A DNA stretch of 64,000 bases from the NCBI GenBank assembly GCA_963931865.1, contig OZ007507.1:12500932-12564931 (forward strand), read 5' to 3'. Source of the stretch: Axinella damicornis. Its lineage: Eukaryota; Porifera; Demospongiae; Axinellida; Axinellidae. Position 1 is the stretch's first letter; each line of letters begins with the position of its first letter. Below the pieces are notes generated by a model. That model saw only the letters and a program-made list of their open reading frames with translations, was not told the origin of the DNA and made no database searches. Of the stretch, positions 1 through 64,000 are shown in pieces. The position numbers and the translations under genes are program-made.

Positions 1-235
1 CGATTGCGTCCGCTTCGACTGCTGCTCCCCGATTGCATACCCGGGCCCAATGTTCTCGAACATTCTTCGCGGAGTTCAAGGTTCAGTAAATAAATTAAAG
101 TACGAAGGTCGCACGTCACTATAGTCTAGTCCCGCCCCACGAACATCCCACTTCCGTCACTCACAGACAGACACACAGACACGTAAAATATTGATAGTAA
201 ATGATGTTTTGATGCATTGTATGTATTATTTGCAG
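1..235. other. Kanadaptin intron, left edge
   Basis: No coding exon is evident. The segment about 95-185 (GAAGGTCGCAC..., GTCCCGCCCC, ACAGACAGACACACAGACAC) resembles 45717-46170, so it is probably a dispersed repeat. Confidence 0.45.
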
Positions 236-319
236 TCCGCAAACGCAAGATTAAGAACTGGGAGGAGAACGATTACTACGACAGCGATGATGACACCTTT
301 CTGGACAGAACCGGAACGG
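236..319 (+). CDS. SLC4A1AP: Kanadaptin exon (acidic box)
   Basis: The acceptor is TTTGCAG ending at 235 and the donor is GTATGT at 320. The exon begins with two bases of a split codon and encodes RKRKIKNWEEN, then YYDSDDDTFLDRTG, the most recognisable kanadaptin motif. One base is left over, which joins the next exon to make Val. Confidence 0.9.
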
Positions 320-3300
320 GTATGTTGAGAAGGTACAGCCTTTTTGGGCTCCCAGAACCGATGACCCTTCTAAGGTGATGCATAAGGTGTACGACTTGTC
401 TTTGAGTCTGCATGTAGAACTTATGATGTCTGAGGTGCACTTAAGGTTACGGGATACGGTATACTCATAAATATTCAAACTACCTTTGTCCCTCACGCAA
501 GAACTATAGCTAGAGACATGCAACAAAAACGATGTATAACAGCAATATGAGTACCTTCTAGCTGGTATGATCTTAGCACCTGAGTACAACATGCCAACAC
601 GGGCAGTGGCATCAAAGTTCAAGGTCGATTTGGCAAACTTGGCGTCAGATTTTGCAATCAGAAAGGGCTAACAGGCTGGCTTGGCAGCATCCATGGGAAG
701 TTTTTCAACTGACTGGAGGGCGGCTTGGAGCGGGTTCGCTTCGCTGCCATTGGAAAAACGAGTGATGAGCATGGCCGTGTCTGGGCTTGGCTATGAGAAG
801 CCCTTGGTTGGAGCTGAGTAAGTAATTTCTGTAAATGGACCTAGGAAACAGTCCTCTCACCTCGCAGGGCATGCATTTTCAATGTTCATCAGCTAGAGCG
901 GGTTAACACTGGCTGAGCTACTTTGTTGATTACTCGTTATTGAGTAGATGTGGCTAGAGTCTTCAGGATAGCTGAGATCAGTCCTGTGTGCAGTTTGGAG
1001 AACGAAAACCTTGACAGAACTGCAGTATATGTTTAAGTAAACTATAAGCTCAAAGATTGACCTCAATTGTAGTCTGATTGGTAAACAGTTCAAACTGCAT
1101 GGTCATCTGCAGGTAGGAAACCTGATGAAAATCTAGCCTCGTTCCCTGGCCCGTTCGTATGGGGCCTGGGAACAAGGCTAAAGAAAACGAGTTTTGTATT
1201 CCTCCCCTTAGCTACATGTATGAAGCCCTAGAATACATGTATAGGTACCAAGCCAGGCCATGTATAGCCTGACCTTAATTAACCCTTTCCTGAGCAATGA
1301 CCCCACATGATGTTTCAGTTTCATGATGTCACTTCCTGCAATGTCCTTGGCATTGCTTATTGATTAGTGGGTGTGGTTAGAGTCACATATCTGCTTGGCT
1401 GAAATTTCATCTGGCAGTTGTATGCAATTTTGTCATTGGGCTGATATTTTACTTGTGATGTGTACGTATGTGCTGTGTCACTAATGAACTAGCTTGTATG
1501 TCACCTGTTGGATGAGTGAGCCTGTGGTGGCATGTACCTCACAAGCCATGATTCGTGGTTGTCCAATATCTGCATGCCGTCCATCTTCATGCATCTTTTC
1601 TCCCTCAGTTGAAAAGAAGCGCAAACAAAGAATGAAGAAAGCTGGTAAAACGGAAGAGGTGGCTGAGAGCTACAACTCTCTGGTAATGCACTGCATTCGT
1701 GTCTGTCTCCCATCCTCTAATTTTACTATTACTAGGTGAATGCAGGACACTGTGGGGCGAGCGTGAGGAAGATGCATGCCACCAAGCAGAGAATGAGGAA
1801 TCAAAAAATTGCTGATGTGTCCGCTCGCCTAGCAAGCAAGAGCGCATAAGTAGATCGCCCGCCCGGAGTAAGAGCGTGTAACTTCCGGGAAATTCAAACT
1901 GGGCAAAATACATGAGTTGTACTAAATATAGCTATAGCGTGTCTAAACACTCTTGTAGTGATTCTTTCCGCCACGTGATAATTGACTAGAGCGGCGACAC
2001 TGTGGTCATTATTCTGTGTTGTTGTGCACAGCTGTGTAGTTCTGAGCCAAGTGACTGCAGGAAGCGACAGCTACCAGAGAACGCTCTGCTCTACGGCTGT
2101 GCTGAAGGCTAACCTAGTTAGCCTCGTACCCAGGCTATAACCTAGTCTATACTCGATCACAGTCACAACAACGGTTATTAATTGTGTGGATGTGCTTACC
2201 TGAGGCTGGAGGTGGAGGACGTCGACATCTGATGATCAGCAACGATCGCCACGGTGGGTTATAGGTTGAAATAAGTTCAGCCGGAGCTGAATTGCTGGCC
2301 ACTTAGATCTTCGCACTTCGCTAACGCGTTCACAATTACCACCGTACGGCTTCAGGTGCAACCGGATGTTCTATTTTTAGTACAACTCAAGTATTCCGCC
2401 TGCACCACTGACGCAGATTGCAAAGTGTGAACCTTTCGTTCAGAAGTAGGAAATTCCCCTTTCTTCCTACCACTAATTTGCGGAGTGCAGCAATGGCCTA
2501 ACAACATATATCACACATCTACGTGAATATTCTTGAATAACCCACGACCACAAACTATTATCACTCTCGTGGATGTAGCCAGATATATCCAGCATGAGAC
2601 TTTCATCAGTGATTTCAGACTTCCGGCAATGTCCTTGGTACTTAGATTCTGAGCCAGCAGAGAGGGTGGGACAGGGGGAGGTGGGTGGATGCACCCGAGG
2701 GTACAGACAGCATGGCCGTGTCTGGGCTTGGCCTAGAAAAGCCTTTGGTTGGAGCCGGGTGGGCCATTTATCTCCTTTGCACAAATAGACTGAGAAAACA
2801 GTCCTCCCGCCCTGTACAGTAGGGCCTCCATTTCTGGCAGTGAAGCTTTTTTCCTCAGTCTTGATGGGCAATGGTTCGCCCAGAGCCGGGACTATTGACT
2901 GCCCCTTGATGGGTGGGTGTGGTTAAAGACACAAACGTGTAGAGGATTGCTGCATGGTCACGTGTGTGGGGTTTGGGGACTGAAAACCAGATAGAAATGG
3001 AATGTGGTAGGTTTAATGCATGCATATGCTGAAAGAGACCTCCAGTGAATAATAATTTTGTGGCCTTAGTAAGTTGTTGTCTACAAATGAAAAATTCACT
3101 TTTGTCATCAAACTAAAAGCAGCTCTTCAGCTACTTTTATGCGACAGCAGTGTTTTTCTGTCGTCATAGTACGTATGTTGTTTTGCTCCTTTTCTCTCCT
3201 AACTGGCCATGAGCATTTTTCACTTTGTTGCTGGGAGTGTAATGTATGCATGTGGTATGCGCACATGTTCTCTGGCATAGTTGATGTCATTGCACGCATT

Positions 3301-6300
3301 CCTTCATCAGACATGTTACGTATTTGCACCTTACAGCAAACTAAACTTACTGAAGTGGAGGAAAAAATTCACTCCCTTGAGAACAAGCTTGCAAGAGCCA
3401 GTCAAGGTATGCAGACAGGCATAGCATCCACCATATCTTGTTTGTTGCCCCCCCCCCTGCAAGGAGGAAGGGGAGGGTGTGGTGTGCAGATGTGATGAGA
3501 TTACATATCTGTGCCTTGGATTGCGACCTGAAAGCCTGAAATTCTGGGATTGATGTGACCTGAAAACCTTCAACTACACTGTAAATCTGTAGTTGTAAAA
3601 GGGACAAGGGGAGGCAGCTAGGTAGGTTCTCTCTCCCATATTTTAGCTCAGAATTCTGTTTGGTTTGACGTGCATTGTGCTGTTTTTGAAATTGACACAA
3701 ACAGTATCCACTAGCTGTACCGCACGCTGCTGAAAACGAAGCTCCAAAAGACCTTAACAAAGCTCTCTAAGATCCGTAAGTGAAGCTTCTCAACTTTTTG
3801 GAAGCTGATGTACATGCAAACCCATTGCTCTTCGCAAGAAGCCTACCCCTTCTTCCAAATTAACTCTCGGAAGAAGCCTCCTGATTCGTGGAGGAAGCCT
3901 TCAGTTTTGTGGCAGAGCTGCACTCCATTCTGAAGGACAGCATCATCTTTTAAGACGTGTGCCTGCATGTAGCTGTCGTGTTGCTGTTTGCGTGGGGATG
4001 ATGTAACAACCAAGCCATATGGCATTACTTGTGAGAACCCACCCTTCATTTCTTCAGACAAGGAACTGTGCTGTTGAGAGTTTCAAATGCGGTACACGGA
4101 AGAAGTAATTGCAATGGACGTGCCGCGCCGTTGATGCTCAGCCTTCTTTGCATGGTAACAGCCGCTCGTGTAGAGCTTCCTGAAACGGAACCATCCACGT
4201 ACGCCCGTAAGCACTCGAAGGCTTGCCTGCATTGTGGACAGGGCAGTCGGGTACAGAAATGGCAGTGAGGTCACAGGAATGACCATTAACCACTGTAAGG
4301 CAAGCTGGGAAGATGTAGCCGGCTTTGCGGCACCAGCCAGACAGGAACAGAGTCATGCTGTTAGAGGTACTGGGGCAAGTTACAATGGGCAAGCCTGTTA
4401 TTGCCCATATGGCTCTCTGCCCAGTTCAAGTTGGTGGCAATGGTCCATGGCTGAAGACTAGTGACAAGCCTGTTGCAATACTTTAGCCGCATACCGTATA
4501 TATATGTACATGTAGCTGTAGATACATGTCATACCTCTCTTGCCTTGGTACGCACGCATACGTGCACATCCAGCTGAGAGTGCAGAATCAAAAGTGGATT
4601 CCCTGGATGCATACATGAGGAGTGTTGGTGATCACCTCGATAAGACGAAGAAGTTGGAAATAAAGCACAGTCTACACGATCTCAAGAAGGTGCAGTAGGA
4701 CATGAGTTCAGATATGAATATGTGGGAACTATAGTTGTGACGACCAATGAACAGTCCTAACGTTAAATGAAAGCATGTGATAGGTTTACTGGATAGGAAA
4801 TTGTGGCCTCATTCCCAGGCCTACCCTTTATTCTTTGGTTGGCGTTGACGAAATACACCAAAGTGGCAAGTGACTAATAGCAGGGAAGCTTAAGGCTGGG
4901 AGTGTTCACCATAAATGACGTCTGGTAGGGTGGGGCCCTAGCACAATGAAATCTAACCGCTGACCAAGTGGAGTTAGTCAGTATCTCAGCACCTGGATGT
5001 CCGATTGCTCTGAAATTTGCTCAGTTGCAAGGGAAAGGGAGCTGATGCGGCATTCAAATGCATTCATTGTTTGCTCAATGGCTTGATCATACCTTTAGTC
5101 ATCATTAAAAGGGAGCATGATTCTTGTGTGAAGCAAGTTGCAATTAAATTGTTGGACTTAGCGTGATCTAGGGGAAAAATTAGTGATACCTTTGAGAAGT
5201 ATGTTCCCAACATCTCTGCTGCAGGAAGAAAAGAGGCTTCAGAAGCTAATTGAAATAACAAAACCTGTCGACCTTCCATGTCTGATCAGGTACATGCATA
5301 CACGATGTTGCTGTTGTGGCATTGTGCATGGGATAATTCTCATCTGATAATAACAGTGGGTCTGTCATCTCATTCTGTATAGTAGAAACCTTTTGTCAGA
5401 AGTCGATGCACTTTTGGCAGTGTGTGAAATTATACAGATTGAACTTGAGCAAAATTAAATGGCAAACGTTGGCGGTGTTATTTGACTATCCTGCATATGG
5501 TAGGTTTGAACTAGGTAATCAATCACCCCTTAGTTGTTGTCAAATTTGCGGTAAGGTTCAATGCACTCTGAAAATTCTTGTTGCACGGTGTGTTTTGAAT
5601 CAGGGACCTCTTGACCCACAGTTTCAATTCTTTAACTCTTTACTGACCATTGGAAACTGCTCAATGAAGCATTAAGATTAAACCCTTCATATGGAGCATA
5701 CACTATGTAATACCCCTGGACAACTACACTTGTGCGTTTGGGTTCTTACGCAGCTCCGAAGGTAAGAGAACGGTAGATCTAATGTAGAACTCAGTTTAGA
5801 TATGAATCCATAGAGCTAACTTTGTGTCATGTGACCTCGTTAAAACTTTTGTGGTATATCACAACTTTGATACCACGATTATTTCGACATAATTATGTAG
5901 AATGATTTCTGGTATGATACATGGCTTGATCACTGACAATAAACTATTAATCATCAGTATTCTGAATGGTGGCCAAAATATGTTAATTGGTGACTAGCAT
6001 ACTCTGGTTACTGTGAACAACCGTGATGAAAGCAACCAGTATCCAGTGTGTACAAACTGTAGCCATGTTTAGTACCGAAATGGCTTTCGCCGACTAGAGC
6101 ATGTATATACGTCAAGAGCGCATAAGTAGATCGCCCGCCTGGAGTAAGAGCGTGTAACTTCAATAGGCGCCCGTGGTGCAGGCGGCATACTAGAGTTGTA
6201 CTAAAAATAGAACATCCGGTTGCACCTGAAGCCGTACAGCGGTAATTGTGAACGCGTTAGCGAAGTGCGAAGATCTAGGTGGCTAGCAATTCGGCTCTGG

Positions 6301-9300
6301 CTGAGCTTATTTGAACCTATAACCCACCGTGGCGATCGTTGCTGATCATCAGATGTCGACGTCCTCCACCTCCAGCCTCAGGTAAGCACATCCACACAAT
6401 TAATAACCGTTGTTGTGACTGTGTTCGAGTATAGACTAGGTTATAGCCTCGTACAGCCTGGGTACGAAGCTAACTAGGTTAGCCTTCAGCACAGCCGTAG
6501 AGCAGAGCGTTCTCTGGTAGCTGTTGCTGTCGCTTCCTGCAGTCACTTGGCTCAGAACTACACAGCTGTGCACAACAACACAGAATAATGACCACAGTGT
6601 CGCCGCTCTAGTCAATTATCACGTGGCGGAAAGAATCACTACAAGAGAGTTTGGACATGCTATAGCTATTTTTAGTACAACCCGTGTATTTTGCCCGGTT
6701 TGAATTTCCCGGAAGTTACACGCTGTTACTCCAGGCAGGCGATCTACTTATGCGCTCTTGATATACGTACAGTAATTGAACATGGGACTCAGAACAGCAA
6801 AAAGAGCTAAGGTACCAGGTAACTAACCACATGTATCTGGCTAGTGGGGGTGACTGTCATACACACCAAGCATTGAACGTGTAGTTGGTTGTTCAACCAA
6901 CTGTTATGTTACCAAAATAGTTGTGCCGATGGCTGGTATCTTGAAGTTCGCAGTCCCCCAACATATTTTAGGTGTTTACTTAGCCTCGTTCCCAGGCCCG
7001 CGCGCCGCTTTCAGTTGCACGAAAAAGCGAAGTTTCGCATGTTATATGAGCTGAAAATGTTTGGCCATTTGTCGATTACATAATGCTCATGTGAAGAAAC
7101 ATTCCAGGCTCTCCCCGCTTTTCCGTACTGCAAGCGACGAAAAGCTGGGCGGGGCCTGGGAACAAGGCTAGTGCTTACTATGACAACTAGTTGATCAATC
7201 AATGCATATAACAACAGAGTTCATGCAATGACTGCTCATACTTTCTCTTTCCTTTTTTGGAACAATCTAGACGCTACACATGGGTATATATGTTTCAAAA
7301 GGTGTCACTGAATTAGCTTGAAACTATTTGTACTCAGTGGTAATTTGATCAGCTCAATAACTTGTGCCATGCTCTTGCTGCCACCGTGCAAGGGTGTGCT
7401 CTGTGCATCCATTTCATGCTGCTTCGTTGACATTCTCTGCATGTATATTGCCATAGGAACTGCGTACAAGCAGAATTCTCAGGAGTATCATATGGAGGAT
7501 GCTATTTCCTGTTCCCTATATGGAACAATCCTTTGCTGCTGTTTCCCTTGGTACACACAAAACCGGACAGTCCAATAATGTGGAGAAAGAACTTTCCTTA
7601 TTGTTTTTGTTACCTCAGACCAATGAAGTATAAACTATGTACAATCCTTGCAGCCCAACCACAAAGACACCTCCACAGCAACAGAGTAGCCAGGGACGGT
7701 TTACATCTCCAGTGGAGAAGGCTCTAAGCCCAAACAGTGAACTCCCAACCACCAAGAGGCTTGAAAGTCAGCTGGAACCTGTCGACGTCAGTGTGGGTGG
7801 TGGTGATGGTTGTGTCAACAAGAGCCTACAGACCCATGAGAAGCATACCACTCCAGATGAGGAGGGCTGCTTAGTTCATCGAGGTGGACAAAGAGGCCCA
7901 GCTGCTTCCCCTCCAGTCTCCAAGAAGGCCAGACTTGTTGAACCCAGTCCACCACTCTCTTCACCCAAGATGCAGTCTGTTGTGAGTAATGAAGAGATGT
8001 CTCTTTGGTCTGACGTGACATGTACTGTAACTCTGATAATTGCTTATGCATGGCTGTAGGTGATAAGCAACATGCACCCGGTTACGTAGTACCGTATAGC
8101 GGGAAATATTTGCAAGGTTGAATGTTTTTCGTTTTTCGCGATCGGTTACCCACTCGTGAAAATTTGAACCCCGCATAAGTTTGTTCTGTGAGCATTTTGC
8201 CACCTGGAGTAGCTAGCTATGTCTCTCTAGCGCTACTTCTGACCTGTACAAGTACTGCCATCCTGCAAGGGACCCTTATTGACCATCGCCAGTCTCACAG
8301 TTGCTAGCAAAGTGAGCCAGCAAGTAGCTGCGTATCGCGCGCACAGTCGTGAGGGCCATAAAAATTCTAGCAAGATCTCGAGCGAACACACCGAACAGGC
8401 GGCACTGATCGCCATAGGCTTCCCTTCATATGCATGGCAATGCAAAAGTAGCCTCTTACCTTCGCTTCCACGTTGAAGTGCATGCTGAGTTCTCCCAGTA
8501 GTTCACGTGCGCATGTGAAGAGTAGAGGGTGTGATCATAGATCATGACCCTTTGTCGCGAAATTAAAAATCGTGAAAACTTTGTAAGAACGGATTTTAGT
8601 AAGATTCGCAACAATTTGGACCCACGAAAAATTCCCGCTATACAGTAACAGAAGTGCAATGAGTGAGGAGTGTAATTAAAGGCACGCCGAACAAATATTA
8701 TATTCAGCATGTGAATATACAGTTAGATATTGCATATGTAGGATTTGAAGACTTCTCCACACAATAAGCAAATGCTTCCTTCCTTGACCAAATGGACACT
8801 AGGTGGTCATCCTGGAAACAAACCCACAGCTTTCAATTTACAAGGCAAATTATGTCAGCTATGAACGTTTCAGGAATCTGTTCTAATAACAGATTTCATA
8901 TCTCTATGAAGGCATGATGAAAATGTCATTGGTCACTTAGTAAACTAGAATTTACGGTACATACATAGAGTATGTTGTTCAGTAATACACTTTCCCTTCC
9001 TTCAGGCTAAAACTACTCAGTGGCAAGATGACTCTGATTTTTCTTCATGGCTTCCACCTACTAGTGAGTTTAATATTGTGGCTGGCCTGATATAATTATT
9101 ATACCAAGTCCAAATATAGCTTCAGCAAGTGATCTGGATCACATGTGTACTGTTATTAAGCCCAGCTCGCTTATAAACATTCCCTCACTGGTAGACTCCC
9201 AGGACTCTTATTCAACTCTTGGCCCAAGCTACACTCTGTCATTCCCAGGAGCAAGTGAAATGCCCTTCGTTTTAAAGTCAATGTCATTAAGCACACCCCA

Positions 9301-11556
9301 TTTATTAATTATAAGGTTGCGGGCTAGTCGCGTATTATTTCAATTAGCGTGGTACACACGAGTATTTTTTTCCGGCTGTACTGTCAATTTTTGTGAACCT
9401 ATTGACCTTTTGTGGAAGTCACTTAGACATCGTGGAAAGTGTAGAGGCTGCCAGTGCCTGTCATGGCGTCGTTGTACATTTTGTGGGTGAAGTCTCTGGC
9501 TAAAGCTGTTGTTGTTCGGGCGAAACTTATTTGAACCACAGCCGAGTTTGACTGACGGAAGGACACCAATCCAAAAGAGAGATCCTGGATGTCCAGCAAC
9601 TGTACTTTGCGGAAGCGTATAGTTTTTGTCTGACCGCTGAACATAGTGGCAGTACAGAGCCAAGTGTAGCCTGAAATGTGTCCTTGAAGGTGATCCTTGC
9701 TTGTACTCGAGCATCCTGCTCTGGTTCCAAGCAGCTGTCCGTCTAAACTATACACTTCTGCATTCTACGAGAGTGGTACTCTTGAGCTGTGGTTGTCATG
9801 GACTTGTCAGGTATGTTTCTGATTTTATTCTGTGGTTTAAAATTGTTAGTAGCTTGTGTGAGGCTGCCTCCATGTGTTAGTATAGTGCTTCAGGCTGGTA
9901 TTCTATTTAGTGCACACCGCTCTGCGCATATGCGCCGAAAACTAGCCCGCGACCTTAAGATTGAGTACATATGTATTCTAACGCCCACCCCCCTATTGAT
10001 GTGAAAGTTCTGGCACAGAGTTGAAAAAGAATGAAATTGTATGGGCTCATTGCTACGTAGTACTATTCCGAGAGGATTTATTGAGCTTATTCGTAGCAAG
10101 GACAACAGACTTTAATGAAAAAGAATGTGTTATGAGCCCACCCTTTACAAATGTTTTGAGCAGCAAATGTTTCCTTCCTGGCAGAAAAGCCGATTGTAGC
10201 AATTTCAGTGTGCTTTAGCGGCCGTGTTTCATCTCAATGACTTCACGAGGACAGTTTCATCACACTCTAGCTGCAAGGACTGGCCTAGCGTTGATATTAG
10301 CAGCTATACTGCTGCTGTTTATACAGCTGCTCAATGAGTGGGCATACATTAATAGACGCGAATCCAGAAGATTGAACATTTTAGGTTGTTCTCTCGTCTG
10401 ACTCCAGCTATGAAATATCCAGTCACACTGTTACGTGTCCCAGTGGTTCCTCTTCATTCAGAAATTTTAACTTGTGAATTTATGCTGTAGGGCGATAGCA
10501 AAATTGTATAACTTGTTACTGCCAATGGTTACCGTTGAATAGAGCTCACCAAAGGCTTTGTTTCGGCATGTAGATACTATGATTATGAAGTTTCTCCAAT
10601 TCCAACCATGCAAATGTTCATCAAAATTCTTCAATTGCCAACGTTTCGACTACTATACTGTAGTCTTCATCAGGGCACACAATACATAACTGCAGGAATA
10701 CAGAACTTAAATACTAAAACAGTCAGACAGAGAGGCTCCATCTCCGCTTCAGCTCCATGGTGAACGGCGTCCAACGATATGATGTCATCGATGGTGGGTG
10801 GAGTTTGACGCTGGGCGGGTGTGGTTCAGGATAGCTGTCCAGCATTCGGGGATGGCACTTTTACAGCGTAGATTGAAGATGAGATGGTTGCTGTATCTTG
10901 CTAAAGTATTCGCGTTCTTCTCGTATTCCTGTACTAGTCTTGTCGTCCGGTTATCGTACAACTGAAGTCTAAGTACGATAACCGGACGACAAGACTAGTA
11001 CAGGACAGCTATCCTGAGCCACACCCACCCAGCATCAAACTCCACCCACCATCGATGACATCATATCGTTGGATGCCGTTCACCATGGAGCTGAAGTGGA
11101 GATGGAGCCTCTGACTGTTTTAGTATTTAAGTTCTGTATTCCTGCAGTTATGTATTGTGTGCCCTGATGAAGACTACAGCATAGTAGTCGAAACGTTGGC
11201 AATTGAAGAATTTTGATGAACATTTGCATGGTTGGAATTGGAGAAACTTCATAATCATGAATACTAGCCAACCAAGAATTTCCTTGAAAGAATGTAGATA
11301 CTATAGTTTGGTATTGGTGATGGCTACAGCCAACGTTTTCTATAGAAATTTGGAACGTATGGAGTCGCTACTAATGGGTCTGAGTACATATCAAGCATCC
11401 CTGAATCATGGGCGCTTGATGCATACTCTACAGTAGGTGCCTACTTTCTTAGATATACGCAGGTGCATTCACTAATAACTCACGACTACTTACTTCGCTC
11501 TCCTAGATCAAACTGGAGATGGTAAAACCTTCTTGAATGAGAAGTATGGATACTAA
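236..11556 (+). CDS. SLC4A1AP: Kanadaptin (SLC4A1AP), C-terminal part, 8 exons
   Basis: The spliced exons 236-319, 1609-1682, 3337-3406, 4574-4689, 5225-5289, 7654-7981, 9006-9063 and 11507-11556 join in one frame (about 281 codons) and end at TAA 11554-11556. Kanadaptin is a nuclear/cytoplasmic protein with an N-terminal FHA domain, first described as an anion-exchanger adaptor and later linked to RNA processing. Seen here are the family's acidic YYDSDDDTFLDRTG box, the following EKKRxxRMKKAGK segment, a coiled-coil stretch, the DSLDAYM box, the basic LQKLIEITKP segment, a low-complexity linker and the C-terminal WLPPTNQTGDGKTFLNEKYGY-like end. The FHA domain and start codon must lie left of the window. 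All junction phases agree. Introns are up to 2.4 kb and contain transposons. Confidence 0.88.
1134..1180. repeat. Short hairpin, TAGCCTCGTTCC family
   Basis: TAGCCTCGTTCCCTGGCCC is followed, after a few bases, by its near-exact inverse GGGCCTGGGAACAAGGCTA. The same termini occur at 6981-7170, 19327-19369 and 52233-52630, which suggests these short forms are elements with the interior deleted. Confidence 0.75.
1609..1682 (+). CDS. SLC4A1AP: Kanadaptin exon (basic segment)
   Basis: It lies between CCCTCAG (ends 1608) and GTAATG (1683). It encodes VEKKRKQRMKKAGK followed by an acidic stretch ending YNSL, matching the segment that directly follows the LDRTG box in animal kanadaptins. Phase is 1 in and 0 out. 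Confidence 0.9.
1837..2410. mobile_element. Truncated copy of the TCAAGAGCGC TIR element
   Basis: It begins with CAAGAGCGCATAAGTAGATC and continues as the inverse of the complete copy at 6112-6761, but stops near GTGGTGCAGGCGG (inverse strand) and lacks the second terminal repeat. Confidence 0.75.
3337..3406 (+). CDS. SLC4A1AP: Kanadaptin exon (coiled coil)
   Basis: It lies between TTACAG (ends 3336) and GTATGC (3407). It encodes KLTEVEEKIHSLENKLARA, a heptad-like helix at the place where kanadaptin has a coiled coil. The last base pairs with the next exon to make Ala. Confidence 0.85.
4574..4689 (+). CDS. SLC4A1AP: Kanadaptin exon (SLDAYM box)
   Basis: The acceptor is ATCCAG ending at 4573; TGCAG ending at 4585 would be an in-frame alternative that drops four residues. 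The exon encodes VDSLDAYMRSVG, equivalent to the DSLDAFM box of vertebrate kanadaptin, then a lysine-rich helix ending LHDLKK. The donor is GTGCAG at 4690. Confidence 0.87.
5225..5289 (+). CDS. SLC4A1AP: Kanadaptin exon (KLIEITKP segment)
   Basis: It lies between CTGCAG (ends 5224) and GTACAT (5290). It encodes EEKRLQKLIEITKPVDLP, which continues the helix of the previous exon and matches the conserved LKGLIKIVKPA segment of the family. Confidence 0.87.
6112..6761. mobile_element. Complete TIR element with 6-bp target duplication
   Basis: Terminal inverted repeats of about 47 bases start TCAAGAGCGCATAAGTAG and end with the exact inverse. TATACG is present directly on both sides (6106-6111 and 6762-6767). 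At 650 bases with no transposase frame it is non-autonomous. Confidence 0.85.
6981..7170. mobile_element. MITE, TAGCCTCGTTCCCAGGCC family
   Basis: TAGCCTCGTTCCCAGGCCCG at the left end and GGGGCCTGGGAACAAGGCTA at the right end are inverse repeats. The interior is a loose stem (AAAAGCGAAG against CGACGAAAAGC). Confidence 0.75.
7654..7981 (+). CDS. SLC4A1AP: Kanadaptin exon (low-complexity linker)
   Basis: It lies between CTTGCAG (ends 7653) and GTGAGT (7982). It encodes about 109 residues rich in Ser, Pro, Thr, Gln and Glu, including SPVEKALSP and SKKARLVEPSPP, the latter a possible nuclear-localisation-type basic patch. Poor conservation is expected here, so the call rests on frame, splice sites and position. 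Confidence 0.75.
8090..8647. mobile_element. TIR element, TACCGTATAGCGGGAA family
   Basis: It starts TACCGTATAGCGGGAAATAT and ends ATTCCCGCTATACAGTA. TA at both outer edges would fit a TA target duplication. The interior repeats TCGCGAAATT/TTTTTCGCGA-type subterminal motifs. Confidence 0.65.
9006..9063 (+). CDS. SLC4A1AP: Kanadaptin exon (WLPPT motif)
   Basis: It lies between CCTTCAG (ends 9005) and GTGAGT (9064). It encodes AKTTQWQDDSDFSSWLPPT, matching the conserved W(L/V)PP motif near the kanadaptin C-terminus. One base remains and completes Asn with the last exon. Confidence 0.88.
9313..9956. mobile_element. Possible TIR element with reverse-strand frame
   Basis: AAGGTTGCGGGCTAGTCGCG at the left end and ACTAGCCCGCGACCTT at the right end are inverse repeats about 645 bases apart. 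A reverse-strand open frame of about 110 codons (9423-9755) lies inside; I do not recognise its product. Confidence 0.45.
10575..11266. mobile_element. Large foldback element
   Basis: The two arms of about 240-290 bases are close inverse copies, from TACTATGATTATGAAGTTTC to its partner near 11265. They are capped by a 31-base exact inverse pair (about 10928-10958 and 10973-11003) around a 14-base loop. The left arm has about 90 extra bases. Each arm has the AACGTTTCGACTACT/GTAGTCTTCATCAGGG motif seen in many metazoan repeats. No transposase frame. Confidence 0.85.
11507..11556 (+). CDS. SLC4A1AP: Kanadaptin terminal exon with stop
   Basis: The acceptor TCCTAG ends at 11506. The exon encodes QTGDGKTFLNEKYGY and then TAA at 11554-11556. 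This is the highly conserved extreme C-terminus of kanadaptin (GQ(T/S)GDG(K/R)T.LN.K.GY), so both frame and stop are secure. Confidence 0.92.
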
Positions 11557-12205
11557 TGCAATGGTGGACTTATGCACTTGCACTTCTGTTGTTTCTGTAT
11601 GCAGTGTAGCTACTTGTGTATGCATTTTACTGCTGTTATCATATCCTGGATACTTCTTTTTACTCTTTGTGGCCTTAAGGAGAATCATTGCATATTGCTT
11701 GATTGTACTGAGGTGCTAAGTAGTTGTTTTTAAACTTGCTGTCTACATGTGTCATTTCTTGACAAAGTGTCTCTACCATCCGTTCATGAAATTATGACCA
11801 CGCTGGGACAAAAGCGCTCTTATGTTTCAGCATAGTAAAAGAAATTAGGACAGCCAAGTCAGAAATGTTTTTGTGCCTTTTTGTAGAAGTTTAATATGCA
11901 GGACAGCTGTTATAACATAGTACAGCTAAGCATGGCTATGTGTTCTGTAGGCACACTCAATGTGCACTCTGATACTACACGTGATCATCTGGGGGCGGGG
12001 GGAGAGAACGACATGTAGTTCAGCTCACCATGTTTTGTGTGAGGGTGTGGGAAAGTATGTATACTGATTGTAAACACTGTAATATGAATCTAACTTGGTG
12101 AAGCCATTAATTTTATTGATGCAGTGAATAGTTCATAAAGTTTATCATTATTATTGTGTTATGCTATAATTGTAATCATCATGTGCCAAGCAACGTGGAG
12201 ACACC

Positions 12206-12211
12206 AATAAA
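12206..12211 (+). promoter_or_regulatory. Candidate kanadaptin polyadenylation signal
   Basis: AATAAA lies 650 bases after the stop, in AT-rich sequence with T/G-rich sequence just downstream. It is the most plausible signal I noticed in the 3' flank. Transcript data would be needed to confirm the end. Confidence 0.35.
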
Positions 12212-12247
12212 TTGCTTGCATGCTTTTTGGTGCACATGTTACCATTA

Positions 12248-12653
12248 TACCGTACTCGCATGTTATCAACTCTTTACCAACCATAAGACACAGCTTAAGG
12301 AAGCAAAAACCCTGTATTAAGGTATAATGCCTAGTATGAAATTCCCAATATAAATTCTAATGGGCTTATGGGAGCTCATGACGGCTTTTGGAGTCATTGG
12401 TTGGTAAACAGTTAAGCGCAGCTCACTTGTAAGCGCATATTCACTGTTTGCTGCAGGTTCGACTCTCGTCCCATGCATGCAGCTAAGTGCTTGTAAGTCT
12501 TCTTCCAGAAACTCTGCCATAATTTCAATCCTATAGAGTGGAAAAAGCTATAATTTGAATTGAAGTGCACTTCCTATAGTCGAAGAATGTAATTATTTGC
12601 AACGAATTCCCTGTGGAGATATAGGCACGTACGCTTAGTAACGAGTGACTATA
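12248..12653. mobile_element. Degenerate MITE, CCGTAGTCGCGCGTTATTAGG family
   Basis: It matches the interior of 56015-56306 and 61675-61975 (AAGCGCATATTCACTG, CCAGAAACTCTGCCAT, GTGCACTTCCTAT) but the termini have decayed. It is probably an old copy. Confidence 0.55.
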
Positions 12654-12690
12654 GCTAGTAAATGAACTGACTGAGCTCAGGGTATAATCA

Positions 12691-13419
12691 GAGGAGGTTG
12701 GAAGCTAGCAATTAGTGGTGTGTGTGAAGCAGTAATAATTTATATTTGTGATATGCATGCACATAGCTCTTGATCGTGATGACGTATTTGAGTGAGGCAA
12801 TGCAGAATTCCCATAGACAAGTGCATGTACAACGCTGCATCTTGTTTGCTGGACCAGGAGTGCATGAGCCACCAAAGGCGGCGAATGAGCGTCAAACTCA
12901 GCGAAGGAGTATCGAACTCGGCATGCCCGCCCTAGAGGAAGGTATTCACACGTCCAAAACTTTTACCTCATATGGCAAGAGGCCTTAGTGTGAAAGACAA
13001 ATTGTGTGGTACTGCAAAGGTCTTCCATAAGGTATGTCCGTAAGATGTGAGGGATCACAGCATGTCTACATGTATACTATTTTGACGCTCCTTTGCTGCC
13101 TTTGGCGGCTCATGCATCCGTCCTTGGCTGGACGTCCTTGCTAAAGTTACTTTGTGGATACTTCCCGCTATAGCCATGCACTGGAAGACTTCTTTTTTTT
13201 TTGCAATGCCAATAGCTATGCTACATGTAGTACAAAGGAACCTCGATCGAATAAACAGGTTAAAGGTGCCACACTATTTTTCAGAAACGAGGCACTGTGT
13301 TGCAAAAACAGTTTCACCTGTGTTCATAAAGTTGCTATTGACTCACTCAGTTATGTCATCACAAAAGGTTTGAATTGTGTGTGCATGCATGCTACCAATT
13401 GCTAGCTTCCAACATCCTC
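12691..13419. mobile_element. TIR element with nested inner inverted repeat
   Basis: GAGGAGGTTGGAAGCTAGCA at the left end is the inverse of TGCTAGCTTCCAACATCCTC at the right. Inside, about 12857-13118 carries a second pair (TGCATGAGCCACCAAAGGCG against GCCTTTGGCGGCTCATGCA). Confidence 0.65.
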
Positions 13420-13572
13420 TATTGTACAATTGATTTCAAATTGTGAATTATGTAGCAACCATTTCAAATACGTATACAGCTATGAAATAATAGCTTCGTT
13501 CCCAGACCTGAGGCTATGAATGTACTGAAACTGCCCCTGTAATGCAGCTGCCGTATACGGTATAGGGAGCAA

Positions 13573-14055
13573 TTCATTTATTGCCGAGCGCATTAGCGCG
13601 AGGCTCTGAATGGGGGATCTATTTCTCACTATATACCTATGTACGTACATACATACGTATATATATAGTGTGGTACGTACGTACGTACGTACCGGAATAT
13701 GTCACGCTCAGGAATGTTGATAGGAATGTTGATAGGAATGTTGCGGGTTTCCTGCCGCCATTGAGTTTTATTTGCTACGAGGGCTCGACGGTGCGAGAAC
13801 TACAACCTTGAGAAACAGATCAGTGGACGAGTGCGCGGTGCTCCAGGGCTCGCAGAGCTGGAGCAGCTACATATGGAGTCAGACAGTCGACATCTGTTTT
13901 ATACCGCAACTCCACAATAATCTCGCGTAGCCAGAGGCTAGGGTACAAGCGAGCGGGGCCTTCAGGGCTTGCAGAGCTAGAGCAACTACATGTGGAGTCG
14001 AAGAGTGAGTGTAATCGACATGTTTATCTCAGCTCCACACTCGCAAATTCACACT
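13573..14055. repeat. Dispersed repeat, copy 1
   Basis: Shared in inverted orientation with 17785-18098: GCCGAGCGCATTAGCG, GATCAGTGGACGAGTG and GAGCAGCTACATATGGAGTC blocks occur in both. It includes TA/GTAC-rich sequence and three GATAGGAATGTT-type units. Confidence 0.6.
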
Positions 14056-14306
14056 TAGCTAAGATTCTATCGTACTTGTAAGCACGTGGCCAGGCTGCGC
14101 ATGCGGCCGCGGCGTGCGCGCGAGGCAATTATGCGGATACGTATTCCTAGTAGCTTTATAGGCTGATGACTTGTGCGTTAGTTTATAATCTTGCTAGACC
14201 CATCTGTGTGCCAGGGTTGGGTCCCAGCAGCTTATTGTGGCCTGGGAGCAGAATTGCTCTGTTCTGTGCATGCGGCAGGACAATACTGTGCAATTGTATT
14301 GCAAAA

Positions 14307-14391
14307 ATGTCTGCCATGAAGACTGTGATTGCGACCCTGTGTCTGATTGTTGCTCAGATGCAAGTTTCTACAGCCCTCAATGAAGATTCAA
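14307..14391 (+). CDS. Signal-peptide exon of the Calx-beta protein
   Basis: The frame starting at ATG 14307 (or the in-frame ATG at 14316) gives MSAMKTVIATLCLIVAQM, then a likely signal-peptidase site after VSTA. The donor is GTAAGT at 14392. The frame stays open upstream to about 14166, but that extension would bury the hydrophobic segment, so the later Met is preferred. One base is left over, matching the phase of every later exon. Confidence 0.8.
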
Positions 14392-17300
14392 GTAAGTCTT
14401 TAATGGTCCAATAATGGGAACCAAGGCTGCACAGTGGCGGATCTAGAAATTTTGAAAGGGGGGTTCGTTGGCACATACACAGCGCAACGCCGATGGCGGT
14501 GCGCAGAGCCGCGAAGCGGCGATCAGTCCGTGCGAAGGGCGGAATTTTTTTTTTTTACGTGTTCTTTTAGCGATCAGGAAGCGCTCTCGTAGCATCTCTG
14601 CGCATTCTGGACATGTTCCCAGACGCAAAGAAGATTGACTAAGTAACCAGTAAGTATCGATGTGTGGGCCTGTTAGCTTCCTTCTTTTCATCGTCGACGG
14701 ATTACAACCACGTACGTGGACAGTCGATTGAACACTGCGTTATTGCTTTATTTTCTAATTACACGTATTACACAGAAACAAAAATAATTGATGTAAAATT
14801 AAAATTGTGTAGCAGCGTAAACCTAGCTAGCTCAAGACTATGTCTGCCGCCTTCAGGCTTTCAGCCCGCGAAACGGTCAAAGTACTACCTAGTCTCGTTC
14901 CCAGACCCCCCTCAGAAAAATCGAGAAAGGCAACACGTACGGCAACGCGGTGTCCGCGCGGGCTATATACCCGCGCCAATCAGATTGCAGAATTCAGTAC
15001 GTCACGTTCAATCGCGGAAGTGCAAACTCATCGGTATACAGTGACCACCATGGCGATCAGTTGACAAGGCTGTCGAAGTTCCTGAGGGAGAATAAGGTAT
15101 GGACATAGATAATAAAATCTATGGTATGGAACGTTGATACCGAAGCATTGAGGGGCAATAAAAGCTTTTATTTCTGTATTTGTGTGCTTACCAGTCGGCT
15201 ACGGCAAAAACTTTCGTTAATACTGTTAGCTTCCCGTCGTAATTCGACTGTTTTGTACTGTGCAGCTCTCCGCTCTCGGGGTAGTAGCGTAGAACGGCTT
15301 GGTGCAGTGTCTTAGTGCTGTACATGCAGCTATTTAGTGGCGCACAGCTCCAATTATCACCTCGAGTGTAAACATTCACACATGATTGTGTAAGTGATTG
15401 AATTCCTCTTGGGCACGGCGTTGCCGTACGTGTTACCAGACCCTTTCTCGATTTTTCCGAGGGGGGTCTGGGAACGAGACCTGGTATTACCAACCACAGC
15501 TACAATAATACAAGTAGTTTATGTTAACATGGGGGTCGCTCGCACCCCTAGATCCCCCCCTAGATCCACCACTGCTGCATGATTTGTACATGCAAAATGG
15601 GCTATAATACCGACAGATGTATGGAACTGCAATGTTTTTTTCCCTGTATACACCAAGAGAAAAGTATAATTATGTAGTCATTAGTGAAGGTCATTGCATT
15701 TGGGTACAATTAATATATTTACCGGTATGCAGAGTTTTACTTGTAGCTATACTAGTGCAGGTGCATGCTTGTCCACACACGTCCACATCCACACACACAC
15801 ACACAAACACGCATGATATATTGAAGTGGAGCAGTTATCATTGTTGTTTAACTTTCTACAGCTGTCACAGTGCGCATTCCAAATGGCGTGATTGAGGTTC
15901 AAGAAGGGGGGTCGCCACCTATGGTGTGTGTTGAACTAGTAACAACTAGACCTCTGGGGTTACTTAATAATCTCCCAGTCTCCCTCTTTGCTAACACAAA
16001 CATAGGTACGTCTGCCATGATATCATGATTGTGCTCCTATTGTGCTTTTTTATCAACAGTTGCTTGTTGATTTGTTTTTGTAGGAACTGCGTCAGCTGAT
16101 GACATCACCATTACGACAAATCCTTTTACAATAACATTTCTTGCTGGTGATGGTGCTGCGGGAGATGTAGTTACACGCTGCACCTCACCCTTCAGTGTAG
16201 TGGATGATGATGACCAAGAGCCGACTGAATCCTTCACGGTGTTCATAAATGGTCCCCCTGAATGCCTTGGCAATCCTTCATTGGAAGATGTAAACATATT
16301 GGACAATGATAACGGTATGTTAACATAATTATGCATTTCATTATAGCAGGAATCAAGCTCCTTGTTTTCTGCTGTACCTTAGAAATAATTAGTCTGAAAC
16401 AAATGAATTATCATTTTTTGCTGTATGCAAAGATTTGACTATGCATGTAGCTACAATTCTCAAGTCAGTGCCACTACTTTACGTGTGACTTTCTTTGTGC
16501 AGATCCGAGGATCAGCTTGGATATGTCATCCTACATGATTGCTGAGAATGGTAACACTCTGAGTGTGTGTGCTGTTTTAAGCAACGTGTTGCCAACGGGT
16601 GGAACCACTAGTGACATCACAACAACCTTCATGCTCACTAACGGTGATGCAGGTAAGAAAGTTGGACTATTATGTTGATTCAAGTAGATGGCATCCTTAG
16701 AAACATTGATGATAAGTTTGTTTTTGATGAGTTGGAGAAGAAAACGTTTGTATATAGCTACATAACTGGTATCAACATTTGAAATCTGAATCTCCCTACT
16801 CGTGTGTGACGTCAGTCATTTGCAAGTGCAGTGAAGGGTAGTTGTATAATGCATTAAGGTAGCACATACCCCTTTACGTTAGGTTACCTTTAACCGTCGG
16901 GGGCCTAACGTAAAGGGCCCTTTACGTTAGGTTAATGGTAACCTAACGTAAAGGGGTATGTGCTACCTTAAGGTAGCCCATACCCTTTTACGTTACGTTA
17001 AAGGTAACCTAACGTAAAGAGGTATGTGCTACCTTAATGTGTTCAGAATGTCGGCCACCTTTGGTCTATTCGTAAGTCGATCTGTGGGTTACATATACTC
17101 CCCAGGTCCCTGGGGGACAAGGCACATACATGTTCAAGTGGTGTCTCAGGCAGTTATGAAGAGCTGTTGCACTAAAATTCAGTGATCTAGATCTATATTA
17201 TCCGGTAACGCTTACTACAGTTAGTAGTGTTAAGCAACAATCTGAGTGATTGAACATGTCATTGAGCTCTGCTTTCCTAAACAGCCATGTCTTGCTTAGT

Positions 17301-20300
17301 GGGTCCTTCCTTGGCATTGGCATGTGTAGAGAAATTGCAATTGTGTGTGGTGCATGCGTGTAGCTTATGCACAAGGTGTAATCATTTCTATTATGTTGCA
17401 CTTAAATTCCTCTGTAACTGAGGCCAGGAGCCCATGCGAGGTTACTGAATTATGGCTTCATGCAGTTTTGGCTTCTGTAGCAATGCATCTACTGGCTGCA
17501 GAGGAGATGCAGATGGGCAAAAAATGTGAGGGAAGGCTTAAGGAAGCACCTTTCACGTAGCTGGGTAATGGGAATTTTGGAGGGTTTGGACACAATGACC
17601 TACAGATTGTGTGCACCTTACAGTGAGAGTAGGGGCTATTGTTATCAAGTGAGGAGTGCCAGCAATTGCAGCATACATGTGGCAGGTGTGTCATAGCTTC
17701 CTGATATAGGAATACGAATCTGCATCATGCGGCACATGCGTCCGTGTGACCTAACTATGTGCTTAAGAGTATTTGGTCTAGAGTTCGCGAGTTTGAGAGT
17801 GTGGAGCTGAGAGAAGATGTTGAGTACGCTCACTGTTCGACTTCACATGTAGCTGCTCTAGCTCTGCAAGCCCTGAGGTTCGCCTTCGACTCCATATATA
17901 GCTGCTCCGTGCTTGTCCACTGATCTGAGTTTCAAGGTTGTAAATCTCGCACCGAGCACTCTCTGCAGATACAAACTCAATTGGCCGGCAGGAAACCCGC
18001 AACATTCCTGACACATGTATGTATGTACGTATGTACATACGCATATCATGAGAATAGACCCCCATTCAGTACCTCACGCTAATGCACTCGGCAATTATAG
18101 ATATTTGGTGTCCAAAATTCCCATCATACTGTAAAACTTCACCATCGGTCAGATCCATTTCCCAGGCATCCCTAATGTGAGGCTGTTCATCATTCGCATG
18201 GGGTTACTATGTGTGTCCCCCATGCAATATCTATACTGTGATACTAAAAACATGTTGTGAATGTGTGATGGTACTCGTTGTCACTCACTCTTTCTACGAT
18301 GCCATTCTGCTGACATACAACTCTCCTCTATCGTTACATCTGGGTCCTAGGCCATTTTTGGAATGGATATTCTATAGGCAAGGCCCTTAACGTGGCCGTG
18401 AAATGATACAGACTAATGGAATAGCATGCTAATTTCTTCGCCAACGCATTACAAAACGGCCACCCAGCGATTACATGGTGATTGCTAACCACCTGTTATT
18501 CCAGCATAATCTGTCAAGGCCTAGTAGCTAACTACCCCCTGTTCCAAGAGGACAATGTCAGAACAAGGTGGCTACCAAGGGTGTGTATTCCTTTCCAATG
18601 AGAGAGATACTGTGGAGGAACGTTTCTAGGTAGTTGAAAAGGTTCGTAACATGTGGTTCAATTGCATGTGTTCTGCAAGTAAATTTAAATGAAAAGCTTC
18701 CTGCATCCTCATGGCCAGATATCCACCCACCATAATTGGAGATGTACCGACCTTAGTCAATTCAAGGTCCGCTGTGGGCTGCACATACATACACGAATGG
18801 CCCACAAAGATTCTGACCACATGGTCGTGATCGCTGTCGCTCACTGACGCTTGCATGCCGAAACTCACCGTGCTGGCTAAGTTGTGAGGTCTGTGATAAT
18901 GCCTTGTCTTCCCTTTGGCCGCCATTGCTAGCGATCGACTTAGCGTGGATGCCACGTGGCATGTTCAATAAACTTACGTTACGGCGAGTCAACCGGCTAC
19001 CGGTTGCCCCTCGCTAATAATGTAAATAACCTCCCAGCCCGCAGGAAAGACCTATGAAGATTCAGACTAAATCGTTGTGATCGCTATCATGCAGTGACCC
19101 AATTTTGTTGCTGAACTTCATTTCGGTGGTGGAGTTGTGAGGGCTTTTGTCTTCCCTTCAGCCGCCATTGCTCGAGTGCTCTCTGCAACTTTTGTTGCCA
19201 CAAAGATTGTGACCACACAGTACACCAGCGAGTTGCAACCGGTTGCAACGGCCTACCAGGAGTGTGGTTGCCCCATGTAATTAAATAATGTAAATAACTA
19301 GAGGTGCTCAGCAGAGCACGTACCCCTAGCCTCGTTCCCAGGCCCGAGACGGGCCTAGGAACGAGGCTAACGTACCCCGTGCGCTACTTTTATTATAGCC
19401 TACTGCCGATTTGTAAATTGTAATACAGCATGCATGATGAGATACGTAGCTAGGGCCTACCGATTTTAATACAGCATGCATGCAGAATAAGTTGTGGTAG
19501 TAATGAGTAATGTTAGAAACTGGAAGTTGAATAAATTAGAACAGGGCTAATTGTCGACTTTCATGCAACTTTTCTCAGCCTCATGAGTGGATCTCTGGTC
19601 TATGAGTTATGTAGACGCTAGTTTCTGAATTCTGATACTTCCATTCTTAACTAAGCCTTCAACAACGCCTTCACTGCTCAAACTGCATGCTTGGACAGAC
19701 AGACAGACTGACTGACAGAAAAACTGATCACTCTACCCCTGCTGCGCATGTGCACGGGGTAATTAGCCTTTGACTATCTTAGAATGGCCTGCAAAGAAGC
19801 TGCCTTCACCGTTGTGATCGCTATCATGCAATGACCCAAACATAGAATTTTGGTGCTGAATTGGTGCTGGAGATAGCTACAAGTGCTTTTATCGTGCTGT
19901 CGACCGCCATTGCTCGAGTGCTCTCTTCGACTTTCGTTACCAGTACAGCTCTCACAAAAGGCCCACAAATATTCTGAGTACACCGTCATGATTGCTCTCG
20001 CTTACGTGCCAAATTAACGTGAAGTTCTTGTACCACATGCACGTGAGGGGTATATACTCCTGCGCGCGCCATGCGATGTGTATTGAAAGTGCGTGCTGAA
20101 TTTTCTAGCCAAAAATAAAATCTTGCACGAATTGGACCTGGTCAACGGTGTTAAAATGGTCATATAAAAGGCATGATGGAAGCAATTGGCAAATTTATCT
20201 GCTGTCTCCCTCGAAAACAGCGGTTACTGCCACTTTTTGGTGAACTGAACGGATGTTGCTATACATGTACAGCGTATCCGTAAAAGCTTCCGTCATGCCC

Positions 20301-23300
20301 TGCAGCTTGTGGCAGCGCACCTCCACCGCCAGAATCAAATAGCTCACGCTCTTTGTACTAGAGATTTTTGGCTCGAAAATTTCAGCATGCACTTCCAATA
20401 CAATAATATAGCGTGCGCTCGAGTATCCCGTAACCTTAATTGGAACGAACTGCGATACTTTGCTTGTGCTATGGCGAGAATTCAACGGATACCAGGAGTG
20501 TGGTTGCCCCTCAATAATTTCCAAACCTCATAGCTCGCAGGAAAGTGCTACAAGGATTCTGATTTCACTGTCGTGATCGCTATCATGCAGTGACACAAAT
20601 GCATAATAATCTAGCTACACCTCTAGTTTTCGATCGCTTGCAGTATGCAAAAACGGAGGGGAAGGCCTGGGGAACGTTTGGTGCTGGAACTCACCTTGGT
20701 GGTGGAGATATGAGCGCTTTTGTCTCACTGTCGGCCACATTGCTCGAGCGCTCTCTTCGACTTCCTTTGGCAGTACAGCTCCTAGGAAATGCACACAAAG
20801 AATCTGACCACATGGCCATGATCGCTGTCGTTCACTGATGCTTACACGCCGAAACTCGGCATGCTGGTGAAGTTGTGAGCGCTATAACAATTTCTTGTCT
20901 TCCCTTTGGCCGTCATTGCTAACTCAATCGACTGAGCATGGTTCTCACGTGTCACATGTGCTTTTGAGTTGCCAGTGCATGGTTGCAACATGGCTGCCAG
21001 GAGTGCGGTTGCCCCTCAAGAAATAATTATATCAATGTTTGACTACTTAGGAAGGCCTGCAAAGATCCTAGCTACACCATCATGATTGCTGTCATGCACA
21101 TCCCAAACGTATAATTTTGTTGCTAAAGTTCACCTTTATGGCGGAGTTAAGGTAAAACTAAAGGTTCGGTTGAATGGTGAACTTGCACTATGGATGAGTT
21201 GCACCAGCTACCAGTAGTGCAGTATCGACTTGAAATCATAATCTAACTCTACAGAGATGTGTGTTTGCATGGATTTCTGCTGATGGATTTCCTTTGGTTT
21301 GACTGCTTTATATAATTTGAAATTCATGAGAAAAGTTGAACAATTGCTGCATATATTGGAATGCTGTTATAATATAATGCATGTACTTATAAGTATATAT
21401 AATTCTTAAAATTCTGGCTTGAGTGTCCAGAAAGTCTATTCTGCCTTTGATTAACATGGAGTAGTGTGGTGACTTGTCCCAATGTCTTACCACAGTTATG
21501 GGTTCAGACTTCACTGTTCCGAATCCCATGGAGATGACTGTCAACTTTGGTACTGGGAGCATGAATGGAGACTCAGACTGCTTGACCATTTTGATACTTG
21601 ATGATGATGCCCTGGAAGGAGACCACATGTTCACAGTGTCTCTTGTCCCACCTGCTTCTCCTATTACACTTACTGATCCGTCTTCCTCTCCAGTGACCAT
21701 CATGGATAATGAGGGTAAGGGGCGTGCATGGCTTTGGGCTTGCTACTTGATGGGAACAAGGCCAGTACATGCCTTGCATTAGCATTATTATGCCATTATG
21801 TCATACTATCATGCCATTATGTCATACTGTCATGCCATTATGTCATATACTATCATGCCATTATGTCATACTATCATGCCATTATGTCATATACTATCAT
21901 GCGATTATGTCATACTATCATGCCATTATGTCATACTATCATGCCATTATGTCATACTATCATGCCATTATGTCATACTATCATGCCATTATGTCATACT
22001 ATCATGCCATTATGTCATATACTATCATGCCATTATGTCATACTATCATGCCATTATGTCATACTATCATGCCATTATGTCATACTGTCATGCCATTATG
22101 TCATACTATCATGCCATTATGTCATACTATTATGCCTACTATCATGCCATTATGTCATACTATCATGCCATTATGTCATACTGTCATGCCATTTGCGTTA
22201 GCATATTATCCTATTATATGTATCCTAGATATTGAATATAGATGTACTTGTACACTGACCGAGTCTATTGATGGTTTGTGTGCATGAATAAGTAGCCAGG
22301 TAGTTACTCGTGAACTTTTTGTGTGCTATAGAGGCCTGTGTGGCTAGGTATAGTAGACATTTTCACTTGCTTAAGCTTTTACACTAGCCTGGAGAACTTG
22401 TTTTTTCAACCAAACGTTTCGACCACACTGCGGTGGTCTTCACTGGTAATACAATACAGTACATCAACAAACCCTCTTATAGGTACACAAATGACAAACT
22501 GAGAAAAATTGGCAAGACGCGACCGGAAATCAAATTATTGCTGCTGACTGTTCTGTGCACGCGTTGGGGGTGGGGTGTTCACTTCATGTTGGTATGAATC
22601 TGTCATGGTGAACTCTCTCCTACAGGTGCCACTGTTTCTCTTCAGATGCCAACGAGTGTTACGGAGGGAAATTCTGTCACCATCACTGTTGACCTGTCAA
22701 ATGTCCCTAGTGATGGTTTGGAAGTTGACCTGGTTGTTACCCTCTCTGCAACACCAGGAACAGCAAGTGAGTGCAGGAAATGGAAATCTTTTGAGAGTGC
22801 ATGAAGAGCCCAGAAAAATGCTTAACCCTGTCTCCACCATAGGCATATTTGTCACAAAATCTTGCAACTGCCATTCATACCTTTTAACTGAAACCTGTCC
22901 ATCAACATACACTTGGTCAAGAAATTATAAATCCTTACCTAATGTTTTGTGTGTTGATGCACAGGTTTCAATTGAAAGGCAGAAATCCCTATTTTCTCTA
23001 AAACAGAGCAAATAATACGAAACAAAATGGGTCCTGAGTACAGGGCAGTTACTGCCCACCGTAGTTGCAGTTAATTTCGCGGTGGGGAAATTTTTGGCGG
23101 TATTCGTGGATGAAGTAAGACCAAACTTCCACAGCTAGCGCTAGGCATAACAGTTACTCACGCTTATACTATAGCTCTTCCCCGGCAGTTGCTTCGCTGT
23201 AGACACAGTAGCCACGCATACACAGCTCGATCATCCTCCATCGGCATGATCGTACGTGTCAATAGTAACTTAAGTTGTTACGAGCGGATTTTTTTTCATG

Positions 23301-26300
23301 GGAAGTAATCAGTGAAAATTTCCCACCGCGAAATATACGTTTAGTGGCTAGACCACAAAATTATTGCCACGCGAAATAATCGGCAACTACGGCATGTTCC
23401 TGATTAATTACAACTCACTGCCACTTTGTTTTGCGTGGTCATAGAACCAAATTTGATGTACTTAACAATGTGAGCTGGTACACAGTAGTATAGTGCTCCA
23501 GACAATTTGCAACTTGCACTGTACACCTCAACGTATGTGTGCATTTAAAACGTATTAACTAAATTCTGCCTTAAAGTCGGTAAACTACTGCATAACTGAG
23601 ATGTCAGCTTCAAACTATGCACACACATTCAGGATTTGCCCATGGGTGTGACCACATTAATTGCAACCCACATAACATAATGCATTCTTGGCTGTAGGCT
23701 ACCTGATTACTGACTTACTTTAAGCTAACTACATGTACCATATCTGTCTGATACAACCGTAAATTGTCCATTTCTGGAATTTTCAAAATCCACTTTAACA
23801 GAAGCTTAGTCTGACAAATTATTTTTAGTGAATACAATACTAGGAATCAAAACAACATCAATGCCGTGGTGGGGGGTAGGAGGGAGATAACGTACAAGGT
23901 ACAAGTCTACGTACAATATTTATTATGCTGTAGCATTTGTCAGAGTCTGGGTCAGAAGAAAAGGTGCCTTCAGAGTCACGTGGGTCCTCTTCTTGTGTTC
24001 TTGGAGGATGTTGCAATTCCTTCTAGCATGGATCCATGCTTCCAGGCACTCAAGCCACAACAGTCACAAAAGATTAATTAACTTTTGGCTTCCTTTCTAT
24101 TAGCACAAATACAGTATGTAGGGAACCGTGCATCACAGCAAACAACAAAATTTAATGTTACAGTAATTACTATGCTGACTGATGAGCTAGGTATACATGT
24201 CCAAAATGATCAAGAAACTGCTTAAATTACTACTCGTGAAGGAGACTACAAATAGCTAGGACTAGTCCTTTTATTCGTTGCGTGATAAGGGAAATATCAT
24301 TATATTAAACTCAACTAGCTAGCAGTCTAATTCAAAATCAACCCTGATATTATATTTATAAGTATGTCGTATGCCATTGTTGTGTACTTTTACAGCAAAT
24401 GCGGACTTCAGTGAACCAATTCCATTCACTGTGACATTCACATCTGGAACTTCCTCTGCTGGTGGCACAATGACTGCCACGATATCTACCATGACTGATG
24501 CTATAGCGGAGGGTGACGAAGTCTTCACAGTAGCAATAGCTTCAACCAGTCCAACAGTCACACCTGGGGCACCTTCCTCCGTCACTGCGACGATCACTGA
24601 TGATGACCGTAAGTCTAAGGCTGTGCAGTGTAGAGTGATTAAGCTCTACAGTGTTTACTACCATCCTTCTTTGTTCTAGTGTGAAGGTGGTGAATGTTTG
24701 CACTATTATTTTACAACCATCCCTCTGTTCTTTGATTCTTAGTTAGTGGCGTTGAGGTTGGAATGGAGGTCGCAACGGATTCTGTTGATGAAGCTGATAC
24801 AACGATTAATGTCTGTGCTGAAATCACTTTACTGCCAGCTGGTGGACTTGCAACTGAAGTAGTGGTGACCTTGTCCACAACAGATGACTCAAAAGCAGGT
24901 TTGCAAAGAACTACTGATGCCATTGATAACATCATTACTTTTTGGATGACACAACGTAGGTTGTTCCCAGACTATTCCAGCATTACGTAGGTTTTGCAGT
25001 GTTTAATAACTTATGCCTTATGCACATCAGCATGTGCATAACATCAAGGGTATGCCTATGAAGTAGACGTACCTTTTGGATGGGCAACCTGAGGCTATGA
25101 ACAGCAGGGAAAATGAAACTACATGTTCAAATTCAACAGTTACCGCTAGCTTGCAAGCTTCATTGAGGGTGGTATACTATGAGGTAACAGTGGGAAAGAG
25201 AGGGCTAGTGCATAGTCATGACATCAGAAGCCCCTAATGAGAAATAGTGTCCACTTTTTCATCACTGAAATGTTCTAACCACAGCAACCAAAAGTATGCC
25301 CTTATTTGGAAGTTTGCTTAAGTGCGCAGCTATTTAGCGCTTTAACCAATTGTCACTTGCCGTAACATACCGTATACTGGGAAATTTTGGCGGCCATTAA
25401 ATTTGGCGAAATGGCCTGAAATGGCTCGGTACAAAATTTGGCGATTTAAAATTTGGCGATCGCAACGGAAAAGTATGACGTCACTATGCGCGACTCGACG
25501 TGGCTGTACTGACTGCACAAGCTCGAGATCGATCGGGAAGCAAGACGAAGACGTACGAAACGAAGAGCAGTGTCGTGGCCATCACGCTTTCAGCAGAATC
25601 TGGAGGCCCACGATCGGCAAACAGCTATCCGGGAAGTCACAGCAATGCCCATGATGCGTACTCTGTGGTAGTGATGCACGACCCAGGACAGGTACACAGT
25701 TGGCCATGACCGCATGTTCAGCAGTCTGTAGTCTGTCTACGCTTTTAATTCGGTGCACCGTCTGTGAAGTAGTAGGCGCTTCTCTGCAGACCTCTTTCTC
25801 TTCTCTCAGCAGGTAGTACGGACTTGCTTCCCGCACGCGCCGACAGTCTATCTAGCTGGCCAGCCGATATTGGCGATCTTTTAATTTGGCGAACTGGCAA
25901 GCTTCCTATCTGGGCCCTGTAGTTGGTCTTAGACCTATCTAGGCCCGGTAGTTGGTCTCATTATGAGCTCCTGGTGATATCAAGGGTAGGTCATAGAGGT
26001 AGTAGTAGATGTAGTATTAGTAGTAGTACTGTAGTGGTAGGCTACTAGATGTGCCTTGAAGCTAGGAGCTGAAGGAAGAACAATACTACCTGTTCAGCAA
26101 TTGCAACCTCATGGCATTAATTTGACAACATCGATGCTTGCATGGGAGCAGTATTCAATACTGATCACTGCACGTGATTACTATACAGTGGATAGTAGAA
26201 CAAGGTATGGATGATAGTTCAGTATACAAGCCCACCCTACAGACAATGTATCAAGATTTTAAGCGTGTGTGTGTCTGTCTGTGTGTGTCTAATGAAGTTG

Positions 26301-29300
26301 GGGGTTCGGTGGTGAAGTTGGGCGGCCTGGAGCTCAAGTTGCTTGCACATATAGTTAGCAGATAATGTTTGAAATGACCACTGGGTCCAAAGATGTGTTA
26401 CAGCCCCAACACAATTGCAAGCATTGGAACGTTCATTCACTTCCTGGGTTCAGCCTGCAGCCAATAGGCAGTAATAAGCATGATGAATGACTTGCAGCTG
26501 CTTATCTTCAGCTTCAACCCTTAATTCTTTCCCGATGGCAAGTAGAGCAAGACGTTTGTATCATCTTCAACAATAATTGCGTAATAATCTGTACGAACTG
26601 TGTATATGGTTCTTACGGTATGATAAAATTTTGTGTTGCTGAGTTGCAGCTGTGCCATGATGCCATCAGTGTCTGCAGTTATCTAGCAGATTCCAGTCTG
26701 TAGCACTCACTATAAACATGTTGGCTGGCGCACGGAAGGAACTTTTGAGTGCGATGTTGAAACTCTGTTCTGAAGTATACATGACGGCTGGTTTCTAAAT
26801 TACCAGCTTTCCTGAGGGAACTGGGCATGCACAAGAGTATGTACCAGGCCCTCTGCTTCCTTGCAAGTACTGGTTTACGTATACTGCTTGCTAACTACGT
26901 AGCTTTGTTTATGGGGATTCTATTATACAGGCCTCTTCTGAGAGGTGATTGTAGTTACATCTTACCTTTTAATCCTTTCAGTGTTGGGGGAGGACTACAC
27001 TGTGCCATCACCTCAAACAGTGACCTTTTCCAGTGGCAATGGGATGGGCACCACAGCCTGTGCTACATATGGGATAATGGATGACAACAATCTCGAGTTT
27101 GATCATGCATTTACAGTCTCTGTCTCAAGTTTCACTCCCTCTGGACCTGCTATATCAACAACAATGCTATCAACTACTGTGACCATCAATGATGATGAAG
27201 GTATGCATTGCGCCATCTTAATCAATAGATTGTTATTGGCAGGTCTAGAATGAAAGGTTCATTGGGAAGCTCTGTTATGACTGGTGACCATCATGATAAT
27301 TACATCTAGTATAATGTATATAGCTATTCCGTTTACAGTGCATTTCAAGCACTGATAGCTATGTTCATGACTGGTCAGTTTTGTCAACCTGTTCAAGTGC
27401 ATGAGAAGTATGTACGTATGGCACAATAACAGGGCAGGGGGGAGCCATTTGTCATTGCTGTTGCCATACTGCCTGAAGCAGTGTCTGGAGGTGCTTTTTT
27501 CTTTTTGTTGGCTTCACAAAGTTCACCATGAACTTTCAGTCATTGGGAAGGGCTCTACTTTGTGCATTGCCACTGTTCTTTTTCCCTATATACTCAACAT
27601 TGTGCATGTCTGTAAATAATTGTTGCTTTAAGGTTACGTGATACTCGTGCGCGCGCTGCACGAAGTGTATTGAAAGTGCATGCTGAATATTCTAGCCAAA
27701 AATAAAATCGTAGAACTCAAATTGGACCTGGTCAACAGTGTTAAAAATAAAACATCAAGGGCATGACGGAAGCTTTTTTTGATAGCATAATTTATCTGCT
27801 GTCTCGCTCGAGAAAAGCGGTAAATACCGCTTTTTGGTGAATTGAACTGCTCGTTTTTGCACGGCTATACAGCGTATCCATAAAAGCTTCCATCATACCC
27901 TAGCTCCTTGTGACAGCGCACCTCCACTGCCAGAATCAAATTGCTCACGCTCTTTGTACTAGAGATTTTTGGCTAGAGAAATTTAGCGTACACTTCCAAT
28001 ACATTTCTACATTTCTTCCCAGTGTTCTCGCTAGGCCTTTAGCAGATGGTGCAGCACCATTTGGTTAATCAAATCTCCATTTGGATGTGGTAAACTTAAG
28101 TACGTGCACCATTTGGATCACTTCCTTAATTAATCATTTCCCTGCCCACAGCAGCTGCTGCCATTCAATGTCTGATTATTCATTGTGCACATTTGGATGT
28201 AGATTTCCGGCGAGAACACTGTTTCTTCCAATACATTTCGCGTGGTGCATGCACAAGTATCCCGTAAACCCGTTCCACATTTTTCTACTGTTATAGGCTG
28301 ATTATTTCATTTACTAACTTCACATTTCGTGTATTTCATTATGCATGAGTTGCACATGTGATCCATGCACCATGCTCGAGCTCGATGAGATTTTGGTGAC
28401 ACTTTGATATAGCTGTTTGAGGGAAGATTCAGTTTCAGAAGCTAGCGATTGAATGAAGCGTGTTTTGACTTGGTGCTACAGTTAGTGCTTTTGAGTAAAG
28501 AAATTTGAGTGTATTACATTGCTCTTTGAGCAGGACAGGGGCGGATACAGGATTTGTGAAGGGGGGGGGGGGGGGGGGGGGGGGGGGTCCAACGGTGCAC
28601 AAGTTGAATGCTGCTGAAGGCAGTGCATAGGGGCGTAGCCCTCATTTTTCAGCTGTCAGGATGGTACAGTTGGTCACTGCCATGCCGCGCCGAAGGTAGC
28701 GCATAGAGGTGTGTAGAGGTGATCCGTCAGCCCACACGAAGCGCGGGTAAATTTTTCGCCTTCATTTTTCAGTTGCCAGGATGCATGGGCTTAGTCTTGT
28801 GGGCTGGGCTCTCGTGGTACCTTCGTGCTTTGCACTGATGACAGTGATGTACGAGTAGCAACACAATTCTGAGTGTCTGGGTCTCGCTTCAGGTGGGTGA
28901 AGAGGTACCGTAGGCCACAATACAGCTGCGCAGTTGTGCCGCTCCGCCTTATAACGGGGTTGTCTCGATTCCAGATCATCAGACTGGGAGTGCGTACCCG
29001 TAATTGCGATCCAGTAGCGCATATAGCCGTGTGAGAAGTGGAACCGATGGCTTACCTTAGTGTAGCAAGCAGACAAATGGCAGTAGCACAGAGCAGATAG
29101 AGCACTGGGTAAGTTCTGTTTAACACACTCCAAAGACATGCCATCTACCTAACTATCCTGGCCTATTAAATACCTTAGCTTGGAAGTCGTAAGGGGGGGG
29201 GTCCCCCCCAGATCCGCCCCTGCAGGATGTGTGTGAGTGCTGTACAAACAAACAAAAAGTAAGGGAGGGGATTTCCAGATGGTGGGGTAATTGAAGACGG

Positions 29301-32300
29301 TGGGGTAATTGAAGATGGTAGGGTAATTCCCGTTGGTAGCGTGATTCTGGACATGGCACTTCACGGCCCTTGCTTTAGCAATATTTCCAAGTGCACATGC
29401 ATACCCTACCTTCAAACTTTCTGACGCTGTTCAGATGTTTGCTGCTACAAATGTATCTTCCGTCCTTTTGAACAAACTACCAGCTGCACGACTTGTAGTC
29501 AACAGTAAAGGTGTCTCATGAAGACTCATGGAGCATGATCAATGCGCTTTGTCGAGCCCTCCTGGACCGTGACTATTTCGCTGTGAGCGTGAAGAGAGGA
29601 GAACTGATTGTTGGTCATATTCCCCGAGAGCTGTCTAAGATTCTAAGCGTTTGGCGTTTTCTGTGATCGAGGCACGTGGGGGCGATCGATCGCGACGTGT
29701 GACCAGCGAAATCTTTCGTGACAGTAATGGCTTTGGCGTTTCCTACTGCTTTGTCGGGATGATTATGACAGTACCACACGGCCCAGGGCTGAAACAAAAG
29801 TTCTTCTTTGTTCATACACGGTGCTCCAATCCGTTTCCTCGCTTCCGTAGTTTAATACTGAGTTTATGCTGAGTGAAATACTTGGTTGTTTCATTTTTGT
29901 ATGTTCAGTTTGGCACTTTCTATAATGTTAAACGCACGCTCGCACGTACGCAACACATGCATGCACGCACTCGGTAGCCGTTATTGGCAGTGTGTTATAG
30001 CGTGCTATAGCGCGTTTGGGGTGGAGCAACGTGACCGCATTACGCATTACGCAGGTGACCGCTATAGAAGAACAGCAGAGTATGGAGACTATGGGCTCAA
30101 ATTTCGGGACTTTCCCAAGCTGACCGAAATGTGGAGATGACCGCCTTATTCAGGTGGCCGCTAAGGCAGGTTTCACTGTATGTATTTTAAACACTGCTAT
30201 TTCTTGCATTACAGATGATAGTGCTGCAATCCAGATGGTGGTAGCCGCTGTAAATGTGGCTGAGGATGTGGCAGGAGGATTAGTGCAGGTGTGTGCAGAG
30301 ATCACTGGAGTGTCTGGGATGCTGGAGTGTGCAGTGTCAAATACGCCAGCGCTGTCATCTACAGACGCGAAAGCAGGTACATGACTTTAATGTAAGCTTC
30401 TGGCTATTGGCTTGATATATGCTTATTACAGTCTGCTAATTCTTGGTACAGTGCCATTGCTAACAGTTGCTAAGCCACAAAGCAAGTGTGAAGCTTATAG
30501 CCATCAACACTTGTGAGATATGAAGTTGCTCATTTCATCAATCACAATCTCTTCATCAATCACCATTGACTTTCTCAGTAGATATCTTGGAAACTGGTAA
30601 AGCCATGTTGTTGCCATCTTGTCTCCTCTGCTTGTATCCTGCAAACCATTCTGTAGAATGGTACATGTCTTGGAACACCACACATTCATAATCTGACCGG
30701 ATGGTCGATTTTCACTGAGCAGATTAAATGCAGGAAACTAAAATGAAAATTAGAATTCAATGAGGGATGTCTAGTATGACAAACAAAAAGCACTGTCTGT
30801 GAATGGATTGAGACAGTTAGTGCATGATATACACAAAAGAGTGAGAACCGGGATCCACCTGTAGTTCACCCCTAGACTTAAATTCTTTTACCGCTAAACT
30901 GATACCCACCACACCACTGATACCACCGTGAATCCACTGATGCTCCTGGGGCCTTTACTATACCACAGGGACATGGCTTATTGGTGGGTACAGTCTAATA
31001 TCACTACATCTGCTATTTTGGTAGTCTCTATAGTGTGAAGTTACACAGCTAGTCACTTCCAATCGGGCTGCTATCAATTCTGTGACTGGTTACTATGTCT
31101 ATCTTTTTTTCTTCAGTTATGGGAGAGGATTTTGCCGAAAGTGGACCAGGTGTTTTTCAGTTCAGCTTTGGTGTTGGTGCAGTCACTCCTGCCTGTGTTA
31201 ATATCGCCATCATTGATGATGATGACCTGGAGGGGGACCATACTTTCTCTCTTAGTTTGGGAGGGACAAACACTCCGAGCTTGGGTGGAGGGACTGGAGG
31301 ATTTGGGGCTCAGACTACCACTGCTGTTACCATCCAAGACCCTGAAGGTACATTACTGAATTACGAATATAGATACTTTGTCCACCACTATCACTGTGCA
31401 AGATCAGTGCATGAACATGGTTTTTAGTGCAGCTAGTGCAGTCGAATCGCCAGCGTACCGGAAGTACATACCCGTGCATACTGAATTATTTGCTACGCGT
31501 GTACGGAGCGTGTTGCTCAACTTGACCTTTGACCTGAGCTGCCTTGGTTACAAAACGTCACCGTGCTTCAACAGGAAGCAACTTCAGGTCCCCCACGGAG
31601 TGCTCACGCGTGCAGGAGCGGCGGCACTACATATCAGTGCAAGTTGGAGGTGCCTAACAGCTTGTATGCAGCTAAGACAGCCAGGAGAGGGGGGTTTTGG
31701 GTAAGCTGAACATGACTGGGGCCATTTCCAGCTTCCCGGAGATTCAGGCAAAGGAATGGTAAATTTTAATGGTGTTGATAGTACACTTTCAAGGAAAATA
31801 ATGTATGCCTGTGTCCCACTCTGTGCTTGGGAGATATGAGGGACTGAATTGCATGCAATTTCGTGGTAGCTAACTAGACAGGACAAAAAGTCACAGTAAA
31901 ACTTCTAATGCTGAAGGACTTCTATTAGCAAGCTTGTGTTGATTCCACAGCATGGCTAGCTCCAGGAATGCCACGAGGGTCCTTGCGGGCTGTGCCATTG
32001 TCAATCCAGCAAGTTCACACATGCCAAGAGGCTTGATGTCCTGTAGTACCAGTTCGTATGTGAGGTAGAGAACACAAACATATATAAGTCCACTTGTATA
32101 GGCTATGCATACTCTACAGCTACACAGAAATGCACACCATGGTGGAAGCAGTGTTGTAGGCAGAATACAGGAAAGGAAAGTGCAGCATACAAAGTTGTGA
32201 AGATAACGCACCAGTGTACTCGTATTGCTACGGCAGCAGAAATTAAAGTAATAGGGAGTATTGTCCACACACATCTCTCACAAATACCGTAGTCGCGTGT

Positions 32301-35300
32301 TATTAGGCACACCTCACCTACAGGTGCATCTTCACTGTTAGACGCACTGTTTGATGCATCTTCACTATAATTCATGCAGCCCATGCCAATTCTTATGCTG
32401 CCTAAGAACAAAGTTGGTGTTGGACTCAAACCCAGGTTAGACACTGAGACCAAGGGATCTAGAAACCCGAGGGCCCTGGGCTGTAGAGTCCCGAGTGCAG
32501 CAAGGGCGCTACTAAGGGCCCCGAGGGTTTCTAAATCACGTAGATCCCATTGGTCTCAGTGTCTAACCAATTTAGAGTATAGCAACGGTAACTACGCTAG
32601 TGCTTCAGTTGTCAACAAAAGAACCTACAAGTCGGAGGTCCTTTTCAACGAAATAACAGACTGGCTACGAGTACAAGGCAGATACTAGCGCTGTGTGCCC
32701 TTGCTGCGCTTGGGACGCTACAGCCCAGGGCCCTCAGGTTTCTAGATTCCTTGGTCTCAGAGTCTAAAGCACAGCAACAGTAACTACGCTAGCGCTCCAG
32801 TTTTCAACCTACAAAGAGAGGTCCAAAATAACAGACTGGCTACGAGTACAAGGCAGATGACGTACAAGGCGTGTGAGTGACTTGCGTGCACGAGCAGTGA
32901 TATGGCTCCACCCCACTTAGCTCCTCCTTCGAGCTCTTGTGTACTGATGTAGCCGTCCAACAAAAACGAACACAGAGAAGTACGCAGACATGTGCACTGC
33001 CTATAATTCTAAGCAGCTGCATGCTAGGCCTATATGTAGTTGCCATGGGTTTCAAGTTGGCAGTAAACAATAATTGTGTATCCTGGGGGCTCAATAGAAA
33101 CCCGTATGAGGTTTTCTATTGAAAATGAGGTTTTCTATTGAAAATGAGGTTTTCTATCCGATTTGTGAGTAATCTGATCGATGGAATTGGTACAACTATA
33201 CTCTAATGCTTGAAAGATGAACTTCCTGCAGAGGTGTGGCTGCCTGGACACTTTAGCCCCTCCCACATACTTGTAAATTCCGAACACGTGACAAACCATT
33301 CTCGTGTGCAGAACTGCACCTTCAGCTTCAGGATGCAGCTAGAAGACATGAATATCTAGTGACAGAGCTATAAATGAACAAGTAATTCGAGGAGCATCTC
33401 TAATATTGGCATCGTGTGGAATTGACCGCCTACAGGTGACCGCTAATGCAGGTTTCACTGTACTCTAAATCGGCTAGACACTGAGCCAATGGGATCTACG
33501 CGATTTAGAAACCCTCGGGCCCTTAGTAGCACCCTCACTGCGCTTGGGATGCTACACCCGAGGGTTTCTAGATCGCGTAGATCCCTTGGTCTCAGTGTCA
33601 AACCTATATAGGGTTCACCCCGTACAACCATGATTGACATATACCAGTAATCCCGAACCACTTGATGCGGTTGACCCTACTGATAGCCAGAACCTGTCAC
33701 TGGCAGATTTCAAACTCAATGCCATTGAGCAGAGTACCCTGGGTACACTGCAGACTGACCTTTTCCACTAGATTGTGCTTTGTGCATACAACTCCAGCTA
33801 CACGTTTCCTGCGCTTCCATCGCTGATAAACTGCATGAGAAAACAATCAGCAGATAAGGATGTATCAAACATGACATGGTTGTCAGTCTAAACACACTCT
33901 TACACTCCTATTGGTGTAGTCAATCGAATACACCAAGTATAGCCCCACCGCTGCCACTATTTGATCACTCCCAGTATGAGATACAGCGGGGGAAGGCCTG
34001 GGAGATCTGGTCATGTGTGATGACATCAGGTAGACAGATGGTACACACACAGGGTTATATACCTGTCACGTCGATCCGTCCCTGGTGTTGTGAACAACAA
34101 ACGGTATCAATCATCCGCCTTGCGAACGCTCTGACATCCAGCGTTTGGACAGACAGCACAAGACAGGATGTCGAGATTCTTCATTGGGCACCTGTCTACC
34201 ATGCGTCTACCTGATGGCACCACACGGGACCAGATCTCACAGGCCTTCCCCCACCGTATTTCATACTGGAAGCAATCATATACTGGTGCTGGGAACGAGC
34301 CTACACCAAGTTTTTGTACAGGAACTGGGCCAGAAGTATGTCATTATTGTAGGTAACGCAAAAACGTACAACATACTACAAGAAATCTGTCATGAATACA
34401 AAAGTCAACTAAAATGGTTGACTCAATTTCCCAGTGGTTGACTCAATTTCCCGGGGGTTGACTCAATTTCCTGGTGATTGGCATGTGCAATACAATTTCC
34501 AAAAGGCACTAATGAAACCATACAAAGATGCTGGCCTAGCAAGTCTGGATAAGGTGTCTGGTCACCGAACGGAAACGCTCACAAGTCTACTCATGATCCA
34601 GGCATCAAACTTCTGGCAAACTCACGAGTTCCTACCACAAGCTACCGCTAAATTTCTCTCCCCGTATGTTGCTAAACGTTTCAGACCATCTCCACCATGA
34701 GGCAGAGAGCAGGCTAGAGGACAGCCTTACTGCAGTGGTAGCAGATCTAGGCTAATCACATTGGACAGCCAGTTGAGAACATTCCGAGACAGTGCAACTA
34801 AACCAGTCAGTCTTTGGGCATAGGGCCATTTACAGCTTCCTTCAGCTACAGTCTTCATTTTATCTCCAGCAACTCTCCCATTCATTAGCTACTTCCTGAT
34901 ATGCATAGCTCGTGTGTACCATGTCCAAGCGCTGTTCGTTTCTTAGTTCCTTTCCGTATACCCAGTATTTGTCTAACTCCCACTGGGCAAATTCTACCCC
35001 CTTTTGTTACTGTGGCTAGTTATTCTTTGTTATAAAACAATACGTACCTTTACTGATCCATGAGAAGTCCCATCAGCTCCGGTAAAGCTTCGATATCCGC
35101 CTGACAACCTCGAAGTGAGGATGATGTCTCCACGTGCATTCCGCCATTTTCATACTTCCGGTCGTGAACGTGATGTAAATAAAAGTACGTGTGATCGCAC
35201 GCTGGCGATTCGACTGAGTGCATGGCTCTTTAGTTCTAGAACCATCTACTACAAATTGAAGTCATGTAATAATCATAGACACTGTAGACTCTATATGTGG

Positions 35301-38300
35301 GGATAGGTTGGCACGTAGTAGCTATATGGTAATAATAAATTTTCTCTCAAAACAAACTAATGTACCGTTCATCTTCAACTGTTTTCTGACCAAGAAGACT
35401 GGGAGTGTTGTGAAAAAGCATCGCAAAGGTACTAATTCTCCTCCATACAGGCTAGTTCACAATTGTTTGACTCTCTCACGATAGTTTCCGCATGAAATAG
35501 CAGCATTTTACATTGTGCAGTGCATAATCCCATCACTTTTGAAGTCTCACATGTGCAAGGCCCACTTCAAGAACAAAAGCTTCATTTGCGATGCCATTTC
35601 TTCGTGCATGTGCACAAGGCACTTAGCAACAAAACGTCATCATTACTCAAGACCGCTGAATTAGAAATGCAGTCATGAGTGCAGTAGATCTGCATGTAGA
35701 GATTGTGCGTTTGATGCCATAGCCGTAAATCTACCTTGCATGTATTCTCGCTAAAATTCCATTAATGGACTGGTGCAAAAAGACAGTGTGTTCTATTGTA
35801 ATTCCAGAAATGTGACAGCTGCAGAGCTGTCTTCCATGTACGTACGTATGTTAACGTTCACTGCTAAGTAGTTAGCATACCTGCTAAGGTCAGGCAGATC
35901 CCTTTCACTACCTGGCTGCTTCTGCATGGGACATTAAAATTTGACTGACTGACTCATTGTGGCTGCCTGCATCACGTGCACTTTTATGATATAAACGCTC
36001 ATGCAACTTCTATATTACCTACATGTACTTTGTGTGCGGGGTGAAACAAACTGCATTGGTATGCAGGTGTCTCGGGTCTTTTATCAGGGAGAGGTGGCTT
36101 TGCCATCTATCCAGAGAAGGTGCTGGAACGGATGCCTGTGTCCACGTGCCTGTGTCAGTGATTCTTCAGCCATTCCTGTGTCAGTGATTCTTCAGCCATT
36201 GCTGCACGTGTAATGCCTTAGTCAATTGTCACTATATAACTAGGGCATGACTAACATCAACTAAGTAAGCCTGCTGCGTGTAAGAGCAGACTTCTGCTGC
36301 TCTGTGATTAATGGCAAACTTCAGCTCTAGCGTGCGAATGCTGCAAAAAATGGCATAAACAAGAGTAGAAAATGTAATGGCAAAGAGAGGTAGGGATGAT
36401 AGCATAAAACAGTGCACTACGCAAACCTCCTACATATCTTTTTTCGTTGTATACCCAACTTTTTTTTTGTTCTGCTACCCCTACTATACTTACTACATTT
36501 TTTTATCCATGCACTAAGCCAATAGATTACCTCGTTCCAATCCTGTTGATGCTCAAATTGCAGGGCAGCTGCACCATCAGAATTGTTGATCACAGCTGTG
36601 CTTCATTAACTTGACAATCATGCACTCAGTGTGAATGATCAGGGAGTAGGACAAGGTCCGCATACACATGGTGTTTCCAACACGGTCTGATATGGCTATT
36701 CCCATAAAGAATATATGGCAAATGCTAGTCAGAGCAACTAGGGTGATATTTTCCCATATCGCCCGTGTAGGAAGTGGGTTATTGCGTCCCCCTAGGGCAT
36801 GAATGTTATTGTCAATGATAGATATATAACACAAGGAATTCAAGATGAAGGATATATATACCTTATACCGGGAAATTTTGGCGGCCATTAAATTTGGCGA
36901 AATCGCCTGAAATGGCTCGGTATAAAATTTGGCGATTTTAAAATTTGGCGATTGGCAGAAAAAGTATGATGTAACTATGTGCGCCGCGAGCGCGACGTGA
37001 CTTGCAGCTTGACACGAGATCTAGAAACCCTGGCCCCAGGACGAAGACGTACGAAATGGAGAGCAGTGCCATCGCCATCACGTTTTCAGTGGCATCTGGA
37101 GGCCCACAATCGGCGAACAGCTATCCGGGAGGTCATCAGGTCAGCACACATCGATGACGATGCGTAAGCTGTGGCAATAATGCACGACATAGGTAGCTAC
37201 ACAGTAGGCCATGCCTTGATAATAATTTTCAGCAGCCTGTACGCTTTAATTCGGTGCACTTCTGTGAAGTAGTAGGCATTTCTCCATAGACCTTGCTCAG
37301 CAGGTAGTACGTTGGGTCTTGCAGTCTTGCCTCGCCGCGCGTGCCGACAGTCGATCTGGCTGGTCATTTAATTTGGCGATTTTTTAATTTGGCGACTGAC
37401 TTCCAAATCGCCAAATTGCCAATTTAAAACGGTCGCCAAAATTTCCCGGTATACGGTAGTATCAGTTGCATGTAAGCCTTGTCAAGATGTTGGCCTGGAA
37501 GCTTACTTTTGCTAGAATGGATGGAGGTGTGGACTGGGCATGGCTATACTAGTAGGGGGCGGCAGCCAACTTACTCAGGGCTTGCTTATTCAAAGAACGA
37601 CAAGAGGCCTGCTTCTCCAACTGCAAACCAAGTCGTGGTCGGCCATTTCAGGTTGCACGGTAAGTCCCACGTGGCCTGGGAATGAGAGCACATATATGAG
37701 GTGGAGGAGTGCTCCTGCACCTCATTATGTGCTCCTGATTGTACAGTGTGTACTGGGAAACATCACAAGTCTGTTGCCGTATTGTCACTCGTGCCTGCGG
37801 GTGGCACTTGTGACAATATGGCAACAGATATTTCACAGTACATGTCACACTGTATAATATTCAAGAAGTATGCGAATGTAGCAGACTAGTAGCCAACAGC
37901 TCTAGTGCTGACATTTGCAGTGTTCAATCGCTTTATTGCGGTAGACACGTCTGCAATTGATGATATTCTCGCAATGTCGTATGGATAGCTTCTCAGTACA
38001 GGCACATAGTAGTGTATAATGTCCTATACGTAATACGTACTACGTAAGACATAATTATGTTTTTTGCTCTTGTACATGCACAAAATGTGGCATTGGTTGG
38101 ATAGACCACACTCCCTGGGAGGATATCGTCCAAAATATGCTCCTTGGATATGGTTTTATGTCACTGCACTGCGAATGAAACCCTAAAAGCAGCTGTGTAA
38201 GACCTGAACGAAACCCTGGAAGTGAAGCTGTGTCGTTTTTATGTACCCTGGTACGTACTAAAGTAGCACTTTCCGCAAGAAGCCTTCTGCCTCTTTAGAA

Positions 38301-41300
38301 GATGTTTCCCTATTTTAGGAGAAGTCTTCCAATTTGCGCATGTCGGGAAAGCATTCAGATGAGGTTGGCACTGGGAGGGCCATTTCCGTCGTTTTTGGCA
38401 TAAATGGACTTAGGACTCCATTTCCAGCATTCATGGTCCGTTATTCGACTATGGCAGGTTGGCATTTCCCAAACGTGTGCCAGATTTTGAGAAGCCAACA
38501 AACAAGCGAGCTGGATACCATAAGTGGTGTATCCATTCAGTAAAGCCTTAGAGCTGAATACTAAGCTGCTAACCCTGGGTAATCAGAAAGCTGCCAGCCA
38601 AATCATTGAAATGACCCCACTCATGTTCACAACAATCCTAGCTACTCCTCCAAGCCCAGTATCATCCATTCACAAGAAGCGGATATTATCTGTTGACAAT
38701 TATGCAGTTATATCCACATGCTATAGTCACATATACCAACATTTCAAGTCACAAATACCGAAGTAATCACTACAACAATTGATGATGTCACAAAGTGTTA
38801 CCTAAATTTAGAATTGGAATAAATTCAGGTGTTCTTGAGATCTGTCTAAAATTTGTACTTGTTCTTGCCTATTGTCTTTGCACCTGAAGGCCGCTACCTT
38901 GAGCTATGCATGCACTATAAGCTCAATTGTGAGTGGAAACCCCACCATTTCATGACATCACTAGTTTATGAATGGTTTACCACCATTGTTGAGTTATGTT
39001 ATCTCCATGAATCTGTACTGTACTAAATGTATTTAGATGCTGTTGATCACTGTTGGTACAAGTAGATTGGTTGTCTGAAAAGGACAAATCTCATCCTCTT
39101 CTCTGCAGATGCTACTTTTAGTCTCCAGACGATTTCTTCTGTGGCTGAGGGCAGCAACTTCATGGTTATGGTTGAGCTCACAACAACGGGAACTCTAGAC
39201 TGTGCCGTGGTTGTTACCTTGGCTACCACTCCTGGCAGTGCAGTAGGTAAACACAACAAGCACTACATGTAGATAACACATGTCTAAGTATGCATCAATC
39301 CACTCTCTCCTTCTGAACAGGTACTGACTATACTGAAACACCTCCTTTCACGGTAATGTTTATGATTGGAGATGGTAATGGTGTTACTCGGCCAGCCACG
39401 ATACTTGCAGTAGACGATGAAATAGCAGAGAATGATGAGAGCTTTACAGTATCTATAAGTTCAACTGACCTACCAAGTATGATTGGGACACCACCTTCCT
39501 CTCAGACTGCAACAATCATGGCTAGTGACCGTAAGTGAAATGTAGCTAGTATGAAGTGGTGAATGTTTGCACTGTTATTTTACAACCATCTCTCTGTTCC
39601 TTGATTCTTAGTTGATGACGTTGAGATTGGAATGAGGATGGCAATGGATTCTGTTGCTGAAGCTGGTACGGCGATTGAAGTCTGTGCTCAAATCGCGGCA
39701 CTGCCAGCAGGTGGACTTGGAACTGACCTGGTGGTGACCTTGTCCACAGTGGGTGACACAAAAGCAGGTTTGCAAAGAACTAGCTACTGATGCTGTTGAC
39801 AGCATCACTAATATTTTGATGACAGCAATGTACGTATGTATGTAGCTTGTTCCCAACCTTTGGTTTTGCAATATGTAATATTGGAAACTCATCCCTAACA
39901 CAATTTAGAACATGCATGACATCCAGGGTATACCTGTGAAGTACATTTGACTTACGTTTTGAAGGGCAACCTGACACTATGAACTTCAGGGAAAATGAAG
40001 CTACTTGTTCAGCATTTGTTTTGCACAACATCAGTGATGGAAAGCAGATTGACAATATCTGATCACATATTGTAGCTTGTTCCCAGCCACTCCAGCCTCT
40101 AGCTGGTTTTTGGATTATGTAATGTAAACTGCCAACCAAAAATATGCTAAATGACCTGCCACGAGTGTTATAATCATAGACACTGTTTGGACTACTAAAT
40201 CACCAACTTCAGCTAGTAACAAGGCTGCTGCTGTCTCTGTGGGATGAATCTTGCTGAAAACTGGCCCGGGAAACACAGCTATAGCAGCTAGTTGTTGCTG
40301 GGGCTCTGGGCTCCTGGCAGGAGAGCTGTATTGGTTTTAGTGAACAGAGATCTGATTGATGCCGGTCAGATGCGAATTAGGTGTTAACTTGATCTCACTT
40401 TGCCAGTAAACACACAAAACAATGAAAAGTTTTAGTTGGCAGACTGCAGCAATGCGTTAACCTTTAACCACCAGATTTATTTCACCTACTATTTTACCTA
40501 TACTGCACGGCAAGTAAATTGCGATGCACAGCCTCTTTGCTTTTGGAGCCGCAGCTATGGATGAATGTAGTTTTCAAAAATCGTTTCTTGTATAACACTT
40601 TGTCTGTCTAGAGCTGCTACTCAGTGTCCAGATGTATAGTTTCCCATTAGAGAACCTTCAGACAGCCCTCCAAATCTTTCTGTCTGCAAAAAAAAATAAA
40701 TTCATTTCCCATTACTTTGTGGTCATGCACAGTCACACCGCTTGGAAGGTACAAGTCTTTAATATTGATGCTCTCATTTGGAACACTTTTCCGACAGGTG
40801 TTTGTGGCGCAGCTTCGCCGCAAATTGGAAGGCTTCTTCCATAAGCCGGATGGTTTCTTCTGATAATCAGGAAGTGTTTTCCAATGAAGCAGAAGGTTTC
40901 TTTCGAAGAGCGTTGGCTTTGTGACTATGTACATAATTTTCCGAAAAATGGTACAGCGTCACTTGAAGATCTTCTGAAGCTTGGTTCATGTCTTCTGGAG
41001 CTGCGTTTATGTCTTCCGGTGCTACTCTGGCACATAAATCTTGCACTGTCAGTGAAATGGTTTCACAAACATACTTTAGTTTAAAAGCCATACTTATCAA
41101 TAGATTATAATACATAAAATAATGCTTAAATTGTTTTATGAGTGGCAACCACACTCTGGTAGTTGTTGGAACCCCAGTTGCAACTCGCTGGTAGCGCAAG
41201 CTATAGGTATTACAGCTCGTTCCAATTATTACCGCACATGTCACGTGGGGACCTACCATGCTCAGTCAGTTGAGTCAGCACTGGGGGGGCCAAGGGGAAG

Positions 41301-44300
41301 ACAAGAAATTATTACACCACTCACGACTTCACCAGCACCGTGAGTTTTGGCACATAAGCATCAATGAACGACAGCGATCATAACCATGTGGTTAGAATCT
41401 TTGTGGGCCTTTTGTAAAAGCTGTACTGGCAACGAAAGTCAAAGAGAGAATGCTCGAGCAATGGTGACCGACAGCACGATAAAAGCACTTGTATTTCCAT
41501 CACCAAGGCAATTGAGATTCAGCAAAATTATAGCTACATTTGGGTCACTGCATGATAGCAATCACGATGGTGAAGTCAGAATCTTTGTAGGCCATCCCGA
41601 AGTAGTTACACATTTTATTACAATACATTGCATTCCACGATTTTTCCCCTACCAGGAGTGTAATTACTACTCCAAAGGATGCCCAAAACAGGAAGTGCTG
41701 ACTAAGTGCCGAAACGGAATTACAAAACCACATCAGATTTCAATTGGTGCCATGTGGTGCCTTTGACTCAGTGCGCATTCACATTAGATTATTCTGTTAT
41801 TCTCTCTGGTTGATGATAGGGACCAGTCAATATTTGACGGCTTATGCTGGTGATGGAAAGTGAAGGCTGGTGCATTCTATTCCAGTAGTAACACCAGGAA
41901 CCCGTAATGAGAAGGAGAACTTGAATTGAATAGCAATGGTCTAAACACAGCAACTGAAATACACCCTTATTTGGAAGCTTGCTAACGTCATTCCTTTTCT
42001 TGGCTGTGTTCCTGTACTAGCTACCTCTATCAAATCTGTCTTCTGGTTCAGCATGAGTTTCCACAGCTGGATATTTTCTTTGTCTGGCACTTCTACAAGG
42101 AAATCTAGCGTGCAATCTGAATCAGGAATTGTGACTGTGTGCAGTTTTCAATGATCTAGCATCAACACCTAATCAATATTGAAATCACCCACCCTTATAG
42201 TGTGGAGGAGAGAAGAGTGCCAGGTACGCACAGTTTGCTTATGCTTCAATACTTCGAGTTATAGTTAGACTATGGCCTTGAGTGGTTTATGGGAAATAAC
42301 CACGAGAGGCTGTTTATTTAGACCACGAGGCGCAGCCGAGTGGTCTAAATGAACAGCCTCGAGTGGTTATTTCCCATAAACCACGAAAGGGCATAGTCTA
42401 ACTGGCTTAGACTATAGCTACCTGAATTAGAGATCCTTGCACGCTCCAACACTCCAGAATGCGCTGAGCCATGGTCTAATTTCCATAAATGCTGAGTCAT
42501 CATGCTCCAATTTCTATAAACCCACAGCTGTTGCACGGCTGCATGGCTTCGGAATATAAACCACAGGCGGTGCCTTTGATTTGTATGGCTGCTATAGTCT
42601 AACTACATTTTTGATTGCATTGTTCACAGAATGCAAGTGGTTACAGCCTCATCATCATGGGGCATTAGGCAAGGAGTCCCAATAAGGTGTGCACTCTGTG
42701 CAGCTGTATCCTGTTCTAGCTCATGCTTGGTGAACAAGCCGATTGAGTGCTGCTATACTTGAAAGTCTGTAAATGTGCGATAATACCTTGTGTTCCTGAT
42801 TCACAGCAGTGCCATCAATGTCTGCGCCAAGAGCACTAAGTAGGCTGCACCCCTTTTCCTGCATTGAATGGCACACTGAAGGAACTTTTGAGTAAGATAT
42901 TGAAACTCTGGTACGAAGTATGACTATATTATTGCACCGTATGGAGTGCAATATGGTGAGGTATTGCACGAGTGTGGAGAGGGAAATACTACATGCACAA
43001 GAGTGCAATGCTTCACCATATTGCACTCCCACCGGTGTAATGATAGATACTTCGCAACATAAGCAAAAAGTGGCACGGTAAGCAACAAGAAGCTAGTCTG
43101 CAGGCAAGAACGGTACACTAGTAGTCAGCTAAAGGCACAAAGAAGTTACCTCCACTCTTGTGCTCGATTTCCAGCAATGGCCCTGTTAATGGGAAACTTG
43201 CAGATGAACAGTTGACATCTTTATCAACTCAGTGTGCACCATATTTGTGTGTGGTTGCTACGTGCACAAAACTGGAAGTAACCAATCAGCACTGCCCATT
43301 CAGTCACGCCTTGCCTGATGGCGTGCAATATGGGGAGTGCAATACTGGTGGATAGTACTATATTGTCAGAATACAAAGTATGTACATGACGGCTGGTTTC
43401 TAAATTGCCAGGTATGCTTAGGGAACTGGGCATGCACAAGAGCGTGTACCAGTCCCTCTGCTCTCTTACAAGAGAGCCTGGGAATGAGAGTAATAGTTTA
43501 CGTATACTCCTTGCTAACTAGGTATAGTTTTGGTTACGGAGATCCTATTATACAGACCTCTTTTGAGAGGTGTTTGTAGTGACATCTTACCTTTTAATCC
43601 TTTCAGTGTTGGGTGAGGACTACACTCTGCCATCATCCCAAGAAGTGACCTTTTCCAGTGGTGATATGGAGGGCGACACAGACTGTGCTACATATGGGAT
43701 AATAGATGACGACAATCTCGAGTTTGATCATGTGTTTACAGTCTCTGTCTCAAGTTTCACTCCCACTGGACCATCTGTATCAGCAACAATTCCATCAACT
43801 GCTGTGACCATCAATGATGATGAAGGTATGCATTGTACTATGGTGACATTCTTGCATACATTGCTATTGGCAGGTCTATTGTTTAAGTTTCGATGGAAGT
43901 TCTTGTTTATATTATCTTCTTCAATGACTGCTGTGATCAATAATATACTCAGCTATTCCATTAAGAGTGCTTGTAAAGTGCTTTTAAGCACTGATACACA
44001 ACTGGCCAGTTGTGGCAACCCGTTTAAGTACATGCAGTTTAAAGAGTATGTACGCAGTACGGAACGGTACGGTGCAGGAACAGAGCAGGAGGGAAGCTAC
44101 GTATTTGTCATTGCTGTTGTCATACTGTGTCTGGAGGTGTTTTTTGCTGGCTGCAAAGCAGCTGACAAACTGCACGACGTGTGGGAAACGTTAATCGTGA
44201 ATTTTCTGTCATTTGGAAGGGCTCTTATAGCAACTTTGTATTTTCATTGCATTATCAATGCTTTCAGCTTCCTTGCCATTTTACTCTGTCGGCTGTATGA

Positions 44301-46027
44301 GCATGAGCCCAGAAACACGAAGGACAGTAATGCCTAGCAGTGCACGTTTCCTATTTCTGATCCCCCGCGGATACCACGAAAATCTCCCCACTGGGAAATC
44401 AACACAAGTACGGTGTATCAGCTACTTATTATTATCGATTTCCTGGGTACACCCCTTTCCAAATCGCATCCAGTGGTGGAATGCGGAGTGATCTGGTACT
44501 TCACAGGAACTGGACCAGGCTCAAGCAAGGCAGTGACTGTGCATGTATGTAAACTAGGGGAATGAATGCTTGAACTTGTGGGGTAAGCCCGAACTAGTTC
44601 ATGTGCAGAACATGGAGCTGTTGCAAGCACATGTCTGTCATCAGAATGTAGCATATCACAACCTCGGACCGCAGGATGTGACACAAAATGCACCACATAG
44701 CCAGCATGCATGTGCTCTGCAGAACATGTACAGAACAGATGAAAGCACTCACACTGTCTTTCTTTACGTACGGTAGTCCCCATCGCTGTCGTAGCCTGGG
44801 GTCTGGGATCCAGACTAGTTGTAGCCACAGCCACTAGACTGAGGTCAGTGTAACGTGACAAGTGACTTTAACACAGGTACGTATACAGTGAATCAGGCAA
44901 CAAATTGCAGATTATGGCATCAACAATTGAAATCTTTTGTTGCAATGTGGTAGCCTCTACCGCTCTAGCTATAGTCCGCAGTTGTGACTGTGATGCTATC
45001 TGCGTGTCATGCACTAGAGTTGTGACTGTGGTGCAAATGTGTTTCAACTATGCTCACTCATTTGCTGCAGCATAGAGGGTATATCTTTACACCTTTCCAC
45101 CCTAGTGATGCATGCAATATGCCTCTTTGCACTGCCAACCTGTGCAATGATTGCACGTTCATGAGAGATGGACTGTTCTCCAGGCTATAGTATACCAGTG
45201 ATTCAATATTACTACCATGACAATCAATTGTCACAGACTTATAACCATGCTTGTCTGCTTAATTCATTACAGTATACTTGTATCTCACTGCCTCTTTGTT
45301 ACCTCCAGAGGAATAGATGTTCATGGTTACTTTTTACATTTCAGCGACTAGTGCTACGATTCAGATGGTGATGCCTTCAGACAGTGTGGCTGAGGATGTG
45401 GCCGGAGGAGGACCAGTGCAGGTGTGTGCCAGCATCACTGGAGTAATGGAGCTGGAGTGTTCAGTGGTAGCTACAGCATCAGTTGTGGGAAGTACCAAAG
45501 CAGGTAAGGATAGTTGCAAATAACTCTCCAGGATGTTGGCATAGTTGGAATCATTAAAGGAATAGCATACATTGATGCTATGGCTGGGAAAAGATCCCAT
45601 GCAACAGACACTGTTTGTCAAGAATTGTATTGTCAATTTAACAGAATTCTTTTGTATGTACATAGCTAGCTACTTGTCTTGTGAGCACTGGGTTCATTAC
45701 ATCTTGTCATAAACATGAAGGTCGCATGCCACTAAGTACGAAGGTCACACTTCACTAGTCAGGGGCTTAGGTATAGAGGGAGCAGGGGCCCCATTTTCGA
45801 AAGCTGGGCGGCTGACCCCACCCAAAACAGCAGCTGGATGGTTATACTTTATACTATCCCACGAAACCTAGCACCAGCTAACTATTACTATGTTGCTATT
45901 AAACCTAGCTAGCACTATCTTGTCTCATTTCCACCCTTTACCTCGGGGCCAGGCTGGAGTCTCGATCGAGCGATTGTATGTGTCCTCTGACCCTGTATCA
46001 TGCGCACATGGCTAATTGCACCTTGAG

Positions 46028-46072
<45 letters not shown>

Positions 46073-49000
46073 ACACACACACACTTTTGGTAGTGATCTC
46101 CACTCCTGCTAGTCTAGTCCCACTCCCAAACTTTCCACTTCTTCCGTCTCTCACACACACCCACACAAATGCATGCATGGTTTGTTTTTGGGAAGCCACT
46201 TGTCAATGTGGTTAGAGTGAATATGATTTCTGGATGATTGGTATTATGAATTATGTGTCTTTGTCGAGTGCTCATCCCTTCAGTGATATCCGTTCACTGT
46301 TTAGATTCATCTGAGCACCTTTGTGGGTAGAGCTTCAGAGTTTGAATACCTCCCATAATGTGGAGTGGAAGATGATGACCTACCTAATAGCTTTCCATCT
46401 TAAAGCTGAATCTCTCACTAGTTTGTAAGAAAAAATTTGCATCTGTTCTTTCTGTTTAGTCTTGGGTGTTGACTTCAGTGCACCAGTCACCAGCAAGAGA
46501 CGAAGTGTATATGAACAACTCCGGGTTCGTCGACATACTAATCACGTGGAATTCAACTTTGCAATGGGGACAAGCACCTCAGCCTGTATTGATGTGGATA
46601 TTTTGGATGATAGCAACCTAGAGGGAGACCACACCTTCGCTATAAGTTTGACTGGGGTGATCACTCCAACTCTAGCGGCAGGACTTGGTTCTCCTACGTC
46701 CACCACTGTCACTATTCAAGATCCGGAAGGTATGTTATCACTTCCATCCAAAATGGACATACGTGTGATGCATATAAAGCAATCATCAAGGTTGAAACAG
46801 TGACATGTACGCGTACTGGCAAGAGCGCATGATGACATCATCTTCATTGCAAAGCAGATGGCCATGATGTCATCATGTGCTCTTGATACTGGAGTGCAGG
46901 TTACTAGGAACCAGTGTCTGTACATACCGGAGAACTAGTGTCTGTACATACTGGAGTGCAGGTTCAATGAGAACTAGTGTCTGTACATACTGGAGTGCAG
47001 GTTCAATGAGAACTAGTGTCTGTACATACTGGGGTGCAGGTTCAATGAGAACTAGTGTCTGTACATACTGGAGTGCAGGTTCAGTTAGAACTAGTGTCTG
47101 CACATACTGGAGTGCAGGTTCAATGAGAACTAGTGTCTGTACATACTGGAGTGCAGGTTCAATGAGAACTAGTGTCTGTACATACTGGAGTCCAGTATGT
47201 CTGTACATACTGGAGGTTACGAAAAGCTGGGTGAAAGTAAAAAAACTCTCTGTCCAAATTGTTGAATGAAACCACACCTCAATTTCAATATTGTTTACGA
47301 TAGGCAGTGCATGTTGATGTTCATAAACGACACAGTTGAACGATGATGACCCCCTGCAAACAGCGCACAGGGTAAATGCTCTACTAGGCACTCTATTCAG
47401 TAAAGTGATTGCTGTAGCTAGCTGCCTCATGCGCTGAGGGGTGTGCCATTGGAATTTTGACCAAGTCTCGCCCTCTTTGATCGGACAGTGGATTTTGCCA
47501 TGTTTTTAGTATGGACATCACCAACACTGCTTTGGGGCCATGCTGCGGGAATGTGCAGCTTCTTACCAACACAGCGGTATACAAGTCCGGTGTTCATACA
47601 TCGTGTAGTTCTCGAGATAGAGCTGTTCTTCTCCATTTTCTTCTAGTCTATCAAACATGATGCTGATGTATCAAGTTACTTGATGGAAAGATGAAAGCTA
47701 CATTCCTCTTACACTCATTGTTTCTGTACCTGCACTTCTGGGCTCTGTCTGAAGAGAAATGTGCAATGACATGAGGAGAGGGGAGGGGAGGAGGGAGGTG
47801 GGAGGGGTAATAGTGAGAGTGTGGATTCTGCATGAGAGGAGGACATCCAAGGGAGCAGGATGCACAAAGTGGTGTATCCATTCAGTAAAGCCACAGAGCT
47901 GAATACTAAGCAGCAAACCCCCGGGTACTCAGAAAGCTGCAAGCCTTTCCTCATTCAAAGAACCCCATTCGTGTTCACGACAATCCTAGCTACTCCTCCT
48001 ATCCCAGTATCATCCGTTCACGAGAAGCGGATATTATCTGTTGACAATTATGCAGTTATGTCCACGTACCATCCGTGTATGTATCTTGTTTCTATAAGCT
48101 CAATTGTGAGTGGGAACCCCACCATTTCATGACATCACTAGTTTCTGAATGGTTTACCACCATTGTTGAATGAATCTGTACTGTACTAAATGTATTCAGA
48201 TGCTGTCGATCACTGTTGGTACAAGTAGATTGGTTGTCTGAAAGGGACAAATCTCATCCTCTTCTCTGCAGATGCTACTTTTAGTCTCCAGACGATTTCT
48301 TCTGTGGCTGAGGGCAGCAACTTCATGGTTATGGTTGAGCTCACAACAACGGGAACTCTAGACTGTGCCGTGGTTGTTACCTTGGTTACCACTCCTGGCA
48401 GTGCAGTAGGTAAACACAACAAGCACTACATGTAGATAACACATGTCTAAGTATGCATCAATCCACTCTCTCCTTCTGGACAGGTACTGACTATGCTGCA
48501 ACACCTCCACTCACGGTAACGTTTACTGTGGGAGATGGTGATGATGCTACTGAGACAGCCATGATACTTGCAGTTGACGATGAGATAGCAGAGAATGAGG
48601 AGAGCTTTACAGTATCTATAGGTTCAACCGACCCACCAAGTATGATTGGGACACCACCTTCCTCTCAGACTGCAACAATCATGGCTAGTGACCGTAAGTG
48701 AAATGTAGCTAGTATGAAGTGGTGAATGTTTGCACTGTTATTTTACAACCATCTCTCTGTTCCTTGATTCTTAGTTGATGACGTTGAGATTGAAATGAGG
48801 ATGGCAATGGATTCTGTTGCTGAAGCTGGTACGGCGATTGACGTCTGTGCTGAAATCAGGGACCTGCCAGCAGGTGGACTTGGAACTGACCTGGTGGTGA
48901 CCTTGTCCGCAATGGGTAGCACAAAAGCAGGTTTGCAAAGAACTACTGTTGTCGTTGACAGCATCACTAATATTTTGATGACACTACGTACATACATACG

Positions 49001-52000
49001 TAGCTTGTTCTCAGATTTTCCAGCCTTTGGTTTTGTAGTATGTAATAATTCCTAATGCAATTTCGAATGTGCATGACAACAAGGGTATACCTGTGAAGTA
49101 GATTTGACTTGCGTTTTAATTTGATTTTGGTAGTTACGTACACTGTGAGAGAAAAAGCAAGCAGAAAGAAATCATCACTAGTACATACAAAAACTGGCGG
49201 CATATAAAGCCTTTATGACGACTTACTATTCATCTTCGAGTGTTTTCCTTGCCAAGAAGATCCGTTGCGAAAGTACCACACCAGAAAGTCACCAGACCGC
49301 CAAAATCGGTCTCCTCCTCCTCCTCCTCCCCCTATCCCTCTCCCTCCCTCTCCCCCTCACCCTTACCCTCCCCCTCCCCCTCTCCCTCTCCCTCCCCCTC
49401 CTACCCCTCCCCCTCCCCCTCCCCCTCCCTCTCCCCCTCCCCTCCCCCTCCCCCTCCTCCTCCTCCTCCTCCTCCTCAGACGAGCTAGTTCAAATTTGCT
49501 GACCCCCTCACGACGGTGTTGGCACAAAACAGCAGCATTTTACACTCGGCATCGAGGCAATGGTTTGTGGGTACCACGTGTACCAAGACAGCTGGGATGC
49601 AGCTATCGGGGAACAGCTCCCTTGTAAGAGAGAACATGGGAACCACAAGGATCCCTTCACTGTTGTAGTGCTGAGATCGACTGTTACAGCTGGTCATGTG
49701 CCAAAGAAGATATCAAGTGTGTGTTCCATGTTTGTGCTGCGTGATGGTACAATTCACTATAGCCTCTAGGCGCTACTTAGTATTGAAAAATTTGTGAGCT
49801 AAAATTTTGCGGTCCGAGACGAATCTGTGAAAACTACGAAAAATTAGGTGCCTTGAAAAATTGGTGCTATATATACGGTATGATGTGGAGAAGGGTATGC
49901 AGTGAAGAAATATAGGTTAGACACTGAGACCAAGGGATCTATGCGATTTAGAAACCCGAGGGCCCTGGGCTGTAGCGTCCCGAGCGCAGCGAGGGCGCTA
50001 CTAAGGGCCCGAGGGTTTCTAAATCGCGTAGATCCCATTGGTCTCAGTGTCTAACCGATTTAGAGTATAGCAACGGTAACTACGCTAGCGCTTCAGTTGT
50101 CAACAAAATAACCTACGAGTCGGAGGTCCTTTTCGACGAAATAACAGACTGGCTTACGAGTACAAGGCCGCTGACACACGTACACAAGGCGCTCGAGTGA
50201 CTTGCGCGCATGATTGAGCAGTCACATGGCTCCGCCCCTCAACTTGGCTCCACCCCACCCGGTACCCGTGACCGCCCGTTTATATAGCTCCTCCTTTGAG
50301 CGTTTGATGTAGCCGTTGCACTTCCATACACAGAGCTAGAGACTAAGTACACAGATATGTGCACTGCCTGTAATTCTAAAGCAGCTGTATAATACAGTAG
50401 CCTGTTAGTTGCCATGGATTTCAAGTTGGCAGTAAACAATAACTTTTACAGGTACAGTACCCTGTGGGCTCAATAGTGAAACCCCGTACGAGGTTTCACT
50501 ATGGGATTTAGATACCTCGCAGTGAGCAATCTGATTGGTGGAATTTGTACAACTATACTCTAATGTGTGGTATATCGGAGAAACTACTCGATATCCAGTG
50601 CACAGTACTCACAAATTAACCAACGTCTTTCTTACTTGTTGGTGATGGTTTACGACTATGCTCAGAATATCAGTTTAGTTGTGGGATAAAAGTCGCAATA
50701 CTTATACTGGTACTTTTTAGTTTCAATTACTCAATCTCGGTTAAGTTAACTACCGGTAACTACCTGTTTTTGGTTGATTTCAACACTATGTAGTTCAACC
50801 TTTTTTTCGGTGTTAAATGATTATGTATGCCTCGCTGAAGGGGAAGTTAGTATTGGTGTAGGTAAGTTAACTACTACTGATGATGAATATACCAGTGTCT
50901 GGCCTCCTGTGGTGGGGCCCCTTAAAACAAGCCTGGACACATTGCAGAATGTTTAAGTTATGTTCATCTCTTGTCTACCCTTGCAGTTGTGGGTGCGGAT
51001 TTCACAGTGCCAGCATCTCCACAGTTGACCTTTACCAGTGGTGTTGGTGTCAACGTCCCTTCCTGTGCTACATTTGGGATAATTGATGACGACAATCTCG
51101 AGTTTGATCATGAGTTTACAGTCACCCTCTCCAGTGTCACTCCCACTGGACCTGTCCTATCACCAACGTCTTCATCGACTATGGTGACCATCACTGATGA
51201 TGAAGGTATATCCTTACTGTCATAATTTTCGACATGTCCAGCATATAGCTGTTCTGTATGAACAGTATGCATCCTTTGATTTGTTGAGCAATTTTGACCT
51301 CCCACTTTATATAGCTAATGGTTTCTTGATTTTGCAAGCACTAAATATACATTGTGGTCTATGTTAAAATTTTGCACTATAGATCCCATGCCTCCTGAAG
51401 GTGGGCAACTGGAAAAGCAGGGAACGGAAAACGGGTCGGGAACGGGAATGGGAAAGGGAATGGGAATGACACAATCCTAAGTGGACTGTTTTCGAGGTCA
51501 CTGTAAAACCTGGACTCTGACCAAAACAGCTGTATACAGACAGCAAGTGCTATTGTCTGCTCGATTTCCGATAGGTCAAAAGTCATGTTGATATTAATGA
51601 GCTGCAACAAATGTGGCTCTGGCTAAATCCTTGTAGGTTCTATGCTGGCTTTCAGCATCCATGACTTGTATCCACTGTTTCTTATGGAGGACATGTACAT
51701 CATGTATTTACCCTCGCCAGGCTTTAATCAAGCTGTGGTTAGTATGCTCCAGCCTTGCTTGAAATGTAGAAAACAGAAGAAACATTATATCATCCATGAC
51801 TATGGTCGAAGCTCTTGTTTAAATATGCACATGACCTTTGACCTCTCAGAGGAGACAATGCCTCAACAGGCTAGGAAGCAACTTGAGACAGAGCTGGAGA
51901 CAACCTTTTGTAGCTTTACTGCCGTTGCTGTCCGTATACAGCTGTCCGAGTCCAGGGTTTACAGTGACCCCACAATAGTTCGCTTAGGATTGTGTCATTC

Positions 52001-55000
52001 CATTCCCATTCGTAGTTCCATTCTGCCCCCACCCCGTTTCCCCCCAGGTGGTGTGGTTTAACTGATTAAGACTTCCTATGCACTGCACGCTTCTGTAATA
52101 AATGGCTTCCTCAAGCATGATGCTGGTAGTTGTTATGTAATCAGCAGCAACAGAAGCTTGCATGATCAGGCTTGTTATTGCCCTGCTGTGCTGTTACTAC
52201 AGGGCAATATGTCATATAATGCCCTGTTGGTGTAGCCTCGTTCCCAGTCCCACGCCCAGCTTTTTGTCGCTTGCAGTACGGTAAAGCGGGGAGGGCCTGG
52301 TACATCTTCTCACGTGAGCATGACGTAATCGAAAAATGGCAAAATTTTCAGAACGAAGACGCTGCGTTTTGCGTGTTATTCAGCCATCTACACGTTCAAC
52401 GCTCGGTGAGTATGACAGTCGCCCCCCGCTAGCTAGATACGTGTGGTATGTTACCTGGTACCTTCGCTCTTCTTGCTGTTCTGAGACCCACGTACGCCCA
52501 CGCTTCCTTCCGGTCTTTCTACCCCTTTCTACCCTCGACGTCACTCACGTGAGAAGATGTACCAGGCCCTCCCCGCTTTACCGTACTAAGCAGCGACGAA
52601 AAGCTGGGCGTGGGACTGGGTACGAGGCTACTGTTGGTGTGTTTGATCCACCCAAGCAACGGGCTATAATTATTGCACTCTAGGGAGTGTAATATGGCTA
52701 GGTATTGCACAAGTGTGTAGGTATTTTCCTGAGCCGAATACGAGGGAAAATACTAGCTACACAAGAGTCCAGCCATATTACACGACCAAGAGTGCAATGA
52801 TAGATATATTATATACTTCACAACAAATAACTAATCGCGCAAACGGCACGGTAACTTGACCGTTGAGTGGCACGAAGCTAGCCATGTTTACAGGCAAGAA
52901 TGGTAGACTGGTTGTTTTGTCTGCTGGTTAAAAGCGCAAACAACTTACCTCTGCTCTTGTGTTCGATTTCCAGCAATGGGCAATGCCTTGGTAGTGGAAA
53001 CGTGCTGATACACGGTCAACAGCTTTCGGCTCATGGCACTATTTCACGTGTGGTTGCTACGTGCAGAAACCCGGAAGTGACCAATCAGCACCACCCATTC
53101 AGTCACACCTTGATGACTTGCAATATGGGGAGTGCAATACTGGTGGATATTGCACTCCGTGTCTATTAAGTAATACTATTGGACGAATACGAAGCATAAC
53201 CAATCACCACAGTATGTATCTGCCGCACACTTTGAAATACTGGTCAAACAGCCTGGTCTCGAGGCTACCCCCAACGTATGTCTGTCTTTTGCCACTCAGC
53301 TAGTAAGGGTTGACTCAACTGCAGGGTGGGGGACACTATGCAACCTCTCAAGAAGGACCTGGTTAATGAGCGCAGTGGAGCCAGCTGCTAGTTGTGGCCA
53401 AAAAAAAACAGATGATGCGCACTGTACCTACACAATATTTAAGACATTTTAGCTTGGATTTCCTGGCTTAATTCCTGAAGATGCTGTGCATGGTTATAAG
53501 CATGGGGAGCTTACGGAGGACATATACCGATATACTACTGGGTATGTCAAAGGAGCGACAGAGGAGGAGTATAGTGCATCTTGTAGGTGGAGGTGTCGTA
53601 GTCTTACTCCAAATGAGCATCAAAGCCCTCACCTAATTTTCGATGGTGGCAAAAGGCAGTGTGGCCAACAGGTTCGTCTCCCAAAAGGGACCGCATCGTG
53701 TGAGAGGACTCTCTCCTGGAGGCTTGGGGCTAGACACATGAGCTTACCACCTTCGAGATCTGTCTCTCGGAATCCTACTTTTCAGCCCCCCTCTTCACCC
53801 TTTGTAGGTCTTGTATGACATCATCCTCACTGCCCCCAGTGATGTCGTCACTGAAATAGAACAACCCAAATTCAGAGCTTCACAATGGGTTGACAATATG
53901 GAGCCATAGCAGACTTTCTCCAGGTAAAGAAGAGGAGAATAAGCGTCCACTTCTAGGCTTCACCAAACCTAAGCTGAAGTGGTGACAACAGTGTTCCCAT
54001 TTGCTGTTTGATGGCCAACCCCTAGCATTCAGTGGCACAACACAAAATAAGGGGCAAACTGGAGGAGTGTTATCAACTTGACAAATCTATACAACTATCC
54101 ATATTCACAACAATGGTTGGTAGGTGTAGTGCTCAATTGCAAGGCGCTGATAGGCTATGCTAAAGCTATCAAAAAAGTTGCTGCACGATTGAAATGTAAT
54201 AGCAATTGAGTGTACGCACATTTGACCAATTAGAGGATCACATCAATTGTCAAGACAGGAATATTAATGCTCATTGCCTGAACGATGCCTAAGGATGAAG
54301 CCAGAGGGACTTCATGGGCATTGAATGCATGAGGGTTTTCTAGCAGCAGGTCAAAGTCCGAAACATGGGTGTCTAGACCGTACATAGCTTGTCTTCTGAT
54401 GACCAGCATCTCCCATAGAGAGAGCGCACCTACCTATATTCTGTGGAGTGACCGGTTTCATGGAATATTCCTGTGGAATGGGTGCATACATAGTAGCTAT
54501 TGCAATTCACCTCATTGCCATTTTCCCGAGCAATAGCTAGTTGATGATTGTGTAGTAAACTGTGCAACTTCAGTTATTGAAGAAACTGTCCTTTCTGTTC
54601 ACACTGTAGCTATAAATGCTGATATTAGTATGCAGAATTCTACACTAGTGGTATCTGAGGGCACACCATCGATAGATGTGTGTGCTGTCATCAATGGAGT
54701 AGCAGGAAGTGTGGAAGAAGCAGTTACAGCTACTCTGACTCTTTCGGGATCCACAAAAGCAGGTAAAGATCTACTTTGTTTGGACGCAAACACCTTGCAC
54801 ACAGCATAAAGGTTAAGTTTAGGTGCTTGCATAATTATGCGAAGCTGCAAGATTTTTCAAGTATACGTACAAAGCCAATTCTCTTGCAAGAAGCCTTCCG
54901 CTACTTTGGAAGATGCTTCCCAATTCTCGGAAGAAGCCTAAGAATCTGATTGCACCACAAACACATGTCAGCTTGCTAGCTATGTATTAATCCATGTAAC

Positions 55001-58000
55001 ATTTGCATCATGTTTTTTATTTGTCATTCCTTATAGTACTGAACACAGATTTTAGCACCGCGGATCCTGTTGCCAGTTTTCCAGTCGGTCCACTGATACC
55101 AGGATGCATTACAGTTGATATAAGTCAGGATATGGTAGTGGAGGGAGACCACACCTTCTCTGTCGGCCTGAATCCTGGTCCCATAACACCTGCCCTAACA
55201 GTAGGCACACCAGACACCACTGAGGTCACCATCACTGATGATACCAATGAGGGTAAGTGAATCCCACCATTTTGCAGATAACATTTAATTACTTCTTATT
55301 CTAGGGCAACCACACTACTCACAGGTAGCATTTTACATCTCATTCCAATTAACGCACATGTCACGTGACGACCATGCTCAGTCTACAGTACTGGAGTCGT
55401 TTTCTAAGCTCGCTTCTGATTGGTTCACTTAGGTCACTTACGTCATACAGTGCATACTTAGGGTATATTATGGCAGGTTAGGGTGTGGTTTATATTGTTA
55501 TTATAGCCAATAGAATTGAAGCTTTGAAAACCACTCCGGGATAGCTCTGCTCAGTCGATATCAAGTCAGTAATGGTGGTCAAAGGGAAGACCATAGATTA
55601 TACAGTATAGCTCAGCTAGTGTTTAGGAATGCATGCATGATCAAAATGGCAAGTTGGAGTATACAAGTTTAGAGAGAATAGTATTTGCTTGATCAGAAGT
55701 GGCAAGTATGCATGTTTATAGTGAATATAGTGTAATTCGATTTGCAAATTGAGTACTTGTGACCCCTTCTCATAGCATTAACTGTCGTGATCTTAACTGA
55801 CGGTGTGATCTGAAAAATCGCATACATATATATGTGGGACAGATATGCACTTCACGATACCATTACCTGTACTACCAGGTAAACAGTAAAGTGCTTTCTT
55901 TACCGTTGGGACAGTGAATGTCTGCACAGCAATGTTTGCATGGTATACAGAAATGATTTGGCCCTATAGAGACAATTCTCATCCTGGAACCTCAGCAGGT
56001 TGATAGTTTGCAAGTACCGTAGTCGCACGTTATTAGGTGCAGCTTATACTTATAGGCGCATATTCACTGTTAGGCGCAGGTCCAACTCTTGTCCCAGGTA
56101 CTCGCTGTTAAACGCTTCAGTCTCCTTCCAGAAACTCTGCAATTTTCGATCCTACGGAGTGGATAAAAAGCTATAGTTCGAAGTGAAGCGCACTTCCTAT
56201 TAGAGTAATGTCATTCGTTGTTAGGTGCATCTCACTTATGGGCGCATATATATTTCCTTCCTGTGGAGTTATAGGCACATGCGTCTAATAACGTGTGACT
56301 ACGGTATAATTCCCAGTGTGATGTCATAGGTTGATTCAGTAAGGCTCGAGTCGAGTATAACTTGTGTAACCTTCCAATTTGTGTCTCTTCTTTATGACTC
56401 ATGTGGTGTAATTTCTACTTTGGTAGATGAGTATACTTCTTTCACTTTCAGTTAATTCAAGAGTTGATCACCACTGACTACATTGATTGATTTCTCCTGT
56501 AGCTGTCACGTTTATGTTTGATCAATCCACATACTCTGGAAGTGAGGGTGGACCGCCTGTGTTACTGTGTGCTAATATAACTGACCTCATGGGCACTCTT
56601 GACTGTGATATTGTGGTCACATTTGCAGCCATCCCCGGCGATGTGACAGGTATGGCAATGTTTTTGTTGATTAAACACTTCTTGTTTCTGCACAACTATT
56701 ATGGATATCTGTATCAACAAGTAGTCAACCAGAGTGTCACGTGCACCAGGCAGTGATCCACCACTGAATATAATAGTGATGATGCAACAACGTTTCTTGT
56801 CAGCAATGAAACCGAAGTTGCCACTCTTATTAGGTTTTAGAGTGCAGTAACAAGTGAGCTATCCAAGGAGAGTTGTATCAGTTGAATCTGCGACAGTGAG
56901 ATGCAATTGGTACTAAATCCTGTGTTTATATGTTTTATTAGTGCTGTGATATTGAACTTGAAGCTTGCGCTGCTGCCCTAGCTATAGGGCAGAATGACTG
57001 TTCAACAATAGTTTGGACAGTGACAAGTGTGACATGGGAACATAAGGACAGCTCAATAGTGTATATATACTGTAGGGTATGTATCAAGTGCATGTAGTAG
57101 TTTGAATGTAACTGAACAAGGGGATGGATCGATGCTGGATACAGGATAGGCTGTGAATATAATCGTCAGGCATATTATAACTGATTGCCCAAAGCACCGA
57201 GAGCCTTACTTCTCAGGAATGTTTTTGCTGAGTTAGCCTTGCTGCTCAAGGTTTTGACCCATCACGTATCAAGTGCCCACTCTACTCTACAGTAGTTCCA
57301 TAAGTCACACATACGGTTGTCTGACTATACCAGGTGGTGTTGTTAACATCTTTCTGTATCAGCATGCTCTGATTTTTTGATCCTTGATTGCTTGATTGTA
57401 TCCTGAGCCCTTAAAAGTCACTTGATTGCCTGATTGTCTGTACCATGTATAGAGTCAGTGTACGTTTGCTACCAGGACATGCCAGCAATAATTATTACAT
57501 TCATGTCACAGGATGGTGGTTTTGTGCATTCTCTTGCTACTGATCAGCAATAATTGGAGCTCTAGCTGATATAGTTTGTGTATAGGCGACACCCTACTCT
57601 TACCACAGTTAATTAGTTTGTGATACCTGTCTTGCATAATACATTACATTTGAGATACAGTTTTCCTCCCTATACAGATGAAGTCGAAGACTACATTTCT
57701 CCTGCCACGTTTGAAGCAACTTTTACGGCTGGATCTATGGTCGGCGATACTGCATGTAACAATATCACAATTGTTGATGACCTTGATCTGGAAGGCGGCT
57801 TACACGACTTTGGTGTTCGAATTTCCGGAAGCACTCCATCAGGATCACGGATTTCGACCGTAGGCGCCATGGCCATTGTGCAAATTGAGGACAATGATGG
57901 TACATATTATTGAACCTGAGTATGACACATGCATGGGCCTATGGGTCTGTGATAGGTCATTCACAATATTGGAAAGTGTGGGATTGGGGAGTCAGGGGGA

Positions 58001-61000
58001 GGGGATATCATGAGCTGAGTGACAGAAGATGAATACATGCAAATCTCTTTCTACTGAAAGACTTCTTGGTGTTAGTTAGTTAACAAGTTTCTCTTGTGGC
58101 TAGAGCAAACTGTTGGTGTGGTCCAGTACGTGGAGGCCATGCACCCAAAGCAAAAAAAATTCAGTTAATTTACAACCCCCATTAACTGCTACCTGGTAAC
58201 CTCCTGAGGAGACATGTTCCATGTCACCATATGATGCGTCTTTTAAGCCCTCTGAAAAATTTCGGCCAAGAATTATCATGTTTCACCGCTTTAAAAATAT
58301 AACAGAGAATCAAATGGATAGCTATGTCTCAAGTCCCATCCAAATCCTAACTTCTGTGTCCTCTTCATCTGACACAATATGCTGACATCAATCCAGAAGT
58401 GATATAGGCCCACTGTACAATCCTATCTATAAGCAGCACTTTATTTGTGTACAATACCAGTTCTCACAATTTCAAAACTTGTGTCAATCTCAGAACTGAA
58501 GTCAGTATGTGTTTACAGCCAATAAGGATGCATGTTGACATGCACTAATTTATGTTCATTTCAGGTGCCACTCTTCAGTTTAATCAGACTCAGTACAGTG
58601 CAAGTGAAGCGGGACCACTGGAGGTGGACGTGTGTGTTGTGATAAGTGACCTAACTGGGGAACTCCAAAGTGATTTGGTCGTGACATTAGATCCCGTGCC
58701 TGGCGATGTTACAGGTACGTATACTATGCCCACTGCTATTATGCGTAACTGTAACTTCATGCGTATTCTTATTCTCAGATGATGGTGAAGACTTCACAAC
58801 GACGCCAGCAGGAGTGTATGAGGCAACATTTCCATCTGTCACAACAATGAATGGGGATGTTGCATGTGACACCATCACCATCATTGATGATGATGTGCTA
58901 GAAGGAACCCATGACTTTGGTTTCACAATTGGTGGCACATCACTGCAAGGGATTATGTTCCTAGGCCAACTTACTACTGTGGATATTGAAGATAATGAGA
59001 GTAAGTATTTGTGTCTCCAATCAATAAATGGCATTCTTGCCCAGTTAACCATGTGGAGTGCATAGTGTGCTTAACCCTTTAAGCCCCATTGACGTCTATA
59101 GGCGTCATTTTGACCCTATGCACTCATAGGGCTTCTCGTCAGTCCAAAAAGAGACCAAAAAGTCTTCAGAGGGCCTAGGGACAATTTTGAGGGACGAACC
59201 CAAAAATTTGGTCAGATTTCGGCGCGCCCTCCCCACTAAACGAAAGGCAGGGGGGTTTCGAAAGGGGGGGCGGGGGCCCCCCCTTCGACTGTCGTGGGCG
59301 GTTTTTGATTTTAATGAGATTCGTTGGCCCGAGGATTTTTGATTCTAATGATATTCATAGACCCCACCCAGGGCCTCAAGAAAACATGCAAATTGGTGGT
59401 GTAAGGTGTGCCATCAGTCAGATCTGGCCCAAGTTTAGGGAAATGCTGGGCGAAAATCCGGCTGACATCCACATTTGACCTCCGATTGCTGGCCTTGTGG
59501 GGGGTCATGAATATCATTAACGGTATTGCCAGAGGGGTCTCTCCATGTGTGCGGGCCCCACCAAGTTTGGCCGCTGAGGAGCGTATGCTGTGGAAGAGGA
59601 GTACCTACGAAAGTGGTGTGCGCTGAATGCATGAAAATGTGTTGTCTTGGTGGGAAGAATTCGGTGGTTAAAGGGTTAATATGTGCATGGAGGATCAATG
59701 AATCTCATTAAAAATCGGCAAACCATCCCAAACTGGCACACAGTGCAAGTCTAGGCTGTTTTGAGGGCGAATTCTCACCAACTATGAATCTCATTAACCC
59801 TTTAAGCCCCATTGACGTCTATAGGCGTCATTTTGACCCTATGCACTCATAGGGCTTCTCGTCAGTCCAAAAAGAGACCAAAAAGTCTTCAGAGGGCCTA
59901 GGGACAATTTTGAGGGACGAACCCAAAAATTTGGTCAGATTTCGGCGCGCCCTCCCCACTAAACGAAAGGCAGGGGGGTTTCGAAAGGGGGGGCGGGGGC
60001 CCCCCCTTCGACTGTCGTGGGCGGTTTTTGATTTTAATGAGATTCGTTGGCCCGAGGATTTTTGATTCTAATGATATTCATAGACCCCACCCAGGGCCTC
60101 AAGAAAACATGCAAATTGGTGGTGTAAGGTGTGCCATCAGTCAGATCTGGCCCAAGTTTAGGGAAATGCTGGGCGAAAATCCGGCTGACATCCACATTTG
60201 ACCTCCGATTGCTGGCCTTGTGGGGGGTCATGAATATCATTAACGGTATTGCCAGAGGGGTCTCTCCATGTGTGCGGGCCCCACCAAGTTTGGCCGCTGA
60301 GGAGCGTATGCTGTGGGAGAGGAGTACCTACGAAAGTGGTGTGCGCTGAATGCATGAAAATGTGTTGTCTTGGTGGGAAGAATTCGGTGGTTAAAGGGTT
60401 AATATGTGCATGGAGGATCAATGAATCTCATTAAAAATCGGCAAACCATCCCAAACTGGCACACAGTGCAAGTCTAGGCTGTTTTGAGGGCGAATTCTCA
60501 CCAACTATGAATCTCATTAACCCTTTAAGCCCCATTGACGTCTATAGGCGTCATTTTGACCCTATGCACTCATAGGGCTTCTCGTCAGTCCAAAAAGAGA
60601 CCAAAAAGTCTTCAGAGGGCCTAGGGACAATTTTGAGGGACGAACCCAAAAATTTGGTCAGATTTCGGCGCGCCCTCCCCACTAAACGAAAGGCAGGGGG
60701 GTTTCGAAAGGGGGGGCGGGGGCCCCCCCTTCGACTGTCGTGGGCGGTTTTTGATTTTAATGAGATTCGTTGGCCCGAGGATTTTTGATTCTAATGATAT
60801 TCATAGACCCCACCCAGGGCCTCAAGAAAACATGCAAATTGGTGGTGTAAGGTGTGCCATCAGTCAGATCTGGCCCAAGTTTAGGGAAATGCTGGGCGAA
60901 AATCCGGCTGACATCCACATTTGACCTCCGATTGCTGGCCTTGTGGGGGGTCATGAATATCATTAACGGTATTGCCAGAGGGGTCTCTCCATGTGTGCGG

Positions 61001-63512
61001 GCCCCACCAAGTTTGGCCGCTGAGGAGCGTATGCTGTGGGAGAGGAGTACCTACGAAAGTGGTGTGCGCTGAATGCATGAAAATGTGTTGTCTTGGTGGG
61101 AAGAATTCGGTGGTTAAAGGGTTAATGGCACATTTGCTAAGTCTCAGCAAAACATTCTGAGGGGGTTGGCAATCTGGTAGGACTTATGGTAGTTAGTAGC
61201 GTAAGCAACCGGTTATCACACAGATTTTGTACCTTGGTCCACAGCTCCAAGTAGCAATGTCCTATGAACTTCGAACTTGCACGAACTTGCACTTTAATGC
61301 ATAGGCTACTGTCCAATCTTTTTTAGCAAAGGAAAGAATTTTTCTCAGCTAAGCGGTCAGAGCGGTTTCGTACCTATTATCACGCAGTGTTACGTATTAT
61401 TGTGCAGCCATATGGAAAATTTCTTACCGATTATCACGCAGAGAGCATTATAAATGGATAAAACTTACAGAGGAGGCACAGAAAGCCACAGAAAGGCAGG
61501 TAAAGACAGCTGATGGTCACGCATCCTGTGCTTCCTTTCAAGTTGTGTAAACTTCCGAGGCTGGGCAGGGCTTTTGGAGCTGCACGATAATCGGTTGCTT
61601 ATGCCATAGTCTGAAGCCTAGACCTCATTTTGTTTGGCAGTTAGAGGGCACCAAGAATAGTTGCACTTTTCTCATACCGTAGTCGCGCGTTATTAGGCGC
61701 ATGCGCCTATAACTCCACAGGAAGGAAATATGCGCTTAGCTATAAGCGAGATGCGCCTAATAACGAATATTTTAATAATGACATTCCTCGAATAGGAAGT
61801 GCGCTTCAATTCGAATTAGAGTTGTTTTTCCACTCTGTATGATTGAAAATGGCAGAGTTTCTGGAAGAAGACTGCAGCGCTTAACAGCGAGTACCTGGGA
61901 CGAGAGTTGAACCTGCGCCTAACAGCGAATATGTGCCTATAAGTGAGATGCGCCTAATAACGCGCGACTACGGTATGTTATGTATGGTTAACCCTAAGGC
62001 CTACATGCACCCCAAAAATCAGATTGCCAGCCCCCAGAGAAAGTTTTTGGTGGGCTCTATTTAGACTTATGCAAATGTATGTTGTATTGACTGCCGGCGC
62101 CTTAAGGTAGGAAGCACGGCATCGGCGAAATCGCGCAATTTTGCTCATGAATAATTAATGGATGACGTCACTCGCATACGGTTATATAGAGTTATTCATC
62201 TGTTTACGTTTTCCCATGGCGGCAACCGGAATAAACAAGGGGGGCTTCTCTCTTTGATGCGGCTAGCGGCCCTTTCAAGTTTCAAATCGGTACTCTGATG
62301 TGGCCGTGTGGTACTTTGAAGATTTGTTTGAACACTCTTTTTTTTTTTCTTTTTTTTTTTTACGTAAGAAGCTATTCTAGCTTATTGAATGTAGCGATGG
62401 GCTATCTGAGTGTGAATAGCTAGGTGGAGTGAGCAGGAATGTTTGTGGGTCTGCTGAAGTGGCCGAAGAACAGGCTGGAAAGTGAACAGCATCCGACAGC
62501 TCCCTGGCCAAGGTACTCTAGAGAGTTGACCTTTCGGCATTACAGGCCCCGCCCATTTTTGTGTTAGGGCGAATTTGGCTGGTTTGGTAGCTGGACTGGG
62601 CTGGTGAGAGGGAGTAGATGTGTGGCCAAAACTCTGTAACCGAGAGGTGAATGTGGAAAAGCATCCCTAGTTTTGCAAGGGGTAGGTTGACCTTTTGGAA
62701 AATGGCCTTGGCTTGAGTCGGTTTTAGTTGGTGTGCGTGGAATTTTTTTTGAAAGCCTAGGGTAGCCAAACCTCTGTTTTTGAGGGTGGCAGTGAGTTTT
62801 GGGCTGTAGCCTGCAAGTGAGGAGAGCAGGTGGTAAATCCATCCGTAGTTTTTGGGCCTGTTTTGTGTGTGTATTGATGATGGGGTCAGAGTGTGGGTGG
62901 GGCCTTGGAGAGGGTCCAAATTTTCAGTTTCGTAGAGGGCCTTAAAATTGAGTTTTAGGGCATTTTCAAGGAGAGGGAGCAGTTTGATGCAAAGTATTGC
63001 TGAAACTTGTGTACGCTTTGATGCTGCCCATTTATCCATCAACTTGGTTTCGGAGATCGCGGTACCCATGTTTACTACCTTAATGTCCACTATAGTGAAA
63101 AGTGTATTGCAGTCAGAGTTTAGTATATTTTAGCCTGCTGAAACTGCACACTCACTTTGTACTGGTATAGTACTTGTTTCCCATCAGCAATTCAGATTAC
63201 TATAGCTAGATAATGGTAGATTGGATTACCTGATGTCATTATGATCATCCCTGTACTTCTTGCGTTTTGTGAATAGTAAGGATGCGAGTAGCTACTATTG
63301 AAACAGTTATAGTGTACACTTCTTTCCTATTCCCTGATTTGATTACTCCTCTTCACTCCTTGCAGCTGCCACAATTGGGTTTAATCAAACCACTTTCTCT
63401 GTAAGAGAAGATGGTGGACAAGTGGATGTATGTGTTGAGATCAGCGGTCTCTTGAACGCTACTGAAGTTAGTTTGACTGTGACCCTAGAGGGTGTATCTT
63501 CTGGCAAAGCAG
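14307..63512 (+). CDS. Secreted multi-Calx-beta protein, aggregation-factor-like (28 exons, 3' end off window)
   Basis: A signal-peptide exon is followed by 27 exons coding 13 complete Calx-beta domains and half of a 14th. Calx-beta domains are about 100-residue Ca2+-binding beta sandwiches, named from the Na+/Ca2+ exchanger and found in integrin beta-4, FRAS/FREM, ADGRV1 and the core proteins of sponge aggregation factors. Each domain is split into an A exon (ExG..V.VCVEL..VTL) and a B exon (VTF..G, I.DDD.LEGDH.FTV.L, VTI.DDE). All introns are phase 1, and all joins were checked to be free of stops. Secretion plus uninterrupted Calx-beta arrays points to an extracellular adhesion/proteoglycan core, best matched by sponge aggregation factors. 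A C-terminal wreath or VWD domain, which would settle it, is not in the window. Confidence 0.85.
14432..15574. mobile_element. hAT-like element with nested element
   Basis: It starts CAGTGGCGGATCTAG and ends CTAGATCCACCACTG, with CTGCA next to both ends. A second inverted-repeat element (14890-15483; AGTCTCGTTCCCAGACCCCC against its inverse) sits inside. No transposase frame. Confidence 0.6.
15862..16005 (+). CDS. Calx-beta domain 1, A exon
   Basis: It lies between CTACAG and GTACGT. It encodes EVQEGGSPPMVCVEL and then a VSLF strand. It joins the signal exon as Thr. The single Cys in VCVEL is the position that recurs in most A exons. Confidence 0.88.
16084..16314 (+). CDS. Calx-beta domain 1, B exon
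   Basis: It lies between TTGTAG and GTATGT. It encodes an ITFLAGDG strand, VVDDDDQEPTESFTVFI and a closing NILDNDN, the typical second half of a Calx-beta domain with acidic calcium-site residues. It has two Cys (TRC and PEC). Confidence 0.92.
16503..16652 (+). CDS. Calx-beta domain 2, A exon
   Basis: It lies between GTGCAG and GTAAGA. It encodes SLDMSSYMIAENGNTLSVC and a TTTFMLTNGDAG strand leading to the domain-internal splice. Its B exon is 4.8 kb downstream, past a large repeat-filled intron. Confidence 0.88.
16852..17039. repeat. Nested palindrome built from TTACGTTAGG units
   Basis: CATTAAGGTAGCACATACC at the left end is the inverse of the right end. Between them are alternating direct and inverted copies of CCTTTACGTTAGGTTA and TAACCTAACGTAAAGG, so the segment can fold as one long stem or two adjacent stems. 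Confidence 0.8.
17785..18098. repeat. Dispersed repeat, copy 2 (inverted)
   Basis: Reverse-oriented counterpart of 13573-14055, lacking an internal segment of roughly 80-150 bases. Confidence 0.6.
19327..19369. repeat. Short hairpin, TAGCCTCGTTCCCAGG family
   Basis: TAGCCTCGTTCCCAGGCCCG is followed at once by its inverse CGGGCCTAGGAACGAGGCTA, leaving almost no loop. Confidence 0.75.
20047..20434. mobile_element. TIR element inside the array
   Basis: The inner arms GTATTGAAAGTGCGTGCTGA and its inverse (near 20390-20415) frame a body shared with 27631-28270. Confidence 0.6.
21496..21714 (+). CDS. Calx-beta domain 2, B exon
   Basis: It lies between CCACAG and GTAAGG. It encodes GSDFTVPNPMEMTVNFGTG, then ILDDDALEGDHMFTVSL and a closing VTIMDNEG. 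The Cys in DSDC pairs by position with the VC cysteine of the A exon. Confidence 0.92.
21787..22192. repeat. 21-bp minisatellite, about 19 units
   Basis: The unit CATGCCATTATGTCATACTAT is tandemly repeated with few changes; some units carry an extra TATAC step. It lies in the intron just after domain 2. Because 21 is a multiple of 3 and the unit lacks stops, all three forward frames stay open here. Confidence 0.95.
22626..22766 (+). CDS. Calx-beta domain 3, A exon (block 1)
   Basis: It lies between CTACAG and GTGAGT. It encodes SVTEGNSVTITVDL and LVVTLSATPGTAS. It has no Cys at the usual VC position and is the first exon of the first three-domain block, equivalent to the exons at 39109 and 48272. 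Confidence 0.9.
23059..23392. mobile_element. MITE, CCGTAGTTGC family
   Basis: The left end CCGTAGTTGCAGTTAATTTC and the right end GAAATAATCGGCAACTACGG are inverse repeats, with inner GCGGTGGGGAAATTT against AAATTTCCCACCGC. Confidence 0.75.
24396..24608 (+). CDS. Calx-beta domain 3, B exon (block 1)
   Basis: It lies between TTACAG and GTAAGT. It encodes NADFSEPIPFTVTFTSG, DAIAEGDEVFTVAIAS and a closing TATITDDD. It has no Cys, matching the Cys-less A exon. It is equivalent to the exons at 39321 and 48484. Confidence 0.92.
24743..24898 (+). CDS. Calx-beta domain 4, A exon (block 1)
   Basis: It lies between TTCTTAG and GTTTGC. It encodes SVDEADTTINVCAEI and LPAGGLATEVVVTLSTT. Equivalent to 39612 and 48775, with which it shares the unusual GTTTGC donor. 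Confidence 0.9.
25368..25905. mobile_element. MITE, GGGAAATTTTGGCGGCC family, copy 1
   Basis: The left end and interior match 36864-37453 (GGCGGCCATTAAATTTGGCG, GACGTACGAAA, GCATCTGGAGGCCCAC). The right end is degraded. It carries a HIRAN-like coding relic at about 25582-25700. Confidence 0.7.
26982..27200 (+). CDS. Calx-beta domain 4, B exon (block 1)
   Basis: It lies between CTTTCAG and GTATGC. It encodes GEDYTVPSPQTVTFSSG, IMDDNNLEFDHAFTVSVSS and VTINDDEG. Equivalent to 43607 and 50987. Against 43607 I count about 18 replacement and 3 silent codon differences. Confidence 0.92.
27631..28270. mobile_element. TIR element interrupted by a younger MITE
   Basis: GGTTACGTGATACTCGTGC at the left end and GCACAAGTATCCCGTAAACC at the right end are inverse repeats. 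The body matches 20047-20434. A hAT-like element (28020-28221) splits the right arm. Confidence 0.75.
28020..28221. mobile_element. hAT-like MITE with 8-bp target duplication
   Basis: The ends are CAGTGTTCTCGC and its inverse GCGAGAACACTG. TTTCTTCC is duplicated exactly at 28012-28019 and 28222-28229. An eight-base duplication and CAGTG ends are typical of the hAT superfamily. Confidence 0.88.
28536..29222. mobile_element. hAT-like element with poly-G run
   Basis: It starts CAGGGGCGGAT and ends ATCCGCCCCTG. GCAGGA-like sequence flanks both sides but is not a clean duplication. A run of 27 G (28561-28587) follows the left end, and a mixed G8/C7 stretch precedes the right end. Confidence 0.65.
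30215..30376 (+). CDS. Calx-beta domain 5, A exon (block 1)
   Basis: It lies between TTACAG and GTACAT. It encodes NVAEDVAGGLVQVCAEI and GVSGMLECAVSNTPA. It has two Cys (VQVC and LEC). Equivalent to 45345 and, more distantly, 54610. Confidence 0.88.
31117..31347 (+). CDS. Calx-beta domain 5, B exon (block 1)
   Basis: It lies between CTTCAG and GTACAT. It encodes GEDFAESGPGVFQFSFGVG, IIDDDDLEGDHTFSLSL, a glycine-rich loop and a closing VTIQDPEG. Equivalent to 46460 and 55037. Confidence 0.92.
32435..33160. repeat. Palindrome-bearing repeat, copy 1
   Basis: It opens with a palindrome at 32435-32568 (GGTTAGACACTGAGACCAAG through to its inverse). The rest (GTAACTACGCTAG, ATAACAGACTGGC, CACTGCCTATAATTCTAAGC) matches 50057-50520. 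It ends in three GAGGTTTTCTATTGAAAAT units. Confidence 0.7.
33472..33604. repeat. Palindrome, copy 2
   Basis: The same palindrome in opposite orientation without the long tail: GCTAGACACTGAGCCAATGG through to its inverse at 33604. Confidence 0.75.
34416..34480. repeat. Three 20-bp tandem units
   Basis: GGTTGACTCAATTTCCCAGT-type units occur three times in a row with small changes. Confidence 0.8.
36152..36205. repeat. 26-bp direct duplication
   Basis: Two adjacent copies of TGTGTCAGTGATTCTTCAGC plus six bases (CATTCC, then CATTGC). Confidence 0.85.
36864..37453. mobile_element. MITE, GGGAAATTTTGGCGGCC family, copy 2
   Basis: It starts TATACCGGGAAATTTTGGCG and ends with the inverse CGCCAAAATTTCCCGGTATA. 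It is a complete copy with repeated ATTTGGCGA subterminal motifs. The centre carries the same HIRAN-like relic as 25368-25905. Confidence 0.82.
39109..39246 (+). CDS. Calx-beta domain 6, A exon (block 2)
   Basis: It lies between CTGCAG and GTAAAC. It encodes SVAEGSNFMVMVEL and LDCAVVVTLATTPGSAVG. The VC cysteine is absent, as in domains 3 and 9. It differs from the exon at 48272 by one base (Ala to Val). Confidence 0.92.
39321..39530 (+). CDS. Calx-beta domain 6, B exon (block 2)
   Basis: It lies between GAACAG and GTAAGT. It encodes GTDYTETPPFTVMFMIGDG, DEIAENDESFTVSISST and TATIMASDR. Against the copy at 48484 I count 19 codon differences, 15 of them replacements, most in the first half, although the flanking short introns are nearly identical. 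Confidence 0.92.
39612..39767 (+). CDS. Calx-beta domain 7, A exon (block 2)
   Basis: It lies between TTCTTAG and GTTTGC. It encodes SVAEAGTAIEVCAQI and GGLGTDLVVTLSTVGDTKA. Against 48775 I count eight codon differences, all replacements, while the intron just before it is identical in the two copies. Confidence 0.92.
42265..42401. repeat. Long palindrome with GAGGCGCAGCCGAG centre
   Basis: TTAGACTATGGCCTTGAGTG through TTATTTAGACCACGAG is mirrored by the inverse strand up to 42401. Arms are about 60 bases. Confidence 0.85.
42928..43378. mobile_element. Inverted-repeat element inserted in a duplicated intron, copy 1
   Basis: GGAGTGCAATATGGTGAGG is mirrored by CTTCACCATATTGCACTCC inside the left half. 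The whole unit resembles 52668-53170. The homologous intron at 26640-26981 lacks it, so it inserted after the block duplication. Confidence 0.65.
43607..43825 (+). CDS. Calx-beta domain 7, B exon (block 2)
   Basis: It lies between TTTCAG and GTATGC. It encodes GEDYTLPSSQEVTFSSG, IIDDDNLEFDHVFTVSV and VTINDDEG. It is more acidic than its block-1 counterpart (DMEGDTDC against NGMGTTAC). The reading frame happens to stay open into the intron, but GTATGC after DDEG is the homologous donor. Confidence 0.92.
45345..45503 (+). CDS. Calx-beta domain 8, A exon (block 2)
   Basis: It lies between TTTCAG and GTAAGG. It encodes SVAEDVAGGGPVQVCASI and GVMELECSVVATASVVG. It keeps the two-Cys pattern of domain 5. 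Confidence 0.9.
46028..46084. repeat. Poly-C run followed by (AC)n
   Basis: 31 C in a row (46028-46058) and then about 13 AC units. Length is likely to be polymorphic and prone to assembly error. Confidence 0.95.
46460..46729 (+). CDS. Calx-beta domain 8, B exon with insertion (block 2)
   Basis: It lies between GTTTAG and GTATGT. At 270 bases it is the longest B exon. After GVDFSAPV it carries a basic insert of about 15 residues (TSKRRSVYEQLRVRRHTN) not seen in the equivalent exons at 31117 and 55037. It then continues normally with ILDDSNLEGDHTFAISL and VTIQDPEG. Confidence 0.88.
46730..48271. other. 1.5-kb intron with minisatellite and duplicated upstream flank
   Basis: It contains a CATGATGTCATCATG palindrome (about 46820-46886), the 39-bp minisatellite (46886-47219), a purine-rich GGGAGG tract (47772-47810) and, from 47869, sequence homologous to 38524 onward that leads into block 3. 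Confidence 0.65.
46886..47219. repeat. 39-bp minisatellite, about 8 units
   Basis: The unit has the core GTGTCTGTACATACTGGAGT, GCAGGTTCAATGAGAACTA. The first and last units are partial. 39 is a multiple of 3, so long spurious frames occur on both strands. Confidence 0.92.
48272..48409 (+). CDS. Calx-beta domain 9, A exon (block 3)
   Basis: It lies between CTGCAG and GTAAAC. Its protein is identical to the exon at 39109 apart from one Ala-to-Val change. It lacks the VC cysteine. Confidence 0.92.
48484..48693 (+). CDS. Calx-beta domain 9, B exon (block 3)
   Basis: It lies between GGACAG and GTAAGT. It encodes GTDYAATPPLTVTFTVGDG, DEIAENEESFTVSIGST and TATIMASDR. It is the strongly replaced copy of the exon at 39321. 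Confidence 0.92.
48775..48930 (+). CDS. Calx-beta domain 10, A exon (block 3)
   Basis: It lies between TTCTTAG and GTTTGC. It encodes SVAEAGTAIDVCAEI and GGLGTDLVVTLSAMGSTKA. It is the copy of 39612 with eight replacements and no silent change by my count. Confidence 0.92.
49310..49477. repeat. CTCCTC/CCCTCC polypyrimidine tract
   Basis: About 168 bases are almost entirely C and T on the + strand. It interrupts sequence that aligns with about 35360-35520, where only CTCCTCC is present. Confidence 0.93.
49560..49769 (+). pseudogene. HIRAN-like domain fragment, transposon-borne
   Basis: The open frame starts MVCGYHVYQDSWDAAIGEQL, continues GNHKDPFTVVV, then TAGHVPKKISSVCSMFVLRDG. The pattern (I)GE.L.C.RE.GN..D.(F/Y).V.V, GH.P.KIS is that of HIRAN-type domains that occur in SWI/SNF-type helicases and in many invertebrate repetitive genes. 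It is a fragment of about 70 residues inside an intron, with no splice context linking it to the Calx-beta gene. It is most likely a relic carried by a repeat. Confidence 0.5.
49915..50520. repeat. Palindrome-bearing repeat, copy 3
   Basis: The palindrome 49915-50056 has arms of about 65 bases (GGTTAGACACTGAGACCAAG outward, CGAGGGCCC inward) around a GCGCAGCGAGGGCGC centre. The tail to about 50520 matches copy 1. Confidence 0.8.
50987..51205 (+). CDS. Calx-beta domain 10, B exon (block 3)
   Basis: It lies between TTGCAG and GTATAT. It encodes GADFTVPASPQLTFTSGVG, IIDDDNLEFDHEFTVTL and VTITDDEG. It carries the usual Cys (PSCATFG). Confidence 0.92.
51375..52060. mobile_element. Inverted-repeat element with related frames in both arms
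   Basis: The left arm read on the - strand and the right arm read on the + strand both encode MTFDLSE, then (V)xIQL, SESRxYSD. GGGAATGGGAATGACACAAT in the left arm mirrors ATTGTGTCATTCCATTCCC-like sequence in the right. Confidence 0.6.
52233..52630. mobile_element. TAGCCTCGTTCCCAG element with long arms
   Basis: TAGCCTCGTTCCCAGTCCCA and its inverse form the ends. The arms continue inward for about 85 bases to TCTTCTCACGTGAGCATGAC and its inverse. Confidence 0.8.
52668..53170. mobile_element. Inverted-repeat element, copy 2
   Basis: Shares ATTATTGCACT, GCACGGTAAC, TTGTGTTCGATTTCCAGCAA and CAATATGGGGAGTGCAATAC with 42928-43378 in the same order. Confidence 0.65.
54610..54762 (+). CDS. Calx-beta domain 11, A exon (block 3)
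   Basis: It lies between CTGTAG and GTAAAG. It encodes MQNSTLVVSEGTPSIDVC and then EEAVTATLTLSGSTKAG. It contains the N-glycosylation sequon NST. Confidence 0.9.
55037..55252 (+). CDS. Calx-beta domain 11, B exon (block 3)
   Basis: It lies between TTATAG and GTAAGT. It encodes NTDFSTADPVASFPVG, CITVDISQDMVVEGDHTFS and VTITDDTNEG. The usual DDD is changed to SQD, so a calcium-site acid may be lost. Confidence 0.88.
55253..56502. other. 1.25-kb intron with one MITE
   Basis: Contains the MITE at 56015-56306. I see nothing recognisable in the rest beyond scattered AT-rich sequence. Confidence 0.6.
56015..56306. mobile_element. MITE, CCGTAGTCGCGCGTTATTAGG family
   Basis: It starts TACCGTAGTCGCACGTTATT and ends AATAACGTGTGACTACGGTA. 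Same family as 61675-61975. Confidence 0.82.
56503..56649 (+). CDS. Calx-beta domain 12, A exon
   Basis: It lies between CTGTAG and GTATGG. It encodes VTFMFDQSTYSGSEGGPP, VLLCANITDL and LDCDIVVTFAAIPGDVTG. It has the sequon NIT and a PGDVTG end shared with domain 13, which marks domains 12-13 as a separate sub-family. Confidence 0.9.
56650..57677. other. 1-kb intron, nothing recognised
   Basis: I see no repeat family, open frame or regulatory site that I can support here. Confidence 0.5.
57678..57899 (+). CDS. Calx-beta domain 12, B exon
   Basis: It lies between TATACAG and GTACAT. It encodes VEDYISPATFEATFTAG, ACNNITIVDD, IVDDLDLEGGLHDFGVRI and VQIEDNDG. HDFG replaces the usual (D/H)xFTV. 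It has the sequon NIT. Confidence 0.9.
58565..58714 (+). CDS. Calx-beta domain 13, A exon
   Basis: It lies between TTTCAG and GTACGT. It encodes ATLQFNQTQYSASEAGPLE, VDVCVVISDL and LVVTLDPVPGDVTG. It has the sequon NQT. Confidence 0.92.
58779..59000 (+). CDS. Calx-beta domain 13, B exon
   Basis: It lies between TCTCAG and GTAAGT. The intron separating it from its A exon is only 64 bases, the shortest in the gene. It encodes GEDFTTTPAGVYEATFPS, ACDTITIIDDD, VLEGTHDFGFTIGGT and VDIEDNE. Confidence 0.92.
59071..59679. mobile_element. piggyBac-type TTAA element, copy 1
   Basis: TTAA at 59071-59074 and 59676-59679 flank a 601-base element that starts CCCTTTAAGCCCCATTGACG and ends GGTGGTTAAAGGG. 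A subterminal palindrome GACGTCTATAGGCGTC follows the left end. TTAA targets and CCCTTT ends are piggyBac hallmarks. No transposase. Confidence 0.85.
59794..60402. mobile_element. piggyBac-type TTAA element, copy 2
   Basis: Almost identical to copy 1, exactly 723 bases downstream, with a single noted change (GTGGAAGAGG to GTGGGAGAGG). It is separated from copy 1 by 114 bases. Confidence 0.85.
60517..61125. mobile_element. piggyBac-type TTAA element, copy 3
   Basis: Third copy, again 723 bases on, after an identical 114-base spacer. Its right TTAA is followed by unrelated sequence (TGGCACATTT). Confidence 0.85.
61675..61975. mobile_element. MITE, CCGTAGTCGCGCGTTATTAGG family
   Basis: It starts TACCGTAGTCGCGCGTTATT and ends AATAACGCGCGACTACGGTA, a near-perfect terminal repeat of about 27 bases. 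TA at both edges may be the target duplication. Confidence 0.88.
62100..63085 (-). mobile_element. Possible element with a 190-codon reverse frame
   Basis: The left end CTTAAGGTAGGAAGCACGG resembles the inverse of the right end (CATTAAGGTAGTAAACATGG). A reverse-strand frame (63090 to 62518) starts inside the right end and encodes a Lys/Leu/Pro-rich protein that I do not recognise. A T-rich tract lies at 62338-62362. Confidence 0.35.
63366..63512 (+). CDS. Calx-beta domain 14, A exon (last exon in window)
   Basis: It lies between TTGCAG and GTAGGA. It encodes TIGFNQTTFSVREDGGQVD, VCVEISGL and VSLTVTLEGVSSGKAG. It ends in phase 1, so at least one more exon (its B half) must follow to the right. 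Sequons NQT and NAT are present. Confidence 0.9.
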
Positions 63513-64000
63513 GTAGGAATGATTACGATCTTTTCTGTCTAAATAATCTGATGAAATTCTTAACCCCACAAATAATTGGACAACTGTGTTCTAAACTGCA
63601 TCATGGCTGGAGGAGGTTGTTGAAGATTATATGAACAACAATCGTCCAACTCTGTGATATGACCTGAACATACGTTCATGATGAACACTAAAGGTTCTAA
63701 TGAAGCTGAGGATTGTTAAGTGATTAGTGGTAGATGATAGGTGCAAGTAGGGTTTGCAAAATGTTTACTAGCTAGTCGATCAGCAGTTGTCCAGTCACTA
63801 CTGAACTTAGCACTGAAACAGTTTCTGGCCAAGTAGGTGGATCATCAATTAAGTCTTATGGCCATTGATTGTATCAGAGGATGTGGTAGCATTCTCTGTT
63901 TATGACCAATTTCAAATTTGCCCATATAGCAAAATCTTGCCAAACAAGTCATAAAAAACCCAGGACCCAGTCTACAATAGAATCATACTGCTTAGCAGTT
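63513..64000. other. Start of the next intron
   Basis: No B exon, repeat family or open frame is recognisable in the last 488 bases. Confidence 0.5.

Follow-up and report, generated by a model that had tools for sequence, protein, structure and literature searches.

Described systems and the Calx-beta locus

The fungal genes het-d and het-e are WD40-repeat allorecognition genes in which repeats are swapped within and between family members and positive selection acts on repeat residues (PMC1805685). The sponge Calx-beta array analysed here resembles them in joining repeat exchange with positive selection on repeats, the difference being that the fungal units are WD40 repeats with allorecognition shown, whereas here they are animal Calx-beta exons known from sequence alone. 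In Botryllus, the allorecognition-linked gene fester, for which population data exist, is described as having some codons above 1 and most below (PMC3549757); the likeness to the present locus lies in an animal gene with some codons above 1, the difference in the majority of fester codons that fall below it. A relevant precedent comes from Nematostella, where a survey of 94 tandem-repeat proteins reports Ka/Ks > 1 for some 40% of them (PMC2805694). Snake-venom phospholipases A2 also resemble our case. These small secreted proteins have exons that outdiverge their introns and dN/dS > 1, as seen here, but the sponge locus is a giant repeat gene in which copy exchange is visible.

Calx-beta domains are also common to this locus and the sponge aggregation factors (MAFp3/AqAF family). 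A review credits allorecognition in Amphimedon to aggregation factors that bear an extracellular Calx-beta domain (PMC10815962), and an Amphimedon grafting study reports that genes of aggregation-factor-mediated adhesion were not significantly enriched afterwards (PMC5450542). Is the present gene an aggregation factor? VWD and Wreath domains are typical of that family. No VWD match lies near the gene: of 13 in the genome, the two on the same contig (C3, 6.58 and 7.53 Mb) are separated from it by some 5 Mb or more, and by VWD content the gene does not group with the aggregation factors; matches were scored exon by exon, and a split VWD could escape this count. Adhesion GPCRs of the ADGRV1 type combine a signal peptide with some 30 Calx-beta domains in a single giant gene, and the array here is similar, with its signal-peptide-like exon and roughly 31 such domains. 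They may differ at the 3' end of the array, where 7tm_2 is absent among the matches listed: with 150 of 255 candidates scored, none of these falls in C3:12.50-12.64 Mb, the 3' end being provisional, and no clear 7TM frame occurs on the plus strand of C3 at 12606-12619 kb. Elsewhere, some of the listed 7tm_2 matches are close to Calx-beta arrays of C6 and C7, and others lie just upstream of a related copy, F. Among the titles and abstract openings listed in our literature search, mostly without subscription papers, neither this gene family nor selection on sponge Calx-beta arrays is reported.

Structure of the Axinella array

The window is a 64,000-nucleotide stretch of Axinella damicornis contig OZ007507.1 (positions 12,500,932 to 12,564,931), and the features below are given in window coordinates on the plus strand. 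The probable first coding exon (14307..14391, start codon at 14307 or 14316) was found by ORF scan and sequence, has a phase-1 donor, GTAAGT, and contains a signal-peptide-like stretch, as assigned by eye and hydropathy alone. A matching ORF (C3:12618701-12618922) lies upstream of the first Calx-beta domain of a sister gene. Downstream of the signal-peptide-like exon follow about 31 Calx-beta domains, with two exons per domain throughout, in an array that extends past the window to about C3:12606134. HMM matches and phase-1 splice-site candidates place the first domain at 15862..16314 (exons 15862-16005 and 16084-16314); the first four exons, when joined, match Pfam Calx-beta, with the second domain as the best stretch.

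A three-domain module is present inside the array as H, A and B, and related arrays occur at other sites of the same chromosome. Module H (22626..27200; exons 22626-22766, 24396-24608, 24743-24898 and 26982-27200) has relatives F and G at other places on C3. Copy A starts with exon 1 (39109..39246), the first half of a Calx-beta domain, followed by intron 1 (39247..39320), exon 2 with the second half (39321..39530), intron 2 (39531..39611) and exon 3, the first half of the following domain (39612..39767). The remainder of module A covers 43607..46729 (exons 43607-43825, 45345-45503 and 46487-46729, the last with an uncertain 5' edge). In copy B the same parts are exon 1 (48272..48409), intron 1 (48410..48483), exon 2 (48484..48693), intron 2 (48694..48774) and exon 3 (48775..48930), with the remainder of module B at 50987..55252 (exons 50987-51205, 54610-54762 and 55037-55252). 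More Calx-beta exons fill 56503..63512 (56503-56649, 57678-57899, 58565-58714, ~58809-59000 and 63366-63512). All 27 window exons have phase-1 splice-site candidates, which is consistency and not proof, as the scan took phase-1 sites only; no stop codon interrupts the 27 translated exons, or exons 1-3 of the copies used. Judged from the DNA, we infer that all these exons may form one giant modular gene, with a protein predicted to be secreted or exposed at the cell surface.

What supports the domain assignment? The joined exons of modules A and B score 62.0 and 89.5 bits against Calx-beta (PF03160), for a Pfam gathering cut-off of 27. The best PDB match is NCX1 (E 0.00044), which accounts for six of the eight matches with E up to 1. 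Further copies of the A and B exons are located elsewhere in the genome, and in the five copies A-E the DDxIAE motif, aligned to NCX1 446-451, is always kept, while the residue aligned to NCX1 E454 is kept in four. The acidic residues of NCX1 446-451 and E454 we take to be calcium ligands; three ligand-aligned residues are kept in all five copies. At least 13 protein matches emerge from the 7987 candidates scored, and two of those listed have an informative source name: one from the demosponge Geodia barretti (P0003) and a MAFp3-named protein from a bacterial bin (P0010).

Copies A and B and the mosaic

The first-pass annotation had read nearly identical introns between diverged, replacement-rich exons of copies A and B as the mark of diversifying selection. 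How much of this holds? Its base and codon counts are exact on direct realignment (38915-39960 against 48092-49117): 1 of 138 bases differs in exon 1, 1 of 74 in intron 1, 22 of 210 in exon 2, none of 81 in intron 2 and 11 of 156 in exon 3, or 34/504 in exons and 1/155 in introns (Fisher P 0.0016), with 24 replacement and 4 silent codons, of which exon 3 contributes 8 and 0. The near-identity does not extend to every intron; the next one (39768-39960), which had been omitted, has 22 differences in 178 aligned bases and 24 gap columns besides. Could one copy be an assembly or haplotype artefact? The A-B matches stop at ~38503 and ~39960, so the outer flanks differ, and the copies sit at separate places and in two orientations on one 20.8-Mb contig; the chance of an artefact looks exceedingly small.

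The differences between A and B are clustered. Their longest difference-free run, 158 bases, reaches from exon 2 through intron 2 into exon 3 (P 0.0015 under uniform scatter of the differences), and for exon bases only the longest run is 114 (P 0.004). The closest relative of copy A shifts from B in exon 1 to C in exon 2 and E downstream, and site patterns across the copies are clustered as well (P 0.0003). The region is a gene-conversion mosaic. Intron 1 shows no more than one substitution in any pairing of the five copies, with a further one-base insertion in copy E; intron 2 of copy A is identical in B and has 93-95% identity to C, D and E. The exon-intron contrast is in part a product of copy-to-copy exchange, which the first reading had missed, and probably in part of selection, as it had proposed. 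GC-biased conversion was considered too and is unsupported, weak-to-strong and strong-to-weak singletons numbering 31 and 31 in exons and 11 and 6 in non-coding DNA.

Is conversion alone sufficient, its tracts having covered introns and spared parts of exons by chance, with no selection? The clustering of A-B differences, the identical run that crosses two exon borders and a next intron as diverged as the exons all fit such a process. Conversion alone does not, however, yield more replacements than silent changes, nor does it set exons above their own flanking introns, as is found in 15 of 20 exon comparisons (five exceptions; exon 46487 excluded for its uncertain border) and in 18 of 24 once three comparisons of exon 46487 and A2-G2 are added. 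On balance, conversion without selection seems unlikely.

Probable selection across the copies

The A-B pair alone gives a dN/dS of 1.76 (bootstrap P 0.085), and its codons with a single difference number 18 against 4 (P 0.33). The proposed diversifying selection, with a dN/dS above 1 on codon alignment, is therefore not significant for the pair on which it had been based, but it is borne out by the wider copy set and by syntenic exons. Among copies A-E, dN/dS exceeds 1 in all ten pairs (1.46-3.19; bootstrap P < 0.05 in four) and averages 1.82 (CI 1.27-2.88, P 0.002). Codon maximum likelihood (ML) gives 2.20 on the best tree (LRT 11.4, P 0.0007) and 2.57 on a star tree, where exons 1, 2 and 3 taken separately reach P 0.08, 0.019 and 0.002; site-model LRTs of 42-47 are inflated by recombination, and 14 sites have a posterior above 0.9. 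Six longer syntenic comparisons, which partly overlap with each other and with the five-copy set, have ML dN/dS of 1.37-3.86, above 1 in every case and significantly so in four. Four syntenic pairs taken jointly, two of which use the same copy F exon, give about 2.2 (LRT 23.6). The ML tests of copies and syntenic pairs assume one-base steps, and differences of two or three bases occur in 53 of 751 codons. With multi-hit codons dropped, 104 replacement and 22 silent changes remain (P 0.003-0.02, shared copy F exon removed); the 5' part of exon 46487 was excluded from the syntenic and single-difference tests. For the copy set, dN/dS exceeds 1 significantly and still does so when multi-hit codons are set aside.

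Several comparisons sit closer to neutrality. The estimate for H-G is close to neutral (ML 1.37, P 0.38), A2-F2 misses significance (P 0.06), clade F-G-H gives 1.54 (P 0.087), and two-state codon columns in A-E (34 against 8) fit a neutral expectation (P 0.25); the older comparisons yield 1.02 for A-E with I and 0.81 for gene 1 with gene 2. Are the extra copies simply redundant, with exons that drift under relaxed constraint at a dN/dS near 1? The A-B pair by itself, H-G and the two-state columns are compatible with 1, and gene 1-gene 2 falls below it. Neutral exons should nevertheless match introns, whereas in the six syntenic comparisons replacement divergence is about 1.6-3.5 times the non-coding value, and non-synonymous exceeds non-coding divergence in all six (P 0.007 to 4e-12). 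The lack of stop codons in the exons used and the retention of the three residues aligned to the presumed calcium ligands also argue against relaxed constraint, which we consider very unlikely.

Another tandem Calx-beta array of the same genome provides a control. Its dN/dS is 0.14-0.42 in all ten overlapping module pairs and 0.41 by codon ML, from which a near-identical duplicate module was omitted. Within one genome, then, one Calx-beta array is diversifying and another is conserved. The control also bears on whether a function of the introns, for instance in splicing, constrains them and makes the exons look fast by comparison. The near-invariance of intron 1 in the five copies would suit this, as would silent divergence above non-coding in six of the ten control pairs and, at P < 0.05, in three of the six syntenic comparisons, the latter an excess that amino-acid selection alone leaves unexplained. 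Functional introns would not account for the excess of replacements over silent changes within exons, and the conservation of intron 1 is absent from the more distant copy I. Moreover, non-coding divergence in the syntenic comparisons (3.5-9%, from stretches that range from hundreds to thousands of bases, lowered by the masking of poorly aligned stretches) is close to the 3.5-8% of the control array. Constrained introns are a highly improbable cause of the contrast.

Biological meaning

The reading that we favour, and hold to be probable, is diversifying selection on the exons of a giant Calx-beta gene, with copy-to-copy exchange homogenising the introns. Duplication of a three-domain module within the array would have given H, A and B; the copies would be mixed continually by gene conversion and unequal exchange, and selection would favour novel amino-acid variants in exons and oppose their homogenisation. 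Selection and exchange together would keep the introns alike and let replacements accumulate at a rate some 1.6-3.5 times that of non-coding DNA. What is being selected? The target may be a recognition surface. Genes whose coding parts outpace their introns are usually genes of conflict or recognition, and the molecular basis of individual recognition in sponges is still debated. A bolder and rather doubtful proposal is that this Calx-beta family could be a sponge self/non-self locus apart from the classical aggregation factors, in which selection renews and conversion shuffles the surfaces and introns act as conserved recombination handles. Repeated pieces of this putative surface gene change faster in their coding parts than does most of the surrounding non-coding DNA, which points to selection for novel protein variants together with DNA copying between repeats. 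With its exact exons, the locus would be a candidate for recognition between individuals in a lineage that branched early among animals.

Gene architecture

Calx-beta first-half and second-half exons alternate along the plus strand of the window (27 matches, 15.9 kb to 63.4 kb), and the minus strand gave no half-domain match at the same threshold. All 27 have in-frame acceptor and donor candidates in phase 1, the only phase that the scan covered. Because alternation and phase are unbroken, we infer, from genomic sequence rather than transcripts, that the array is one gene. The array reaches to about C3:12606134 on its 20.8-Mb contig, C3, with about 31 half-domain pairs and one short extra match by manual count. 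A signal-peptide-like exon with a phase-1 end lies at 14307-14391, and a sister gene with a signal-peptide-like frame of its own starts at about C3:12618.7-12619.2 kb. Joined exons fall in Calx-beta by Pfam, well above the cut-off; the closest solved structures by sequence are the NCX1 calcium-binding domains, and Geodia barretti is the sole clear animal name among the 13 protein matches listed. The 5' part of exon 46487-46729 is unlike Calx-beta when translated, and its acceptor position is uncertain. Directly after the exon ending at 59000 lies a tandem repeat (59071-61126) of an approximately 723-base unit with copies 99.8-99.9% identical.

Divergence of the copies

Copies A (39109-39767) and B (48272-48930) each hold three Calx-beta exons with introns 1 and 2. 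The first-pass annotation read diversifying selection from exons diverging by replacement around near-identical introns. Realignment reproduced its counts exactly: differences fall at 34/504 exon bases and 1/155 intron bases, and the altered codons comprise 24 replacements and 4 silent changes. Near-identity holds for introns 1 and 2, but not for the following intron (39768-39960), in which 22 of 178 aligned bases differ and 24 columns are gaps. The differences are clustered, a 158-base identical run reaching from exon 2 through intron 2 into exon 3 (P = 0.0015), and dN/dS for A-B taken alone is not significantly above 1.

Further copies lie elsewhere on C3. Copies D and E, with G, a relative of the window's third module H (22626-27200), are at C3:12.40-12.44 Mb; C and F, another relative of H, are at C3:18.86-18.88 Mb; both groups are oriented opposite to the window modules. 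Averaged over A-E, intron 1 has diverged by 0.005 and intron 2 by 0.044. No two of the five copies differ by more than one substitution in intron 1 (39247-39320 in A), a level below that of intron 2; this conservation is absent from the more distant copy I. Exon divergence fails to exceed that of its own flanks in 5 of 20 exons. A minisatellite (46886-47215) in the intron preceding B is much expanded in D (reverse complement of L035, the D locus stretch, 1682-2790). Two 7tm_2 matches (G000, C3:18878185-18879172) lie just upstream of F on the same strand; others near Calx-beta arrays, among the matches listed, are at C6 4597478 and 4636388 and C7 2235735-2236523.

Tests of selection and their control

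Among A-E, dN/dS exceeds 1 in all ten pairs (bootstrap P < 0.05 in four), with mean dS 0.075, dN 0.137 and ratio 1.82 (CI 1.27-2.88, P = 0.002); under codon likelihood the ratio is 2.20 with the best tree (P = 0.0007) and 2.57 with a star tree. Site models prefer to place about 27% of codons in a class near 8, in tests inflated by recombination, and two-state codon columns, at 34 to 8, are indistinguishable from neutral (P = 0.25). Six longer syntenic comparisons, which share sequences and are independent neither of one another nor of the five-copy set, gave ML dN/dS of 1.89 for B-C (P = 0.018), 2.15 for B-D (P = 0.018), 3.86 for A-E (P = 0.0003), 1.87 for H-F (P = 0.047), 2.18 for A2-F2 (P = 0.06) and a non-significant 1.37 for H-G (P = 0.38). 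Their replacement divergence is 1.6-3.5 times the non-coding divergence, itself lowered by masking of poorly aligning stretches. In four comparisons sharing no exons, codons with a single-base difference number 104 replacement versus 22 silent among 751 (P = 0.003 at kappa 3; 0.02 at kappa 1). Clade F-G-H gives 1.54 (P = 0.087), and in older comparisons the ratio drops to 1.02 (A-E with I) and 0.81 (gene 1 versus gene 2). Silent divergence exceeds non-coding at P < 0.05 in three of the six syntenic comparisons, which fits either slower introns or silent changes that rode along with conversion tracts that were kept.

Does the signal stem from the domain itself or from the method? A near-uniform tandem Calx-beta array at C7:2755001-2785000 (module about 2.8-3 kb, protein strongly conserved) served as control. 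Its dN/dS is 0.14-0.42 across ten overlapping module pairs and 0.41 by ML (P = 0.008 versus 1). Non-coding divergence is 3.5-8%, in sequence that may hide undetected exons, and silent divergence is numerically the higher in 6 of 10 pairs. Since tandem Calx-beta modules are conserved in the same genome, dN/dS above 1 is not a by-product of domain or method.

Exchange, sites and probable mechanism

The copy nearest to A changes by segment: it is B for exon 1, C for exon 2, B again across intron 2 and exon 3, and E downstream. Informative sites of like kind cluster, adjacent incompatibilities numbering 7 where 16.5 would be expected (P = 0.0003). Sequence exchange between copies is therefore real, and can account for some of the near-identity of the introns. 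Fourteen sites have posterior > 0.9, seven each in exons 2 and 3 and none in exon 1; by alignment, several in exon 2 probably lie in loops. Acidic residues aligned to the NCX1 calcium ligands D446, D447 and E451 are invariant in all five copies.

A similar pairing of positive selection with repeat exchange appears in fungal het-d/het-e (PMC1805685). In Axinella damicornis the most probable product is a large protein, secreted or on the surface, that displays many Calx-beta domains. Selection would favour novel variants in some of these domains, repeat exchange would supply and spread such variants, and exons, not introns, would resist homogenisation.
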